Shown piece by piece: positions 1 to 64,000 of a stretch of 64,000 nt of DNA (positions are counted from its first letter, which is position 1; each line of letters starts with the position of its first letter). This stretch comes from Lacrimispora xylanolytica. GTDB lineage: Bacteria > Bacillota > Clostridia > Lachnospirales > Lachnospiraceae. Location of the stretch: positions 4,117,501-4,181,500 of the forward strand of contig NZ_CP113524.1 in NCBI RefSeq assembly GCF_026723765.1. Reading direction: 5' to 3'. The translations under genes were made by a program, and so were the position numbers. The notes beneath the pieces were generated by a model. The model saw nothing but the letters and a program-made list of their open reading frames with translations. It was not told the origin of the DNA and searched no databases.

Positions 1-1275
1 AATCTGGCGTAGAATATATGGAAGCAAGTCCTCTGATACATTCATCTGCTCCTTTAAGAACTGGCTTAGCTGGTCTAACTCTGGTGTCATTAAGAAGCCG
101 TCATTGTCAGCCATGAAACGGATTTCCTGCTGAGTCGGGATATAATATGGAACCTTCTTCTGCACGCCAAGAAGATCCTTGTAGCTTTTCTGCTCTGCCA
201 GGGCCGCATCTACGAAGCAGCCATCAAGCCAAACCACAAGGCAGCGGTGTGGAAGCAGCTGTTCATATGCCTGCATCAATTCTTCCTGAGTGAGTTTTTT
301 TGCTTCATATTTATTAAAGGTTTCCAATAATACAGATGGAGGCGTGATGGCGTAGAGAGAATTGGCAGCACAAAGATAATCTCCGATGCTTGCCAGACGG
401 CTCCGCTCCTCCTGAAATTCAGGGGTGTTGATGGTGTTGTATGCTTCTACTACCTCTTTTGCCACTTTTAATCTGGTGTCAGACCCAGAGGTCAGGTAGC
501 CACCGGCATAGAGGTAATCAAGCTCAGCCATATCTTCGGTCATAACCTGGGAATCATCTGCTGCCAGCTGCTCAAATAATTTCATTTCTGAGTCACGGAC
601 ACAAAGGAAATACTTTCTCATGACTTCCTTATCTAAAATATAGGATATGGTCCGTTCTGTCAGCTCTTCCTTCTTTAATTTACCAAGCCCACTGATGCCA
701 TGTCTTTTGGCGATCTCTGCGATGCTGTTTTTATCATAGTAATGGAAGACCTCTTCCATATGAACTTCTTCTGATGAAGCTTCACCGCTATGGCCTAAAT
801 TTCTGTTAACGGCATCTACGTCATATTCCTTTATGCTTTGAGGGGCATTTTCAAGAAGATCGTAAAAAGCGGATAAGCCTCCGCAGTTTTCCGGAATGAC
901 ATCTCCTTTGAATTTTATTACCTGGGCATAGCTTTCTTTATAATCGGAATGAACCTCTTCCACCTGAATGACATGTTCCCAGTTATCCTTGAAATCGTAG
1001 GTATATGTAAATTTAGCAGCCTGAGAAACCAGAGTATCAATGGTTTCACTCACTGGCATGGAGGTGAACTTTTTGGATTTACTTTCTCCGTAGGGGATAA
1101 CCTGTATGCCCTCGGAACGGAACTCGAATTGGTACAGGTGTTCACCGCTCCAGGAAAATGCAGTCTGAATCACCTGATGTAGTCCTTCAAACGTAATCCC
1201 CTCCGGTACCAGAATCCTTCTCCATATCGGTGGCTTACTGCCTTTGATCGTGATTTTCAGTTGATATGCTCCCAT
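1..1275 (-). CDS. pRiA4b ORF-3-like family protein, 3' end beyond the window
   Basis: This leftward reading frame is open from an ATG at 1275 to the window edge (425 codons, no stop). The start follows an AGGAGG ribosome site. The first ~170 residues (YQLKITIKGSKPPIWRRI, then FEGLHHVIQTAFSW and YTYDFKDNWEH) match the plasmid pRiA4b ORF-3-like domain, a small fold often found in IS-element passenger genes and stand-alone chromosomal proteins; its biochemical role is unknown. The remaining ~250 residues are mostly helical and carry no motif I recognise. It is divergent from the pst operon and shares a 388-bp spacer with it. Family assignment is good; function is not known. Confidence 0.8.
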   Translation of the reverse strand, partial: MGAYQLKITIKGSKPPIWRRILVPEGITFEGLHQVIQTAFSWSGEHLYQFEFRSEGIQVIPYGESKSKKFTSMPVSETIDTLVSQAAKFTYTYDFKDNWEHVIQVEEVHSDYKESYAQVIKFKGDVIPENCGGLSAFYDLLENAPQSIKEYDVDAVNRNLGHSGEASSEEVHMEEVFHYYDKNSIAEIAKRHGISGLGKLKKEELTERTISYILDKEVMRKYFLCVRDSEMKLFEQLAADDSQVMTEDMAELDYLYAGGYLTSGSDTRLKVAKEVVEAYNTINTPEFQEERSRLASIGDYLCAANSLYAITPPSVLLETFNKYEAKKLTQEELMQAYEQLLPHRCLVVWLDGCFVDAALAEQKSYKDLLGVQKKVPYYIPTQQEIRFMADNDGFLMTPELDQLSQFLKEQMNVSEDLLPYILRQI

Positions 1276-1547
1276 GAAACGTCCTCCTGTCTCGTATCTT
1301 TCGTATCCGTTTTAAGGTAACGGATCTATTATGAAGTTTCTCTGTATAATAAAGCGCACGTTCCAATTTACCACACTTTATCCATTTCTGTCCAGTCTAT
1401 TCCACATATTTTAACAGCGTAACTACAGGATTTTTTATGAAATGCTTCATTTTAGAAAGAAAGACTCCTTCTTTATAGAAGAAAAGGAATTGTAACGGTT
1501 AAAATGACAAATACTCCTTTATATAGAAGCAACTCAAATATACCTTC

Positions 1548-1613
1548 TTTACACAACCTTTACAATACTTATACAAAAACATGATATCAGGATGTTCGGC
1601 TGACTGTTATACT
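1548..1613 (+). promoter_or_regulatory. PhoP-box-like direct repeats and extended -10 promoter of the pst operon
   Basis: Three hexamers, TTTACA (1548), TTTACA (1559) and TATACA (1570), are spaced exactly 11 bp apart. This is the layout of the Bacillus PhoP box (TT[AT]ACA repeats with 11-bp period). An extended -10, TGTTATACT, lies at 1605-1613 and has no recognisable -35, as expected of an activator-dependent promoter. pstS starts 50 bp downstream. The rest of the spacer (1276-1547) shows nothing I can name. Binding by a PhoP-type regulator is inferred; the pair at 15601-17718 is a local candidate. Confidence 0.7.
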
Positions 1614-1663
1614 CCAACATGTAAGCGAAAGCAATTTATCTTAGAAAAGAGGAGATAGTGATT

Positions 1664-2587
1664 ATGAAAAAAAATATGATGAAGACATTGGCAATTACAG
1701 GATTAACAATCCTTGCTATGGGTGCTTTGGCTGGATGTGGAAGCCAGAATGCAGAAACAAAAGCTGCTGATACAACCACCACCGCTGCCGCTGCAAATGA
1801 TACAACTGCTGCCGGGTCTACAGCTGGTACAGAGGCTGCAAAAGGCGATTTAAAAGGCTCTATCAGCATGGTTGGTTCTACTTCTATGGAAAAATTTGCG
1901 ACAGCTTTAGGTGAGGTCTTCATGGAGAAATATCCAAGCGTTACTGTTCAGACTGAATTCGTTGGTTCTGGTGCAGGCATTGAGGCAGTTGGAAATGGTT
2001 CTGCAGATATCGGTAATTCCTCCCGTAACTTAAAGGACGAAGAAAAAGCAAAGGGCATCAATGAAAATATTGTTGCTATTGATGGAATCGCAGTTGTTAC
2101 TGATTCTAAGAATGCTGCTGAGAACCTGACGAAAGATCAGTTAATTAATATATATAACGGAACAACGAACAACTGGAAGGATTTAGGCGGCGCAGATCAG
2201 CCAATCGTAGTCATTGGACGAGAGTCTGGATCCGGTACCAGAACTGCTTTTGAAGAGCTGTTAAAGTTAGAGAACAAGTGTAAATACAGCAACGAGCTTG
2301 ACAGCACCGGCGCTGTTATGGCTAAGGTTGCATCTACTCCTGGTGCTATCGGTTATGTATCTCTTGATGTTCTTGATGATACCGTTAAAACCTTAAAGCT
2401 GGAAAACACAGATCCAACCCCTGAAAATATCAAAGCTGGCTCTTACTTCTTAAGCCGTCCATTCGTTATGGCTACTAAGGGTGAGATTTCTGCTCAGAAT
2501 GAAAATGTAAAGGCTTTGTTTGACTTCATTTACTCTGATGAAGGAAAAGAATTAGTGAAATCTGTTGGTTTAATCCCTGCAAATTAA
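1664..2587 (+). CDS. pstS: PstS, phosphate ABC transporter substrate-binding lipoprotein
   Basis: Extracytoplasmic phosphate-binding protein that delivers phosphate to PstCA. The N-terminus is a lipoprotein signal (MKKNMMKTLAITGL then LAGC lipobox), followed by an Ala/Thr-rich linker of about 35 residues. The mature domain has the PstS signatures GSTSMEKF, QTEFVGSGAGIEA, SADIGNSSR and GRESGSGTRTAFEEL, which form the phosphate pocket in this family. ATG 1664 is preferred over GTG 1658 because the GGAG site at 1651 sits 9 nt before it. About 307 aa, normal length. First gene of pstSCAB-phoU. Confidence 0.95.
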   Translation: MKKNMMKTLAITGLTILAMGALAGCGSQNAETKAADTTTTAAAANDTTAAGSTAGTEAAKGDLKGSISMVGSTSMEKFATALGEVFMEKYPSVTVQTEFVGSGAGIEAVGNGSADIGNSSRNLKDEEKAKGINENIVAIDGIAVVTDSKNAAENLTKDQLINIYNGTTNNWKDLGGADQPIVVIGRESGSGTRTAFEELLKLENKCKYSNELDSTGAVMAKVASTPGAIGYVSLDVLDDTVKTLKLENTDPTPENIKAGSYFLSRPFVMATKGEISAQNENVKALFDFIYSDEGKELVKSVGLIPAN

Positions 2588-2610
2588 TGGACTGACAGAA
2601 TCATTTTTCG

Positions 2611-2649
2611 GGGACGCAGCTGCTTAACTACGTTGCGTCCCTGTTTTTT
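2611..2649 (+). terminator. Intercistronic terminator/attenuator between pstS and pstC
   Basis: GGGACGCA (2611-2618) pairs with TGCGTCCC (2634-2641) and is followed by TGTTTTTT. A Rho-independent hairpin between the binding-protein gene and the permease genes is the usual way of making PstS in excess over the membrane complex. Confidence 0.8.
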
Positions 2650-2665
2650 GAAAGGAGCTGCTTAT

Positions 2666-3601
2666 ATGCAACCAAAGACATATTCCATATTCGGTGGCCA
2701 TGGAAGTAAATCAGGAATCGAACGCGCTGCAGAGATTATCTTTACAATCTGCGGCTTCTTTGCTGTTCTGGCTGTGGCCTCAATCTCTTTATACATGCTC
2801 ATAAGCGGTACTCCGGCACTTTTTAAGGTTGGTATTCTTGATATTCTTTTTGGAACCACCTGGATGCCGGATGCCGCTACTCCTGGTTTTGGTATTCTTT
2901 ATGTTATTTTGACTTCTATCGTAGGAACTGCCCTGGCTATTTTAATCGGTGTTCCCATTGGTGTAATGACTGCTGTTTTCCTGGCTGAGGTAGCCCCTCC
3001 AGGGCTTACAAGGCTGGTACGCCCGGCGGTTGAGCTTTTAGCTGGTATTCCTTCTGTTATTTACGGGCTTCTTGGTATTTTGGTTTTGAATCCGCTGATG
3101 TATAAGCTGGAGCTTAAGATTTTTGCAGGGTCCACGACCCATCAGTTTACTGGCGGTGCCAACTTAATTTCCGCTGTTTTGGTTTTGGCTCTTATGATTC
3201 TTCCTACTGTGATCAACATCAGTGAAACGGCTCTTCGGTCTGTTCCACAGCATCTAAGAAGCGCTTCCCTGGCCCTTGGGGGTACACAGATCCAGACCAT
3301 TTTCCATGTAGTCATTCCGGCTGCGAAATCCGGTATCATCACGGCTGTCGTTCTTGGAACTGGCCGTGCCATTGGAGAAGCCATGGCAATCAGTCTGGTA
3401 TCCGGAAGCTCTGTAAATATTCCGCTTCCATTTAATTCGGTTCGGTTCCTGACAACCGCTATTGTTTCTGAAATGTCATATTCTTCTGGCCTTCACAAAC
3501 AGGTTCTCTTTACCATTGGACTTGTATTGTTTGCATTTATTATGATTATCAATGTATCCCTTAACAGCATACTAAAGAAAGGAGGCGCACAGCATGATTA
3601 A
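2666..3601 (+). CDS. pstC: PstC, phosphate ABC transporter permease
   Basis: Membrane subunit of the phosphate importer, forming the channel with PstA. About 311 aa with six predicted membrane segments. The permease (EAA-type) loop is seen as ALRSVPQHLRSASLALGGT near residues 190-210. The ATG at 2666 has an AAAGGAG site 10 nt upstream; the upstream in-frame start at 2633 lies inside the terminator hairpin and is rejected. The 3' end overlaps pstA by 8 nt, indicating coupled translation. Confidence 0.93.
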   Translation: MQPKTYSIFGGHGSKSGIERAAEIIFTICGFFAVLAVASISLYMLISGTPALFKVGILDILFGTTWMPDAATPGFGILYVILTSIVGTALAILIGVPIGVMTAVFLAEVAPPGLTRLVRPAVELLAGIPSVIYGLLGILVLNPLMYKLELKIFAGSTTHQFTGGANLISAVLVLALMILPTVINISETALRSVPQHLRSASLALGGTQIQTIFHVVIPAAKSGIITAVVLGTGRAIGEAMAISLVSGSSVNIPLPFNSVRFLTTAIVSEMSYSSGLHKQVLFTIGLVLFAFIMIINVSLNSILKKGGAQHD

Positions 3602-4496
3602 TCAAGTGGTACTGCCTGCTCCGCATGGAGCTTCTGCTTCTGGCAGCATTTATAATAAGAAGAGCCGTATTTCTGATACTATTTTACTGGTACTTATTTA
3701 TCTTTGCGCTTCTATTTCTATCCTTGTACTGATTGGTATTATGGGATACGTATTTGTACGGGGCATTCCGGCCATCAGCCTTTCATTTTTAACAACCGTT
3801 CCCAGTACGATTAAAGGAACCTTTGGAATTGTTGGAAATATTGTAAATACTCTTTATATTGTGGTGATTACCCTGCTCATTGCTACTCCTCTTGGGGTCG
3901 GGGCTGCAATCTATTTGAATGAATATGCAAAAGGTGGTAAAATAATCCGTATCATAGAATTTACCACGGAGACCTTATCCGGTATTCCTTCTATTATCTT
4001 TGGTTTGTTTGGATATGTGTTTTTTGGTATTACTCTTGGACTTGGATACTCTATTTTAACGGGTGCACTGACTTTGGCCATTATGGTTCTTCCCCTGATT
4101 ACCCGAACCACTCAGGAGGCCTTAAAGACCGTTCCCGCCAGCTATCGTTCTGGTGCTCTTGGTATTGGCGCGACTAAATGGTATATGATCCGCACCATTC
4201 TCCTCCCCAGTGCCATGCCTGGTATTTTAACCGGCATTATTCTGGCTATTGGACGTATTGTAGGAGAATCGGCCGCACTTTTATTTACAGCTGGAAGCGG
4301 ATACCTTCTTCCCAAGGACTTTTTCGGAAAAATCTTTGAATCCGGCGGTACCTTAACCATACAGCTTTACTTATGCATGCAAAAGGCAAAATACTCGGAA
4401 GCCTTCGGAATCGCAGTGGTTCTTTTAGTCATTGTTCTGGCTATTAACGGACTTGCAAAATTCCTTTCCCATAAATTCAACACGGAGGTCAAATAA
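3594..4496 (+). CDS. pstA: PstA, phosphate ABC transporter permease
   Basis: Second permease subunit of the phosphate importer, 300 aa, with about six membrane helices. The cytoplasmic coupling loop is visible as [20 protein letters not shown] around residues 180-200, the region that docks on PstB. The start ATG overlaps the end of pstC and has a GGAGG site at about 3581. The hydrophilic N-terminus of ~25 residues is usual in the family. It is followed 2 nt later by pstB. Confidence 0.93.
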
Positions 4497-4498
4497 TC

Positions 4499-5263
4499 GT
4501 GAATACTAACACCGTTAAAATATCTTCCAGCAACCTAAACTTATATTATGGCACCAACCATGCCTTAAAGGATGTTAATCTGGAGCTGTATACCAATAAA
4601 ATTACTGCATTTATCGGTCCTTCCGGATGCGGTAAGTCAACCTACTTAAAAACTTTAAACCGAATGAACGACCTGGTTCCCAATGTAAAAATAGAAGGAG
4701 AAGTCCTTCTTGATGGAGAGAATATCTACGATCAAAGGGTAGACACTACCCTGCTTCGTAAAAAAATCGGTATGGTATTCCAGCAGCCCAATCCATTTCC
4801 CATGAGCATCTATGACAATGTGGCTTATGGCCCAAGGATTCACGGAATTAAGCATAAAGCAGAGTTAGATGCCATCGTAGAAAAGAGCTTAAAGGGAGCC
4901 GCCCTTTGGGATGAGGTATCAAGCCGTCTGAAAAAATCAGCCCTCGGCCTTTCCGGCGGACAGCAGCAGCGTCTTTGCATTGCCAGAGCCCTGGCCGTGG
5001 AACCGGAGGTACTTCTAATGGATGAGCCGACTTCCGCTTTGGATCCTATCTCCACCTTAAAAATTGAGGACTTAATGGATGAACTGAAAGAAAAATACAC
5101 CGTAGCCATCGTAACCCACAACATGCAACAGGCAACCAGAATCGCCGATCACACTGCCTTTTTCCTTGTAGGGGAAGTTGTGGAATATGCTCCTACTACA
5201 GAGTTGTTTACAGTACCTAAGGATAAGAGAACGGAAGATTATATTACCGGTCGTTTTGGCTGA
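4499..5263 (+). CDS. pstB: PstB, phosphate ABC transporter ATP-binding protein
   Basis: ATPase that powers phosphate import. 254 aa with Walker [10 protein letters not shown] (~residue 40), Q-loop [15 protein letters not shown], signature [14 protein letters not shown], Walker [14 protein letters not shown] and switch His in IVTHNM. The FPMSIYDN string after the Q-loop is characteristic of PstB. It starts with GTG at 4499, preceded by CGGAGGT. Stop-to-start spacing from pstA is 2 nt. Confidence 0.96.
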
Positions 5264-5298
5264 TGGATATGATAGCAGAACAATAAAGGAGAATCGTA

Positions 5299-5961
5299 AT
5301 GACAACCAGAGTGAATTATGAGAATGAACTAAACCTTTTAAATGAAGATATTAAAGAAATGGGACGTATGGTGGAGCATTCCATTGAACAGTGCTTTATT
5401 GCTTTCGAGGATCAGGATTTTGAGAAAGCAGAGGACATTATTAAGGGCGACAGAACCATCAACGATATGGAGCGTTCCATTGAAGCCCGCTGTCTCTCCT
5501 TAATTCTCCGTCAGCAACCAGTAGCTGGTGACTTAAGAGTGGTATCCAGTGCCCTTAAGGTGGTCACAGACCTGGAGCGTATCGGCGACCATGCATCGGA
5601 TATTGCAGAACTGATTCTTCGGATTAAGGGAGAGCACGTATATCATGTCGTACGTCACATTCCGGCAATGGCAACTGCTGCCAGAGAAATGGTTCGTTGC
5701 TCGATTGAAGCTTTTATCACACAGAATATCGAGACAGCGAAACAGATCGAGCAGCAGGATGATGTAGTGGATGAATTATTCGATAAGGTAAAGACAGATG
5801 TGGTAGATTTGCTAAAGCAGTCTACAGAGCATATTGACCAGTGTATCGATCTTCTCATGGTGGCTAAATATTTAGAGCGTATTGGGGATCATGCGGTAAA
5901 TGTATGCGAATGGACAGAATTCGCAAAAACCGGGGCTTTGAAGAATGTACGGATCTTGTAA
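5299..5961 (+). CDS. phoU: PhoU, phosphate signalling regulator
   Basis: Cytoplasmic metal-binding three-helix-bundle protein that couples Pst transporter state to the phosphate two-component system and restrains uptake. 220 aa with the two tandem PhoU repeats; each carries an E-R-I-G-D-H-A motif (LERIGDHASDIAE near 93 and LERIGDHAVNVCE near 195). The start has an AAAGGAG site. It is the last gene of the pst operon, 35 nt after pstB, and precedes a strong terminator. Confidence 0.95.
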   Translation: MTTRVNYENELNLLNEDIKEMGRMVEHSIEQCFIAFEDQDFEKAEDIIKGDRTINDMERSIEARCLSLILRQQPVAGDLRVVSSALKVVTDLERIGDHASDIAELILRIKGEHVYHVVRHIPAMATAAREMVRCSIEAFITQNIETAKQIEQQDDVVDELFDKVKTDVVDLLKQSTEHIDQCIDLLMVAKYLERIGDHAVNVCEWTEFAKTGALKNVRIL

Positions 5962-5990
5962 AGCTACGAGCAGTGCGCCCTGAAAAGCGA

Positions 5991-6036
5991 AAATGCAGAT
6001 AAGAATGCTGGCATTCTTATCTGCATTTTTGTATTT
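5991..6036 (+). terminator. Rho-independent terminator of the pst operon
   Basis: A 17-bp perfect stem (5991-6007 with 6012-6028) has a 4-nt loop CTGG and is followed by TTGTATTT. It lies 30 bp after the phoU stop and is the operon terminator. Confidence 0.9.
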
Positions 6037-6038
6037 CA

Positions 6039-6120
6039 AGGCATACGGCGACAGCCGTCAAGCGAGAAGGAGCGAAGCGGATTCGAGCTTGGCACTGCGG
6101 ACTAGCTCCCGAAACATCCT
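6039..6120. repeat. Structured extragenic segment, possible dispersed repeat
   Basis: GC-richer than its flanks. It contains CGGCGACAGCCG, a short perfect hairpin, and an imperfect inverted pair (GTCAAGCGAGAA against TTCGAGCTTGGC). No open frame and no T-run follow it. It resembles the small extragenic palindromes that follow terminators in Lachnospiraceae genomes, but no second copy exists in this window, so dispersal is unproven. Confidence 0.3.
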
Positions 6121-6179
6121 CTTTTAATCTTTTATCATTTATTCCTTCCAATCCCACCCAAACTATGGACAAAGAACCA

Positions 6180-6221
6180 TAAAAACTGGGCAACCGACGC
6201 TCCCTCGCACCAGCTGCCCAG
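6180..6221 (-). terminator. Terminator of nagA
   Basis: On the minus strand CTGGGCA (6221-6215) pairs with TGCCCAG (6192-6186) and is followed by TTTTTATGG. It starts 9 bp past the nagA stop. Confidence 0.75.
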
Positions 6222-6229
6222 CCTGCCTA

Positions 6230-7369
6230 TCATAACATAGCGATCCCACGACAATAAGTCTGAACCACATCATAAGAATCCGAAAGCACCACCAGATCCG
6301 CATCATACCCTGCTGCCACCCGTCCCTTCCTGTCATCAACCCTTAAACACCTTGCCGGATTTAACGTACAGGAATTCAGCGCAGTATCAAACGGAACCAT
6401 AGCTTCCTCCACCAAAATCTGAAGCCCCCGATTCATATTCAGGGTACTCCCAGCAATGGTCTGAGTCCCCTTTAAGTACGCCAACCCATTATCCCGAATC
6501 TCAACATCGTGTCCTCCCAGCTTGTAGGATCCTCCCGGCGGACAATGCTTTGCCCGAAGAGAATCGCTGACCATAATGCCATACTCTCTTCCCTTGGCTG
6601 TAAAGAAGTTATTAAGCGCTGCCACATGAGAATGGCACCCGTCACAAATAATCTCTCCATAAATATCCCTGACCCGAAACGCCGTTCCCACCAGCCCGGG
6701 ATTCCTATGATGATAAGGAGTCATCCCATTATAAACATGAGTCATAGATATCGCTCCGTTAGCAATTCCCATCAAAGCCTGCTCATAGGAAGCAGAGGAA
6801 TGTCCCATACTAACCACCACCCCGTTCCTGCATAAATACCTGGTCAGTTCAAACCCTGCATCATGCTCCGGAGCAAGAGTAATATATCGAATCAGTCCCC
6901 TGGCTGCCTCCTGGTATCCCTGAAATTCTGCTATAGTTGCTTTGGCAATAGCCTCAGGAGGCTGAGCCCCCTTGTATTTCATATCAAGATATGGTCCCTC
7001 AAAGTGAATTCCAAGAATCTCAGCCCCATCATACTCACCTTCCGCCACATCCGCAACACTGGAGACAGCCTTTAAAAGCACTTCAGGAACCTGGGTTACT
7101 GTAGTCGGCAAGATGGAAGTAACCCCTTCTTCCGGAATCCGCTTCATCCACTCACGAAGCCCATCCGGCTCTCCATCATTGGTATCATAGCCGTATGCAC
7201 CATGAGTATGAATGTCAATGAATCCCGGGACGATCCTGTCTCTTCCATAATCAGCGTCAACCGTCATTTTCCCATACTCATAAACTGCTTCTATTTTCTT
7301 ATCTTCCACCTGTAACTGTGCGGGAATAAACTGTCCCCCGATCCAAATACGTTTGCTTTGTATGATCAT
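6230..7369 (-). CDS. nagA: N-acetylglucosamine-6-phosphate deacetylase
   Basis: Cytoplasmic amidohydrolase that removes acetate from GlcNAc-6-phosphate, feeding amino-sugar catabolism and cell-wall recycling. 379 aa. Visible motifs: PGFIDIHTHGAYGYD (metal-binding HxH), GIHFEGPYLD (metal Glu), VSMGHSSASY (metal His), MTHVYNGMTPYHHRNPG and IMVSDSLRAKHCPPGG (catalytic Asp). Length and motif order are standard. The ATG has a GGGAGG site. The usual partner nagB is not adjacent, and the gene stands alone with its own promoter and terminator. Confidence 0.95.
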   Translation of the reverse strand: MIIQSKRIWIGGQFIPAQLQVEDKKIEAVYEYGKMTVDADYGRDRIVPGFIDIHTHGAYGYDTNDGEPDGLREWMKRIPEEGVTSILPTTVTQVPEVLLKAVSSVADVAEGEYDGAEILGIHFEGPYLDMKYKGAQPPEAIAKATIAEFQGYQEAARGLIRYITLAPEHDAGFELTRYLCRNGVVVSMGHSSASYEQALMGIANGAISMTHVYNGMTPYHHRNPGLVGTAFRVRDIYGEIICDGCHSHVAALNNFFTAKGREYGIMVSDSLRAKHCPPGGSYKLGGHDVEIRDNGLAYLKGTQTIAGSTLNMNRGLQILVEEAMVPFDTALNSCTLNPARCLRVDDRKGRVAAGYDADLVVLSDSYDVVQTYCRGIAML

Positions 7370-7408
7370 AATTCTTATCCTCCCTTCACACGGTACTCTC
7401 TTTTCTTT

Positions 7409-7436
7409 AGTATACCAGTTCTGTCAGGGTTTTCAA
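7409..7436 (-). promoter_or_regulatory. Sigma-A promoter of nagA
   Basis: On the minus strand TTGAAA (7436-7431), 16-bp spacer, TATACT (7414-7409), with a TG one base before the -10 (extended -10). It is about 40 bp upstream of the nagA ATG. Confidence 0.65.
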
Positions 7437-7486
7437 GAATTTATGAAAATATTTTCTTTTTTCTTTATGCTTTTAAAAATTATATC

Positions 7487-9748
7487 CTAATCCACTGGCC
7501 AGCGTATGCTGACACGGAATAAATCTGCCTCGATTTCTACAAAAAGCTTTCCGTTTTGAAGCTCTACAAAGCTTTTGGCAATGGCCATTCCAAGGCCTGA
7601 GCCTTCCGTATTCCTGGACTGGTCTCCTCTTGCAAACCGCTCTGTGATTTCGTTTGGATTAAAGGTCAGCTCAGCGGCAGAAACATTTTTAAGGCTGATT
7701 ACCACAAATCCGTCTTCCTTTTTCATATCAATATAGGCTCTGGTATTTGGCATGGCGTATTTTATGATATTGGTCAGAAGGTTGTCAAAGATGCGGTAGG
7801 TTTTCTGACCATCTAAGGGAAGAACAATTTTTTCATCCGGCAGATTCCAGCGAAAATCAATGGTGGATTCTTCAATTTTATCGCTTAACTCCAGGCTTAC
7901 TTCCTTTAAGAGGCTGACTATATCTACCTCTTCCAAATTCAGGGTCACATTATTGCTGTTGGCTTTGCTAATCTCGAAAAGGTCTTCAATCAGGGACTTC
8001 AAACGCATGGACTTCTGTTCCAGTATATCAATATAAGCCTTACGCTGTTCCGGCGTCACTCTTTCATCCTTTAAGAGATTTACATAGGTGATGATGGCAG
8101 TCAGTGGTGTCTTTAAGTCGTGAGACATGTTGCTGATCAAGTCCGTTTTCAGCTTCTGGCTTTTCACTTCCTCATCAACTGCTACTTTAAACCCGCTTTG
8201 TATTTTTTGAATCTCCTTTTTAAATGGTTCGAACACACTTAGATCCTCCTCTATGGACACCTCTAAGTTTCCTTCCGCAATCTGGTTGGTGGCTTTTAAA
8301 AGCACTCGGTATTTCCCACTTAGGTCTCTGTAATACTTCCTCATAATAAAGAATAAAAGAATGGAATAAAAGAATAGTGCTCCAATTCCAAAAAACCACA
8401 GGCTGCAGAGAATGGCAAGGATAAGAAAGTTAACTCCAACAATACGAAATATGGTTTTGTCTGACTGTTCTTTTAAATTAATATCTCCTACATAATGGTA
8501 GACTTTAATGCATATCATCTTTAACCAGCCACAGAACCACCCGATTAAGGTACGTTCTCTAAGATAACGTTTGATACCAATACTAAGTACATCCCGCAGG
8601 CACAGAACTGCCCAATAGACGACTGCAAAAGGCAGTGACCACCAAAGAAGGTTCCATAGCTTTACCATGATCCCTGCCACACCGGGAAGAAAATTGGCCC
8701 TCAGAAGGGTTTCAAATAAATCTCCCTGATTGGTAACAATGACAAGATTGGTAAGGCCGGCACCAAAAGCAACTCCGCCACAGCCCACACCTGTTACGAT
8801 TTCAAATGGAGTTCTGAAAATCCGGCTGCTGTCTGGCAATGTCACATCCAGAAAAGAGAACAGGAATGCAAGAACGGTAACGGCACAGATGAGTCCTACA
8901 AATATTTTCAGAATGCTGTCGGAATCGTCGTAAGTGTTAGAAAAACCAGCGGCTGTATCCTTAAAAGCAGTAATCTGATCTGCTGTCATTCCATAGGTGA
9001 TGGTTATATTTTTAGGATTCTGAAGCCTTAGATCCGGTTCATATAAAAACTGCTCCCAATAATCCTCCATCATAGGGTCCTTATCCCCAAAATCCTGCAA
9101 AAGTGTAAGAAGCCTGGCTGTATTGTCTCCGTGAATGGAGACTACTTCCATTCTGCCCATGCCGTCGTACTTAAGTACGGTCTGGAACTCATATTTATCA
9201 TTCCCCAGTATGGTCTTTCCACCGGAGTGGTCGGATATCACCTGCCCATTTTCATTGAGAATCTGGTAATCCAGAGAGTTTCTTATGCTGTCAAAGCAGT
9301 TTTTCCAGTTATTGTAGCTGCGCATGGTCTTCTGGCGAAGATGGGATAAATATTCAGAACGGGTTCCGCTATTACTCTCACTTAAATCCACCGTAATTTC
9401 ATTCTCGATCGCCCCCTCCTGGACATCCGCATCCGCCTGATTCGTCTCCGCTGCGGCCACGGTTTCCTCTGTCTGGTTTTTCATCTCCTCTGCTGCTTTG
9501 GGAAAGAAAAACTGAAAGGGGGATATGATGTCGCCTTGATTATTACGGACCTGTTCCATGGAAAGAACATAATTTCCATATACAAGATATTTTAAAAATG
9601 TCTGCTGCTGGTATACCGGCTCCTCGTATCTGGCGGACTCATTCTTAAAAAAGGGATAGAGTCCTACCATGACAGCGGCAGCGGATACAATTACAACAAT
9701 TGCAAGAAGTATGCTGATCTTATGCCTGTTTTTCAATTTTGTATCCAA
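7487..9748 (-). CDS. Multi-spanning sensor histidine kinase (VanS-like catalytic core)
   Basis: Membrane sensor of the two-component pair with the gene just upstream. 753 aa, much longer than a typical VanS/PhoR kinase. Order: TM helix ~13-33; a large extracytoplasmic region to ~275; a polytopic segment of about six helices (~280-460) with glycine-rich stretches; a HAMP-like linker (NQIAEGNLEVSIEEDL); a HisKA domain with phospho-acceptor His in NMSHDLKTPLTAI (~530); and HATPase_c with N, G1 and G2 boxes (LLTNIIKYA, GSGLGMAIAKSFVEL). It overlaps the response regulator by 29 nt, so translation is coupled. Signal unknown; the polytopic input domain suggests an integral-membrane ligand. Confidence 0.88.
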   Translation of the reverse strand: MDTKLKNRHKISILLAIVVIVSAAAVMVGLYPFFKNESARYEEPVYQQQTFLKYLVYGNYVLSMEQVRNNQGDIISPFQFFFPKAAEEMKNQTEETVAAAETNQADADVQEGAIENEITVDLSESNSGTRSEYLSHLRQKTMRSYNNWKNCFDSIRNSLDYQILNENGQVISDHSGGKTILGNDKYEFQTVLKYDGMGRMEVVSIHGDNTARLLTLLQDFGDKDPMMEDYWEQFLYEPDLRLQNPKNITITYGMTADQITAFKDTAAGFSNTYDDSDSILKIFVGLICAVTVLAFLFSFLDVTLPDSSRIFRTPFEIVTGVGCGGVAFGAGLTNLVIVTNQGDLFETLLRANFLPGVAGIMVKLWNLLWWSLPFAVVYWAVLCLRDVLSIGIKRYLRERTLIGWFCGWLKMICIKVYHYVGDINLKEQSDKTIFRIVGVNFLILAILCSLWFFGIGALFFYSILLFFIMRKYYRDLSGKYRVLLKATNQIAEGNLEVSIEEDLSVFEPFKKEIQKIQSGFKVAVDEEVKSQKLKTDLISNMSHDLKTPLTAIITYVNLLKDERVTPEQRKAYIDILEQKSMRLKSLIEDLFEISKANSNNVTLNLEEVDIVSLLKEVSLELSDKIEESTIDFRWNLPDEKIVLPLDGQKTYRIFDNLLTNIIKYAMPNTRAYIDMKKEDGFVVISLKNVSAAELTFNPNEITERFARGDQSRNTEGSGLGMAIAKSFVELQNGKLFVEIEADLFRVSIRWPVD

Positions 9749-10433
9749 CTCCCCACACCACCTTTAGATATTTTGGTTCCTTAGGATCTATCTCAATCTT
9801 TTCCCGGATTTTTCTTACATGCACCATAATGGTATCTGTATTAATGGCACGTTCGTTCCAGACTCTTTCGTATATCTCTTCTGCCGAAAAAACTCTTCCG
9901 GGATTTTTCATAAGAAGAGCTAGAATCTTAAATTCAATGGGAGTTAACTTTACCGGCTTCTCATCTACGAACACCTCCACCGTGTCCTCGTTAAGCTCCA
10001 GTCCTCCGATGACATAGACATTGCTCCGTTCCTTCTCTTCCTTTGCTTCCAGCATATCCATATACTTTTTGTACCGTCTTAACTGGGAATTGACCCTGGC
10101 TAACAGCTCCATTGGGGTAAATGGCTTGGATACGTAATCATCCGCACCGATATTAAGCCCCATGATCTTATCCACTTCTTCTGATTTAGCTGATAAAATG
10201 ATGACAGGAAAATCGTATTTTTCTCTCAGCTTTACGGTCATGGTGATTCCATCCATTCTGGGCATCATTACATCCACGATTGCCAGGTGAATCTCTTCCC
10301 TATCAAGAATCTTAAGCCCTTCTAACCCATCTGCCGCCTGGAACACCTCATATCCCTGGCTTCTTAAGTATATTTCCACTCCTTCTCGGATTTCTTTATC
10401 ATCTTCCACTAATAAAATGTGATTTGCTTCCAT
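9720..10433 (-). CDS. OmpR/VanR-family response regulator
   Basis: DNA-binding partner of the overlapping kinase. 237 aa: receiver domain 1-120 with acidic pocket (LLVEDDKEI), phospho-acceptor Asp in AIVDVMMPRMDG (~53) and Lys in DDYVSKPF (~104); winged-helix output domain ~140-235 ending GVGYKIEK. The start ATG has an AAGGAGGAAAG site. The most similar families are VanR-like regulators; no van resistance genes are nearby, so no resistance role is implied. The 247-bp spacer upstream (10434-10680) holds the exonuclease terminator and presumably this pair's promoter, which I could not place. Confidence 0.92.
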   Translation of the reverse strand: MEANHILLVEDDKEIREGVEIYLRSQGYEVFQAADGLEGLKILDREEIHLAIVDVMMPRMDGITMTVKLREKYDFPVIILSAKSEEVDKIMGLNIGADDYVSKPFTPMELLARVNSQLRRYKKYMDMLEAKEEKERSNVYVIGGLELNEDTVEVFVDEKPVKLTPIEFKILALLMKNPGRVFSAEEIYERVWNERAINTDTIMVHVRKIREKIEIDPKEPKYLKVVWGVGYKIEKQA

Positions 10434-10614
10434 GCTTTCTTTCCTCCTTGACCTATTCTGATATTATGGCACCTGCAAAAGCTGCATTGCCCTACCTGCA
10501 TTTTTTGGCAAAATGTTCAATGACCCACGATCTTAATATTATTAGGATAAAGAACCATTCTTAAAATGATTGACAGAGAAACCGAAAGAAATTCTAAAAA
10601 TATTTTTCCGGAAT

Positions 10615-10650
10615 CGAAAAACAGAGGATGAAATATTTTCAACCCTCTGC
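10615..10650 (-). terminator. Terminator of the YhaM-like gene
   Basis: On the minus strand CAGAGG...CCTCTG forms a 6-bp core stem extended by the TTGAAA/TTTCA arms (10649-10622), followed by TTTTTCG. It lies about 30 bp past the stop at 10681. Confidence 0.7.
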
Positions 10651-10680
10651 TTTCCTAACGCCATATGGTAAAAACGGCGC

Positions 10681-11625
10681 TTATTCTGTCGTCTTTCTGA
10701 TATTTGTGTCCATGAGACGGTTAAAACCAAGCCAGCCACTGTTATCTCCTGCCCCTCTTAACACTTCGATCATGCTTTCCATCTTTGCATCCGTATTATC
10801 TGCAAAATTAAGAGCAAGCGCTTCTATAATCGCCGGTTTTTTCGGCGAGCCGTATTCCAGTTCCCCATGGTGGGCCAAAATGCAGTGCTTAAGCTCAGTT
10901 GCAGTCTTTTCCGGGAATCCAGGAATGGTTTTCATTCTCTCACTGATCATCTCGGTTCCGATGATGATGTGGCCTAAAAGCTGTCCGTCGTCGGTATAAT
11001 CATTTTCCGGAAATGCAGAGAGTTCCTTTGTCTTGCCCACATCGTGGAACATGGCTGCAGTTAAAAGCAGATCCCGGTTGATAAGAGGATAATATCCTGC
11101 ATAGTAGTCACACAGCTTTACTACGCTTAAGGTATGCTCTAACAGTCCTCCTACAAACCCATGATGAACACTTTTCGCTGCGGAATGGAATTGAAATGCC
11201 TTGGCAAATGCAGCATCCTCTACAAAAAAGCTTTCTAACAGCTTCTTTAAGTAAGGATTCTTTAAGGATCTGATAAAGCCAAGGAGCTCTTCATACATGA
11301 GTCCAATGTCTTTCGTGGAAACAGGCAGATAATCCCCAGGCACATATTCTCCTTCTTCTGCTTTGCGGGCACGTTTGATGTTAAGCTGATTGGAATTCTG
11401 GAATACGGTAACATCTGCATCAATGAAAACGTAATCCATGGATTCAAAATTGCCGATTCCAGGAGAATTCAAATCCCATATCTTGGCATCAATCGTGCCT
11501 GTCTTATCCTGAAGGATCACATTGCCGTACTCTTTTCCTGATTTTGTCAGGCAAACCTGTCTGTTTTTACATAAATACACATCTGAAACATGCATCCCTT
11601 CACGGAATGATTCTATATATCTCAT
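10681..11625 (-). CDS. yhaM: YhaM-family 3'-5' exoribonuclease (OB fold + HD domain)
   Basis: Cytoplasmic nuclease that trims 3' ends of RNA and single-stranded DNA in Firmicutes. 314 aa. An N-terminal OB-fold (~residues 10-95; VILQDKTGTIDAKIWD) is followed by an HD phosphohydrolase domain (~155-290) with metal ligands visible as HHGFVGGLLEHT, AAMFHDVGK (HD pair) and ILAHHGELEYGSP. This is the canonical YhaM/CBF1 layout. The ATG has a GGAGG site. A hairpin (11660-11682) separates it from the upstream HtrA-like gene, overlapping that gene's stop. Confidence 0.9.
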   Translation of the reverse strand: MRYIESFREGMHVSDVYLCKNRQVCLTKSGKEYGNVILQDKTGTIDAKIWDLNSPGIGNFESMDYVFIDADVTVFQNSNQLNIKRARKAEEGEYVPGDYLPVSTKDIGLMYEELLGFIRSLKNPYLKKLLESFFVEDAAFAKAFQFHSAAKSVHHGFVGGLLEHTLSVVKLCDYYAGYYPLINRDLLLTAAMFHDVGKTKELSAFPENDYTDDGQLLGHIIIGTEMISERMKTIPGFPEKTATELKHCILAHHGELEYGSPKKPAIIEALALNFADNTDAKMESMIEVLRGAGDNSGWLGFNRLMDTNIRKTTE

Positions 11626-11671
11626 TTATTTCCTCCACATTTGACTCGGGTAACAAGGAGAGCCAGGAAGA

Positions 11672-12982
11672 TCACCTGGCTCCGATGGTTACCTGAAATT
11701 GTATCTTTTTATATTCTTCCCTTCCGCTTCGGGAAACCGTGACAGGTATGACCTGTCCGGGGGTGGATTTTTCCAGTAGAATCTGAAAATCCTTCATGGT
11801 GACAATGGTATCTCCTCCCATGGAGGTAATGATGTCACCGCACTGGATTCCGGCGTTATAGGCTGGACTGTCCCCATTGACCTCAACTACATAAACTCCC
11901 AGCGGCATTCCGCTGCTGTTCATGGCGGCACTGACTTCCTGGCCTTTGATTCCAAAGTATGGATATGCCTCTCCGTTGCTGATCTTTTCCAAAATATTCT
12001 TGTAATCGGAAATGGCCATAGCAGCCGTCATATTTGTATTTCCTTCATTCTTATATTCATCCGTTGTCCAGCCGATGATCTGGCCCGACGTATTCATAAG
12101 AAAGGTTCCTGTTCCTGCATTCCCCTTTACATCCGTATAAAGGACACGGGTCATACCATCTGTAACCTGAACATTCTTTGTAATATAGGAAATAAATCCG
12201 TACCCCGAGGAATGAACCATGCCTGCGGGACCGCCAATGGCAATGACTAAATCTCCCTGCTTCACAGAATAGGAATTTCCAAGCTCAAGAGCTTTGATTT
12301 CTTCTAAGAGCGCCCTTCCAAGGCCCTCCGTGGACACGCTGACAATTGCCATTCCGGAAAGCTTATCTCTTTGCTTAATGGTACCCTGTACCTCAGTTCC
12401 GTCTGTAAATGCCACACGAATGGCATCTGCATCCTCAACCGCACCTTCCGGTGTAAGCACTAGAAGCTCCTGGTTGGCAAAGGCTGTGATCACACCTGCA
12501 TAGAGGCCTGAATTCTCCACCGGATTGTTAAACCAGTCTTTCTGAGTTTTAACAGAATGAACCGTAACAATACCTTTGTCCGCCTTTTGAACCAATGTTT
12601 TCATGTTTCCATAAAGCGTGTTTAAATCTTCCATAGAAAACGGATACTTCTCCATGGCAGATTTTAAGATATCCTCGATGGGTTCTGTCTGGACCTCCGT
12701 AGAGGCTGCTAAAGCCTCTGAAGACGCTGCCTCAGGGTCATCCTTGGGTATGGTTACCGGAGTACCTTCCGTGGTGGCTTCTCTTACGAACCACCTTTCA
12801 GCAACTGGTCTTGATATGACAAATGTAACCGCCGCAACAAATCCGAAAACAACTGCAGTCGCCAAAAAACCCAGAGACCTTTTTAAAATATCTTCCTTTG
12901 ACATAGGCTGCTTGACTATTTTTTCGTTAATAAACCGACGGGGCTCCGTCTTTCTATCATCTGGCCCGTTATGATCCGGCAT
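11672..12982 (-). CDS. HtrA-like membrane-anchored PDZ protein lacking the protease triad
   Basis: 436 aa: cytoplasmic tail, one TM helix (~37-57), a linker, a trypsin-like beta-barrel domain (~125-325) and one PDZ domain (~340-430). The scaffold aligns with HtrA/DegP/S1C (TDGTEVQGTIKQRD, GDLVIAIGGPAG, SGQIIGW). The three catalytic positions are all changed: the TNNHVV His is Gly180 (LTPEGAV), the LTDIAV Asp is Gly210 (LSGMAI), and the GNSGG Ser is Ala289 (GNAGTG). I therefore read it as a proteolytically inactive HtrA paralogue that may act as a PDZ-based binding or sensing protein. The start has an AAAGGAGGG site. Confidence 0.85.
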   Translation of the reverse strand: MPDHNGPDDRKTEPRRFINEKIVKQPMSKEDILKRSLGFLATAVVFGFVAAVTFVISRPVAERWFVREATTEGTPVTIPKDDPEAASSEALAASTEVQTEPIEDILKSAMEKYPFSMEDLNTLYGNMKTLVQKADKGIVTVHSVKTQKDWFNNPVENSGLYAGVITAFANQELLVLTPEGAVEDADAIRVAFTDGTEVQGTIKQRDKLSGMAIVSVSTEGLGRALLEEIKALELGNSYSVKQGDLVIAIGGPAGMVHSSGYGFISYITKNVQVTDGMTRVLYTDVKGNAGTGTFLMNTSGQIIGWTTDEYKNEGNTNMTAAMAISDYKNILEKISNGEAYPYFGIKGQEVSAAMNSSGMPLGVYVVEVNGDSPAYNAGIQCGDIITSMGGDTIVTMKDFQILLEKSTPGQVIPVTVSRSGREEYKKIQFQVTIGAR

Positions 12983-13102
12983 ACTTACCCTCCTTTGCAG
13001 AAGACCTACCTACTATTATAAGGTTCTTCCTGTCTTAATGCAAGAAAAACCTGTGAAACCCGAAAAACAGGGGCTTTAAGGCCATGAAAAACATCCTGAG
13101 GA

Positions 13103-13132
13103 TTGCAGTTTTTATCTCACGTATGCTATACT
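13103..13132 (+). promoter_or_regulatory. Sigma-A promoter of mutS2
   Basis: TTGCAG (13103-13108), 18-bp spacer, TATACT (13127-13132) with TG one base before it. The mutS2 ATG is 55 bp downstream. A 6-codon ATG frame (13170-13190) lies in the leader and ends just inside the mutS2 start. Confidence 0.6.
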
Positions 13133-13186
13133 GTAAACGGTACAAAGGTCAACATTTGGAAAGAAAGTTATGAAAAAGGTAAATAT

Positions 13187-15580
13187 ATGAATCAGAAAGC
13201 ATTAAAAACGTTAGAATACCATAAAATCATTGGAACTCTTATAGAATATGCAACCTCTGACGCAGGAAAAGAGCTGTGCAAACACCTGGTTCCATCTACT
13301 GATTACCAGGAAATCGTACAGGCCCAGACAGAAACCACAGATGCGGTTTCAAGAGTTCGTCAGAAGGGGAATATTTCATTTAACGGAGTGAAAGATATCC
13401 GCCCTTCCATCAAGCGCCTGGAGGTGGGAAGTTCCCTTGGCATCATTGAAATACTTGCCATTAGTTCCCTGTTAACCATATCTGCTCGTGCAAAGGCTTA
13501 TGGGCGCCATGAAGACTCAGAGCTTCCTGAGGATTCTCTGGAGGAATTCTTCCGGTTGTTAGAGCCATTAACTCCAGTGAATACAGAAATCAAACGCTGC
13601 ATTATCTCAGAGGAGGAAGTCAGTGACGACGCTAGTCCGGGACTTCACAAGGTTAGACGGCAGATGCGGTCTATCAACGATAAAATTCATACCCAGTTAA
13701 ATTCTATATTAAATTCCAACCGTTCTTATCTTCAGGATGCAGTAATTACCATGAGAGACGGCCGTTACTGTCTGCCTGTTAAATCAGAACACAAGTCCCA
13801 GGTTTCCGGTATGGTCCACGACCAGTCTTCCACTGGTTCCACCCTCTTTATCGAGCCTATGGCAATCGTAAAGCTTAATAACGAGCTTCGCACCCTGGAA
13901 ATTCAGGAACAGAAGGAAATCGAGATGATCCTGGCTGATTTAAGCAATCAGCTTATGCCTTATTTAGAAGAGCTTGAGACCGATTATATCACCCTGGCTA
14001 AGCTTGATTTTATCTTTGCAAAGGCGGCTCTGTCTAAGCATTACAAGGGAAGCGAGCCTGTGTTTAATACGAAGGGACTCATTCATATTAAAGATGGACG
14101 CCATCCTCTTCTTGATCCTCAAAAGGTAGTTCCTATCACCATCCATCTGGGCCGTGATTTTGACTTGTTAATCGTAACAGGTCCTAATACTGGTGGTAAG
14201 ACCGTTTCCATTAAGACGGTGGGGCTATTCACCCTTATGGGACAATCCGGCCTTCACATTCCAGCCTTTGACGGATCAGAGCTAGCTGTGTTTGATGAGG
14301 TCTTTGCTGATATCGGCGACGAGCAGAGCATTGAACAGAGTCTGAGCACCTTTTCCTCTCATATGACGAATATTGTCCAGATTTTGGGACAGGCAGACAG
14401 CCGTTCTCTTTGTTTATTTGACGAACTTGGCGCAGGAACCGATCCTACGGAAGGTGCTGCACTTGCCATTTCCATATTGTCATTCCTTCACAACATGAAA
14501 TGCCGTACCATGGCTACCACCCATTACAGCGAGCTTAAGGTATTTGCCTTAACGACTCCGGGAGTGGAAAATGCCTGCTGTGAATTTGATGTGGAAACTC
14601 TAAAGCCTACCTACCGTCTCTTAATCGGTGTTCCGGGAAAGAGTAACGCGTTTGCCATTTCCAAAAAGCTGGGACTTCCGGATTATATCATTGAAGATGC
14701 AAAGACACATCTGGAAGCAAAGGATGAAACCTTTGAGGACCTTCTGGCTCATTTGGAGGAAAACCGTATTACCATTGAAAAGGAACGAATTCAGATTGAA
14801 TCTTATAAGCGGGAGGTGGAACAGCTTAAGACCAGGCTGACCCAAAAAGAGGAGCGGTTAGACGAGCAGCGGGATAAGATGATCCGTACTGCCAAGGAAG
14901 AAGCCCAGAGAATTTTACGGGATGCCAAGGATACCGCAGACCAGACCATCCGCCAGATCAACAAGCTGTCTAATGATTCTGGAATCAGCAAGGAATTAGA
15001 GGCGGAGCGGAGCCGGTTACGGGGAAAGCTTCAGGATGTGGATGCTTCTCTTACCCTTAAAAAGGAGAAAAGCCGGCAAACAAAGGGAATTGACCCGAAA
15101 AAGCTGAAGCTTGGAGAAGGAGTCAAGGTGCTTAGTATGAATTTAAATGGTACCGTCAGCTCTCTTCCTAACGCCAAAGGAGATTTATACGTTCAGATGG
15201 GTATTTTAAGATCCCTTGTGAATTTATCTGATCTTGAGCTTTTACAGGAGGACTCTGTATCTTCATCAGGAGGCAAAAACGGTACGAGACAAGGGGGAAG
15301 CGGAAGCAGCTCCACCAGAATGTCTAAATCCTTCTCCATTTCACCAGAAATTAATCTCATCGGTATGACCACGGATGAGGCCATTCCACAGCTTGACAAG
15401 TATTTAGATGATGCTTATCTGGCTCATCTGCCTCAGGTAAGAGTGGTTCACGGACGGGGAACCGGAGCGTTAAAAGCTGCAGTTCATAAGCATTTAAAAA
15501 AGCTTAAATATGTAAAGGAATTCCGTCTCGGTGCCTTTGGAGAAGGGGATTCCGGAGTAACCATTGTTTCATTCAAATAA
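13187..15580 (+). CDS. mutS2: MutS2, recombination/ribosome-rescue ATPase with Smr endonuclease domain
   Basis: 797 aa, the usual MutS2 length. Core and lever helices come first, then the MutS ATPase with Walker A GPNTGGKT (~330), Walker B CLFDELGAGTDPTEG and ABC-type dimer contacts (STFSSHMTNI). A long coiled coil (~510-620) follows, then the C-terminal Smr domain (LIGMTTDEA ... VRVVHGRGTGALK). MutS2 proteins act in suppressing recombination and, in Bacillus, in splitting collided ribosomes; mismatch-binding domain I is absent. ATG 13187 is chosen over the 28-codon extension to 13103, which would begin inside the promoter -35; its ribosome site (AAAAAGG) is modest. Confidence 0.94.
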   Translation: MNQKALKTLEYHKIIGTLIEYATSDAGKELCKHLVPSTDYQEIVQAQTETTDAVSRVRQKGNISFNGVKDIRPSIKRLEVGSSLGIIEILAISSLLTISARAKAYGRHEDSELPEDSLEEFFRLLEPLTPVNTEIKRCIISEEEVSDDASPGLHKVRRQMRSINDKIHTQLNSILNSNRSYLQDAVITMRDGRYCLPVKSEHKSQVSGMVHDQSSTGSTLFIEPMAIVKLNNELRTLEIQEQKEIEMILADLSNQLMPYLEELETDYITLAKLDFIFAKAALSKHYKGSEPVFNTKGLIHIKDGRHPLLDPQKVVPITIHLGRDFDLLIVTGPNTGGKTVSIKTVGLFTLMGQSGLHIPAFDGSELAVFDEVFADIGDEQSIEQSLSTFSSHMTNIVQILGQADSRSLCLFDELGAGTDPTEGAALAISILSFLHNMKCRTMATTHYSELKVFALTTPGVENACCEFDVETLKPTYRLLIGVPGKSNAFAISKKLGLPDYIIEDAKTHLEAKDETFEDLLAHLEENRITIEKERIQIESYKREVEQLKTRLTQKEERLDEQRDKMIRTAKEEAQRILRDAKDTADQTIRQINKLSNDSGISKELEAERSRLRGKLQDVDASLTLKKEKSRQTKGIDPKKLKLGEGVKVLSMNLNGTVSSLPNAKGDLYVQMGILRSLVNLSDLELLQEDSVSSSGGKNGTRQGGSGSSSTRMSKSFSISPEINLIGMTTDEAIPQLDKYLDDAYLAHLPQVRVVHGRGTGALKAAVHKHLKKLKYVKEFRLGAFGEGDSGVTIVSFK

Positions 15581-15600
15581 GAGTAGAAATGGAGTCTATT

Positions 15601-16311
15601 ATGGCAGAGAAACAGCGGATATTGATTGTAGATGATGACAGCAACATTGCAGAATTGATCTCCTTATATTTAATAAAAGAATGCTATGACACGGAAATTG
15701 TTGGGGACGGGGAGGAAGCTCTCCGTGTCTTTCCGGAATTTAAGCCAAACCTTGTTCTTCTTGACTTAATGCTGCCAGGCATGGACGGCTATCAGGTATG
15801 CCAGAGAATCCGTTCCCAGTCCCAGATTCCAATTATCATGCTCTCAGCCAAGGGTGAGGTCTTTGACAAGGTTCTTGGCCTTGAGCTGGGAGCCGATGAC
15901 TATATGATCAAGCCCTTTGACTCCAAGGAGCTGGTAGCCAGGGTAAAGGCAGTTTTAAGGCGTTACCAGACCATGCCCTCTCCTTCCTCCTCCCATACGG
16001 ATCAACAGGGGGATTATGTAGAGTATCCGGATTTGATTGTGAATCTTACCAATTATTCTGTTATCTATATGGGGCATTCCATTGAGATGCCTCCAAAGGA
16101 ACTGGAATTGTTATACTTTTTAGCCGCCTCTCCCAATCAGGTGTTTACCAGAGAACAGCTCCTTGACCATATCTGGGGGTATGAATACATCGGGGACACC
16201 AGAACTGTTGATGTTCATATCAAGCGTCTGCGGGAAAAGATCAAGGATCATTCTGGCTGGTCGCTTTCTACGGTCTGGGGAATCGGGTATAAGTTTGAGG
16301 TGAAGCGCTAA
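15601..16311 (+). CDS. OmpR/PhoP-family response regulator
   Basis: Transcription factor of the pair with the next gene. 236 aa: receiver domain with LIVDDDSN, phospho-acceptor Asp in LVLLDLMLPGMDG and Lys in DDYMIKPF; a linker; winged helix ending TVWGIGYKFE. ATG 15601 has a GGAG site 8 nt upstream; the alternative ATG at 15589 has none. Similar to the PhoP/WalR/YycF group. It could be the regulator of the PhoP-box-like pst promoter in this window, but that link is only inferred. Confidence 0.9.
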   Translation: MAEKQRILIVDDDSNIAELISLYLIKECYDTEIVGDGEEALRVFPEFKPNLVLLDLMLPGMDGYQVCQRIRSQSQIPIIMLSAKGEVFDKVLGLELGADDYMIKPFDSKELVARVKAVLRRYQTMPSPSSSHTDQQGDYVEYPDLIVNLTNYSVIYMGHSIEMPPKELELLYFLAASPNQVFTREQLLDHIWGYEYIGDTRTVDVHIKRLREKIKDHSGWSLSTVWGIGYKFEVKR

Positions 16312-17718
16312 ATGAGCCATTCTCTCTATACAAAATTTATCCTGGGCTACCTTATATTTGGTCTCCTTGGATTTATTACCATCGCTACCTTTTCTTCCGA
16401 AATAACCAATCAATACTTATTAAAACGTTATTCGGAAAACTTATATGATGAAGCAAACCAGATTGCCTCCTCTTACAGCGGAATGTATCATGGAAAGGAT
16501 ATGAATGTCACTGCCTCCTATCCGGAGCTTGTGAAGCTGGCTGGCTATTTAAATGCCCAGATTTGGATTGTGGAACGCCAGGGTACGATTATGGCTGACA
16601 GTGAATCAAAAGGGAAAAAAGGTGAGGTCATAGAAAATTTTGACCCGGTGGCCTTTGGGAATAAGCACTATACCACGGGAAATTATTACAATGAATTTAC
16701 CTACGATGTTCTTAGCGTCCATGCTCCCATTACTGGCAATTATACCACCTATGGCTATGTAGTGATTCATCTTCCTTTGTCTTATCTACAGATAGAACGG
16801 GATAATATTTTAAATATTGTCTATATCACTGCCGCCGTTGTTTTTGGTCTGTCCCTTGTGATTCTTCTTGTATTTACAAAGAACGTGTATCTGCCCCTGA
16901 AAAAAATCACGGCAGGTGCCAATGAATACGCCCAGGGAAACTTGACCTATCATATTGAAGTGAATACCAGAGATGAGATGGGCTATCTTGCCGGTACTCT
17001 TAATTACATGTCCAACGAGTTAAATAAGATGGAGGAATACCAAAAGAATTTTATTGCCAATGTCTCCCATGACTTCAGATCGCCTCTCACCTCGATTAAA
17101 GGATATTTGGAAGCAATACTTGATGGGACCATTCCACCGGAAATGCATGAGAAATATTTAAACCGGGTGATATCCGAAACGGAGCGGTTGAATAAATTGA
17201 CCCAGGGAATGCTGACCCTAAACTCTCTTGACAGCAAGGGCTATCTAAACCGGACCAATTTTGACATTAACCGGATCATTAAGGACACTGCGGCTTCCTT
17301 TGAAGGGACCTGCAATGAAAAGAATATTACCTTTGATTTAACCTTTTCTGACAACATTCAGATGGTGTATGCCGACTTAGGCAAAATACAGCAGGTGCTT
17401 TATAACCTCATTGACAACGCCATTAAGTTCAGTCACCATGATTCAACCGTGCTGATTCAGGCTTCTGGAAAATATGAGAAGATATTTATCTCCATTAAAG
17501 ATACGGGAATCGGCATTCCTAAGGAAAGCATAAAGAAAATCTGGGAACGTTTTTATAAAACAGACTCCTCCAGGGGAAAGGATAAGAAAGGGACGGGCTT
17601 AGGCCTTGCCATCGTCCGGGAAATCATTCAGTCTCATGGAGAGAACATTGATGTGGTCAGTACCGAAGGGGTGGGCTCGGAATTTATCTTCAGCCTTCCA
17701 AGGGCAACGAATTTATAA
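16312..17718 (+). CDS. Sensor histidine kinase (PhoR/WalK-like)
   Basis: 468 aa, starting at the base after the regulator's stop (TAA-ATG), with its GAGGTG site inside the regulator gene. TM1 ~10-30, extracytoplasmic sensor ~31-160, TM2 ~165-188, HAMP ~190-245, HisKA with acceptor His in NVSHDFRSPLTSIKGYLE, then HATPase_c (VLYNLIDNAIKFS, DTGIGIPKESIKKIW, GTGLGLAIVREI). Complete catalytic motifs indicate an active kinase. The 233-bp gap after it holds the promoter and antiterminator site of the next operon. Confidence 0.9.
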   Translation: MSHSLYTKFILGYLIFGLLGFITIATFSSEITNQYLLKRYSENLYDEANQIASSYSGMYHGKDMNVTASYPELVKLAGYLNAQIWIVERQGTIMADSESKGKKGEVIENFDPVAFGNKHYTTGNYYNEFTYDVLSVHAPITGNYTTYGYVVIHLPLSYLQIERDNILNIVYITAAVVFGLSLVILLVFTKNVYLPLKKITAGANEYAQGNLTYHIEVNTRDEMGYLAGTLNYMSNELNKMEEYQKNFIANVSHDFRSPLTSIKGYLEAILDGTIPPEMHEKYLNRVISETERLNKLTQGMLTLNSLDSKGYLNRTNFDINRIIKDTAASFEGTCNEKNITFDLTFSDNIQMVYADLGKIQQVLYNLIDNAIKFSHHDSTVLIQASGKYEKIFISIKDTGIGIPKESIKKIWERFYKTDSSRGKDKKGTGLGLAIVREIIQSHGENIDVVSTEGVGSEFIFSLPRATNL

Positions 17719-17787
17719 CAACAGATTTCTCACCATTGGTTGAAGGCGGGAAACGAGAGTCTTTTGTACTATTTTTATAATTCATTC

Positions 17788-17816
17788 TTTACATTTTCAG
17801 CTTTATATGTTAATAT
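17788..17816 (+). promoter_or_regulatory. Sigma-A promoter of the beta-glucoside PTS operon
   Basis: TTTACA (17788-17793), 17-bp spacer, TAATAT (17811-17816). The transcript would begin shortly before the antiterminator target at 17839. Confidence 0.6.
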
Positions 17817-17838
17817 TTACTCATTGAAGTTGGGGACT

Positions 17839-17874
17839 AGGTGTAACTGTGGGGAACTTTACAGGCATAACTGG
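17839..17874 (+). promoter_or_regulatory. RAT: RNA target of LicT/BglG-type antiterminator
   Basis: AGGTGTAACTG ... CAGGCATAACTGG resembles the ribonucleic antiterminator consensus (GGATTGTTACTG ... GCAGGCAAAACC). Its 3' half (17867-17874) is shared with the 5' arm of the adjoining terminator, so the two structures exclude each other. The gene immediately downstream encodes the expected antiterminator protein. Confidence 0.8.
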
Positions 17875-17927
17875 TCATATTTATATCTTTGCATAGGCAA
17901 AGTGTAGATATGACCAGTTATTTTTTT
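17867..17927 (+). terminator. Conditional leader terminator of the PTS operon
   Basis: ATAACTGGTCATAT (17867-17880) pairs with ATATGACCAGTTAT (17908-17921), with an inner CTTTGC/GCAAAG stem, followed by seven T. It would stop transcription unless the RAT hairpin forms. Confidence 0.88.
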
Positions 17928-17951
17928 ACCAATCTAGCATAGGGGTGACTT

Positions 17952-18791
17952 ATGGAAGTAAAACAGGTATTAGGAAATAACATCATCAGCTCATGGGATA
18001 CCAATGGCGAAGAGATTTTGCTTATGGGAAAAGGAATCGGCTTTTCAGTAAAGCCCGGCAGTCAAGTGGATGAATCCAAAATATCAAAGATATTTTCCTT
18101 AAGGACTCAGGAAATCAGCCGCTTCACAGAACTGCTCTCCCAGATTCCGGAGGAGCACATCCAGTGTGCCAGTGAAATCATCTCCTGCGCCAGGGATATA
18201 TTAAATAAGAAGCTAAACGACAGCATTTACATTACCCTGACGGATCATTTGAATTTTGCATTTGAGCGTAAAAAGCTGGGAATTGAAGTGAGGAATGCGC
18301 TTTTGTGGGAGATCAAGCGGTTCTATCATCAGGAATTTTTAGTGGGATTAAAAGCTCTGGAAATTATAAAGGACCGGTTTAATATCCTGCTGTCTGAGGA
18401 CGAAGCCGGAAGCATTGCCCTTCATATTGTCAATGCTGAGCTGGATACGGATATGGAGCAATCCATTGAGATTACCGGAATGATTCAGGACATCTTAAAC
18501 ATTGTCCGTTACCATTTTACCCTCTCTCTCAATGAAGAGACCCTGTCATACGAAAGGTTTGTCACCCATCTGAAATTCTTTGTCCAGAGAGCGGTGAGAA
18601 AACAATTCTACGAAACCGGTGACCCGGAGTTTTGCAATATGATCTACCGCCAGTATCAGGAAGCGCATCAATGTGCATTAAAGGTGGAGGCATATATGAT
18701 GAAGAAAAAGGATTACGTCTTGTCTGATGAAGAGCTTATGTATTTAACGGTACATATCAGAAGAATTATTAAGGAACATCGAGGCGAGTAA
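17952..18791 (+). CDS. LicT/BglG-family transcriptional antiterminator
   Basis: RNA-binding regulator that allows read-through of the leader terminator when the PTS sugar is present. 279 aa: N-terminal CAT RNA-binding domain (~1-55; VLGNNIISS, GKGIGFSVKPGS) and two PRD domains (~65-170 and ~172-279). The PRDs carry conserved histidines in LTDHLNFA and IALHIVNAE (PRD1) and near VRYHFT and LTVHIRRI (PRD2), the sites phosphorylated by EIIB/HPr in the family. It is followed 87 bp later by its cognate EII gene. Confidence 0.93.
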   Translation: MEVKQVLGNNIISSWDTNGEEILLMGKGIGFSVKPGSQVDESKISKIFSLRTQEISRFTELLSQIPEEHIQCASEIISCARDILNKKLNDSIYITLTDHLNFAFERKKLGIEVRNALLWEIKRFYHQEFLVGLKALEIIKDRFNILLSEDEAGSIALHIVNAELDTDMEQSIEITGMIQDILNIVRYHFTLSLNEETLSYERFVTHLKFFVQRAVRKQFYETGDPEFCNMIYRQYQEAHQCALKVEAYMMKKKDYVLSDEELMYLTVHIRRIIKEHRGE

Positions 18792-18845
18792 CCATGCTTT
18801 AAATCACTGTGGACATGGCCGATCACGTGATGGAAAGATAGATAA

Positions 18846-20795
<1,950 letters not shown>

Positions 20796-20833
20796 TGAAA
20801 TAATTCAGGAGAAATTGAAACCTGTTACTCCAT

Positions 20834-20867
20834 AAAAAAGAGTCTGGCAAGCCAGACTCTTTTTTTA
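20834..20867. terminator. Bidirectional terminator between the PTS gene and phoH
   Basis: AAAAAAGAGTCTGGC (20834-20848) pairs with GCCAGACTCTTTTTTT (20851-20866). A-run and T-run on both sides serve the two convergent genes. Confidence 0.9.
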
Positions 20868-22226
20868 CAGCCGTTTTACTGCATCCATGGCAAGAAGAGA
20901 GCGTTCGCATTCCTCAGCGGTCAGGGTTACCTGCCAGCACAGGGAGCTTCCTTTCATGTGTTCTGCCGCAAAACTTAAGCCGTTGGTTCTCTCATCAAGA
21001 AATGGTCGGTCTATCTGGTTTGGATCTCCAAGGAGAATTATCTTAGTTCCCTTTCCAGCACGGGTGATGATTCCCTTTACTTGATTGGGTGTCATATTCT
21101 GGGCTTCATCTATAATTAAATAGGTCTGTACGATGGAGCGGCCCCGAATGTAGTTGAGGGCTTCGGTCTTTATGAGGCCGCGACCAAATATCTCCTCTAT
21201 TTTTCCTGCCAGCTCCTCTTCCTTTTCATACCGCTTCTCTTCGTTGGAATCAATGAGCTGCTCCAGGTTATCAATGACAGGACGCATGAGGGGTGATATT
21301 TTTTCCTGTTCATCTCCTGGCAGGAATCCGATGTCTGAATCAAACTGGGCATTCGGACGGCTTATCATGATACGGCGGTATTCTCCGGTAGGATTGTTTA
21401 AAAGCTTTTCCAGGCCAACCGCCAGAGAATAAAAGGTCTTAGCCGTTCCAGCCATTCCCTTTACGATTACAAGGGGAGCGGTTTCTGCCGGCTGCATTAA
21501 GGCTTCCTGGAGAAAATACTGGCCTGCATTTCTGGGCGATATACCATAAGGCTTATGCTTTCCATACTCCAGGGGTACAATTTTTGTTTTGCTCACCCTT
21601 CCCAGCACTGTTTTTTTCGTGGACTGGTCAGCCTTTAATAGAATAAACTGGTTTTCTGTAAGTTCTGGTTTTCTTTTTTCTCCTGTTTCATCCATGACAT
21701 AAACTTGATCTATGGGAATTCCTTTTTTCTTATAATCCTTAAAACTTTCTTCCGGTACATAGACCTCAGTTCTTCCTTGATACTGGTCGGACCGTTCCGG
21801 CACCTGCTCTGCAGTGAAATCCTCTGCCTTAACGCCGATGATCTGAGCTTTGATCCGAAGAAGAATGTCTTTGGTCACAAGGACTACGTCCCCCTCCAGC
21901 CCCTTACAGACCTTTAAAATCCGGTTATCCATCTTATCATCAGGCAAATCAGGAGGAAGCTTTACATCTACGAAGTTTGTTTCAATCCTTATAGAACCAC
22001 CCTGCTCCAGCTTAACGCCGGATAGCAAATCACCTTTATGACGGAGCTGCTCCAGATTCCTGATGGCTGCTCTGGCATTGGCCCCCTTTTCTCCTTCCGC
22101 CTTTTTCAGATGATCCAGTTCTTCTAAAACCACCACCGGAAGCACCACCTGATTGTCTTCAAAGCAGTATAGGGCATCAGGGGCCTGAATCAGTACATTC
22201 GTATCTACCACATAGGTTTTTATCAT
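20865..22226 (-). CDS. PIN-PhoH family RNA ATPase (PhoH2 type)
   Basis: 453 aa. The N-terminal PIN domain (~1-140) has acidic residues in YVVDTNVLI, VLEELD and LVTKD, the usual nuclease metal site. The C-terminal PhoH ATPase (~230-450) has Walker A GMAGTAKT and Walker B LIIDEAQNMTP, plus ILLGDPNQID. PhoH2 proteins are RNA helicase/RNases in mycobacteria; the role in Clostridia is not settled. The start has an AAAAGGAG site. The stop overlaps the shared terminator. The spacer to the next gene (22227-22370) shows nothing definite. Confidence 0.9.
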   Translation of the reverse strand: MIKTYVVDTNVLIQAPDALYCFEDNQVVLPVVVLEELDHLKKAEGEKGANARAAIRNLEQLRHKGDLLSGVKLEQGGSIRIETNFVDVKLPPDLPDDKMDNRILKVCKGLEGDVVLVTKDILLRIKAQIIGVKAEDFTAEQVPERSDQYQGRTEVYVPEESFKDYKKKGIPIDQVYVMDETGEKRKPELTENQFILLKADQSTKKTVLGRVSKTKIVPLEYGKHKPYGISPRNAGQYFLQEALMQPAETAPLVIVKGMAGTAKTFYSLAVGLEKLLNNPTGEYRRIMISRPNAQFDSDIGFLPGDEQEKISPLMRPVIDNLEQLIDSNEEKRYEKEEELAGKIEEIFGRGLIKTEALNYIRGRSIVQTYLIIDEAQNMTPNQVKGIITRAGKGTKIILLGDPNQIDRPFLDERTNGLSFAAEHMKGSSLCWQVTLTAEECERSLLAMDAVKRL

Positions 22227-22370
22227 CTACCGGACTCCTTTTCTTTATCAGAAATATGTTTCCTGCAATTCTCATTATAGCGAAAGAAAAGGGCTCCTGT
22301 TACCATGAACCTGTAAAGGCAGTGTAAAAATCAAGGCACTTTTCTGGAAAATACAGGGGCTGACTCCAGT

Positions 22371-23468
22371 TTATGTCCTATCCAGGCTTATGACTTTGAC
22401 GGAATTTCGTTCCACTACCTCAGAGTCAAAAAGGTATCCTGCTTCGAAGCTGGGATTTTCAATGAGCTTAATCATATTTTTTGCCGCCTTTTTTCCAAGG
22501 GATTCCATCGGGTGAGGAAAGGAAGTGATGGGAACATCTCCAATAACAGACAACTCTGAATTATCAATTCCTACAATGGATATGTCCTCTGGAATCCGGA
22601 TGCCCCTATCCTTACAAATAGCGGCAAAGCGATATGCTACCTCATCGTTATAGCAGACCAGACCAGTACAGCCGGATAGCCTTTCAAACAGATAATCGGA
22701 CCATATCTCCATATCCGTTTGGCTTTCAGAATCCATCCACAGAACATTTCTCCCATCTGCCTTTAATCCGGCCTTTTCCAGCGCCCGGATAAAGCCCAAA
22801 TATCTTAAATGTCCCTGACCGTCGTCACATTTAAACAATCCGCCCAGCTTCCTGTGTCCTGCACCAATGAGATATTCTGCTGCCTTTTCTCCCACCTGGG
22901 CGTCGTTTAAGGAGACGTATGGCATATCCAGCGTCTGATATTTGCTGTTGATGAAGAGGACGGGGATTTCCTGCTTCTTTAGCTGCTGATAAAAATGGAG
23001 GTTGGGATTTGGGATGGCACTTTTGGCTGGTTCTGCAATGAGACCGTCAATCATGCCCTTATCCACGATCTTTCTAAGGATTTCCCCTTCCCGTTCCACC
23101 TGGTTTCCCGTAAAAGCCACTTGCATGGTGTATCCGGACTTTGAGAGCATCTGTTCAATACCCTTTAACACGGAAGGAAATATGTAGCTGTCCACATAGG
23201 TACTGACCACTGCTATGTTATAATACCGTTTCAGCCGTTCGGTCCGTCTCTCGGAACCTACATAGGTGCCGCTTCCCTGAATCCGGGTGAGCAGATTTTT
23301 TTGCTCCAATACATCAATGGCGTGGCGCACGGTCTGCCGGTTTAAATGAAACCGGAGACACAGCTCGTGTTCTGACGGAAGTCTCTCTCCCTCTTTAAAT
23401 GTACCATTTTCAATTTGGGATAGCACCCAGTCAGCAACTTCCATATATTTTGGTTTCTGTGTCCCCAT
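22371..23468 (-). CDS. araR: AraR-type regulator (GntR HTH fused to LacI sensor)
   Basis: Sugar-responsive repressor. 365 aa. An N-terminal GntR winged helix (~1-75; GERLPSEHELCLRF, NRQTVRHAIDVLE) is joined to a LacI/periplasmic-binding-like sensor domain (~80-360; DGLIAEPAKS, VSLNDAQVGEKAAEYLI, ISIVGIDNSELS). This fusion is typical of AraR. It is the last gene of the ABC-transporter operon, 21 bp after the permease. Two perfect palindromes, TTGTATATACAA, upstream of the operon fit the AraR operator shape, supporting autoregulation and, likely, L-arabinose as effector. The symbol is a family-level call. Confidence 0.85.
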   Translation of the reverse strand: MGTQKPKYMEVADWVLSQIENGTFKEGERLPSEHELCLRFHLNRQTVRHAIDVLEQKNLLTRIQGSGTYVGSERRTERLKRYYNIAVVSTYVDSYIFPSVLKGIEQMLSKSGYTMQVAFTGNQVEREGEILRKIVDKGMIDGLIAEPAKSAIPNPNLHFYQQLKKQEIPVLFINSKYQTLDMPYVSLNDAQVGEKAAEYLIGAGHRKLGGLFKCDDGQGHLRYLGFIRALEKAGLKADGRNVLWMDSESQTDMEIWSDYLFERLSGCTGLVCYNDEVAYRFAAICKDRGIRIPEDISIVGIDNSELSVIGDVPITSFPHPMESLGKKAAKNMIKLIENPSFEAGYLFDSEVVERNSVKVISLDRT

Positions 23469-23489
23469 ACTCTCTTCACTGCCCCTCGG

Positions 23490-24656
23490 TTATTTTTTCC
23501 GTTTCGATAATAAGTCTACCGTAACCGCACCAAGAAGCACGGCTCCTTTTACAATCTTCTGAATATCCGTAGACCAGCCATACAGGGACATACCATTGTT
23601 TAAAATGCCCATGATAAAGGCTCCTACCACGGCTCCGATAATGGTTCCTATGCCTCCGGTGGTGGCGGCTCCGCCGATGTAGCAGGCAGCTATGGCATCA
23701 AGCTCAAACTGGTCTCCGGCTTTTGGCGTTGCGGATGCATTACGGGCAGAGAGAACAATTCCTGCAATGGCACAAAGAATTCCCATGTTGGTATAGACCC
23801 AGAAATAAACCTTATCCGTATTGATTCCGGAAAGCTTAGCAGCTTTTGCATTGCCGCCTAAGGCGTAGATCTGGCGTCCTGCCACGGTCCGGCTGGTGAT
23901 GAAGTGATAAAGGGCAACAAGAACTCCCATAATAACCAGGACGAATGGAATTCCATTGTATCTGGCAAGTTTGTAAAAGAAGAACCAGACAATGAGAAAA
24001 ATAACACCGATTTTTAAGGCTGTCTGCCATAGAGGATTCACGGGAAATCCGTATTTCTTCTTGGTCTTTATACTCTTCATCTCAAAGAAAATGATAAGGG
24101 CAAAGGCAATGAGTGCCACCCCAATGGATACTAAGTCAATGGTTCCTTTCCCTATATTGACCTTAAGCGTAGGAAGGAATCCAGCTCCAATAAAGGTATA
24201 ATCTGCGGGAAGGGGACCTTTTGTCTGAGCTTTTAAAAGAGTATAGGTAAGCCCTCTGCCCATGAGCATGGTTGCCAGGGTGACGATAAAGGGAGGAATG
24301 GACAGCTTGGAAACAAAGAAGCCTACGAACATACCGGAAAGGGCCCCTATGACAATGGCTGCCAGGATTGCCACCCACATGCTGGTCTTGTAATCCACGA
24401 TCATGATTCCTACAGAAGCACCGCATAAGGCTACGATGGAACCGACTCCAAGGTCAATGTTTCCGGTTAATACGCACAGAAGCATTCCCACTGCAAGAAT
24501 GACAATATAGCTGTTCTGCATGATTAAGTTATTGATGTTGGCAGGTGACATATTTTTTCCGCCTGTCATCACTGAAAAGATGAGAAATACTGCAATGAGA
24601 GCCAGTATCATTCCATATTCTTTCATATTAATATTTACTGTTTTCTTCTTATCCAT
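23490..24656 (-). CDS. Sugar ABC transporter permease (XylH/GguB-like)
   Basis: Membrane component of a CUT2-class monosaccharide importer. 388 aa with about ten membrane segments. Family motifs: GNIDLGVGSIVALCG in the first third and the conserved GRQIYALGGNAKAAKLSGI loop that contacts the ATPase. It starts 2 nt after the ATPase stop, with a GGAAAGGAAG site. Closest named families are XylH, GguB and MmsB, so xylose, arabinose or galactose are all possible substrates. Confidence 0.9.
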   Translation of the reverse strand: MDKKKTVNINMKEYGMILALIAVFLIFSVMTGGKNMSPANINNLIMQNSYIVILAVGMLLCVLTGNIDLGVGSIVALCGASVGIMIVDYKTSMWVAILAAIVIGALSGMFVGFFVSKLSIPPFIVTLATMLMGRGLTYTLLKAQTKGPLPADYTFIGAGFLPTLKVNIGKGTIDLVSIGVALIAFALIIFFEMKSIKTKKKYGFPVNPLWQTALKIGVIFLIVWFFFYKLARYNGIPFVLVIMGVLVALYHFITSRTVAGRQIYALGGNAKAAKLSGINTDKVYFWVYTNMGILCAIAGIVLSARNASATPKAGDQFELDAIAACYIGGAATTGGIGTIIGAVVGAFIMGILNNGMSLYGWSTDIQKIVKGAVLLGAVTVDLLSKRKK

Positions 24657-24658
24657 CT

Positions 24659-26206
24659 CTACGCTTCCTTTCCGCTATCTGCCATGATGCATTTCATGAT
24701 CTTTTCCTGGGATACATCATCCTTTGACATCTCACCGGAGATGTGGCCTTCATTGATGACATAAATCCGGTCACAGGTTCCTATGACCTCTTCAAGCTCT
24801 GATGAAATCACTATGATTGCTTTTCCAGCCTTTGCCAGATCATTGATGACGCAGTAAATCTCATACTTGGCTCCGATGTCAATGCCTCTGGTTGGCTCAT
24901 CTAGAATGAGAACATCTGGCTGGGTGAGCATCCATTTTGCAAGGACTACCTTTTGCTGGTTTCCTCCGGAAAGGGAGCTGACCGTCTGGTTGATGGAGGA
25001 AGCCTTTACGTTGATTCGTTTTTTATATTCTTCTGCAGCAAGAATCTCACTGTTTTTATTAACAATCCCCCGTTTGGAAAAGAAGTTACGGAGAGAAGCC
25101 AGAGTCATATTTCCTCTGACGCTGTCAATAAGAATGAGGCCATAGCTTTTCCGGTCCTCGGAGACATAGGCCAGCCGGTTATTAATGGCATCCTGAACGT
25201 TCCGAATGATGACCTGTTTTCCATGGATCTTTATAGTTCCGCTTATCTTCTGGCCGTAGGATCTGCCAAAGAGGCTCATGGCAAGCTCTGTTCGTCCGGC
25301 TCCCATCAGTCCTGCAAAGCCTACCACTTCCCCGGCTTTTACATGAAAGGAGACATCTTTAATGACCTGCCTTCCTGGATCTTCCGGGTGGAACACATTC
25401 CAGTTTTCTACTTCAAACATCTTTTCTTTAATGCTGCTGGTTCTGATTGGATAGCGGTTGGTCAATTCTCTTCCTACCATTCCTTTTATAATCCGGTCCT
25501 CGCTAATGTCATCGGTTCCCTTTACCAAGGTCTCTATGGTCTTTCCATCCCGGATTACCGTTATGGAATCTGCGATGGAACTGATTTCATTCAGCTTATG
25601 AGAAATCATGATACAGGTGATTCCCTGTTTTTTAAGCTCCTTCATAATGGATAGAAGGCGTTTGCTTTCCTCATCGTTAAGAGCTGCTGTGGGCTCGTCA
25701 AGGATTAAAAGCTCCACCTCTTTTGCCATGGCTCTTGCGATTTCGATCAGCTGCTGCTTTCCTACGCCAAGGGTGTTTACCGGGGCGTTTAAGTTCTCAT
25801 TTTCAAGGCCTACCTTTTCTAACATCTCCTGTGCCTTTTTATGGGTCTTTGTCCAGTCCACCACGCCTTTTACTTTTCTTTGCTCATTTCCCAGAAATAC
25901 ATTTTCAGCAATGGATAAATAGGGACTGAGCGCAAGCTCCTGATGGATGATAACGATTCCTTTTGCTTCACTCTGCCTGATGTTGTGAAACTGGCATACG
26001 GTTTTGTTGTATGTAACATCTCCGCTGTAGGAGCCGTAGGGATAGACTCCTGACAGTACATTCATGAGTGTGGATTTTCCAGCACCATTTTCCCCGCACA
26101 GCGCATGAATCTCTCCTCTTTTCACCTTGATGTTTACGTCATCTAAGGCCTTCACTCCATAAAATTCTTTGGTGATGTGATTCATCTCCAATATATAATC
26201 GGACAT
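24659..26206 (-). CDS. Sugar ABC transporter ATP-binding protein (GguA/XylG-like)
   Basis: Duplicated ATPase of the CUT2 importer. 515 aa. Domain 1 has Walker A GENGAGKST, signature near NTLGVGKQQLIEIARA and Walker B LLILDEPTAAL. Domain 2 has GLMGAGRTELAMSLFG in place of a full Walker A (normal for the family), signature LSGGNQQKVVLAKW and DEPTRGIDIGAK. The pattern of one canonical and one divergent site is typical of RbsA/XylG proteins. It is separated from the binding-protein gene by 213 bp of stacked hairpins. Confidence 0.92.
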   Translation of the reverse strand: MSDYILEMNHITKEFYGVKALDDVNIKVKRGEIHALCGENGAGKSTLMNVLSGVYPYGSYSGDVTYNKTVCQFHNIRQSEAKGIVIIHQELALSPYLSIAENVFLGNEQRKVKGVVDWTKTHKKAQEMLEKVGLENENLNAPVNTLGVGKQQLIEIARAMAKEVELLILDEPTAALNDEESKRLLSIMKELKKQGITCIMISHKLNEISSIADSITVIRDGKTIETLVKGTDDISEDRIIKGMVGRELTNRYPIRTSSIKEKMFEVENWNVFHPEDPGRQVIKDVSFHVKAGEVVGFAGLMGAGRTELAMSLFGRSYGQKISGTIKIHGKQVIIRNVQDAINNRLAYVSEDRKSYGLILIDSVRGNMTLASLRNFFSKRGIVNKNSEILAAEEYKKRINVKASSINQTVSSLSGGNQQKVVLAKWMLTQPDVLILDEPTRGIDIGAKYEIYCVINDLAKAGKAIIVISSELEEVIGTCDRIYVINEGHISGEMSKDDVSQEKIMKCIMADSGKEA

Positions 26207-26240
26207 CTTCCCAGCTCCTTTTCCTTCTTGGCCGATACAA

Positions 26241-26372
26241 GAGTCTGACTTGTCAGACTCTGGCGCTGACGCGCCGTCACTTTAGTGATATCTTCCTCTT
26301 AAACGTCATGTGCATCCTCAATGGAGTGCTTTTTATGATATAGGGGAGTTCGTAGAACTCTCCTATATCATA
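26241..26372 (-). other. Stack of four intercistronic stem-loops
   Basis: Between the binding-protein gene and the ATPase gene lie four inverted repeats in a row: TATGATATAGGGGAGTTC with its partner (26334-26372, 17 of 18 bp, 3-nt loop), TCACTTTAGTGA (26277-26288), GGCGC/GCGCC (26262-26275) and GAGTCTGAC/GTCAGACTC (26241-26260). None is followed by a T-run on the minus strand. They probably stabilise or process the mRNA so that the binding protein is made in excess. Confidence 0.6.
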
Positions 26373-26411
26373 AAAAACAGGCGGCTGCTCTCCCGCCGCC
26401 GCCTGTTTTTT
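26372..26411 (-). terminator. Partial terminator after the sugar-binding protein gene
   Basis: On the minus strand AAAAAACAGGCGGC (26411-26398) pairs with GCCGCCTGTTTTTT (26385-26372). It lies 9 bp past the stop of the binding-protein gene and would lower transcription of the permease and ATPase genes. Confidence 0.8.
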
Positions 26412-26419
26412 CTTCCCTG

Positions 26420-27598
26420 TTATTTAGACAGCTGATCTTCGGTGTAATAGCCGCCGTCAATAATAATCTTCTTATAGTTATCCTTATCAACCGCTACCGG
26501 TGTGCAAAGATAAGAAGGTACGACGATTTTCCCATTGTTATACTGTTTGGTATCGTTGATTTCCGGTTCTGCACCTTCTAATACGGCCTGAACCATCTTT
26601 ACGCATTTCTCTGCCAGAAGCCTTGTGTCCTTGTAGATAGACATGGTCTGATAGCCTGAAATGATATTTTTGGTTGCCATAAGCTCTGCGTCCTGACCGG
26701 TAACTAATGGCCAGTCGACTCCTACTTTATAGCCAGCTCCCTCTAAGGCTGCCTTACATCCATAAGCGAAACCATCAAAGGCGGTAGCTGCGATATCCAG
26801 CTTCTTATCTGCATAAAAGCCGGTTAAGTAGTTTTCGCAGTTCTGCTGGGCTGTTTCCTGAGACCAGCGGAGAATACAGGTATCTTCAAAGGAGGTACGG
26901 CCGGATTCACATACCAGTGTGCCGTCATCCAGATATGGCTTTAAGACTTCCATTAAACCGTTGTAAAGGAATAAGGCATTGTTATCATCCGGGGAACCCA
27001 TGAAAAATTCAATGGTGTAGGATTTTCCTTCTGCTTTTGCCTTATCCAGCTGCTTTGTGTCTTTTATGTATTGGCCGATGGCTGTTCCTACTCCCTTGTT
27101 ATCAAAGGTCGCATAATAGGAAACGGCATCGGTATCCATGAGGAGACGGTCGTAGGCAATGATGGGAATGCCGGCATTCTTTGCCTGCTCTTCCACATTA
27201 ACAAGGGCTGAGGAGTCAATGGAGGCGATAACCAGACATTCTACACCGGAAGCAATCATGTTCTCAATCTGGGATACCTGCATCTGCACATCATCTTCGG
27301 CATATTGGAGATCCACTTCATAGCCAAGTGCTTCCAGCTGTTTCTTCATGTTTGCGCCGTCGTTGATCCAGCGCTCGGATGACTGGGTGGGCATGGCGAC
27401 TCCAACCTTTCCTCCCTTTCCTGCTGCCTTTGTTGCTTCTGTGACAGCATTTTGTGTAGCTTCCTCTGATTTAGCGGCTGTGGTGGTGCCCCCATCAACT
27501 GCTGCAGTGGTTGCGGCTGCTTTGGAACCTCCGCACCCTGACAAGGAAGATACCACCAACATGGCTCCCAGAATCATACTTAAAATTCTTCGTTTCAT
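26420..27598 (-). CDS. ChvE/XylF-like sugar-binding lipoprotein
   Basis: Extracytoplasmic binding protein of the CUT2 importer. 392 aa. The lipoprotein signal ends LSGCGG at about residue 20; an Ala/Thr-rich linker follows, then a periplasmic-binding fold from ~60 (KVGVAMPTQSSERW, SIDSSALVNVEEQAK, AYDRLLMDTDAV, DIAATAFDGFAYGCKAAL). These match the multiple-monosaccharide binder ChvE. The start ATG has an AGGAGGGG site. One operator lies 26 bp upstream and another 234 bp upstream. Confidence 0.9.
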   Translation of the reverse strand: MKRRILSMILGAMLVVSSLSGCGGSKAAATTAAVDGGTTTAAKSEEATQNAVTEATKAAGKGGKVGVAMPTQSSERWINDGANMKKQLEALGYEVDLQYAEDDVQMQVSQIENMIASGVECLVIASIDSSALVNVEEQAKNAGIPIIAYDRLLMDTDAVSYYATFDNKGVGTAIGQYIKDTKQLDKAKAEGKSYTIEFFMGSPDDNNALFLYNGLMEVLKPYLDDGTLVCESGRTSFEDTCILRWSQETAQQNCENYLTGFYADKKLDIAATAFDGFAYGCKAALEGAGYKVGVDWPLVTGQDAELMATKNIISGYQTMSIYKDTRLLAEKCVKMVQAVLEGAEPEINDTKQYNNGKIVVPSYLCTPVAVDKDNYKKIIIDGGYYTEDQLSK

Positions 27599-27624
27599 AA
27601 CAATTTACCCCTCCTATGGCTTTT

Positions 27625-27636
27625 TTGTATATACAA
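27625..27636. promoter_or_regulatory. AraR-type operator 1
   Basis: Perfect palindrome TTGTATATACAA in the 5' leader of the sugar-binding protein gene. It resembles the Bacillus AraR site (ATTTGTACGTACAAAT). The repressor candidate is encoded at 22371-23468. Confidence 0.65.
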
Positions 27637-27832
27637 TTTACGTTCTTCGTAAAATTGCTATTGATTGGATTCCATACATCTTGTCACTACCCACGTTATA
27701 TTATGATTGCGATTTTTTATTTATACCTGGATTATTTAATTTACTTTGTTGCATTTGTATGATTTTATTTTGTATTTATTACGCTCTCTCAACATACTGC
27801 TTGTATTATTTGCTTTTTGATTTGAGGGTAAG

Positions 27833-27844
27833 TTGTATATACAA
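27833..27844. promoter_or_regulatory. AraR-type operator 2
   Basis: Second perfect copy of TTGTATATACAA, 208 bp from operator 1. The promoter must lie between the two sites, an arrangement suited to repression by looping. I could not fix the -35/-10; the 196-bp interval is AT-rich and codes for nothing. Confidence 0.65.
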
Positions 27845-27896
27845 AAAACCTTATGGCGGATAATCCGTATGAACCTTTCAGAGAGGAATAAAGACA

Positions 27897-27954
27897 TAAA
27901 AAATGCGTCCTTTACCGGTCAGCTGCCATAGCTGATCTAGTAAAAAACGCATTA
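27897..27954 (-). terminator. Terminator after trmL
   Basis: On the minus strand AATGCGT (27953-27947) pairs with ACGCATT (27908-27902) around an inner GATCAGC/GCAGCTGA arm, followed by TTTTTATG. It ends the long leftward housekeeping run. Confidence 0.7.
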
Positions 27955-27974
27955 AACATTATATCTTTATAACT

Positions 27975-28472
27975 TTATGATTCTTCCCAATGCAGATGAT
28001 GAAGCTCTCCCTGCATGGTCATATGTTCAAATCCATTCTGTCTCAATGCCTCATAAAGCATAATAGAAACAGAGTTGGAGAGATTTAAGGAGCGGATATC
28101 TCCCCACATGGGAATCCTCACACACCGGTCCTGATTGTCTAAGAGGATTTCTTCCGGGATACCGGCACTCTCTTTTCCAAACATCAGATAATCATCTGGT
28201 TCATAGGCCACGTCAGAGTAAACGTGACGTCCCTTCGTTGTTGCCATGTAAATTTTCGCGCCGGGATTTTTATCAAGAAAGTCCTGAAAATCACTGTACA
28301 CCGTGACGTCAAGCTTATCCCAGTAATCCAGTCCTGCCCGCTTAATCAGCTTGTCGGTAAGCTTAAAGCCCAGAGGCTCTATTAAGTGAAGCTTGGTGCC
28401 TGTGGCCACACAGGTACGTCCGATGTTGCCTGTGTTTGCCGGCATCTCCGGCTCTAATAGTACGATATTCAT
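27975..28472 (-). CDS. trmL: tRNA (cytidine(34)-2'-O)-methyltransferase TrmL
   Basis: SPOUT methyltransferase that 2'-O-methylates the wobble base of certain leucine tRNAs. 165 aa. Motifs: PEMPANTGNIGRTC at the N-terminus, MFGKESAGIPEE (SAM-binding knot) and IPMWGDIRSLNLSNSVSIMLYEALRQ (cut here into family motifs 2 and 3). Length is standard. Last gene of the run that starts with sua5; only 6 bp follow the aminotransferase stop. Confidence 0.93.
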   Translation of the reverse strand: MNIVLLEPEMPANTGNIGRTCVATGTKLHLIEPLGFKLTDKLIKRAGLDYWDKLDVTVYSDFQDFLDKNPGAKIYMATTKGRHVYSDVAYEPDDYLMFGKESAGIPEEILLDNQDRCVRIPMWGDIRSLNLSNSVSIMLYEALRQNGFEHMTMQGELHHLHWEES

Positions 28473-28478
28473 GATTCT

Positions 28479-29648
28479 TTACGCCTTCCTGTCAAGATTC
28501 TTTATAAAACGGTCCATGCGGCTTAAAGCCTCCTTTAAATTCTTTAAGGAGTATGCATAGGAGATACGAAGAAAGCCCTCTCCGCAGTCGCCAAATGCAG
28601 TGCCAGGAACGACCGCTACCTTTTCTTCCCGTAAGAGTCTGGTGGCAAACTCATCTGAGGTCATGTGAAACCGCTTGATGCTTGGGAACATATAAAAGGC
28701 GCCGTGAGGTTCAAAGCACTCTAAGCCCATCTCGTTAAATGCATGGATGAGATAACGTCTTCTCTGGTCATAGGATTCCCGCATTGCCTGAACATCCTTA
28801 TCCCCGTCCCGCAGTGCTGCTACTGCTGCATACTGGCTGGTGGTGGGCGCGCACATGATGGCAAACTGATGAATTTTAAGCATCTGCTCTAAGATCACTC
28901 TTGGCGCGGCTGCATAGCCAAGACGCCAGCCGGTCATGGCGTAGGATTTGGAAAATCCATTGATTAGTATGGTGCGGTCTCTCATTCCAGGGAAGGAGGC
29001 AATGGTGGTATGGTCTCCGCCGTAAGTAAGCTCTGCATAGATTTCATCGGATAATACGAACAAATCCTTTTCAATCACTACTTCCACAATATCTTTTAAT
29101 TCTTCCTTTGTCATAACCGCACCTGTTGGGTTATTAGGGAAAGGAAGGATAAGAACCTTCGTCTTATCTGTTATCTTTTCTAAAAGCTTTTCCTTGGTCA
29201 GCTTAAACTGATCCTTTTCTTCTAAATCAATGGTAACTGGAACTCCATTGGCCAGAATGGTACAGGGCACGTAGGAAACGTAGCTTGGCTGGGGAATGAG
29301 CACCTCATCTCCAGGGTTTAACATGGCACGAAGTGCGATGTCAATGGCTTCGCTTCCTCCTACGGTGACCATGACCTCATGGTCAGGATCATAAGTAACT
29401 TCAAAGCGTCTGCTTAAATAGCTGGAAATCTCAACCTTTAATTCCTTCAGTCCCGCATTGGAGGTATAGAAGGTACGGCCTTTTTCAAGGGAATAGATGC
29501 CTTCCTCTCTGATATGCCAGGGCGTATCAAAGTCAGGTTCTCCTACTCCAAGGGAAATGGCATCCTTCATCTCGCTTACAATATCAAAAAACTTACGGAT
29601 TCCGGATGATGGAATCTCTACGATTCTGTCTGATAATGGGTTTCTCAC
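28479..29648 (-). CDS. PLP-dependent aminotransferase, class I/II (PatA-like)
   Basis: 389-aa fold-type I aminotransferase, likely acting on aromatic or aspartate-type amino acids. Motifs: GVGEPDFDTPWHIRE, FPNNPTGAVMTKEEL, VLSDEIYAELTY and the PLP-lysine in INGFSKSYAMTGWRLGY. Arg near the C-terminus (FLRISYAYS) binds the carboxylate. It starts with GTG overlapping the Lrp stop (GTGA), so it is translationally coupled to the Lrp-type regulator. The exact substrate cannot be told from sequence. Confidence 0.9.
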   Translation of the reverse strand: MRNPLSDRIVEIPSSGIRKFFDIVSEMKDAISLGVGEPDFDTPWHIREEGIYSLEKGRTFYTSNAGLKELKVEISSYLSRRFEVTYDPDHEVMVTVGGSEAIDIALRAMLNPGDEVLIPQPSYVSYVPCTILANGVPVTIDLEEKDQFKLTKEKLLEKITDKTKVLILPFPNNPTGAVMTKEELKDIVEVVIEKDLFVLSDEIYAELTYGGDHTTIASFPGMRDRTILINGFSKSYAMTGWRLGYAAAPRVILEQMLKIHQFAIMCAPTTSQYAAVAALRDGDKDVQAMRESYDQRRRYLIHAFNEMGLECFEPHGAFYMFPSIKRFHMTSDEFATRLLREEKVAVVPGTAFGDCGEGFLRISYAYSLKNLKEALSRMDRFIKNLDRKA

Positions 29649-30127
29649 GGTGTAATCAACATCCTTTCATCCGGTGTCTCTTCTGAGAGGACGGTTCCGT
29701 GGTCCTTATATTTTTTAAGGACAAAATGAGTGGCTGTGCTGAGCACCGATTCCATGGGAGATAACTTCTCGGAAACAAACTGAGCTACCTGTCTCATGGT
29801 CTTTCCTTCAATGAATACAGTAAAATCAAAGGCACCGGACATAAGGTATACTGCGTTTACTTCATTATACTGATAGATTCTTTCAGCGATTTTATCAAAT
29901 CCCATACCTCTTTGAGGCGTTACCTTTACCTCTATTAAGGCTACTACCTTTTCATCACTGGTATTGTCCCAATTGATTAAGGTATGGTACCCGCAGATGA
30001 TATGTTCTTTTTCCATTTCCGCAATTTCATTGGCAATGGCAACTTCGCTTTCTCCCAACAGTATAGCCAGGTCTTTTACGTCGATTCTGCTGTTCTTTTC
30101 AATAATCGCTAATATCTTTTCCCTCAT
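29645..30127 (-). CDS. Lrp/AsnC-family transcriptional regulator
   Basis: 160 aa: an N-terminal helix-turn-helix (~1-50; IDVKDLAILLGESEVAIANEI) and an AsnC/RAM ligand-binding domain (~65-145; ALIEVKVTP, VYLMSGAFDFTVFIEG). Members sense amino acids. It overlaps the downstream aminotransferase gene by 4 nt, so it probably controls that gene or its own operon. The C-terminal tail (~20 residues) is longer than average. Confidence 0.9.
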   Translation of the reverse strand: MREKILAIIEKNSRIDVKDLAILLGESEVAIANEIAEMEKEHIICGYHTLINWDNTSDEKVVALIEVKVTPQRGMGFDKIAERIYQYNEVNAVYLMSGAFDFTVFIEGKTMRQVAQFVSEKLSPMESVLSTATHFVLKKYKDHGTVLSEETPDERMLITP

Positions 30128-30159
30128 ATCCTTACCTCCGGTGATGTTTCATCAAATGA

Positions 30160-30729
30160 TTATTCTATAACTTTATATAACTCATCCTTTGTGGGACGGT
30201 CCAGATATCCAACACCATCTCCATGATCCAGGATTCTTCCAATCCCTTCTGTTACCTTACCGATAACAGCTCCCTCTATGCCATGCTCTTTTAAGGCCTC
30301 TAAAAGATCTGCCCCGTTATCTGCTGTCATAAGAAAACATCCGGCTGAGTAAAGGCGGTATGGGTTTAAATCGTACCGCTCACATAACTCAATGGTTTCT
30401 TGCTTTACGGGTATCCGACGAAGGGAAAAGCGGATTCCTGTCATATAGGCACCGGATAAGTCCCAAAGGGTCTTTAAGATGCCTCCCTCTCCGGATGGCT
30501 CCCATTCCGTGGCACCCCATTTTTTCAAATCAGCAAAGTCAATGACTGGTTCTTTTCCTTCCTGACTTAAAATCCGGTCCACGTAATCCTTGGAAAACCA
30601 CTGATAAAGCTCTTCTTTTTTATGTCCGGCAATCTTTATGGTGCCGGAAAGCCCGGCGTATCCTGCAACCACCAGATCCTGACCGGGCTTTATTTGTCCT
30701 GTATTGTCTCGTTCAATGCGTCTCATCAT
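30160..30729 (-). CDS. AIR synthase-related (PurM/HypE C-terminal-like) protein
   Basis: 189 aa. It resembles only the C-terminal half of the PurM/HypE/SelD superfamily (GEGGILKTLWDLSGAYMTG, ELCERYDLNPYRLYSAG, LLEALKEHGIEGAVIGKV). It lacks the N-terminal ATP-binding half, so it is unlikely to be a full synthase. Function unknown; it recurs as a small stand-alone protein in Lachnospiraceae. Start is ATG 30729 or the adjacent ATG 30726; only 9 bp separate it from the VanW gene upstream. Confidence 0.65.
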   Translation of the reverse strand: MMRRIERDNTGQIKPGQDLVVAGYAGLSGTIKIAGHKKEELYQWFSKDYVDRILSQEGKEPVIDFADLKKWGATEWEPSGEGGILKTLWDLSGAYMTGIRFSLRRIPVKQETIELCERYDLNPYRLYSAGCFLMTADNGADLLEALKEHGIEGAVIGKVTEGIGRILDHGDGVGYLDRPTKDELYKVIE

Positions 30730-30738
30730 TCCAATTGC

Positions 30739-32235
30739 CTACATTCCCGGTCCCTGAGGAACCACATCATCTCCAGGAAATACTTCTGGCTGAGCTGGAG
30801 CCTGAGTCTCTGCCGGCTGGGTTGCTGGCTGAGTCGCCGGTTCCACTGCTGGCTGATTTTCCTGTGGCTGAGGTTGTACCGGAGTTACCGATGCCGGAGC
30901 TGCCGGCCCTACCTTTATAATCGCCTTGGAAGGATTATAAGTGTCGGTATGGAGAATCTCACGGCTCTGTTCCACGCCATCTATATAAACAACTTTCCAC
31001 AGTCTTGATTTAATTCCTGTATGAGCAGACTGTACCTGTTTTCTGCTACCGGGAGGCATGGCCGGATCCACCACTTCTTTTGGAGCACCTGGATCTGTTA
31101 CGCTCAGCGTCTCGGATACGAAATCAAAGGTACGGTTCGCCGGTCTTGTCTCTTTGCCATAAATGGTAAAGGTAATGGTCTTCCCAGAGGTATATCCCTC
31201 TATATAAATAGGAGTGCTGTAATTGTTTGTGAACTTTAAATCTTTATAAGTTCCTGCAATAGCAGCATCCTGGGAAGGCTTTACATAGCTGACTACCATG
31301 GAATGGTTCTGTCTCTGGGCGACTGCAAGCTCTGCCCTTAATACAGCATTATAAAGAGTTGTGGAAATCTGGCAGACACCGCCTCCTACACTATCCACCA
31401 CCTGGCCGTTTTCATAAGCGGCTGCTGTGGCATAACCGTTGGATACGGTAAATGGATGCATGCATTCATATCCGGATAAGGTTTCTCCTGGCATCAGGAT
31501 GCGTCCGTTGATTTTTGAAGAACCTACCTGAAGATTTTTTGATCTGGAGGCGCCACTGGATGAAAAACTGGTGGAAAAGGTTCCAAGTGTATCATTAATG
31601 GTAGACAAATCCTCTGTGGTAATGGCTGGCTTTACTTCTGCAACGACTGCGGTAGCTGAAACCGGCTTAGAAAGTCCATTTGCCAATGCAGCATTTAAAG
31701 CATCTTTTGTTGCCTGAATGTCAACATTCTTACCAGTTACCGATGGAGTGACTGTAAATGCACCGTTTGCGCGGGTAATGGAAGCGTTCTGTGGTGCCAC
31801 GATTGTAGCCGCACACTTTTCATTGATGAAGGCTTCCAGTCTTCCATCGTCAAGAGCTGTTTCCAACGGAATGATCACATGATTTTTCTCAATATCTTTT
31901 TTATTCAGATAACGTTTGATTAAATTACCGCCCTGCCAGGCAGAAGCTGCCTGATTCACTGCTTCTGGGTTGCTCCAGTGAAATCCCAGCTCTTTTGCTG
32001 TTGTTTCCATGGGCTGCCCGTCAACCGTTAAGGTAATTTTTTGATTTTCCATCTCAGCTACCTGATCTTGAATCTTTTTGTTGGCTTCTTCTTCCGTCAT
32101 ACCTCCTAAATTATACTCTCCGACATAGATACCATCCGGAAGTGTATCAGCCATGACATATACCGGAGAGAGAAATCCAATTCCTGCAGCCAGCAGAACT
32201 GCTGCCAGGCTAATGGATAAAGTCTTCTTTTTCAT
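30739..32235 (-). CDS. VanW-family cell-wall protein with G5 domain
   Basis: Secreted or membrane-tethered protein of ~498 aa. Signal/TM segment ~5-28; a peptidoglycan-binding-4-like domain (~40-125; YVGEYNLGGMTEEEANKKI); a VanW domain (~210-345; VDSVGGGVCQISTTLYNAVL); a G5-like domain (~365-435); and a Pro/Gln-rich tail. VanW proteins are common in clostridial cell walls, and the name does not imply vancomycin resistance here. ATG 32235 is favoured over 32241, which sits directly against the GAGG site. Confidence 0.88.
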   Translation of the reverse strand: MKKKTLSISLAAVLLAAGIGFLSPVYVMADTLPDGIYVGEYNLGGMTEEEANKKIQDQVAEMENQKITLTVDGQPMETTAKELGFHWSNPEAVNQAASAWQGGNLIKRYLNKKDIEKNHVIIPLETALDDGRLEAFINEKCAATIVAPQNASITRANGAFTVTPSVTGKNVDIQATKDALNAALANGLSKPVSATAVVAEVKPAITTEDLSTINDTLGTFSTSFSSSGASRSKNLQVGSSKINGRILMPGETLSGYECMHPFTVSNGYATAAAYENGQVVDSVGGGVCQISTTLYNAVLRAELAVAQRQNHSMVVSYVKPSQDAAIAGTYKDLKFTNNYSTPIYIEGYTSGKTITFTIYGKETRPANRTFDFVSETLSVTDPGAPKEVVDPAMPPGSRKQVQSAHTGIKSRLWKVVYIDGVEQSREILHTDTYNPSKAIIKVGPAAPASVTPVQPQPQENQPAVEPATQPATQPAETQAPAQPEVFPGDDVVPQGPGM

Positions 32236-32288
32236 ATTCATTCCTCATGCTCTACTGTGTCTGTATGATGTGGTGATGCCCCCAATGC

Positions 32289-32399
32289 CTAGAATCTAAG
32301 CATAATAGGAAGTATCATGGAAACGATTAATAATACTACAACTCCCATTAAAACGACTGACATAATCTTTCTGTTGTTTTTATTGTTAAAATTCATCAT
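32289..32399 (-). CDS. Small single-span membrane peptide, 36 aa
   Basis: ATG at 32399 (or 32396) follows AGAGGTGATAGCAAT. The peptide starts MMNFNNKNNRKIMS and continues as one hydrophobic helix (VVLMGVVVLLIVSMILPIM) ending at TAG. A basic, Asn-rich N-terminus and one helix fit a small inner-membrane protein of the kind conserved beside vanW in related genomes. It sits 53 bp before the VanW gene in the same direction, probably in the same transcript. Function unknown. Confidence 0.7.
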   Translation of the reverse strand: MMNFNNKNNRKIMSVVLMGVVVLLIVSMILPIMLRF

Positions 32400-32415
32400 A
32401 TTGCTATCACCTCTC

Positions 32416-33123
32416 TTATATTCTTCCATACTGTGCTATGATTTTATCCGTGATTCTTGATATTTCATTTCTGGATAAATGATCCGTTTGCACAGATAAA
32501 ACTATTTTATGATATTTTAATAAATCCTGCAAGTGTTCTTTTTGCCTTTTTGAGGCTGGCTGTTCCCTTTTTACCTTGTAAATCAAAGCCTGCGGTTCAA
32601 ATGCTTCCGGCTCCTGACTTCCATATTGCTTTTTTAATTCCTGGTATAAGTCATGAGCAGCCATGCTGTCTGATAAGGCACGGTGACTTTTTTCCTGTTT
32701 GATACCAAAATATACGCAGGCATCCTTTAAATTCTTTTTTTCGTCTGGGGGCATAAATCGTCTTGCCAGCTTCAAAGTATCAATTCCCTGACGTTCAAAT
32801 TCTTTTCCTTCATTAACTGCCGCCCGTTTTAAAAAACTAAAATCAAAAATAACGTGATGCCCTAAAATAGGAAGATGGTCTGCAAACTCTAAAAATTCTC
32901 CGATAACGGTTTGAATTCCCGGTGCCAATTCAATCTCTCCATCCGTAATTCCAGTCAGGGCTATGACCCGTTCTTCCAGCTTTCTGTAGGGATTTACAAA
33001 GGTTTCATAGCGGGCTGTTACCTTGCCGTCAACTACCCGCACCGCACCGATTTCAATGATCTTATCCGCCTTGGGATCAAGACCTGTTGTTTCTAAATCT
33101 ACCGCAATATAAGATGAAACCAT
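32416..33123 (-). CDS. DnaQ-like 3'-5' exonuclease (PolC/epsilon type)
   Basis: 235 aa DEDDh exonuclease: Exo I YIAVDLETTGLDP, Exo II ILGHHVIFDFSFLKRA, Exo III SHRALSDSMAAHDL (catalytic His and Asp). The C-terminal ~60 residues are a short helical extension also seen in PolC-like accessory exonucleases. ATG 33123 has a GGAAGGAATCC site; the longer frame back to 33198 would run into nth and has no ribosome site. Acts on DNA or RNA 3' ends; the physiological target is not evident. Confidence 0.88.
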   Translation of the reverse strand: MVSSYIAVDLETTGLDPKADKIIEIGAVRVVDGKVTARYETFVNPYRKLEERVIALTGITDGEIELAPGIQTVIGEFLEFADHLPILGHHVIFDFSFLKRAAVNEGKEFERQGIDTLKLARRFMPPDEKKNLKDACVYFGIKQEKSHRALSDSMAAHDLYQELKKQYGSQEPEAFEPQALIYKVKREQPASKRQKEHLQDLLKYHKIVLSVQTDHLSRNEISRITDKIIAQYGRI

Positions 33124-33140
33124 GGATTCCTTCCCCTCTC

Positions 33141-33803
33141 CTAGGATGGCTGAATCTGGGCACTTGGGCATAATTTCCTTAAAAAGCATTCCACACATTT
33201 GGGGCTTCTGGCTACGCAGATGGACCTGCCCAGTGTTATAATCTGTATGTTCCAGAGTATCCAGTGTTCCTTTGGAAGCACCTTCATCAGTTCATACTCT
33301 ATTTTTTCCGGATCGTCTGATTTTGCAAATCCCAGCTTTTTTGAAATTCGTTTTACATGGGTATCCACCACAATACTTGGCTGGTTGTAGATATTACCAA
33401 GGATTACATTGGCTGTTTTTCTTCCTACTCCTGCAAGGGAGAGAAGCTCCTCCATGGTATCAGGGACATTACCTCCAAACCGGCTCATTAAGTCCTGACA
33501 GCAGGAAATGATATTCTTGGCCTTCATGTGGTAAAAGCCAAGGGAGTGGATATCCTTTTCAAGCTCCCTTAAATCTGCCTCAGCAAAATCCTTAGGTGAT
33601 TTGTATTTCTGAAACAGATCCACTGTAACCATATTTACTCTGGCATCCGTACACTGAGCACTTAAAATAACGGCTATCAGAAGCTGCCAGGGAGTCTCAT
33701 GATTCAAATAACAGATATACTCCGTTCCATATTCCTGATCAAGGGCTTTAAGAACCTTTTCTACCCTTTCTTTTAACTCTGCTTTTGTTTCTCGTTTTGC
33801 CAT
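33141..33803 (-). CDS. nth: Endonuclease III
   Basis: DNA glycosylase/AP lyase that removes oxidised pyrimidines. 220 aa. The helix-hairpin-helix LLSLAGVGRKTANVIL contains the catalytic Lys, the catalytic Asp is in VVDTHVKRI, and the C-terminal 4Fe-4S ligands are spaced C-x6-C-x2-C-x5-C (CVARSPKCVECFLRKLC). ATG 33803 has GGAGG five bases upstream and is preferred to TTG 33815. It overlaps the radical-SAM gene by 31 nt. Confidence 0.95.
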   Translation of the reverse strand: MAKRETKAELKERVEKVLKALDQEYGTEYICYLNHETPWQLLIAVILSAQCTDARVNMVTVDLFQKYKSPKDFAEADLRELEKDIHSLGFYHMKAKNIISCCQDLMSRFGGNVPDTMEELLSLAGVGRKTANVILGNIYNQPSIVVDTHVKRISKKLGFAKSDDPEKIEYELMKVLPKEHWILWNIQIITLGRSICVARSPKCVECFLRKLCPSAQIQPS

Positions 33804-35542
33804 TCCTTCCTCCAAATGTCAACTTCATATACCGCTGCGTTATGGGTTAAGGGATCTCTTTTCTTATAATCAAAAAGTACCGCCCGTTTTCCTCCAAACA
33901 CTTCTACATGGGCCATTTTAATTAACTGTCTGGCCTCATAGCCTTCATATCCTTCTTTTAAATACTGAAACGTTTTTGCTTCCTCTGCAAAAAAGGCTCT
34001 CACCTTTTCTTTAAACGGCTCCTGATCAGAGGCAAAGGATGGCCGGCTCTTTAGATTTTCTCTTAAGTATAAGTCATACACCAAAAGGTCCTGATAAAGA
34101 GGCAATCGTTTTGGTGCCAGTCCTTCAATAAACTGTGACAATATCTCATATCGGGCCATACGGCTGTGACTGATTCCTGTCAGCTCCTGTTTATCATAGT
34201 ATTCAGCAAGAGCCTCAAACATATCAAAAGGAGATGGAAACTCCGTTAAAAGCTCCTTAATGGTGGTATTGAACTGTCCGCTGTTTCCGTACACCTCAAG
34301 CATCTCTTCTAAGTTCTTAAGCTTCAGCACCTCTCCGTAATCCAGCCATCTGGTAGAAAGCACCTCATAGGGAGCCTGTTCCTTATACTTTACCTCATAC
34401 TCTTTTGCTTTCTGGGACATATAAGAGCCTTTTAACACCTTTAAAAATCCCAGCTGAAGCTGTTCTGGTTTCATCTCATAGACCTGATTAAAGGACCGTC
34501 GAAAACTCTCATAATTTTCATAAGGAAGTCCGGCAATCAAATCCAGATGCTGATGGATATTTCCAAAGCTGTTGATCTTTTCAACAGTCTCTTTTAAGCT
34601 TACCAGATCCATGGTCCGCTTAATTTCCCTTATGGTGTCCTGGTTGGTACTTTGTACACCGATTTCCAGCTGGATGAGTCCTGGCCTCATGCGGGAAATT
34701 AAGTCTAGCTCCTCCTCTGTCAGAAGGTCAGCGGAAATTTCAAAATGAAAGTTGGTCACTCCATTGTCATGCTCCAGCAGATGCTTCCATATCCCCATGG
34801 TATGGGCATGGTTACAGTTAAAGGTTCTGTCTACAAACTTTACCTGAGGAACCTTTCTCTGAAGGAAAAAATCAAGCTCCTTCTTGACCAGCTCCGTATC
34901 CCGGAATCGGACGGATTTATCAATGGAGGAAAGACAGTAGCTGCAGGAAAATGGACACCCCCTGCTGCTTTCGTAATAAATAATCCTGTTTTCAAAGCCG
35001 GAAATGTCTTTATAAAGGAAGGGGATTTTACTTAAGTCCACGGCTCTTTTTAGGGGTCGTTCCACTGGAGTTCCGTTTTTATCCCTTACGGCAGCGCCGT
35101 CTATGGTTGAAAAATCTCCGTTTTCCTTATCCAGATAACATTCCACCACCTTTTTAAAGGTTTCTTCTCCCTCGCCCATCATGATACCAAATACCCCAGG
35201 CTCTTTTAAAAGAATCTGGGCAGCATCGTAAGACACTTCAGGACCTCCCAGCCAGATCTCCACTTGAGGGAGAACCTTCGGAAGGTCCCGGACAAGTTCC
35301 AAAACGTAAGACATGTTCCAGATGTAGCAGGAAAACCCTACTGCATCCGGTTTTTTTAGATATATGTCTTTTAAAATATCATCAAGCTGGCTGTTGATGG
35401 TATATTCTCCAATCTCAATCTGGAAGCTTCCGTCTTTTAGCTCAGGTCGGTTTACATAAGTTTCCGCATAGGCCTTTAAGCTGTAAATTCCCGGATTGGA
35501 ATGGATATATTTGGCATTCATTGCCGCCAGTAAAAATTTCAT
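33773..35542 (-). CDS. B12-binding-type radical SAM protein (DUF4080)
   Basis: 589 aa. The N-terminal ~140 residues form a cobalamin-binding-like Rossmann domain (MKFLLAAMNAKYIHSNP, WLGGPEVSYD). The radical SAM core (~185-400) has the CxxxCxxC cluster site in SSRGCPFSCSYCLSS. A C-terminal DUF4080 domain follows. Function is not established for the family; members are predicted to modify an unknown small molecule or macromolecule. It begins 1 nt after the deaminase stop and overlaps nth, so it belongs to the sua5-deaminase-nth operon. Confidence 0.88.
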   Translation of the reverse strand: MKFLLAAMNAKYIHSNPGIYSLKAYAETYVNRPELKDGSFQIEIGEYTINSQLDDILKDIYLKKPDAVGFSCYIWNMSYVLELVRDLPKVLPQVEIWLGGPEVSYDAAQILLKEPGVFGIMMGEGEETFKKVVECYLDKENGDFSTIDGAAVRDKNGTPVERPLKRAVDLSKIPFLYKDISGFENRIIYYESSRGCPFSCSYCLSSIDKSVRFRDTELVKKELDFFLQRKVPQVKFVDRTFNCNHAHTMGIWKHLLEHDNGVTNFHFEISADLLTEEELDLISRMRPGLIQLEIGVQSTNQDTIREIKRTMDLVSLKETVEKINSFGNIHQHLDLIAGLPYENYESFRRSFNQVYEMKPEQLQLGFLKVLKGSYMSQKAKEYEVKYKEQAPYEVLSTRWLDYGEVLKLKNLEEMLEVYGNSGQFNTTIKELLTEFPSPFDMFEALAEYYDKQELTGISHSRMARYEILSQFIEGLAPKRLPLYQDLLVYDLYLRENLKSRPSFASDQEPFKEKVRAFFAEEAKTFQYLKEGYEGYEARQLIKMAHVEVFGGKRAVLFDYKKRDPLTHNAAVYEVDIWRKEWQNEKQKQS

Positions 35543-35543
35543 G

Positions 35544-36038
35544 TTAAACCTCTATCTCTATTTTTCTTCCGGTGGGCTGATACTGGTAATACCGGACTCC
35601 TGCTGCATTTAGCATACGCTTGGAGGCATTGACCTCAGGAGTATCTGCATACTTATCTGAACCATAGACAATGGTTTTAATGCCTGATTGAATGATTGCT
35701 TTTGCACATTCATTACAGGGGAATAAGGTCACATAGAGCTTGGAGCCTTCCAGACTTCCCCCTCTGTAGTTAAGGATAGCATTTAATTCACTATGGGTGG
35801 AGTAGAAATATTTGGCATTGTAGGGATCGTTATCGTCACTCTCTCTGTTCCATGGAAATTCATCGTCAGAGCAGCCCATGGGAAATCCGTTATAGCCCAT
35901 GGATAAAATCTTGTTGTCCTCACTTACGATACAGGCTCCCACCTGTGTGCTTGGGTCCTTGGAGCGCTTCCCTGAAAGGAGGGCAACTCCCATAAAATAT
36001 TCGTCCCAGGTAATATAATCTTCCCGCTTTCCGGTCAT
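35544..36038 (-). CDS. Deoxycytidylate deaminase (ComEB-like)
   Basis: 164-aa zinc deaminase converting dCMP to dUMP for thymidylate synthesis. The zinc site is HSELNA (the catalytic His-x-Glu) with TLFPCNECAKAII (two Cys ligands). The substrate loop KDPSTQVGACIV is typical of dCMP deaminases. ATG overlaps the sua5 stop by 4 nt. Confidence 0.92.
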   Translation of the reverse strand: MTGKREDYITWDEYFMGVALLSGKRSKDPSTQVGACIVSEDNKILSMGYNGFPMGCSDDEFPWNRESDDNDPYNAKYFYSTHSELNAILNYRGGSLEGSKLYVTLFPCNECAKAIIQSGIKTIVYGSDKYADTPEVNASKRMLNAAGVRYYQYQPTGRKIEIEV

Positions 36039-37114
36039 AATGTCTCCTCCTTTTGTATCTTAACAATGTGATAGCCTGCTGCTTTTGTCAGCCGGTTCAT
36101 AATGGCCTGTCCCAGATGGTCCTTGGAAAAGCTTTCGGAGTAGATAAAATCTGCCTCCAGATCATCAAATTCTCTCAGCACCCCGTAAAGGTTATGGGCA
36201 ATGGTATCTTCCTTGGCCCGGACTCCCATGCTTTTTATAATTCCGTTCCTGTAACTCTCCCTGCTTTCTTCCGTACAGATAATTCCCACTTGAAAGCCCT
36301 CTTTCAGCTTTTCTTTAGCCAACCGGTTGATAGTCTCAATGACATCCTTTGTATCACCCTCTACCAGGGTAAGGGATGCTTTTGGGGCGTAATGTCTGTA
36401 TTTCATTCCAGGTGCCTTTGGCTTTACATCTTCCTTTAAGGGACCGGATACAATGGCCGGATCAAGGCAGACTACTTGTCCCAGTACTTTAGATGCCATC
36501 TCCTGCGTAATGGCTCCCGGCCTTAAGATCATGGGCTCCTCACCAGACACATCAATAATGGTGGATTCCACACCGATACCAACGGCACCTCCATCTATGA
36601 TCATTTCTATTTTTCCGTTCATGTCCTGCCACACATGATCCGCTGTGGTAGGGCTTGGACGTCCTGAGGTATTGGCACTGGGTGCTGCAATGGGAACTCC
36701 GGATAGGCGAATGAGGGCACTGGCTATGGGGTCATTTGGCATTCTGACTGCTACGGTATCAAGACCTCCCGTAGTCCCGTAGGGAACCAGGTCGCTCTTT
36801 GGAAATATGAGAGTAAGGGGTCCCGGCCAGAAGGCTTCCATCAGCTTAACGCCTGCTTCCGGTATCTGTTTGACCAACGGCTTTAAATCCTCTTTATCCG
36901 CAATGTGGGCAATCAGCGGATTATCCGATGGTCTTCCTTTTGCTTCATAGATTTTCTTTGCTGCCTCTTCCTCTAAGGCATTGGCTCCCAGACCATAGAC
37001 CGTCTCTGTGGGAAATGCAACCAGACCTCCGTCCTTTAAAATCTGGGCGGCACGCTTTAATTTCGCTTCTTCCGGGTGCTCTTTATCTTCTATATAAATT
37101 CGTTCTGTTTCCAT
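36035..37114 (-). CDS. sua5: L-threonylcarbamoyladenylate synthase (Sua5 type)
   Basis: First enzyme of the universal tRNA t6A37 modification. 359 aa, the longer Sua5 form. The N-terminal YrdC domain (~15-210) has GGLVAFPTETVYGLGANA, AKGRPSDNPLIAHI, PGPLTLIF and PSANTSGRPSPT; a linker with PGMKYRHYAPKA and a Sua5 C-terminal domain follow. The start has an AAAAGGAG site. It heads the leftward operon. The 169-bp spacer to asnA is divergent. Confidence 0.94.
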   Translation of the reverse strand: METERIYIEDKEHPEEAKLKRAAQILKDGGLVAFPTETVYGLGANALEEEAAKKIYEAKGRPSDNPLIAHIADKEDLKPLVKQIPEAGVKLMEAFWPGPLTLIFPKSDLVPYGTTGGLDTVAVRMPNDPIASALIRLSGVPIAAPSANTSGRPSPTTADHVWQDMNGKIEMIIDGGAVGIGVESTIIDVSGEEPMILRPGAITQEMASKVLGQVVCLDPAIVSGPLKEDVKPKAPGMKYRHYAPKASLTLVEGDTKDVIETINRLAKEKLKEGFQVGIICTEESRESYRNGIIKSMGVRAKEDTIAHNLYGVLREFDDLEADFIYSESFSKDHLGQAIMNRLTKAAGYHIVKIQKEETL

Positions 37115-37166
37115 ATCGTATTACTCCTTTTCACTACCATTTATCATATCACAGGCCATGTAACCG

Positions 37167-37229
37167 TGCAACTTTTTTGCTGATATACAAAGGCTCCAGG
37201 GAGCATGGATGCAAAAAACAATAGTTGCA
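37167..37229 (+). promoter_or_regulatory. Structured leader upstream of asnA
   Basis: TGCAACTTTTTTGC (37167-37180) pairs with GCAAAAAACAATAGTTGCA (37211-37229, 4-nt bulge), enclosing a smaller GCTCC/GGAGC hairpin. It lies 55 bp before the asnA start. No T-box core (TGGNACC) is present. Whether it regulates asnA or is a terminator for sua5-side transcripts is unknown. Confidence 0.4.
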
Positions 37230-37283
37230 GGTTCCTTCTAAAAATGATACCATGAAAAAAACATTGAATTGGGAGGAAGAAAT

Positions 37284-38291
37284 TTGAAACTCATCATACC
37301 AGAACATTATGACCCAAAGCTTTCTGTCCGCGAAACACAGGAAGCAATCAAATACATAAGAGATACCTTTCAAAAGGAGCTTGGAAAGGAAATGAACCTG
37401 GAACGTATCTCTGCCCCTCTGTTCGTAGACAAGGACAGCGGACTCAACGATAACTTAAACGGTGTAGAACGCCCCGTTCAGTTCGACCTTCTGGGAATTC
37501 CAGGACAGACTATGGAAGTAGTTCACTCTCTTGCCAAGTGGAAACGTATGGCCCTTCACGAATACGGCTTTCAGCCGGGAGAAGGTCTCTATACCAACAT
37601 GAACGCCATCCGAAGAGATGAAGAATTTGACAATCTCCACTCCTGCTACGTGGACCAGTGGGACTGGGAAAAGGTAATTACCAGAGAAGAGCGTACCCTG
37701 GATACCTTAAAGGATACCGTTCGGAATATTTTTAAGATCATCAAGCATATGGAGCATGAGGTATGGTACAAATACCCTCAGGCAGTAAAGAAGCTTCCAG
37801 ATGACATTACCTTTATTACCTCTCAGGAGCTGGAGGATAAGTATCCTGACAAGACACCAAAGGAACGGGAGAATCTCATTACAAAGGAGCTTGGCTGTGT
37901 CTTCCTTATGAAAATCGGAGACAAGTTAAAAGGGGGAGAACCTCATGACGGAAGAGCTCCTGACTATGATGACTGGCAGTTAAACGGCGATATTTTATTC
38001 TGGTTCGAGCACTTAAACTGTGCCCTTGAGATATCCAGCATGGGAATCCGAGTGGATGAGACCTCTCTGGCAGAGCAGTTAAAGAAGGCAGGCTGTGAGG
38101 ATAGAAAAGAGCTTCTTTACCACAAAATGCTGTTAAACAGTGAACTTCCCTGCACCATCGGAGGTGGAATCGGGCAGTCACGCCTTTGTATGCTCCTTTT
38201 AGACCGCGCTCATATTGGTGAAGTGCAGGCAAGCATCTGGCCGGATGATATGCGGGATACCTGCAGAGAGCATAAAATATTTCTTCTGTAA
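37284..38291 (+). CDS. asnA: Aspartate-ammonia ligase (asparagine synthetase A)
   Basis: ATP-dependent synthesis of asparagine from aspartate and ammonia. 335 aa, close to E. coli AsnA (330). Class II aminoacyl-tRNA-synthetase-like fold with [50 protein letters not shown] and the C-terminal [14 protein letters not shown]. The start is a TTG at 37284, 8 nt after GGGAGGA; no in-frame ATG exists nearby. The next gene begins 20 bp after its stop. Confidence 0.95.
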
Positions 38292-38311
38292 GATAAAATA
38301 GGAAAAATGCC

Positions 38312-39019
38312 ATGAATCTATTCCTTTGCGATGATCAACCCGAATTTACAAATAAATTTACCAAACAGCTGGAAGGGTACTTTTTACTTAAAAAAGTGCC
38401 CTTCCAGTTAACTGTGTTCTCAAACGGAGAAGACTTATTAAATACTGATATTACCCCGGATATTATTTTTCTGGATATTAAGATGGGTGGGATTTCCGGC
38501 ATAGAGACAGCCAGAATACTAAGAAAAAAACTTATTCGCTCTAAAATAATATTTCTGACAGCCTATAAGGAATATGTATTTGAAGCCTTTGATGTGGACG
38601 CGTCTCATTACCTGATAAAGCCTGTAAATACAGATAAGCTGGAGGCAGTTCTTGATCATGTAATCGGACAGCTTCGCGCTTTACATGAGGAGTATCTCAC
38701 GATTCAATCAGGTTCCTCCATTCAACGTTTTTCTTATTCTGAAATTCTTTATCTGGAAGTGAGGAACCGAAAGGTGACAATCCATACACGGAATACAAAT
38801 CTTGAATTCTACCAGCAGCTGGAAACTCTGGAAAAAACTCTCCCAACTCAATTTTTCAGGTGCCACCGCAGCTTTATCGTAAACATGGACTCTGTCATGC
38901 GCCTTAGCAAAACGGATATTTTTCTTACAAATGGGGAATGCATTCCTATCAGCAAGCGGAAATACTATGATTTCTCCATCGCATTTATGAAGCAGATGCA
39001 AAAGGAGGGATTAACATAA
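38312..39019 (+). CDS. LytTR-family response regulator (AgrA-like)
   Basis: 235 aa. The receiver domain (~1-120) has LFLCDDQPE, phospho-Asp in IIFLDIKMGG and Lys in YLIKPVN. The LytTR DNA-binding domain (~135-232) has YSEILYLEVRNRKVTIHT and FFRCHRSFIVNMDSV. This architecture is used for bacteriocin and quorum control. No AgrB or AgrD gene is adjacent, so the input is unknown. An AAAGGAGGG site near its 3' end serves the downstream kinase. Confidence 0.9.
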   Translation: MNLFLCDDQPEFTNKFTKQLEGYFLLKKVPFQLTVFSNGEDLLNTDITPDIIFLDIKMGGISGIETARILRKKLIRSKIIFLTAYKEYVFEAFDVDASHYLIKPVNTDKLEAVLDHVIGQLRALHEEYLTIQSGSSIQRFSYSEILYLEVRNRKVTIHTRNTNLEFYQQLETLEKTLPTQFFRCHRSFIVNMDSVMRLSKTDIFLTNGECIPISKRKYYDFSIAFMKQMQKEGLT

Positions 39020-39066
39020 TTTATTCATTATTCTCTGTACTCATTGAATATCATTTTTTAAACAGG

Positions 39067-40284
39067 ATGCTAAAAGCCAGATTCAGTCATGCTCTCACCC
39101 TTCTTGGAATCGCAGTAACTCAGGCGCTGGTAAGCTTTATCAACATAAACTTAGGATTATATAAGGTTTTTCCACAGGAAGTGTTCTTTCTTCTCACTAC
39201 CACCGCTATGATACTGATTCTGTTTGAGAATCAAACGGGTAAGAAAATCATGATCGCAATCTTTATGGACGGTCTTGGATACACCTCCAACTTTATCTTT
39301 CTTCCGCTGATTCAATATACTGCAAAACGAGTGGCCGGTCATCTGTTATGGTATGACCTCCTCTATGGTCTCTGCGATGGATTGACCATTCTATTCTTCG
39401 CTTTGGTTCTGGAATGGGTGGCAAGAAAATACAGGAATCTGAAAGGAGAAATCTCCCTCGAAGGAAATATTTATCTCCTTTTACTGTCCTGCTTTATCAA
39501 ATACTCTGTGATTTATTACGGAACCAGAAGTATGGCCTCTGATAACAGTCTTTGGACAAACCTTCTCATTACACTTGCCGCCATAGCCGGAGTGATCCTT
39601 CTGCTGTTCTCTCTCTATTACGTAGATCGCAGGCTGGTATTGGCTCTGGAAAAACAGCAAAACCTGTTTCTGGAGCGACAGATGACGGCCTGGAAAGAGG
39701 AAGAAAAGCAGTTGTCCTCATTTCGTCATGATTTTAAGAACCATATGCTTTGCATTAAAAATCTCATAAGCGACGGAAAAGAGACAGAAGCGCTGGAGTA
39801 TCTTAATTCCATGACGCATACAGTCAATTCCTTATCTCCTCATATTTCCACAGGAAATGTTTACGCAGATGCCATAATCAGAGAAAAGCTGGTCCTGGCA
39901 CAGGCAGAGGGAATTCAACTGGAAACCGATCTCATCTTTCCGCCCTCTGAGATGCTGTCTCCCATGGACTTATGCATCATATTAAGCAATGCTCTTGACA
40001 ATGCCCTGGAAGCATGCTCAAGGCTGTCAGAAAAGGAAACAAAAGCCGTACAAGCTGTCTCCTATGTCCGTCATTCCTGTCTGATGATTGAAATTAAGAA
40101 CCCTCTCCCCTCCCCCAAACTGGATAGAGCCGATATTTTTGTGTCAACAAAGGAAGATTCCAGACTTCACGGTATTGGTCTCACAAATATCCATCAGGCC
40201 GTAGAACGCTGCCACGGAACTCTGTCATTATCTGCCCAGGATAATATCTTTCATTTTTCCCTCATGATCCCTTTAACTCTTTAA
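39067..40284 (+). CDS. GHKL sensor histidine kinase (AgrC-like)
   Basis: 405 aa from ATG 39067. About six membrane helices (~1-195) are followed by a cytoplasmic kinase: acceptor His in SSFRHDFKNHMLCIKNLI, N box ILSNALDNALEACS and G box HGIGLTNIHQAVE. Partner of the LytTR regulator. ATG 39067 has no ribosome site. The frame is open upstream to an AAAGGAGGG site (39001-39009) followed by ATA at 39016, which would add 17 residues and complete the first helix (IYSLFSVLIEYHFLNRM). The true start may therefore be 39016. Confidence 0.85.
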   Translation: MLKARFSHALTLLGIAVTQALVSFININLGLYKVFPQEVFFLLTTTAMILILFENQTGKKIMIAIFMDGLGYTSNFIFLPLIQYTAKRVAGHLLWYDLLYGLCDGLTILFFALVLEWVARKYRNLKGEISLEGNIYLLLLSCFIKYSVIYYGTRSMASDNSLWTNLLITLAAIAGVILLLFSLYYVDRRLVLALEKQQNLFLERQMTAWKEEEKQLSSFRHDFKNHMLCIKNLISDGKETEALEYLNSMTHTVNSLSPHISTGNVYADAIIREKLVLAQAEGIQLETDLIFPPSEMLSPMDLCIILSNALDNALEACSRLSEKETKAVQAVSYVRHSCLMIEIKNPLPSPKLDRADIFVSTKEDSRLHGIGLTNIHQAVERCHGTLSLSAQDNIFHFSLMIPLTL

Positions 40285-40400
40285 AACCGGGGAGTTATGA
40301 CCCGTTTACTTCTGTAAATGTACCGTTTACAACATGCCTCTTATATTGATGGACCTATATCCGACAAATTACATAGAAAATAAAGTCAGGAGGGTATGTT

Positions 40401-41144
40401 ATGAATATCAGTACGCTCAGTTCGAACGCTGGTGGACTTAATATCCAGTCCATAAACCGTTCGGCTGCAACGAAGAACGAGGCCTTAAATGGGATTAAAG
40501 CAGAAAAGACAGGAACCGATGTGGCCACAATTTCTCCCGCAGGGAAAAAGCAAAGCATGATCGAACAGTTGATGAAACAAAAGGAATATTTGCAGGAACG
40601 AAAACAGTCCTTAATTGATTCTGCTGCAGAAAATGGATCAACCGACCTGGAACAGCAGCTGAAAGAATACGAACAGCAGATGAAGGACATTGATGAACAG
40701 ATTACGAAGCTTCAAACGGAGGACAGGGAAAAGAAAGAATCTGATGATACCACTGGCATGATTTATGAAAAACCAAAAACAAAAGAAGAAGTCGAAACAG
40801 ATCAGTTAAATGGCTTAACCGCTTTATCTAGTGGAACAGACCAGACAGAGGTACTCTCTTCCGTAAAAGGCAAGTTAGATGGACAGATAAATGTAATGAC
40901 TGCTGAATTCCACTCCATAAACGGAAGCACGGAATCTAAATTAGAAAAAATCAGTGAGCTAAAGAGCCGTTCCCAAAAAATATCTTCAGATATCGCAGAA
41001 AAACTTGGAGATTCCTTAGACGCAATATCCAGCAGAAATGAAGATATCATAAAGCTGGAACCTGAAGCTGTTACAGCCGAAAAGGTTACATCATTAACCG
41101 CCGACTCCCTGGAACAGTCAGAATCAAATATTTCCCAAGCTTAA
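40401..41144 (+). CDS. Coiled-coil protein resembling FlxA-like proteins
   Basis: 247 aa, soluble, no signal peptide. Ser/Asn-rich N-terminus with VATISPAGKK near residue 45, then a strong coiled coil (~52-110; LMKQKEYLQERKQ, LEQQLKEYEQQMKD) and a second helical half (~160-230). The TISPxGK string followed by coiled coil is seen in FlxA-like and related flagellum-associated proteins, but similarity is weak. Its start has a CAGGAGGG site, and it has its own terminator. Function not assigned. Confidence 0.6.
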   Translation: MNISTLSSNAGGLNIQSINRSAATKNEALNGIKAEKTGTDVATISPAGKKQSMIEQLMKQKEYLQERKQSLIDSAAENGSTDLEQQLKEYEQQMKDIDEQITKLQTEDREKKESDDTTGMIYEKPKTKEEVETDQLNGLTALSSGTDQTEVLSSVKGKLDGQINVMTAEFHSINGSTESKLEKISELKSRSQKISSDIAEKLGDSLDAISSRNEDIIKLEPEAVTAEKVTSLTADSLEQSESNISQA

Positions 41145-41178
41145 TAAAATACCCTGATGGTCAGGTACAGCCTAAAAA

Positions 41179-41232
41179 GAGACACCTGTTTGGTGCCTCT
41201 TTGATAAATTAGATACACCAAACAGGTGTCTC
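41179..41232. terminator. Bidirectional terminator at the left edge of the accessory island
   Basis: GAGACACCTGTTTGGTG (41179-41195) and its exact complement CACCAAACAGGTGTCTC (41216-41232) form a 17-bp perfect stem. On the minus strand it is followed by TTTTT and directly abuts the 44-aa ORF stop. On the plus strand a T-run follows after 8 bases. A competing shorter hairpin (AAAGAG-CACC/GGTG-CTCTTT, 41176-41202) shares its left arm. Confidence 0.8.
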
Positions 41233-41365
41233 AATATAATTTTTTAATTTTAAATCTATCTCTTTGCTTATAGCTGTGACTTTTACTATTATAAAACAAA
41301 AAAGTGTCTATATATTCTAGTGCTCTTTTTATAATATTAATTATTTGCACAACAACGTTTATCAT
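41231..41365 (-). CDS. Small 44-aa peptide, hydrophobic then basic
   Basis: ATG at 41365 has a strong AAAGGAG site. The first 24 residues (MINVVVQIINII then KRALEYIDTFLF) are hydrophobic/amphipathic, and the last 20 are rich in Lys and Arg (YKQRDRFKIKKLY end). The stop lies at the foot of a perfect terminator, so this is a well-formed last cistron. It is 58 bp after a membrane-protein gene in the same direction. A longer frame back to 41446 overlaps that gene and has no ribosome site. Function unknown; toxin-like, peptide effector or membrane partner are possible. Confidence 0.55.
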   Translation of the reverse strand: MINVVVQIINIIKRALEYIDTFLFYNSKSHSYKQRDRFKIKKLY

Positions 41366-41423
41366 AGCTACTTCATCTCCTTTGTAATTATACATATGTG
41401 CTAATACACTAATGTATTCGTGA

Positions 41424-42437
41424 TTACGAAAAATAGCTTGCAACAATGTTACATACTACATCAAAAAAAAATGTAAAAGCTATATTTCCTACTATTTTTA
41501 ACTTTTTGTGCTTAATTCTTTTTTCAACCTTTTTACAAATTTTACTGTCACCATTAGTAATATTAAAAGTATGACTATCGCCTTTCGAACGAAGAGTTGA
41601 AAAAACAATATTTGCTATGACCTCGAAAATTTTATATGTAACCATACATATAAGTATTCCAAATATAAAATTATTAAAAAGCTCTCCAAATTCACTGATA
41701 GATATCTCTCCAATAGATTTTACATCTAAATTTGACACTTGTTTATCAAGCCAATTGATTAAATGCCATGCAACAATAATTACTGAAATATAATTTATAG
41801 CATAAGCTATTAATCTGCTGTATTTTTTCAATGTATTATACATTTTATGTTGTTCTAAATCAGCAGTCTCTAAACCGTCTTGCCATAATTCAACAATTCT
41901 TAATAGCTCATCTCCCAAAATTGAATTTATAAAATCTACACGTGCCACAATAGCGCAAGTTTCTTGATCCATTTTATCAATTTCTTCCAATTTTCCTGAA
42001 ATAACTAAATTAAGCATTTCTTCTGGTCTAATTCCATCAGCAAGTCTTACAGTCAAAGTATGCTTTTGAGGAAGCGGAAACTGTGGCAAATTTATATTGA
42101 ATTCCCACACTATAAGAATACTGTTAATGGATTTTTCTATTTTAAAATCATATTGTTCAAAAGTTGCCCAGCTATCAAATTCAATTATTTCATTACCTTT
42201 AAGATTTACAATAACATTAATACGGAAACCATCATTATCATAATGTGCTTTAAATTTTTCAGTAATTTTATAATTCAGATTTTTTATATCCTGCATATTT
42301 ATTACTACATTATTATCAAATAATTTAGATTTACAATCTGGTTTTGCATTCATTGCATAATACAAGGACTGATAACTTTTTACAAGGTATTCAGTGTCTG
42401 GTATCTGCATAATTTGTACATCTTTATTTTCACTCAT
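41424..42437 (-). CDS. Hypothetical protein with C-terminal membrane domain
   Basis: 337 aa from ATG 42437 (GGGG site, 9 nt). Residues 1-190 are soluble with alternating beta-like stretches and match no family I know. Residues ~215-337 hold three membrane segments (INYISVIIVAWHLINW, FIFGILICMVTYKIF, IAFTFFFDVVCNIVA) with a basic loop between the last two. Codons are AT-rich compared with the flanking housekeeping genes, in line with acquisition. Forms a two-gene unit with the 44-aa peptide. Confidence 0.65.
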   Translation of the reverse strand: MSENKDVQIMQIPDTEYLVKSYQSLYYAMNAKPDCKSKLFDNNVVINMQDIKNLNYKITEKFKAHYDNDGFRINVIVNLKGNEIIEFDSWATFEQYDFKIEKSINSILIVWEFNINLPQFPLPQKHTLTVRLADGIRPEEMLNLVISGKLEEIDKMDQETCAIVARVDFINSILGDELLRIVELWQDGLETADLEQHKMYNTLKKYSRLIAYAINYISVIIVAWHLINWLDKQVSNLDVKSIGEISISEFGELFNNFIFGILICMVTYKIFEVIANIVFSTLRSKGDSHTFNITNGDSKICKKVEKRIKHKKLKIVGNIAFTFFFDVVCNIVASYFS

Positions 42438-42667
42438 ATAACTTATCCCCTTTTCTTCCATCATACACCATATTTTACCAAAAGAAAACACCCAACCGTT
42501 AAAAAACGACAGGTATTTTACAAGAGGAGATTAGTATAAATTGAAATCGAGTTTTTATAAGTAATTCTTAATCACTGCTTTCTATTCGATTTGAAAAGCC
42601 ATGAAGAAAACATAAGAACGTCGGCTTTAATCAGCCGCCAAGCTGTTACACCTGGCAGCTGCGCAAA

Positions 42668-43093
42668 TTACTTCATTCCGTAGATTCTTAAAATAGCTAC
42701 TTCATCACGTCCATTGTTTACGCCTGTAACCGTGTCAGCACCGATTGACACATTGTCGCATACAAATGTAGATTCATCAATAAAATGCCATATAATTCTC
42801 CAACGATAGCAATGGTTATCTTTGTAATAAACATTCATCAACTTATCATGCTTTGCGGTTAATGAATCACTAGTATAAAGGATAAATTCATGTTTTTCAA
42901 CGTTACTGCCATCTATACGAGAACCATATACTACAACTAATGCCTTATAGTCTGTAAGTGGTTTCTGAAGCTTATAATCTTTACTTTCAGTATCGGCTGT
43001 TCCATCAAATAAAATATCTGCATCAGAAAAGCCAGAACTATCCTTTTTGCCACAGCAACCACAATTCACAACAATATTATTACTTCCACACAT
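42668..43093 (-). CDS. Phage-tail-like protein 3
   Basis: 141 aa, GGGAGG site upstream. Cys-rich N-terminus (CGCCGKKD), then ADILFDGTADT, DYKALVVVYGS and an ending ILRIYGMK. The pattern (LFDG...T, a beta-sandwich, C-terminal IYG-[IM]-K) is found in short tail-fibre or baseplate-appended proteins of clostridial phages. No capsid, portal or terminase genes accompany it. Third gene of a leftward cassette with the two proteins below. The 230-bp spacer after it shows only a weak CGGCT/AGCCG hairpin. Confidence 0.55.
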   Translation of the reverse strand: MCGSNNIVVNCGCCGKKDSSGFSDADILFDGTADTESKDYKLQKPLTDYKALVVVYGSRIDGSNVEKHEFILYTSDSLTAKHDKLMNVYYKDNHCYRWRIIWHFIDESTFVCDNVSIGADTVTGVNNGRDEVAILRIYGMK

Positions 43094-43163
43094 ATTTTTT
43101 CCCTCCCGTTATTTTACTTCTTATAAATCAATCACCAAATAATGTTTCAGGCAACCGTATGGG

Positions 43164-43571
43164 TTATTTCTTTGTGTATTCCAGAACTACATAAGCTGTA
43201 CTACCAGAATAAGTTCCATTAGTGTTAATAAAATTATAATATACGTTTTCAGAATCTGCATTATAGAACATATTTACTGCTGTAAATAAGCCGCTTGGTC
43301 GGTTATAGGAAGTCTGTAATATCATATGATCCGCAACTGTTTTACCAATTGCATTTCCGTACAAATTAATTAATTGATTAATTTTAAGATCGGATACATT
43401 TGCAAATGAAATACCGTTACCACTATCATTTGCAAGCTTTCCAGTAATTACCTTTCTGTAAATCGGCTTACCATCTACCCATGTACCAATCTCAATTTCG
43501 TCAAAGGAATAAACATCTTTAGAATTCCCATCACATTCTGCAAGCTGAATACAATATTTTTTGTCTAACAT
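43164..43571 (-). CDS. Phage-tail-like protein 2 (paralogue of protein 1)
   Basis: 135 aa, GAGGACTTATT before the ATG. It shares with the next gene an N-terminal C-x-Q-[LM] motif, the block GTWVDGKPIYRKVI (residues ~30-43) and the ending VLEYTKK. The middle, which carries most of the divergence, is likely a beta-rich tip domain. Such W-x-DGKPIYRK modules occur in clostridial phage tail and host-recognition proteins. Confidence 0.55.
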   Translation of the reverse strand: MLDKKYCIQLAECDGNSKDVYSFDEIEIGTWVDGKPIYRKVITGKLANDSGNGISFANVSDLKINQLINLYGNAIGKTVADHMILQTSYNRPSGLFTAVNMFYNADSENVYYNFINTNGTYSGSTAYVVLEYTKK

Positions 43572-43620
43572 AATAAGTCCTCGCTTTCATAAATTTTAGT
43601 TAAATGCCAATATAAAAGCA

Positions 43621-44055
43621 TTATTTCTTTGTGTATTCGATAATTACAAAGGCCTTATAGAATTCCGGTGGATAAGTAGCAGCACTGTCCATGGTTATCG
43701 AAACACCAACCACTCCAGTAGTTTTGTTATAGTTCACATATGCATTACTTCCATATTTTACAGAACTAAATGAAACCGGCATCTCAAGTTCCTGTTTCAT
43801 AATAGCGTTATAAGCAGTAATTTCTCCTCTTAAATCAACTACAGTATCAATGTCTTCAATAATTCCCATTGTCCAAGAGCCAGTATATGATGTAAAATCG
43901 CTCTTTTTAATCACCTTCCGGTAAATGGGCTTTCCATCAATCCACTTGCCGCATACAGTCTCTTCTGTAAAATAAGCATTGTCTGCCGCAGTACCACCGT
44001 TGCCACCACAACCATCACCGCACCTTACCATCTGTAAACAAAATCTGTCTTCCAT
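43621..44055 (-). CDS. Phage-tail-like protein 1
   Basis: 144 aa from ATG 44055, preceded by GAGGAGG; the longer frame to 44106 is Ser-rich and lacks a site. FCLQMVRCGDGCGGNGG at the N-terminus, then GKWIDGKPIYRKVI and a C-terminus VIIEYTKK, all shared with protein 2. First gene of the cassette. A promoter lies at 44253-44281, with a terminator hairpin in between. Confidence 0.55.
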   Translation of the reverse strand: MEDRFCLQMVRCGDGCGGNGGTAADNAYFTEETVCGKWIDGKPIYRKVIKKSDFTSYTGSWTMGIIEDIDTVVDLRGEITAYNAIMKQELEMPVSFSSVKYGSNAYVNYNKTTGVVGVSITMDSAATYPPEFYKAFVIIEYTKK

Positions 44056-44187
44056 AAATAAATCCTCCTCTATTTGTTTTCCAGAACTACTACTACTGGA
44101 TAACATTATTGTAAATCAGCCATAAGCCCATTAACAGGACACGAATAGGATGCGGTTTGCCCACTTTGGGCCAAATTTTATACGCAA

Positions 44188-44222
44188 AAACGCCCATCAA
44201 GACTTAATCAAGATAGGCGTTT
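44188..44222 (-). terminator. Leader terminator upstream of the tail-like cassette
   Basis: On the minus strand AAACGCC (44222-44216) pairs with GGCGTTT (44194-44188), followed by TTTTTGC. It sits about 25 bp past the predicted transcript start and 130 bp before the first gene, so most transcripts would end as a ~60-nt RNA. Confidence 0.55.
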
Positions 44223-44252
44223 CCAAATTTATGCAGTTTTGTATAATATACT

Positions 44253-44281
44253 ATTATAACTCCTCTATATTGCCACGTCAA
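44253..44281 (-). promoter_or_regulatory. Strong sigma-A promoter of the tail-like cassette
   Basis: On the minus strand TTGACG (44281-44276), exactly 17 bp, TATAAT (44258-44253). Near-consensus. Confidence 0.7.
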
Positions 44282-44398
44282 CGGCAGCTTTATGACACGC
44301 TTGTCAATCCCCTTAATCCAGCACGATGGCATCTGCTCCAAACAGATAAACACTTAGAATGCTGGTAAGATCAGATATCCAACGCCATATAGTCCTTC

Positions 44399-45451
44399 CT
44401 ACACAAGGCCAAGGCAACCTACGACAACGCCGGTCAAAAGTTTACCCCCCCCTCAGAGATCAGTTTCTCGGATTATATTGATTATTGTTATGATAAACAC
44501 GTTTGTATTAATGGAACCATTAATACCAGAAATGGGTATAAGAATATCATTGAAAGGCACATCAAGCCTACACTCGGAAAATATTTCCTATAGTCATTGA
44601 GCAGTGATGTCCTCCAAGATTTTGTTAACTCTATGAAGAAAAAAGGACTTTCTAAAAATACAGTTAAATACATCAAATCATGTACTTCCAGTGCATTAAG
44701 CTACACCGTTTCTCCCTGCCGTTATATTTCTGTCTCTCCCATGATAGGCGTACGGTTACCGGTATATAAAAAAGAGCCCAAAAAAGAGTATATCATCAAC
44801 AATAGTTATTATAAAAAATTGTTTATTATTTTCCTCCGGGGTCAAACTTTTACATACCTTTTATGATCGGATATTATACCAGTGTCCGCTTAAATGTATG
44901 CTTTGGCCTAACCTGGACGGATATAGACTTAAAATAAGACTATCACTATACGTCGACAGCTATCGCACGTTTCTAAGCAATGGTGCTTTTCTTCCTTGAA
45001 AACACCAACCTCTTACCGCACGATATTGTTCGGAGATTCGCTTCATACCGCCTTAAGAGCTGAAAATAGGCTGCAGTCAGAAAACCGGTTAAAATATGGA
45101 GAATATTATTATAAACATTACCTCACAGATTCCGGAATAGTAATCACGCAAGAATTCTTAAGCATCGATGAAATCGATTTCGTCTGCCGACAGGAAAACG
45201 GAAAGCTGTACACCTCAGAGAGCATGAAGAACGCTATTAAGGCTGGCCACGATAAGATAGGTATTAAGGAATTCCATTTTCATAGTCTTAGACATACACA
45301 CGCAACAATATTGGCCTCCCACATTTCCAATCCCGCTATTGTGCAAAAGCGGCTTGGGCATTCTGATATTGAAACAACAATGAAATACTATATTTTCGAT
45401 GTAGAACTTGGAGATCAAAACGCAGTAAATATTTATGAGGAATTCGCATAA
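44399..45451 (+). pseudogene. Decayed tyrosine integrase (Tn916/phage type)
   Basis: A site-specific recombinase broken into at least three frames. The arm/SAM-like part starts near 44399 (KATYDNAGQKFTPP, NIIERHIKPTLGKYF) and meets an amber stop at 44591. The same frame continues (VLQDFVNSMKKKGLSKNTVK) until ~44830, where a frameshift moves it to MIGYYTSVRLNVCFGLTW, followed by more stops. The catalytic part resumes at 44996 (KTPTSYRTILFGDSLH ... HSLRHTHATILA ... LGHSDIETTMKYY) and keeps the R-x-x-H, GH and Tyr residues. It is inactive, and marks the accessory island as a former mobile element. Confidence 0.85.
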
Positions 45452-45540
45452 TTTATCTACTACTTATAAAAAGCGTAGACAAGAGGTAGTCAAATATGTG
45501 CTTTTTAGTACCCCGGGCGCTTATAAGTCTCTTGTTTCTG

Positions 45541-46254
45541 TTATCTTGCATTTAAATATTCCATGATCCCCATATGTATCGTCCAGGCCAGACGGTCCTG
45601 GTATTCGTCTGAATTTAGCAGACCGGCTTCCTTCCAGTTGGTCAAAAATCCGCATTCCACAATAACAATAGGAGTTTTTACATGAAGCAGTAGATAGTAG
45701 TTATCATTGGGTTTGGCAAGTCTGGTATTTTTATCTCCCAGAACGTAATCAAACCGTTCCTGCAGAATCTCGGCCAGCCGTTTTCCCTTATCTGACCGCT
45801 TATAATAAAACACCTGACCTCCGGAAATCTCTTCCTGGTGATAACTGTTTTGATGAATGCTGACGGTAAGGTCCGGACTCGTATCATTAATAATGTCACA
45901 TCGCTTGGTCATATCCGCCATCTTCTTTTTGCTGTCCCGTTCCGTATATAAACCATTGTCATTCTTTCTGGTAAGAACCACGTCAACGTCCGAGGCTTCC
46001 AGATATTTTTTCAGACGATATGCGATCTGCAGATTGATATCCTTTTCCAGAGTCCCATCAACTCCGATTTTACCCGGGTCGTTTCCTCCGTGTCCGGCAT
46101 CGATGACAACCACTGGCTTTTCCTTTCCAGCCTTCACACTGACTCCAGCCGTCATTTTCCCGGCCTGACTTGATATGACATATACTAATACAAGCAAAAT
46201 CACCGCCATAAACGGTTCCCATTTTTTTAATTTCACATTTTCTACCTGATACAC
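45541..46254 (-). CDS. cwlD: N-acetylmuramoyl-L-alanine amidase (CwlD-like)
   Basis: Zinc amidase (Amidase_3) of 237 aa with an N-terminal TM/signal anchor (~16-32). Metal ligands are visible in VVIDAGHGGNDPG (His), the Glu of TLEKDINLQIA and VSIHQNSY (His); the catalytic Glu is in IVIVECGFLTN. Single-domain amidases with this anchor act like CwlD, making muramic-delta-lactam in the spore cortex, although vegetative wall turnover is possible. Start ATG 46254 has no clear ribosome site. Codon use is normal, so it lies outside the island. Confidence 0.85.
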   Translation of the reverse strand: MYQVENVKLKKWEPFMAVILLVLVYVISSQAGKMTAGVSVKAGKEKPVVVIDAGHGGNDPGKIGVDGTLEKDINLQIAYRLKKYLEASDVDVVLTRKNDNGLYTERDSKKKMADMTKRCDIINDTSPDLTVSIHQNSYHQEEISGGQVFYYKRSDKGKRLAEILQERFDYVLGDKNTRLAKPNDNYYLLLHVKTPIVIVECGFLTNWKEAGLLNSDEYQDRLAWTIHMGIMEYLNAR

Positions 46255-46314
46255 ATTCTTAATGAATTATATCTTCCTGTGAAATAAAAAAGAACCAGTT
46301 AAGACGACTTTCCG

Positions 46315-47733
46315 TCATTCTTTGTCCAGCAGATTATAGTCCTTTGTCCCATCAGAGGTAATCCATTGCACATACTCTGAAAGAATGCTCTGATAGCCCT
46401 CTTCCAGCCACATCCCATAGCCTGCCTTTTGCATCACCTTATCCCGTATGGAATAGACCTTTCCCGACGTACATGCCACATTAAGCTCTGCATAAACCTT
46501 CGCCATCTGGTCTCTTTGGTACTTGGTAAGATTCTTTAACACATCCCGGCGGTCAAATTCATCCTGAGCCTGATTATAGAATACTTTACTTAAAAACTGC
46601 TTTCCATATGTATCAAAGTTCAATAGATTCTTATCCCTGTTCCCTGTTTTTTCCGCCCACGCTTTCATATCCAGGGCTTTTGTATGGTAGCGGAAGCCCC
46701 CATCTTTTTTATACTCCAGCACTCCATACTGGCAGGGCGGGGTGGCCAGGGAACTGGTGACGATTTCATCGATTCCGGAATCTTTGGCTGACTTCATATA
46801 ATGCTGGACATGAAGGTGACCGCTTAGATAAAGAGGGACTTCCCAGCTTTCCAACTGATCAATCAGCTGTTCACTGTGCTCAATGGTGCAATCCTGTAAA
46901 TATACCTCACTTTCATCAAGAAGGTTGTGGTGACTTACAGGAAGCACCTGCATCCCAAGCTCATGGGCCTCCTCCATCTGCTCTTCGATCCAGTCATAGG
47001 TATCATCCTTTATCATGCCTCCAACCAGGTTTTTTGGCTCGTACTGACAGCTGTCAAGCATGAATGCCCTGGTGGTATCGTTGATCTGATAAACATAGCT
47101 AAGAGAGGCGGTATCCCGGCTGACTGCCTCATTATAGCCAAAATCCTCATAAATCTCCTCAAATTCTTGAGAAGTAATGGATTCAGCTTTTTCTACAGTA
47201 TCTCCTGCAAATCTGGCCGCCAACTGATTATTGATATCGTGATTTCCTGGAATCACGATGACTGGAATGCCTGCCTCTTCTATCTCATACAGCTTAGATG
47301 CAAATTCCTCATGGCTTTCTTTTTCTCCGTTATAGGTTAAGTCACCGCTTAATATGACCAGATCCGGCCTTTCTTCCTTTACTTCCTCAATAAAGGCATC
47401 CGTGATTTCCCAAACATACTGCATCACCTTTCCGTCTCCGTGATCCACGGTATACTGAAAGCTTTTTTGAAAATCCGTCAAATCTCTTGCAAGATAATGC
47501 ATATCGGTAGCAATCGCAATTTTCACACCTGGTTCCTCTTCTGCCTCCGGTGTTTCAGCTTCTGTGGTCTGCTGGGTGTCCTTTGTTGTGGGGATTTCTG
47601 TGGTGGGAGCTTTCGTTTCCCTCCTGCTCTCCTCACTCTCCTTCGTGTTTTCCGGCACCTGCTCCTTAAGGGAACATCCTGCTGTCACACATACAGCCAC
47701 TATGACTGCTGCCAATATGAACCTCTTCTTCAT
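46315..47733 (-). CDS. Metallophosphoesterase lipoprotein
   Basis: Extracytoplasmic calcineurin-like phosphoesterase, 472 aa. The lipoprotein signal ends VTAGC at residue ~20, followed by a Thr/Glu-rich linker. Metal motifs are in order: IATDMHYLAR (D-x-H), VILSGDLTYNG, VIPGNHDINN, VSHHNLLD and LSGHLHVQH. A C-terminal helical ~120 residues follow. Substrate unknown. It has an AGGAAGG site and lies between two envelope genes in the same direction (33 bp after the GH18 gene). Confidence 0.88.
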   Translation of the reverse strand: MKKRFILAAVIVAVCVTAGCSLKEQVPENTKESEESRRETKAPTTEIPTTKDTQQTTEAETPEAEEEPGVKIAIATDMHYLARDLTDFQKSFQYTVDHGDGKVMQYVWEITDAFIEEVKEERPDLVILSGDLTYNGEKESHEEFASKLYEIEEAGIPVIVIPGNHDINNQLAARFAGDTVEKAESITSQEFEEIYEDFGYNEAVSRDTASLSYVYQINDTTRAFMLDSCQYEPKNLVGGMIKDDTYDWIEEQMEEAHELGMQVLPVSHHNLLDESEVYLQDCTIEHSEQLIDQLESWEVPLYLSGHLHVQHYMKSAKDSGIDEIVTSSLATPPCQYGVLEYKKDGGFRYHTKALDMKAWAEKTGNRDKNLLNFDTYGKQFLSKVFYNQAQDEFDRRDVLKNLTKYQRDQMAKVYAELNVACTSGKVYSIRDKVMQKAGYGMWLEEGYQSILSEYVQWITSDGTKDYNLLDKE

Positions 47734-47766
47734 GACATGACCTTCCTGTCTCTAACTCTCATTCGT

Positions 47767-49428
47767 TTATTTTTTATCCAGCTTTATAACATCCCATATA
47801 TCAGCCGGCTCAAATCCAAGCTTCCAGCAGGCAACTCCTGCAAGATCATACTGTTTGATTACATTCATCTTTAATCCTATGGAACGCTCTTCTTCCAGCC
47901 AAAGCTTTTTCATGCCATCCGTGGACTTAAGCTCTCCGTAATACTGGCCTGATTCCTCCAGCCAGCTGAGTTCTACTTTATTTTCAGTGACCCAATCCTT
48001 TGCTTTTGCGATTCCAATGGAGGATGAGGTGGTTTTTCCGCTCTCGTCTTCGGTCCAGACTCTGGTGTATAATGGAATGGCAAGGACGACCTTTTCCTTT
48101 GGAACCTCTAATAGAGTGTCCTTAACTCCATTTTCTACATATCCAATCGAGGCAACGGAACCGGCATCTCCTCCGGCATAATGTTCGTCATATCCCATGA
48201 TAATGACGTAATCTGCTACAATGCCCTGTTCCTTCCGGTTATAGAACTTATTCCCCGCCATAGGCACATAGTTGTCCACAGATAATACAAGTCCATCTTT
48301 CCGGCAGGATATGGACAGCTCCCGGATAAACTGTATGTAGTGTACTCCGGCTTCTTCCTTAATTCCTTCAAAATCCAGATTAATCCCATCATAACCATAC
48401 TTTTTGGCCTCTGCCATCAGGGATTCAATGAGCTTCCGCCTTGTAGAAGTCTTGGATAACAGTATCTCTGTATTCACGTCCTTACTGAAATTATTGATAA
48501 GAGCCCAAACCTTCAATCCCTTATCATGGGCTTTCTTTACATATCCCGCGTCTGCCAGGGACTTAAAATTCCCTTCGTTATCGGTAAGCTCATACCAGGT
48601 AGGGGATATGACATTGACTCCTTTTGTATTGGCAATCAAGCTGTCAAAGGAAGCATTTCCGTCTGAACTGGTCAGCTGATGCCAGGCCAGATTCACTGGC
48701 TCATCCATAGTTATGCTTTTATAGACAGGCGCTTCAAAGGTGCTTTTTAAAGTCTCACTTGTTCTTTCGCCAAGATGTCTGTGCTCCACATACCCAACAA
48801 ATCCGTCTTCCGTCCTTACCTTGTCCCACCGCTTCATGGATTCAAGGACTGTGACATGGCTCCCTTTGGCGCTCCAGGTCACAATGGGGCTTTTAACCCC
48901 TCCCTTTACACGGATATTGCTGTCATTCTTTACGACTGCTTTATTTAAGGCATCCCATGTGTTATTGATAAAAATCCGTTTATTAAGTGCGCTGTCATAG
49001 GCAGACACCCGGATGTCTGTATAGTTAGCCACCAGGCCGGCAGAAAGATATACTGCATCTTTATCCACCCAGATCAGGGGCTTACCAGTACTCCCCACGG
49101 TGGAATGATCCGCATAGACAATGGAGTCCGGCAGCGCATATACGAGAAGCTTTTCATTGGTATCCCAGTAAAAACGTTCATTTAACGTACGGTTGACCCA
49201 ATCAATGGGAAGATACGTCTGTCCTTCTACAAATATCCCTTTCTCTTCCTGCAATTCCTCATTAAGATACAGGGCTACTTCGTCATCTTTTACTCCCAGC
49301 AGCTCTGTCATATCTGCTTTTTGATTGGTGGGGATATATCGCTCTATAATCCGGGTTCCAAAGAAACCGGCAATTATGATTAAAATCAATCCCAGCGCCA
49401 CGAGAACCGGGACGGCTTTCCTATTCAT
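47767..49428 (-). CDS. SH3/GH18 cell-wall glycosidase-like protein (YaaH/SleL-like)
   Basis: 553 aa, membrane-anchored by an N-terminal helix (~7-27). Residues ~45-160 resemble a copper-amine-oxidase-N-like binding domain (LPIDWVNRTLNERFYWD). An SH3-like domain follows (~175-230; DGFVGYVEHRHLGE), then a GH18 barrel (~245-550) with the signature YDGINLDFEG containing the catalytic Glu (D-x-x-x-D-x-E). Family members cleave N-acetylglucosamine bonds in peptidoglycan, often in spores. The start has a GGAGG site. Confidence 0.88.
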   Translation of the reverse strand: MNRKAVPVLVALGLILIIIAGFFGTRIIERYIPTNQKADMTELLGVKDDEVALYLNEELQEEKGIFVEGQTYLPIDWVNRTLNERFYWDTNEKLLVYALPDSIVYADHSTVGSTGKPLIWVDKDAVYLSAGLVANYTDIRVSAYDSALNKRIFINNTWDALNKAVVKNDSNIRVKGGVKSPIVTWSAKGSHVTVLESMKRWDKVRTEDGFVGYVEHRHLGERTSETLKSTFEAPVYKSITMDEPVNLAWHQLTSSDGNASFDSLIANTKGVNVISPTWYELTDNEGNFKSLADAGYVKKAHDKGLKVWALINNFSKDVNTEILLSKTSTRRKLIESLMAEAKKYGYDGINLDFEGIKEEAGVHYIQFIRELSISCRKDGLVLSVDNYVPMAGNKFYNRKEQGIVADYVIIMGYDEHYAGGDAGSVASIGYVENGVKDTLLEVPKEKVVLAIPLYTRVWTEDESGKTTSSSIGIAKAKDWVTENKVELSWLEESGQYYGELKSTDGMKKLWLEEERSIGLKMNVIKQYDLAGVACWKLGFEPADIWDVIKLDKK

Positions 49429-49626
49429 CTGCTTTCCTCCTGCTATTGGATCGTGTTGTCTGCATATAGTTCTACATTTTTCTTTACGATTATATCATAT
49501 TTCCTGATTTTTGGAATTTACATTTTCATTACGTTAATTTTCCCCGATCCCACCCTGATGCTCAAGCTAAGCCAACTTTAGGCTGAAGATGGCATCCCAT
49601 TGCGCACCCCTTATGCTGACGGAAAA

Positions 49627-49872
49627 CTACCGGTTATAAATTTTATCAAATCTTATTTCCTTAAGCTTTCCAGTTGTTTCATTCGGAACATAGTCCGCCA
49701 TGTAAAAGCAATCCTCCTCCTTTACTTTAAATATCTTGTTCCAGTCTTCTTCCGGAGATTCTTTTCCATCTATTATAATGGGAATCCCCTGATCCCGGTA
49801 TTTCTTAAGCCCCTCCAGATACTGGGATTCTTTGGTATCTTCCACCCGTTTTCTGGCTTTTCTTTTTTTCAT
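49627..49872 (-). CDS. Conserved small basic/acidic protein, 81 aa
   Basis: ATG 49872 is 6 nt after GGGGAG; the longer frame to 49926 has no site. Basic N-terminus (KKRKARKR), then DQGIPIIIDGKESPEEDW and YMADYVPNETTGKLKEIRFD. No signal peptide or membrane segment. I do not recognise the family. It lies 87 bp after the pseudo-ParA gene in the same direction. The spacer to the GH18 gene (49429-49626) shows nothing definite. Confidence 0.6.
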   Translation of the reverse strand: MKKRKARKRVEDTKESQYLEGLKKYRDQGIPIIIDGKESPEEDWNKIFKVKEEDCFYMADYVPNETTGKLKEIRFDKIYNR

Positions 49873-49959
49873 ATGCATCTCCCCTGTAACTTCATTTGTA
49901 AAGAACCGCATGGGAGAGGACCACAAGGACAGTTTCGTGACACAATCCTCTCTGCAGTC

Positions 49960-50559
49960 TTAAAATATCTGTTGGTAAAATTTAATCATTTCTCCAGTGA
50001 CAGCAAAAGCGTCTACTGAAACTGGAATTCTTCGTACCGGGCACTTCAGCCTCTTTTCCATATTTTTTCTGGCTTCTTCACTGCCAAATGTCAGGAAGGT
50101 CTCCCAGCTTTTCTCCGCCTTATTCCCTTTACTATCAAACTCCAGAAACGCCTTCATCTGCCACTCGCTAAGGCTTCCCAGGAGAAACTGTCTGTCACAT
50201 CTTAAAAATTCCTTAAAACCGTCTTCCTCTGCCGTACCATAATCCACAATTACAGTCTGGAATTCTGACTTTTTGCACAGCAAAAGTGTATTGATCCCCG
50301 CATTCTCATAGTACTGGGTCTCCAGAAGCTTGAAACTTCCTTTCTGAAACTGTTCTTTTGCGCATACCTCTCTCATTCTGGCAAAATCACCATGTCTGTT
50401 CCATTCCAAAACTGCACATCTACGTCTTAAAATACCGCTTAAATATCCTGCTGTCATGACTGCAAAATGAGTCACCCCTACGCTATGTCCTGCACCAATG
50501 ATGCCGATGATCTCCTGTCCCGTCTCTTTCTTTCCATTTCTAAAAAAACGCTGGAACAT
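49960..50559 (-). CDS. ParA/MinD-like protein without P-loop lysine
   Basis: 199 aa from ATG 50559 (AAAGGAAAG site); the frame can also open at 50586, overlapping the kinase gene. The N-terminal motif IIGIIGAGHSVGVTH takes the place of the deviant Walker A KGGxGKTT but has lost both lysines. VIVDYGTAEED is the Walker-B-like strand. The same order (GxxxGxTH, helix, then VxxDYGxxEE) is seen in the C-terminus of the kinase encoded just upstream, so the two are paralogues. Probably binds no nucleotide, or binds it in an altered way. Function unknown. Confidence 0.6.
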   Translation of the reverse strand: MFQRFFRNGKKETGQEIIGIIGAGHSVGVTHFAVMTAGYLSGILRRRCAVLEWNRHGDFARMREVCAKEQFQKGSFKLLETQYYENAGINTLLLCKKSEFQTVIVDYGTAEEDGFKEFLRCDRQFLLGSLSEWQMKAFLEFDSKGNKAEKSWETFLTFGSEEARKNMEKRLKCPVRRIPVSVDAFAVTGEMIKFYQQIF

Positions 50560-50579
50560 TCTTTTCTTTCCTTTTATAA

Positions 50580-52085
50580 TTACCATCCCTTCCAGATGCT
50601 CTTTGCTTTTCCTGAAACCATTGGATCAAAAAGCCCTGTAACCCAGGACACCAGCCTGCCTCTTATTCCGGCCAACCATCTTTGTTTCATATTCTTATCT
50701 TTTAGCAGCCTGGAAAGAAGTGCCTTATAAAACTGTAATTCTCCCTTTTCAATAGAAAAAGGGTCAGGAAAATAAGGCGCACGAAAACACCGGGCGGCTT
50801 CGCCACCTTCCGGCAGCCGGATTCTGGCCCCTGGAACCGTGTGATTATATATAATTCCATAGGGCAATCCTTTTTTCACTGCCCTGCTTGCCGCCTGCCA
50901 CGACGTTTCACTGCTCCACTGGCTTCCGTCACAAACCATGAGGATGGCGTCAATTTCCCCGGAAAGAACGGCTTCTTCACAAGCACCGTAATCCAGAATC
51001 TTCACGTGAATAGGAGGTTCCTTAAGCTTTACTCCAGGACCGTAGTAGGGCTTCCAGACAAATCCATGATGACGCAAAAGACCATATTGGTCCCGTACTC
51101 CTCCGGCATAGGCAAAGAGACCAGCTCCCATACCGGAATCTGTTTTTTCTTCTAATAAATTGGGGTAACCTAGATTTCTAAGATAGACAGACAGGCCGAT
51201 TCCGATGTGAGTAGCTCCGGCCCCTGGCTTGCTCCCGAACAGAGCAATCGTAAGAGATGATGATTGTAGACGGTCTTTCGCAGCCGTTCCCATGTTTTTA
51301 AGCTGTATTAGCCTTTCACCAAGCGCTTGTGCCGTTGAAAAGCGGTCTTCTTTTTCTTCCTTGAGGCAACCGGATAGAATGGCTGACAGAGCAGGCTCCA
51401 CAGTTTGGCCCGGCTTATATGGCAGCTTTGGAAATGTTCCTGTGTATAAATAATGGAGGATCGTACCAATGGCATAGATATCTGTTCTCTCATCCAGGAT
51501 TCCGTCTTTTTTGTATTGCTCCGGTGCCGCACATCCTACGGTCCCGTACCGCTCGCCTGGCTCATTGGCAACATCCATGGATGCGGCAAGTCCAAAATCA
51601 ATCAGCTTCACCGTATCATGGCACAACAAAAGGTTCTTCGGCTGTAAATCTAAATGTAAAATGGGGTTTGGTCCTGCGGAATGCAGGTAATGAATGATGT
51701 TGGTCAACTGGATCCCATAATATATGGCCAGTTCCCTAGACAGATGGCCCTGCTTTTTTACAAGGTCAAATAAAGATTCTCCTTCCAGATACTCTTCGAT
51801 TAAATAACTATATGATTCGTCTTCTTCTACGTCATAAACAATGGGGATTCCGGGATGGCGAAGCTCCTTTAGAACAAGTGCTTCTCGTCTGAAACGATCG
51901 TAATTGAGAATGCTTTTGGGTACCCGCTTGATTGCACGGTATTCCTCAAGCCCAAGATGAACCGCCAGAAATACTGTTCCTGCCCGACCGGTTCCCAAGA
52001 TGCCACGTAGCTGATATTTTCCAAACAGAACGGCGCTTATTGCAGCCACCTCCTTAATTGCCTGTCCAATATCATCTCTTGGCAT
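50580..52085 (-). CDS. Hanks-type Ser/Thr kinase fused to a ParA-like domain
   Basis: 501 aa. The kinase domain (~20-285) has G-loop LGTGRAGTVFLA, ATP Lys in YRAIKRV, alpha-C Glu in RREALVLKEL, catalytic loop HLDLQPKNLLL (HLD replaces HRD, Gln replaces the usual Lys), DFG in LIDFGLA and CAAPEQ. The C-terminal domain (~295-470) is ParA/MinD-like with SKPGAGATH (second P-loop Lys lost) and ILDYGACEE. No TM or PASTA domains, so it is cytoplasmic. ATG 52085 has no ribosome site; AGGAGG at 52049-52054 lies 8 nt before an in-frame ATA at 52040, which may be the true start. Confidence 0.75.
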   Translation of the reverse strand: MPRDDIGQAIKEVAAISAVLFGKYQLRGILGTGRAGTVFLAVHLGLEEYRAIKRVPKSILNYDRFRREALVLKELRHPGIPIVYDVEEDESYSYLIEEYLEGESLFDLVKKQGHLSRELAIYYGIQLTNIIHYLHSAGPNPILHLDLQPKNLLLCHDTVKLIDFGLAASMDVANEPGERYGTVGCAAPEQYKKDGILDERTDIYAIGTILHYLYTGTFPKLPYKPGQTVEPALSAILSGCLKEEKEDRFSTAQALGERLIQLKNMGTAAKDRLQSSSLTIALFGSKPGAGATHIGIGLSVYLRNLGYPNLLEEKTDSGMGAGLFAYAGGVRDQYGLLRHHGFVWKPYYGPGVKLKEPPIHVKILDYGACEEAVLSGEIDAILMVCDGSQWSSETSWQAASRAVKKGLPYGIIYNHTVPGARIRLPEGGEAARCFRAPYFPDPFSIEKGELQFYKALLSRLLKDKNMKQRWLAGIRGRLVSWVTGLFDPMVSGKAKSIWKGW

Positions 52086-52271
52086 CCATTTTATTTCATT
52101 TTTTGATTTTTAGCAATTAATTTTTTGTTAAATTTATTTTCTCTGTTCAAATACTATCTTTCTTAATAATCATCGATTGTAAGATTATCTATGTTTTCTG
52201 TATTAAAAAGCAAGCAGGAATTACCGATTACTAGCAAATTATTATATATACATAATTGCGCTTTTATCAAG

Positions 52272-52300
52272 TTGACATGAAGATATATAGATGATATATT
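52272..52300 (+). promoter_or_regulatory. Promoter of the antisense RNA
   Basis: TTGACA (52272-52277), 17 bp, TATATT (52295-52300). The -35 is perfect and the -10 near-consensus. No gene reads rightward from it, so it should drive the RNA at ~52307-52407. Confidence 0.75.
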
Positions 52301-52306
52301 AGTAAT

Positions 52307-52407
52307 ATAAAAGAGTAACCGCCACACAAGGTGGAAGCTCCCAGACAAAGCAAAATGTCCTAATGGACACCGCCTATCCTGTTCGCTGCAGGGTAGGCTA
52401 TTTTTTT
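52307..52407 (+). ncRNA. Putative type I antitoxin antisense RNA
   Basis: About 100 nt from the promoter above to a terminator (GCCTATCCTG, 52372-52381, with CAGGGTAGGC, 52389-52398, then seven T). It has two small hairpins and no credible ORF. Its 3' end overlaps the end of the 26-aa toxin gene on the other strand, so it is complementary to the toxin mRNA 3' region, the convergent layout of BsrG/SR4- and TxpA/RatA-type loci. Its first bases (GAGTAACCG) repeat, in inverted orientation, those predicted at the toxin mRNA 5' end. Confidence 0.6.
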
Positions 52408-52478
52408 AACTTATCTATGTAAGTCAGCAATGCCAGGATAAAGGTTGCAAATAAAAGCACGTCTGCAAATGAAAACAT
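52398..52478 (-). CDS. Putative type I toxin, 26-aa hydrophobic holin-like peptide
   Basis: ATG 52478 follows GGGAGGTGGTGTCGGAT. The peptide is one hydrophobic helix with polar ends (MFSFADVLLFATFILALL, then TYIDKLKK). An acidic residue near the N-terminus, one helix and a Lys tail match small holin-like toxins of Firmicutes. It has its own promoter (52563-52591), a ~75-nt leader and a convergent antisense RNA. Predicted to insert in the membrane. Toxicity is inferred from layout and composition. Confidence 0.65.
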   Translation of the reverse strand: MFSFADVLLFATFILALLTYIDKLKK

Positions 52479-52562
52479 ATCCGACACCACCTCCCATCTC
52501 GTTATGACGTAAAGACATAAAAGCTGGAGGGTACCACCCTGTATTCGGTTACTCCTGATACA

Positions 52563-52591
52563 ATACTACCATATATTACCATTAACTACAA
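52563..52591 (-). promoter_or_regulatory. Promoter of the putative toxin mRNA
   Basis: On the minus strand TTGTAG (52591-52586), 17 bp, TAGTAT (52568-52563). The transcript would begin near CAGGAGTAACCG, with a leader containing GGGTGGTACCC that can hide or expose the ribosome site. Confidence 0.6.
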
Positions 52592-52866
52592 TATTTGTTA
52601 TCCTAAATTTACAGGAAAAATAAGCGTGTCTTAATGCTTTCATTTTTCATATTATACATCAAAAATATTACAATATAATGTATTTAAAAAATACATATGT
52701 GACCATTTATAACCAGACTCTAATCTATCGTTAAAAGGTAAACTACAAGATATAAAATCCCAAAAAATCATATCAAAAACAAAACTGATAAATCCCATGA
52801 ATTACATAGGATACCCGGTTTTTTGCATATAAACCTTAAATTTATATAAATTTTTTCACATAGTAA

Positions 52867-52896
52867 TTGCCTTTTTGCTATATTATATAGTATAGT
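52867..52896 (+). promoter_or_regulatory. Promoter of mecA
   Basis: TTGCCT (52867-52872), 18 bp, TATAGT (52891-52896), 62 bp before the mecA ATG. The AT-rich stretch 52592-52866 upstream holds nothing else I can support. Confidence 0.5.
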
Positions 52897-52957
52897 TATG
52901 TTGAGGAAGTATGTAAATATTCATATACCATTTTTAAATAGAACAGGAAGTGATCCT

Positions 52958-53677
52958 ATGAAGATAGAACGTATCAATGAAAATCAGATCCGTTGTACGC
53001 TTACCAGCTTTGATTTAAGTGTCCGAAACCTAAATTTAGGCGAGCTTGCTTACGGCAGTGAAAAAGCCCGCAACCTGTTCCGCGAGATGATTCAGAAAGC
53101 CTCTAACGAAGTGGGATTCGAAGCAGAAGACATTCCTCTCATGGTAGAAGCGATCCCATTATCCAACGAAAGCGTAATGTTAGTTATTACAAAGATTGAA
53201 GATCCGGAAGAATTAGATACAAGATTTGCAAAATTTTCACCATCTACTGATGAAGACTTGGATTCCATGCCAGGAGATCTGGCCAGCGAACTATTAGAAG
53301 GTGCTGACGGCTTGTTAAATCTGCTGGGAATCGATAAGAAGAACGAACCGGAAGCCGAAAAGCCAAAAGAATCTACTGGTGCTTCCTCCATACGAATCTA
53401 TAGTTTTCAAAGTTTGGATCAGATTTCCGACGCCGCAAGGGCAATCGGACAGGTTTATGACGGAGAGAATACATTATATAAAAAGCCATCTACCAGACAG
53501 TATTTCCTGGTACTGCGCAATTCTCCTGACAAGACAACAGAGTTTAACCGTATCTGCAACCTGCTTGCAGAATATGGCTCTAAGATTCGTCAGGATTACG
53601 CTTCCGAAGCGTACTACAAGGAACATTACGAGGTTCTGATTGAAGGCCACGCCCTTCAGTCATTAGCCAGACTTTAA
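52958..53677 (+). CDS. mecA: Adaptor protein MecA
   Basis: Adaptor that binds ClpC and delivers substrates to ClpCP proteolysis. 239 aa. The N-terminal domain (MKIERINENQIRCTL, ~1-85) recognises substrates. An acidic linker (~95-150) and a C-terminal ClpC-binding domain follow (~155-239; IRIYSFQSLDQISDAA, YEVLIEGHALQSLARL). ATG 52958 has a GGAAG site 8 nt upstream; the longer frame to 52898 begins at the promoter -10 and is rejected. Monocistronic, ending at a shared terminator. Confidence 0.92.
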   Translation: MKIERINENQIRCTLTSFDLSVRNLNLGELAYGSEKARNLFREMIQKASNEVGFEAEDIPLMVEAIPLSNESVMLVITKIEDPEELDTRFAKFSPSTDEDLDSMPGDLASELLEGADGLLNLLGIDKKNEPEAEKPKESTGASSIRIYSFQSLDQISDAARAIGQVYDGENTLYKKPSTRQYFLVLRNSPDKTTEFNRICNLLAEYGSKIRQDYASEAYYKEHYEVLIEGHALQSLARL

Positions 53678-53717
53678 TCCGTCCCTTTGTTCATAGTACT
53701 TCATCACAAATCAGAGA

Positions 53718-53764
53718 AAGGTGTCATAAAGCAGCTTCATCGTTGCTTCATGACACCTTTCTTT
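53718..53764. terminator. Bidirectional terminator between mecA and the LacI gene
   Basis: AAAGGTGTCATAAAGCA (53718-53734) pairs with TGCTTCATGACACCTTT (53744-53760), one mismatch, followed by CTTTTTT; A-run on the other side. Serves both convergent genes. Confidence 0.88.
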
Positions 53765-53765
53765 T

Positions 53766-54779
53766 TTATACAGATTTTCGTTTTATCAGAGTTGTGCCTG
53801 CCAATATTTTCACGGGATCTTTACTTTTATCCCCAATTAACTCCACCAGTCTTTTGGCCGCCAGTATCCCAATACTTTGCTTTGGAACGTGTATGGTAGT
53901 GAGCGGCGGCTCGATCATTGTACTGATTGGTAAATTATCAAAACCAGCAATGGCTACGTCCTGGGGAATGCGGTAGCCATAATCACGAAAGGCCCTCATA
54001 GCTCCCGCAGCGATGAAATCATTGTCCGCAAAATAACATCTGGCTGGGACTTCCCCCTGGGTTAGAAGCGCAGTCATGTCGGCATAGGCTCCTTCCATGG
54101 AAGGAGTCAGCCGGTGCACCTGAGTTTTTGAGGCAGACATTCCATTTTGCCGCACGGCTTTATAAAAACCATCGGACCGCTCCAGAAAATTGGTTATGGG
54201 ATAGGATGACTGTAAGTATCCTGGCTGGACCTTTAATTTTTTGATCAGATAACGAGTTGCAAAATATGCCCCTTGTACATTGTCGATAAGGACGTAGTTT
54301 CCACTGATATTTTCAAAACTGGTATCCAGAACCACAAGGGGAATCGGAAGCTTTAAAAATGGCTTGAAATCATGCTCCTGCATTTCCGTTCCCAGCAAAA
54401 GAATGCCTTTGCTTCCGGAGCGAACCACATCAGAAAGCTGTTCCTCCACCCGGTCATCGCCATAAAGGTAAGTCACATTCAGATGATAGGGAGACTCCTT
54501 TAAGCCCAGGCCTACCCCCTCCGAAAGCTGGGAGAAAAAAGGAGTGTCCCCTACCACTGCCCCACTTCTTTTATAAATAATAAAATGTACGGTGCCCTGA
54601 TACCCTGTCCGGAAAGATGGTTCCCCAATTCTGGAAAAATCATATCCCTGTGCCTTCGCCGCCTCAAGCACCTTTTTCCGTGTTCCGGTACTGACTCCTG
54701 GCTTATTATGAAGGGCCATGGAAATGGCAGCTTCAGATAGATTAAGTAGTTTAGCAAGCTCTTTTGCCGTTATGGACAT
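53766..54779 (-). CDS. LacI-family regulator, divergent to the sugar locus
   Basis: 337 aa. Helix-turn-helix at the N-terminus (TAKELAKLLNLSEAAISMAL, then hinge NKPGVSTGTRKKVLEAA) and a sugar-sensor domain (~60-335; GILLLGTEMQEHD, VLIDNVQGAYFATRYLI, VAIAGFDNLPISTMI). ATG 54779 has an AAAGGAG site 9 nt away; the ORF to 54815 has none. Divergent from the isomerase gene, so it probably represses the catabolic locus 54.9-64 kb via the shared 154-bp spacer. Confidence 0.9.
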   Translation of the reverse strand: MSITAKELAKLLNLSEAAISMALHNKPGVSTGTRKKVLEAAKAQGYDFSRIGEPSFRTGYQGTVHFIIYKRSGAVVGDTPFFSQLSEGVGLGLKESPYHLNVTYLYGDDRVEEQLSDVVRSGSKGILLLGTEMQEHDFKPFLKLPIPLVVLDTSFENISGNYVLIDNVQGAYFATRYLIKKLKVQPGYLQSSYPITNFLERSDGFYKAVRQNGMSASKTQVHRLTPSMEGAYADMTALLTQGEVPARCYFADNDFIAAGAMRAFRDYGYRIPQDVAIAGFDNLPISTMIEPPLTTIHVPKQSIGILAAKRLVELIGDKSKDPVKILAGTTLIKRKSV

Positions 54780-54824
54780 CCCGAATACTCCTTTCAGCAA
54801 ATCATTTGAGAACACTGTATCAGA

Positions 54825-54876
54825 TTAAGTAAATTAAGTCAATTAATCACTGAAGTTTGCTTAATTATTGATTGAT
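54825..54876. promoter_or_regulatory. Candidate operator region between lacI and the isomerase gene
   Basis: Three 9-bp-spaced repeats, TTAAGT (54825), TTAAGT (54834) and TTAATC (54843), followed by an inverted GCTTAATTA (54859-54867). Most likely binding sites for the divergent LacI protein, but no single classic LacI palindrome is visible. Confidence 0.4.
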
Positions 54877-54933
54877 ATTAAGTAGATATAAGCAAATAAT
54901 AGGGGTATCAAATGAGTGGCAGGAGGTCATGCA

Positions 54934-56334
54934 ATGGCAAATGTAGTATTGGGGGTCGCCCCTACCAGAAGGAGTATCTTTTCGGCTCCGGATGCAGTGA
55001 AGTATGCGGATTTAACAAGAGCACGGTTGGAAGAACTTGGAGTATCCTTTGTGGATATAAAGGATATTTCAGAAGATGGACTGCTTCACCGGGAAGAAGA
55101 CCGGGTCAGAATTGAAAAGAAATTTAAAGAACAAGGGGTGGATGGCTTATTTGTACCCCATGGTAATTTCGGCACGGAATATGAAGTGGCCAGACTCGCA
55201 AAAGAACTTAATGTACCGGTACTTCTCTGGGGGCCAAGGGATGAACGTCCTGATGAAGATGGCATTCGTCTTAGAGACAGTCAGTGCGGACTGTTTGCTA
55301 CTGGTAAGGTACTTAGAAGATTTCGGATTCCATTTACCTATTTATGCAATTGCAGGCTGGAGGATGAAGAATTTGAGAGGGGAATCCGTAACTTTCTTGC
55401 TGTCTGTAACGTGGTGAAAACATTTCGGAAAACAAGAATTTTGCAGATCGGACCAAGACCCTTTGATTTCTGGTCCACCATGTGTAACGAAGGTGAACTT
55501 TTAGAGCGATTTCAGATACAGCTGGCCCCTATTCCCATGCCTGAACTGACAGCAGAGATAAAGAGGGTACGGGAAGATAAGGAAACGATTCAAGAAATCA
55601 TGGCGTACTGCAGAGAAAATTTCAATGTGGCTATTAACGAGGAAGAACTAGAGATGGTGGCAGCCTTAAAAATAGCCATGAAAGCTCTGGCTAAACGCTA
55701 TGGCTGTAATGCAGTGGCAATTCAGTGCTGGAATGCCCTTCAGTCAGAAATCGGAATCATGCCCTGCGCCGCCAACAGCCTGTTAAATGAAGAAGGACTT
55801 CCCGTTGTGTGCGAAACCGATATACACGGGGCAATTACCGCTATTATGTGCGAAGCGGCTGGAATGGATGAGGCCAGAACCTTTTTTGCGGATTGGACCG
55901 TGCGCCATCCGGACAATGAAAATGGAGAGCTTCTCCAGCACTGCGGCCCCTGGCCCTTATCCTGTGCAGCCTGTAAGCCAACCATAGGATACCCTCTGGC
56001 ATTTTCTCACCCCGGCGCTGTAGAAGCACAGGCTAAGCTTGGAGACATGACTCTGTGCCGGTTTGACGGAGACAATGGAGAGTACTCTCTACTCCTTGGA
56101 AACGCCAAAGGGATTGAAGGTCCTTACACCAAGGGGACCTATGTGTGGGTGGAGGTAAAGAATTTAAAGCGCCTGGAAGCTAAGATCGTGGAAGGCCCTT
56201 ACATTCATCACTGCGTGGGCATCCATAAGGATGTGGTCCCGGTCCTCTATGAAGCCTGCAAATATCTTGGCATTACCCCGGACCTGTATGACAACAACGA
56301 GGAAGAAATAAAAGCATATATTCGCGGAGAATAA
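54934..56334 (+). CDS. L-fucose/L-arabinose isomerase-family protein
   Basis: 466 aa, cytoplasmic aldose-ketose isomerase fold. N-terminal Rossmann-like domain (VDGLFVPHGNFGTEYE), central domain, and C-terminal metal-site region with Glu in QSEIGIMPC, Glu/Asp in VVCETDIHGA and His in YIHHCVGIH. ATG 54934 has AGGAGG 6 nt upstream; the GTG-side extension to 54916 is less good. First gene of the rightward catabolic operon. The substrate is not specified by family: fucose, arabinose or another aldose, including apiose, are possible. Confidence 0.85.
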   Translation: MANVVLGVAPTRRSIFSAPDAVKYADLTRARLEELGVSFVDIKDISEDGLLHREEDRVRIEKKFKEQGVDGLFVPHGNFGTEYEVARLAKELNVPVLLWGPRDERPDEDGIRLRDSQCGLFATGKVLRRFRIPFTYLCNCRLEDEEFERGIRNFLAVCNVVKTFRKTRILQIGPRPFDFWSTMCNEGELLERFQIQLAPIPMPELTAEIKRVREDKETIQEIMAYCRENFNVAINEEELEMVAALKIAMKALAKRYGCNAVAIQCWNALQSEIGIMPCAANSLLNEEGLPVVCETDIHGAITAIMCEAAGMDEARTFFADWTVRHPDNENGELLQHCGPWPLSCAACKPTIGYPLAFSHPGAVEAQAKLGDMTLCRFDGDNGEYSLLLGNAKGIEGPYTKGTYVWVEVKNLKRLEAKIVEGPYIHHCVGIHKDVVPVLYEACKYLGITPDLYDNNEEEIKAYIRGE

Positions 56335-56352
56335 ACTGAATTGGAGAAAATT

Positions 56353-57171
56353 ATGGAACGACTGAAAAAAAAGGCCTATGAGCTGCGCCGGGATATTATT
56401 GAGGAAATCTACAATTCCAAAGCAGGCCATGTAGGAGGAGATTTAAGCGTTGTGGACATTTTGACCGTGCTTTATTATCAGGTCATGAATATAAGTCCTA
56501 AAAACATGAAGGATGAGAACAGAGACCGGTTTCTTCTAAGCAAGGGTCATTGTGTGGATGCCCTTTACATGGTTCTTGGCGACCTGGGATTTTTTGACAA
56601 GGAAGAGGCCATTCACTCTTTTTGTGCTTTCAATTCCCCTTACATCGGACATCCAAATACCAGCGTGCCAGGAATCGAGATAAACTCTGGGTCTTTGGGT
56701 CACGGACTTTCCTTAGGCGTGGGAATGGCTCTTGCCGCAAAAATGGATGAAAAGACCTATCGCACCTATGTGGTTCTTGGAGATGGTGAAATGGCGGAAG
56801 GCTCCAATTATGAGGCCATGATGTCCGCCTCCCACTATAAGCTTGATAATCTATGTGCCACGGTAGACTTAAATGGACTTCAGATCAGTGGAACTACCAA
56901 TGAAGTTATGTGCACAAGCGACCTTGGAGAGAAGTTCCGGGCCTTTGGCTGGAACGTCATCGATGTGAAAGATGGCAATGACTGTGACAGTCTTCTCTCT
57001 GCCTACCAGCAGGCGGCTTTGTGTAAGGGACAGCCCACAGCTGTAATTGCCCACACGGTAAAAGGAAAAGGAGTTTCCTTTATGGAGAATCAAAAGGGAT
57101 GGCATCACGGGGTGATGAACGAAGAACAGTATCAGACGGCTGTCAGAGAATTAGAGGAGGTGCTTTCATGA
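56353..57171 (+). CDS. Transketolase N-terminal subunit
   Basis: 272 aa, the thiamine-diphosphate-binding half of a split transketolase. Motifs: AGHVGGDLSVVDIL, LSKGHCVDALYMVL, NSGSLGHGLSLG and GDGEMAEGSNYEA with D-x-N-GLQ (TPP/metal). ATG 56353 has GGAG 8 nt upstream. Overlaps the C-terminal subunit gene (ATGA). Sits between an isomerase and a sugar kinase, so a dedicated C2-transfer step in this pathway is likely. Confidence 0.9.
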   Translation: MERLKKKAYELRRDIIEEIYNSKAGHVGGDLSVVDILTVLYYQVMNISPKNMKDENRDRFLLSKGHCVDALYMVLGDLGFFDKEEAIHSFCAFNSPYIGHPNTSVPGIEINSGSLGHGLSLGVGMALAAKMDEKTYRTYVVLGDGEMAEGSNYEAMMSASHYKLDNLCATVDLNGLQISGTTNEVMCTSDLGEKFRAFGWNVIDVKDGNDCDSLLSAYQQAALCKGQPTAVIAHTVKGKGVSFMENQKGWHHGVMNEEQYQTAVRELEEVLS

Positions 57172-58103
57172 ACCACATAACAAACCGCCAGGCAATTTGT
57201 GAAACTCTTATGGAAGCTGCGGAAAATGACCGAACGATTGTTGTGGCATGCTCGGATTCCAGAGGCTCTGCCTCTCTTGCCCCATTTGCCCAGGCATTTC
57301 CCCGGCAGTTTATTGAGCTTGGTATTGCAGAGCAGAATCTTGTTTCTGTATCCGCTGGTCTGGCTTCCTGCGGAAAAAAAGTCTTTGCAGCCTCTCCCGC
57401 CAGCTTTCTTTCCACAAGAAGCTATGAGCAGGTAAAAGTAGACGTTGCCTATTCCGGTACCAATGTGACCCTGATTGGCATCAGCGGCGGCATAAGCTAC
57501 GGCGCTCTTGGAATGACACACCACTCCCTCCAGGATATTGGGGCCATGGCCTGCCTTCCTGATATGCGGGTCTATGTCCCAAGCGACCGGTTTCAGACTG
57601 CCCGTTTAATCCGGGAACTGTTAAAGGATGAAAAACCTGCATACGTAAGAGTCAGCCGCTCTGCTACCGAAGACATTTACGGGGATGATATGGATTTTAC
57701 TTTAAACCGCGCCCATGTTCTGGCAGAAGGGAAGGATGCCGTTATCATTACCTGCGGCGAGCTGGTTCCATACGGTGTAAAGGCACAGAAAGAGCTGGAA
57801 AGGCAGGGATATGATGTAGGGCTCATAGATATGTACTGCTTAAAGCCCATAGATGAAGAAGCTGTCAAAAGGGCGGCCAGTCAGGCAGATGTCATTATCA
57901 CCGCAGAGGAGCACTCCCCATATGGGGGACTTGGAAGCATGGTGGCTCAAATCGTTTCTAGGGAAACAAAAAAAATGGTGGTGAACTTAGCTCTTCCAGA
58001 CGGTCACCTGATTTCCGGTACCAATCATGAGATATTCCATTATTACGGCCTGGATGACCTAGGTATGGTGGCTGCTGTGAAAAAGGCAAGAAGCGAGGGA
58101 TAG
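57168..58103 (+). CDS. Transketolase C-terminal subunit
   Basis: 311 aa, the pyrimidine-binding and C-terminal half of the split transketolase. FIELGIAEQNLVSVSAGLA carries the catalytic Glu; GMTHHSLQDIGAM and VYVPSDRFQTARLI follow, then a transketolase C domain (GVKAQKELERQGYDVGLIDM). ATG 57168 overlaps the N-subunit stop and has a GGAGGTG site. Two-subunit enzymes of this type include sulfoquinovose-related and apulose-4-phosphate transketolases as well as ordinary ones. Confidence 0.9.
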   Translation: MNHITNRQAICETLMEAAENDRTIVVACSDSRGSASLAPFAQAFPRQFIELGIAEQNLVSVSAGLASCGKKVFAASPASFLSTRSYEQVKVDVAYSGTNVTLIGISGGISYGALGMTHHSLQDIGAMACLPDMRVYVPSDRFQTARLIRELLKDEKPAYVRVSRSATEDIYGDDMDFTLNRAHVLAEGKDAVIITCGELVPYGVKAQKELERQGYDVGLIDMYCLKPIDEEAVKRAASQADVIITAEEHSPYGGLGSMVAQIVSRETKKMVVNLALPDGHLISGTNHEIFHYYGLDDLGMVAAVKKARSEG

Positions 58104-58105
58104 CA

Positions 58106-59548
58106 ATGAAATATATAATTGCAATTGACCAGAGTACCCAGGCAACAAAGGCTGTCCTGTTTGATGAAAAAGGACGTTTTGTAGGCAGAGCTGACTTAAA
58201 GCATCAGCAGATCATAACGGAACATGGCTGGGTATCCCATGACCTGACTGAAATCTATGAAAACACCCTCCAATCCGTCCGGGATGTAGTGGATAAAACT
58301 GGAATAGATGCTGCAAGCATTGCGGCTGTTGGTATCAGTAATCAGAGGGAGACCACTGCTTTATGGGATAAATTGGGCAATCCTCTGGCACATGCCGTGG
58401 TGTGGCAGTGCGCCAGGGCAAAAGAAATCACAGAGCGATTTCAGGAGGAAAAGGAAATGGTCCGGGAAAAGACCGGACTTTCTCTATCCCCCTATTATCC
58501 GGCTTCAAAGATGGCCTGGCTCCTTACCCACCTAAGGCCCAAGGAACCCTTTTGCCTTGGGACCATGGATAGCTGGCTTATCTATAAGCTGACAGATGGG
58601 TTAAGTTTTTATACCGATTATTCCAACGCTTCCCGCACTCAGCTCTTTAACCTCCATACACTTTGCTGGGACCAGGAGCTGTGCCAACTTTTTGGCATTC
58701 CGATGACATCTCTTCCCGAAGTGATGGACAGCAATGCCTGCTTTGGTTATACAGACTTTGGGGGATTCCTAAATAAAAAAATACCCATTCATGGGGTCAT
58801 GGGAGATTCCCACAGTGCGCTCTTCGGCCAGAAATGCCATTGTAAGGGCATGGCAAAGGCCACCTATGGAACTGGCTCTTCCATTATGATGAACATAGGA
58901 AGTACCTTTGCCGCCAGCCATGCAGGACTTGCCACTTCTCTTGCCTGGGGAATTGACGGAAAGGTGGAGTTTGTACTGGAGGGAAATATCCATTATGCCG
59001 GGGCAGTAATATCCTGGCTTCAAAATGACTTAAAGCTGATTTCCTCCGCCAAAGAGGCGGAGGAGCTGGCCGCCATTTCTAATCCTGAGGATAGCACCGT
59101 TCTTGTTCCGGCCTTTACCGGTCTTTCCGCGCCTTACTGGAAGGAGGATGCGAAGGCAGTTCTATGGGGAATGAGCCGGACGACTGGAAGGGCAGAAATT
59201 GCAAAAGCCGCCCTAGACAGCATCGCCTTCCAGGTCATGGATGTTCTAAATGCTATGGAACGGGACAGTGCTTGCAGCTTAAAGGAATTGTGTGTAGACG
59301 GAGGACCTGCAAAAAACAGCCGATTGATGCAGTTTCAAAGTGATATTGCAAGACAGACACTTCGGGCCTCCAGACAGGAGGAGCTTTCTGCCATCGGTGT
59401 TGCCTATCTGGCAGGCATGGCAGCCGGAATTTCAAAAGAAGAAGAAATATTTGGGCAAATAGAGTATGATATCTATACCCCAGCTATGGATTCCCAGACA
59501 AGAATCAGGCGTGTGAACCAATGGAATGAGGCTCTTTCTAAGATTTAA
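58106..59548 (+). CDS. FGGY-family carbohydrate kinase (glycerol-kinase-like)
   Basis: 480 aa. Motifs: ATP site IDQSTQATKAVLFD, ISNQRETTALWD, VWQCARAKEI, hinge TYGTGSSIMMNIG and FGGY signature region LKELCVDGGPAKNSRLMQFQSDI. The IDQST and SNQRETT strings are shared with glycerol kinases, but the context (isomerase and transketolase) suggests a ketose or branched ketose substrate. 2-bp gap after the transketolase gene; GAGGGATAGCA before ATG. Confidence 0.9.
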   Translation: MKYIIAIDQSTQATKAVLFDEKGRFVGRADLKHQQIITEHGWVSHDLTEIYENTLQSVRDVVDKTGIDAASIAAVGISNQRETTALWDKLGNPLAHAVVWQCARAKEITERFQEEKEMVREKTGLSLSPYYPASKMAWLLTHLRPKEPFCLGTMDSWLIYKLTDGLSFYTDYSNASRTQLFNLHTLCWDQELCQLFGIPMTSLPEVMDSNACFGYTDFGGFLNKKIPIHGVMGDSHSALFGQKCHCKGMAKATYGTGSSIMMNIGSTFAASHAGLATSLAWGIDGKVEFVLEGNIHYAGAVISWLQNDLKLISSAKEAEELAAISNPEDSTVLVPAFTGLSAPYWKEDAKAVLWGMSRTTGRAEIAKAALDSIAFQVMDVLNAMERDSACSLKELCVDGGPAKNSRLMQFQSDIARQTLRASRQEELSAIGVAYLAGMAAGISKEEEIFGQIEYDIYTPAMDSQTRIRRVNQWNEALSKI

Positions 59549-59598
59549 TAAATTTCTAAAGAATATCTGGTAAATAATAAAGTGAGGTGATAAACATC

Positions 59599-60645
59599 AT
59601 GCGAATCAAATCCAAGGATATTGCGTCAGCACTTAAGCTGTCGCCAGCAACCGTATCCCTAGTTTTAAATCATAAGCCCGGAGTGAATGAAGAGACCAGA
59701 AAGCGGGTTTTTAATTATATAGAAGAAATGGAACGGGCAGAGCAAAGAAAGAGCAGGCTTATGAAAGCTGATAACAAGGGGACCATATTATTTTTAACTT
59801 ACATTAAGCATGGACTCATACTGAAACAAATTGCAAACCAGCCCGTCTCCCGCTTGTTTGAAGATATGGAATCTCTCTGCGCCCTTAGCGGATACTGTTT
59901 TTCATACGAAGTATTTTATGAAAAAACCGGGAATCTGGAAGAAATGTTAACGAAAATCAGGGAAAGGAACATCAAAGGAATCTATTTCATGGCTGCGGAA
60001 ATGATGGGGAGTGATGTTTATCCCTTTTTAAGATTAAACATTCCTATCGTAATTGGAGACAATCTGTTCTATGAGCTGGAGGCTGACAGCTACCTGGTGG
60101 ATAACAGAGAAGGCATAAGGCGGGGAGTGGATTATCTGGTGGACAAAGGGCACAGCCATATTGTTTATCTGGCACAGTCCATTGATATATTTAACTTTTC
60201 AGAGCGAAGAAAGGCTTTTATCGAAGAAATGGAAGTACGCCAGTGCGGAGATGGCACCAACCGGATTCTCCGCCTGGGAGATACGGTTGATGACGTTTAT
60301 GATGCCATGAATCAGTACCTAGACCGGGGGATTTTAAAAACGACTGCCTTTGTACTGGAAAGCTCTGTTATTACCCTGGGTACCACAAAGGCTCTCCTGG
60401 AGCGGAATATGAAAATACCCAGAGAAATCTCCCTGATTGGTTTTGACGCCCTTCCTATACAGAGCATTCCCGGCCTTAATCTGACTCTTATCAAAGGAAC
60501 CCATACAAACAGGCACCTGGCCGGCATGAAGCATCTGATCCGCCGACTGACAGATAAGGAAGATGAAATCGTCAGGGTCTATTACAGAACCCGGCTGATA
60601 GAAGGAGACAGTGTATTTGATAAAAAGAAATATATTTACCATTAA
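59599..60645 (+). CDS. LacI-family regulator within the sugar locus
   Basis: 348 aa. HTH (SKDIASALKLSPATVSLVL, NHKPGVNEETRKRV) and sensor domain (IKGIYFMAAEMMGSD, IVIGDNLFYELEADSYLVDN, ISLIGFDALPIQS). ATG 59599 has a GAGGTGATAAACATC site; the GTG at 59587 overlaps that site. It is a distant paralogue of the 53766-54779 regulator and is in the same operon as the kinase. It likely controls the downstream PTS/hydrolase part. Confidence 0.88.
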   Translation: MRIKSKDIASALKLSPATVSLVLNHKPGVNEETRKRVFNYIEEMERAEQRKSRLMKADNKGTILFLTYIKHGLILKQIANQPVSRLFEDMESLCALSGYCFSYEVFYEKTGNLEEMLTKIRERNIKGIYFMAAEMMGSDVYPFLRLNIPIVIGDNLFYELEADSYLVDNREGIRRGVDYLVDKGHSHIVYLAQSIDIFNFSERRKAFIEEMEVRQCGDGTNRILRLGDTVDDVYDAMNQYLDRGILKTTAFVLESSVITLGTTKALLERNMKIPREISLIGFDALPIQSIPGLNLTLIKGTHTNRHLAGMKHLIRRLTDKEDEIVRVYYRTRLIEGDSVFDKKKYIYH

Positions 60646-60690
60646 CCATCGCCCATGGATTTAAAGAAAATTTAAATCCATGGGTGATGT
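60646..60690. other. Long stem-loop after the second LacI gene
   Basis: CATCGCCCATGGATTTAAA pairs with TTTAAATCCATGGGTGATG (one G-T pair, 5-nt loop). No T-run follows on the plus strand (TGCACAAAA), so it is either a weak terminator or an mRNA-stabilising hairpin. The remaining spacer to 60853 is AT-rich, with a possible TTAATT-17-TAATAT promoter (-10 near 60726). Confidence 0.5.
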
Positions 60691-60793
60691 GCACAAAAAA
60701 ATTAATTTTAATATTGTTTTCATGTAATATTTTAACACAGATAGAGAAAAATCCGGTGGGGATTGAACCTCCATTTTGGTGATGCTAGTATAA

Positions 60794-62716
<1,923 letters not shown>

Positions 62717-62732
62717 AGAAATGGAGGCGCCA

Positions 62733-64000
62733 ATGAGCAGGCTAAAGATAAATGAGGATGGCAGGACTTTTAAACTGGACGGGCAAAGATTCTTTTATCT
62801 TGCAGACACCGTTTGGAGTGCCTTTACTTCTGCCACAATGGATGAGTGGGAATTTTATCTGGAGAAACGCTGGGCACAGGGCTTTACCGTACTGCAGATC
62901 AATATTCTGCCACAATGGGACCGCTGCATGTCCGATGTCGGGGTGTACCCATTTGAAACACAAGACGGTATTATATTTGATTATACCAAATGGAATGACG
63001 CCTATTTTGAACGAGCAAGGACCATGTGCAAAATGGCAAGGGAAAAAGGCTTTCAGCTGGCCCTTGTAGTCTTATGGCTGAATTTTGTTCCCGGCACCTG
63101 GGGAAGCAGGATGAAGAGCGATTACATCATGCCAAGAGAGCTTGTAGAGCCTTATACCAAAAAAGTCGTGGAAGCATTTGAGGAATTTGAACCAATTTAC
63201 ATGGTAAGCGGTGACACCGATTTTGATACCCCGGAGTCTGTGGATTATTACGAAGCAGCCCTGTCTGTGGCTTGTCAGATGTCACCGGATTCCTTAAAAG
63301 CAATGCATATCAAACGTGGATATGATTATATACCGGAATCCTTTTTAGATCGGATCAGCTTTTATATGTACCAGTCAGGGCACAATGCAGACGGCCAGCA
63401 AATGGCATACGTTCTGGCAGAAAAGTTCTACCGGGATTACCCGAAAAAACCTGTGATCAATGCAGAGCCCTGTTACGAGCAGATGGGCTACAGCCGAAAT
63501 ATGTACGGCAGATTCCAGCCCTTTGATATCCGAAAGGCTGCCTTTAGCAGCCTTTTATCCGGGGCCTGTGCCGGAATCACCTACGGAGCCCATGGGGTGT
63601 GGAACTGGAAAAAAAGCGGCAAACAGCCCAATCCTGTTATGGGGGAGGGGTTTGACAAATCCTTTTCCATGCAGGAAGCCTTACTCTTTCCCGGTGCCTG
63701 GGATTACGGATATCTGGCTGATTTTATGGAGAGAACCATTGTTGATGAGCTGATTCCGGCGTCAGACCTTTTGGAGGAGAAATCCTCTGATATCCGCATG
63801 GCCATGACAGCCCAGGGACAGTATTTAATCTATATGCCCTATCCCACGGAGCTTCTAATAAAGAAAGAACTTCATGGATACCAGGCGAAAGCCATTAATT
63901 TATCCGATCGGCGCATCGCCAGGGTAGGGATTGAAGAAAAAGAAAACAGCACAAAAGTCTCCATGCACAGTTTCCAGGATGATGTTCTTCTCTTTTTGAC
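62733..64000 (+). CDS. DUF4038 / GH140-like glycoside hydrolase, 3' end beyond the window
   Basis: 422 codons visible. An N-terminal DUF4038 (TIM-barrel) domain begins FKLDGQRFFYLADTVWSAF, with WAQGFTVLQINILPQWD, Asp161 in YMVSGDTDFD and Glu245 in VINAEPCYEQMGY. These match the positions of the catalytic Asp and Glu of GH140 apiosidases. No signal peptide, so cytoplasmic, unlike the secreted Bacteroides enzymes. GGAGG precedes ATG 62733. Last visible gene of the locus and directly downstream of a PTS. Confidence 0.8.
   Translation, partial: MSRLKINEDGRTFKLDGQRFFYLADTVWSAFTSATMDEWEFYLEKRWAQGFTVLQINILPQWDRCMSDVGVYPFETQDGIIFDYTKWNDAYFERARTMCKMAREKGFQLALVVLWLNFVPGTWGSRMKSDYIMPRELVEPYTKKVVEAFEEFEPIYMVSGDTDFDTPESVDYYEAALSVACQMSPDSLKAMHIKRGYDYIPESFLDRISFYMYQSGHNADGQQMAYVLAEKFYRDYPKKPVINAEPCYEQMGYSRNMYGRFQPFDIRKAAFSSLLSGACAGITYGAHGVWNWKKSGKQPNPVMGEGFDKSFSMQEALLFPGAWDYGYLADFMERTIVDELIPASDLLEEKSSDIRMAMTAQGQYLIYMPYPTELLIKKELHGYQAKAINLSDRRIARVGIEEKENSTKVSMHSFQDDVLLFL

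Follow-up and report, generated by a model that had tools for sequence, protein, structure and literature searches.

D-apiose is a constituent of both plant cell walls and flavonoid glycosides, and a non-oxidative pathway for this sugar, in which ApsI, ApsK or AplK, and AptAB act together with an ABC transporter, was reportedly described by Carter et al. in 2018. The GH140 enzymes that we know of act on unphosphorylated substrates, and to our knowledge, no GH140 specificity for apiosyl-glucoside 6-phosphates has been described. One paper covers Escherichia and Pectobacterium forms of the D-apiose pathway, and E. coli strains carrying the reference AplK/AptA/AptB cluster are said there to grow on D-apiose (PMC13001218). 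In published work, genes of Listeria monocytogenes in the range lmo1030-1036 are assigned to the metabolism of glycerol or fucose or annotated as beta-glucosidase. Specifically, PMC3091722 presents lmo1031-1036 as an operon responsible for glycerol metabolism, with lmo1031 putatively fucose-related, and reports that deletion of the operon modestly reduces replication in Caco-2 cells, which is read there as fitting glycerol metabolism. Our literature search retrieved no paper joining apiose, phosphotransferase and operon, and in a looser search, the word apiose was absent among the matches listed. Here we analyze a locus that, judging by sequence comparison, is probably a new, widespread variant of the known apiose pathway that is fed by a phosphotransferase system (PTS).

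The window, that is, the whole 64-kb stretch of DNA analyzed, encodes a LacI-family regulator followed, in divergent orientation, by genes for an isomerase, a split transketolase, an FGGY kinase, a second LacI-family regulator, a beta-glucoside PTS IIABC and a GH140-type hydrolase (Table 1). The preliminary description placed all these genes, including both LacI regulators, in a single rightward run. Every gene that it named is present as an intact open reading frame (ORF), but one of the regulators is on the opposite strand, outside the range described. Start codons were selected from ribosome-binding sites, the mechanical ORF starts being up to 27 bases earlier. The second transketolase gene overlaps the first by 4 bases (ATGA). 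The hydrolase ORF runs past the last base of the window, and its end was placed 13 bases further from the equivalent gene of locus L002 (10221-11513), in which the next gene is convergent.

Table 1 Features of the candidate apioside operon in the window
Feature	Position	Strand	Remarks
LacI-family regulator 1	53766..54815	-	transcribed away from the isomerase gene; may repress the catabolic module
Isomerase	54934..56334	+	L-fucose/L-arabinose isomerase superfamily; predicted D-apiose to D-apulose, substrate suggested by the operon
Transketolase N-terminal subunit, AptA-like	56353..57171	+	domain match; clade with AptA+AptB 100/99
Transketolase C-terminal subunit, AptB-like	57168..58103	+	domain match; clade with AptA+AptB 100/99
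FGGY kinase, glycerol-kinase-like, predicted apulose kinase	58106..59548	+	FGGY_N/C; K-S-S residues; tree
LacI-family regulator 2	59599..60645	+	co-occurs with the PTS-GH140 module
Imperfect 19+19 nt inverted repeat	60647..60689	.	in the LacI 2-PTS intergenic region
Beta-glucoside-class PTS permease EIIBCA	60854..62716	+	above the TIGR01995 cut-off; predicted to import an apiosyl-glucoside and phosphorylate it at position 6
GH140-type hydrolase (PF13204, DUF4038)	62733..64000	+	putative (phospho-)apiosidase of the cytoplasm; extends to 64013

In profile searches, the best models for the kinase are those of glycerol kinases: it passes the broader NF000756 model (534.4 against a cut-off of 498) but falls below the cut-off of the GlpK equivalog model (535.2 against 590.35), which is passed by the genome's own GlpK, encoded elsewhere in the genome (746.2). 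At the positions corresponding to GlpK R17, Q246 and F270, all 81 operon kinases contain K-S-S in place of the R-Q-F found in 7 GlpK or GlpK-like proteins, and the same three substitutions are shared by kinases from apiose-type clusters of enterobacteria and rhizobia. In the phylogenetic tree, the operon kinase joins these apiose-cluster kinases (97/91), outside the GlpK group, itself recovered at only 84/84; the comparison set comprised glycerol, xylulose, fuculose and ribulose kinases. The sequence thus sets the kinase apart from typical glycerol kinases. At the GlpK Y135 position, the operon kinases have Y (in one case, F) whereas the enterobacterial and rhizobial kinases have L or M, so that the pockets of the two sets of enzymes are not identical. 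Similarly, in a tree built from both halves with generic outgroups, the transketolase pair forms a clade with AptAB (100/99), apart from 15 generic rows; one of these, L224, on a long branch, adjoins this clade. The operon transketolases are monophyletic only if an outlying pair is labeled generic, as was done after the first both-halves tree, in which one of the two pairs of locus L115 fell outside the operon clade. Thus, the groupings that the preliminary description named as contrary to an apiose route were found neither for the kinase, within the families compared, nor for the transketolase. The mere presence of a split transketolase was rejected as proof of apiose utilization because the host genus has many of these enzymes, a single genome containing as many as 9 matches.

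The isomerase shows a weak match to Fucose_iso_C (25.9 bits, under the cut-off of 29.3), and its only NCBIfam match, to the sulfoquinovose isomerase SftI (NF048012), scores 105.2 bits, far below the cut-off of 700. A Foldseek search with its AlphaFold model retrieves isomerases for L-arabinose and L-fucose, and residues E294, D320, H336 and H426 are conserved in all 50 rows compared. It shares the superfamily and the metal-site residues with ApsI but is only 27-29% identical to it and belongs to a separate branch of the tree, which indicates that the two are not orthologous. The isomerase was rejected as proof of apiose utilization because the superfamily is broad, close paralogues are located next to other kinases, and the tree keeps it apart from ApsI. 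The suggestion that a fucose/arabinose-type isomerase in an apiose route would be new does not hold: the isomerases of enterobacterial apiose-type clusters, ApsI included, belong to the same broad family.

The hydrolase scores 269.8 bits against PF13204 (Apiosidase; gathering score 26.5, E=5.6e-80), and the best PDB matches of its model are 8t9w, titled GH140 apiosidase, and 5msy/3kzs (BT_1012). The two catalytic acids of BT_1012, which are given in PMC4032388, align with D165 and E249 of the hydrolase and are conserved in 80 of 80 sequences. Sequence, fold and catalytic residues thus bear out the initial characterization of a GH140-like enzyme; the protein lacks a strongly hydrophobic N-terminus and is predicted to be intracellular. 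[Clostridium] aerotolerans DSM 5434 has a hydrolase 97% identical to it. Residues specific to this clade include Q65-W66, N121, E309 and R359 (the last three numbered from 62721). A point against the apiose reading is that PF13204 may contain activities other than apiosidase.

The PTS protein scores 693.7 bits against TIGR01995 (cut-off 614.7) and comprises IIB, IIC and IIA domains (PF00367, PF02378 and PF00358). Its linkage with GH140, pointed out in the preliminary description, is recurrent: 67 of the 79 GH140 loci carry a PTS match of over 100 bits no more than 6 kb away and in the same orientation, and the PTSs involved belong to three EII classes. This strict count, used throughout, rises to 72 when the threshold is lowered to 60 bits with both strands allowed; a hydrolase ORF split in two excludes locus L116 from it. 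The isomerase is encoded in 45 of the 79 loci, in 38 together with a close PTS; 34 lack it within the fetched stretch, among which 5 also lack a close PTS. The gene grouping is not due to chance: the four core genes occur together in 35 of 40 host-family isomerase loci and in 43 of the 79 GH140 loci. GH1 genes adjoin GH140 in 37 loci, and three of the four checked pass 6-phospho-beta-glucosidase cut-offs, which suggests that phosphorylated glucosides are cut.

Among the host-family genomes, the isomerase is present in 5 of the 6 with a PTS-type GH140, compared to 46 of the 293 others (Fisher one-sided p=6e-4), a count from which genome G046, which encodes the isomerase and whose hydrolase match is 34%, was left out; genome G198 encodes the hydrolase without an isomerase orthologue. 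The PTS and PTS-type GH140 adjoin the isomerase in only one of the 40 host-family isomerase loci (L068). In 12 host-family loci, the core takes an ABC-transporter form, with all 12 binding proteins 51-61% identical to that of the Rahnella apiose cluster, and DUF2291 was confirmed in both such loci scanned. For the binding proteins next to the core in Monoglobus and to AptAB-like genes of Rhizobium (T136), identity with the Rahnella protein is only about 29%. PDB 5ibq is presumably an apiose complex. In one paper, it is described as a probable ribose ABC transporter binding protein. LacI 1 is divergent at the same place in L083-L086, L088-L091 and a number of host-family loci, and the PTS-GH140 pair is accompanied by LacI 2 but not by the core in L087, L092-L101, L103, L104, L106, L109, L110 and L114, with LacI 2 on the other strand in L093. 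No common operator emerged from a palindrome scan of the regions preceding the PTS and isomerase genes.

Sequences and structural models make it likely that the operon consists of two modules, one for uptake (LacI 2, PTS IIABC and GH140) and one for catabolism (LacI 1, isomerase, transketolase pair and kinase). A plant apiosyl-glucoside would enter through the beta-glucoside-class PTS, which would phosphorylate its glucosyl unit, and the cytoplasmic GH140 would release D-apiose, so that either glucose 6-phosphate or an aglycone-linked glucoside 6-phosphate would remain. The isomerase would then convert D-apiose to D-apulose, the kinase would produce D-apulose 4-phosphate, and the two-subunit transketolase would cleave the latter in a reaction that consumes glyceraldehyde 3-phosphate and yields dihydroxyacetone phosphate and xylulose 5-phosphate. 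This chemistry follows the published D-apiose pathways. Gene content, families, the predicted folds of two enzymes, catalytic and metal-site residues, the kinase and transketolase grouping and the conserved linkage come from comparison; what each protein acts on and converts, whether the hydrolase substrate is phosphorylated and how the operon is regulated are all inferred. The groupings, the GH140 likeness and the repeated PTS-GH140 linkage support the overall PTS-linked, intracellular apiose-glycoside route put forward in the preliminary description. Very probably, then, the operon enables a gut-type bacterium to import apiose-containing plant sugars, free the apiose inside the cell and feed it into central metabolism.

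That the operon instead serves glycerol and dihydroxyacetone (or fucose) metabolism, as stated for Listeria, with the kinase as a second glycerol kinase, would agree with the best profile models and with the Caco-2 phenotype in PMC3091722, but we regard it as highly improbable given the equivalog score, the three positions changed in all operon kinases and the placement of the kinase outside the GlpK group; moreover, it leaves the PTS, GH140 and isomerase unexplained. Degradation of a glycoside of another pentose or a tetrose, by enzymes that drifted from the apiose pathway, would fit the position of the isomerase outside the ApsI branch, its weak sulfoquinovose isomerase match and its Foldseek matches, as well as the Y135 difference. 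This appears quite unlikely because both the kinase and the transketolase group with apiose-cluster enzymes, 12 loci combine this core with a binding protein of the apiose-cluster type, and the hydrolase is GH140-like.

The pathway could also operate as proposed except that the hydrolase cuts unphosphorylated apiosides, with the PTS importing another sugar or the apioside entering otherwise. The unphosphorylated substrates of the known GH140 enzymes and the 12 loci without a close PTS gene speak for this possibility, and no phosphate pocket was identified; the close PTS genes of three EII classes in 67 loci and the adjacent GH1 genes, three of the four checked being of the 6-phospho type, argue against it, and we consider it unlikely. 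We lean slightly towards phospho-apiosidases: the GH140 enzymes of this clade may act on PTS-made apiosyl-glucoside 6-phosphates, with several PTS classes recruited, in a distinct plant-apioside route across Bacillota including Listeria and Enterococcus. A PTS-fed cytoplasmic GH140 route would explain apioside use by many gut and environmental Bacillota. It would also name an orphan kinase/transketolase/isomerase module, provide a residue signature (K-S-S) separating apulose-type kinases from the glycerol kinases as which they are frequently annotated, and correct the published reading of lmo1030-1036 as glycerol or fucose genes.

A close counterpart of the window operon is found in L. monocytogenes, where locus L077, assigned to lmo1030-1036 from gene order and the papers, has LacI, isomerase, two transketolase parts, kinase, PTS and DUF4038 genes in the same order but, unlike the window, no second LacI. 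With the GH140 apiosidases BT_1012 and 8t9w, the window hydrolase shares the fold, both catalytic acids and PF13204, but it is only about 21-23% identical to them and differs in the lack of a strongly hydrophobic N-terminus, the clade-specific residues and the PTS linkage. The PTS is of the same class as in bgl and cellobiose-type operons with 6-phospho-beta-glucosidases, whose GH1 family is also represented next to GH140; in the window, however, the cutting enzyme is GH140, and the freed sugar would enter an apulose-type route. Compared to the non-oxidative D-apiose pathway, the kinase and two-subunit transketolase group together, the isomerases belong to one broad superfamily, and the core in 12 host-family loci has the matching ABC binding protein, whereas the window operon differs in the predicted glycoside entry by PTS, the predicted intracellular release by GH140, an isomerase of another branch and LacI regulators in place of the regulator that is annotated as a sugar-binding transcriptional regulator in the E. 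coli and enterobacterial apiose clusters.

The genome of Lacrimispora xylanolytica (G000) is a single contig of 4.52 Mb, of which the window covers positions 4117501-4181500, and the plus-strand run studied here comprises, in this order, genes for an isomerase, transketolase N and C (overlapping by 4 bases), an FGGY kinase, a second LacI regulator, a beta-glucoside PTS IIABC and a PF13204 hydrolase of the GH140 type, the last of which ends 13 bases beyond the window and is followed by a convergent gene. This gene content matches the preliminary description, which, however, placed LacI gene 1 in the rightward run, whereas it lies on the opposite strand and outside the range given there. Among named species, the closest relative of the locus is found in [Clostridium] aerotolerans DSM 5434 (L083; hydrolase identity 97%), followed by Lacrimispora algidixylanolytica (85%).

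Coordinates of additional features in the window and of a second locus in the same genome
Feature	Coordinates	Strand	Remark
LacI gene 1	53766-54815	minus	diverges from the plus-strand run
501-aa protein and, next to it, 208-aa protein	49960-52085	minus	N-terminal PF00069 protein kinase domain in the former; no Pfam match in the latter
Low-GC block	40001-44000		GC 0.34 vs 0.42-0.44 in adjoining 4-kb blocks
Four ORFs	40001-44106	minus	no Pfam match at E 1e-5
Locus L191	G000:C1:1050000-1066000		outside the window

In the proposed pathway, the PTS would import a glycoside, phosphorylating its glucosyl unit, the GH140 hydrolase would free apiose in the cytoplasm, and the isomerase, the kinase and the transketolase would then turn apiose into dihydroxyacetone phosphate and xylulose 5-phosphate. 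Phosphorylation by the PTS at C6 of glucose would, we infer, rule out apiosyl-(1->6)-glucosides and make apiin-type (1->2) linkages likelier.

Because split transketolases are common in the genus, the tree of joined N and C parts was built with generic rows, defined by the lack of a kinase or isomerase match within the few kilobases fetched. Among the 21 operon pairs, four reference AptAB pairs (the two-subunit transketolase of the known D-apiose pathway) and 15 generic rows (13 split pairs and two full-length enzymes), the operon and AptAB pairs form a clade with 100/99 support, and the operon pairs by themselves one with 100/100. An extra pair in L115, labelled generic after an earlier tree, clusters with the generics. 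The window genome contains another pentose-type operon, L191, that encompasses a second split transketolase, which also clusters with the generic rows, a ribose-type ABC transporter, an RpiB-like isomerase and a transaldolase, with a 6-phospho-beta-glucosidase (GH1) and a PTS match as neighbours.

Glycerol kinase models match the window kinase best; it passes the cut-off of the broad NF000756 model but fails that of the GlpK equivalog; for the kinases of E. coli SE15, Rahnella and Listeria, GlpK models are also on top, yet the scores are below both cut-offs. E. coli strains carrying the SE15-type cluster, without apsI, grow on D-apiose, according to PMC13001218. The window genome's own GlpK passes both cut-offs (846.6 and 746.2 bits) and adjoins a gene for which glycerol-3-phosphate oxidase is the best model, with a score below that model's cut-off. 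The kinase tree (49 rows), in which long branches were flagged, the Rhizobium row among them, unites the operon kinases with apiose-cluster kinases from E. coli, Rahnella, Sodalis, Klebsiella and Rhizobium, five in all (97/91; the Rhizobium kinase gene adjoins AptAB-like genes); seven GlpK or GlpK-like proteins form another group that is not strongly supported (84/84). At the positions of R17, Q246 and F270 (E. coli numbering), which, along with Y135, line the glycerol pocket in E. coli GlpK structures, all seven GlpK or GlpK-like proteins contain R, Q and F, and the window kinase, the five reference kinases and the Listeria kinase contain K, S and S. Across the 85 sequences surveyed (84 distinct), K-S-S is present in all 81 kinases encoded near transketolase and in three of four further locus kinases, the fourth (L107) having R-Q-F. 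The match between the operon and reference kinases is incomplete because the Y135 position differs: it is L or M in the reference kinases, and Y in 80 of the 81 operon kinases (F in one).

The isomerase model (pLDDT 89.1) structurally matches L-arabinose and L-fucose isomerases, and E294, D320, H336 and H426, kept in all 50 aligned rows, coincide with or adjoin residues that bind the metal in the E. coli enzymes (AraA D334, aligned with D320, adjoins the ligand). A fucose/arabinose-type isomerase had been considered new for apiose, but this novelty does not hold, given that the isomerases adjoining AptAB in three genera (Rahnella, Sodalis and Klebsiella) carry the annotation fucose isomerase or L-fucose/L-arabinose isomerase family. 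The window isomerase is only 27-29% identical to these and belongs to a separate tree branch, so that its assignment to apiose rests on the operon. Loci L180 and L181 contain, between them, two isomerases of this superfamily, one of them 45-46% identical to Sodalis ApsI, and kinase-like ORFs only 23-26% identical to the kinases studied here; perhaps these represent another sugar pathway.

PF13204 (Apiosidase) spans the hydrolase (269.8 bits), and its PDB relatives by sequence are 8t9w (named Apiosidase), 3kzs/5msy (BT_1012) and 4qfu. The same structures, 8t9w being titled GH140 apiosidase, are the top Foldseek matches of its AlphaFold model (pLDDT 89.6; E 9.5e-25 or better), followed by 4n0r (9.5e-18) and a GH5 mannanase (4e-12). 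In PMC4032388, the putative catalytic residues of BT_1012 are Asp187 and Glu284, and the first site is said to be Asp in 82% of PF13204 members and Glu in 17.3%. The aligned D165 and E249 (numbered from 62721) are retained in 80 of 80 sequences (the window, Listeria and 78 of 79 loci from a genome scan); among 12 more distant relatives, the second acid is present in all, and the first site is Glu in 10 and Asp in two. The N-terminus is consistent with a cytoplasmic enzyme because, in a simple hydropathy scan used in place of a trained signal-peptide predictor, no 12-residue stretch at the N-terminus of any of the 80 hydrolases exceeds 1.9 (maximum 1.83; window 1.07).

The genome scan, which used three PTS-linked GH140 seeds and is biased to seed-like sequences, detected 253 relatives, and the 79 loci obtained from it were fetched with up to 10 kb on each side (less at contig ends). 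The isomerase is present in 45 of these and all four core genes in 43, and a same-strand PTS gene (>100 bits) lies at most 6 kb away in 67 (72 by a looser count). By BLAST against one or two references per class, the adjacent PTS is of the beta-glucoside class in 54 loci, cellobiose in 13 and mannose in one; family models identify in L125 the full set of four EII components of the mannose class, in L142 and L143 a IIC of the lactose/cellobiose class, and in L068 TIGR01995. PTS and isomerase occur together in 38 loci, and neither is found, by the strict PTS measure, in L107, L108, L123, L129 and L152. GH1 genes, present in 37 loci, are more common without the adjacent core (22 of 31 PTS loci lacking the isomerase vs 15 of 45 with it), and three of the four tested pass 6-phospho-beta-glucosidase cut-offs (L145 fails); these neighbours suggest that the glucoside remaining after cleavage bears a 6-phosphate. 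Feruloyl-esterase-like BD-FAE genes, called by BLAST to one Pfam-checked example (L134), occur in eight loci (L115, L125, L130, L134, L149, L153, L157 and L161) and could mean that the substrates include acylated apiosides. Pentose-phosphate genes accompany some operon relatives: a transaldolase lies in L113 (Pfam) and L115 (BLAST), and L124 has an ORF of equal size in the corresponding position; L113 and L124 also contain a transketolase-like ORF, and L115 a second split pair.

Among the 299 family genomes searched, six encode PTS-type GH140 (E <1e-120), and five of these have the isomerase (G198 being the exception) vs 46 of the 293 others, counting among the latter G046 with its 34% match to the hydrolase (Fisher one-sided p=6e-4). 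The isomerase was detected, at >=64% identity, in 51 genomes (in pieces in G275 and G192), from which 40 loci were fetched. Both transketolase parts and the kinase accompany it in 35; L059 stops at a contig end, and L039, L042, L048 and L050 lack one transketolase part in the ORF list. Only L068 combines the core with PTS and PTS-type GH140; a ribose-type ABC transporter binding protein adjoins the core in 12 of the 40 loci, a DUF5060-type hydrolase relative is nearby in eight, and L040 has a different PF13204 protein. Identity to the binding protein of the Rahnella apiose cluster is 51-61% for these 12 and only about 29% for those of Monoglobus (same core adjacent) and Rhizobium T136; the E. 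coli SE15 protein shares 44% identity with the Rahnella and L055 proteins. DUF2291 is present in the two ABC-type loci scanned and in Rahnella, and 5ibq/4ry0 is the best PDB match for both the L055 and Rahnella binding proteins, well above other ribose-binding proteins. The genome of L087 has PTS-GH140 without an adjoining core, and a core operon at a separate place (L214) that appears to belong to the same genome.

Listeria monocytogenes (L077) contains LacI, isomerase, two transketolase parts, kinase, PTS and DUF4038 genes in the same order as the window, corresponding, by order and annotation, to lmo1030-1036. PMC3091722 describes these as an operon for glycerol metabolism, with lmo1031 possibly involved in fucose use, and reports modestly reduced replication in Caco-2 cells upon operon deletion; in PMC8079631, lmo1036 is termed a beta-glucosidase. 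We expect the Listeria operon to be an apioside operon, a reading that leaves the Caco-2 cell-culture phenotype unexplained. The downstream enzymes and the GH140 hydrolase are of known kinds; a PTS-fed, intracellular apiose arrangement was not found among the papers listed by the literature searches, which covered few subscription articles.
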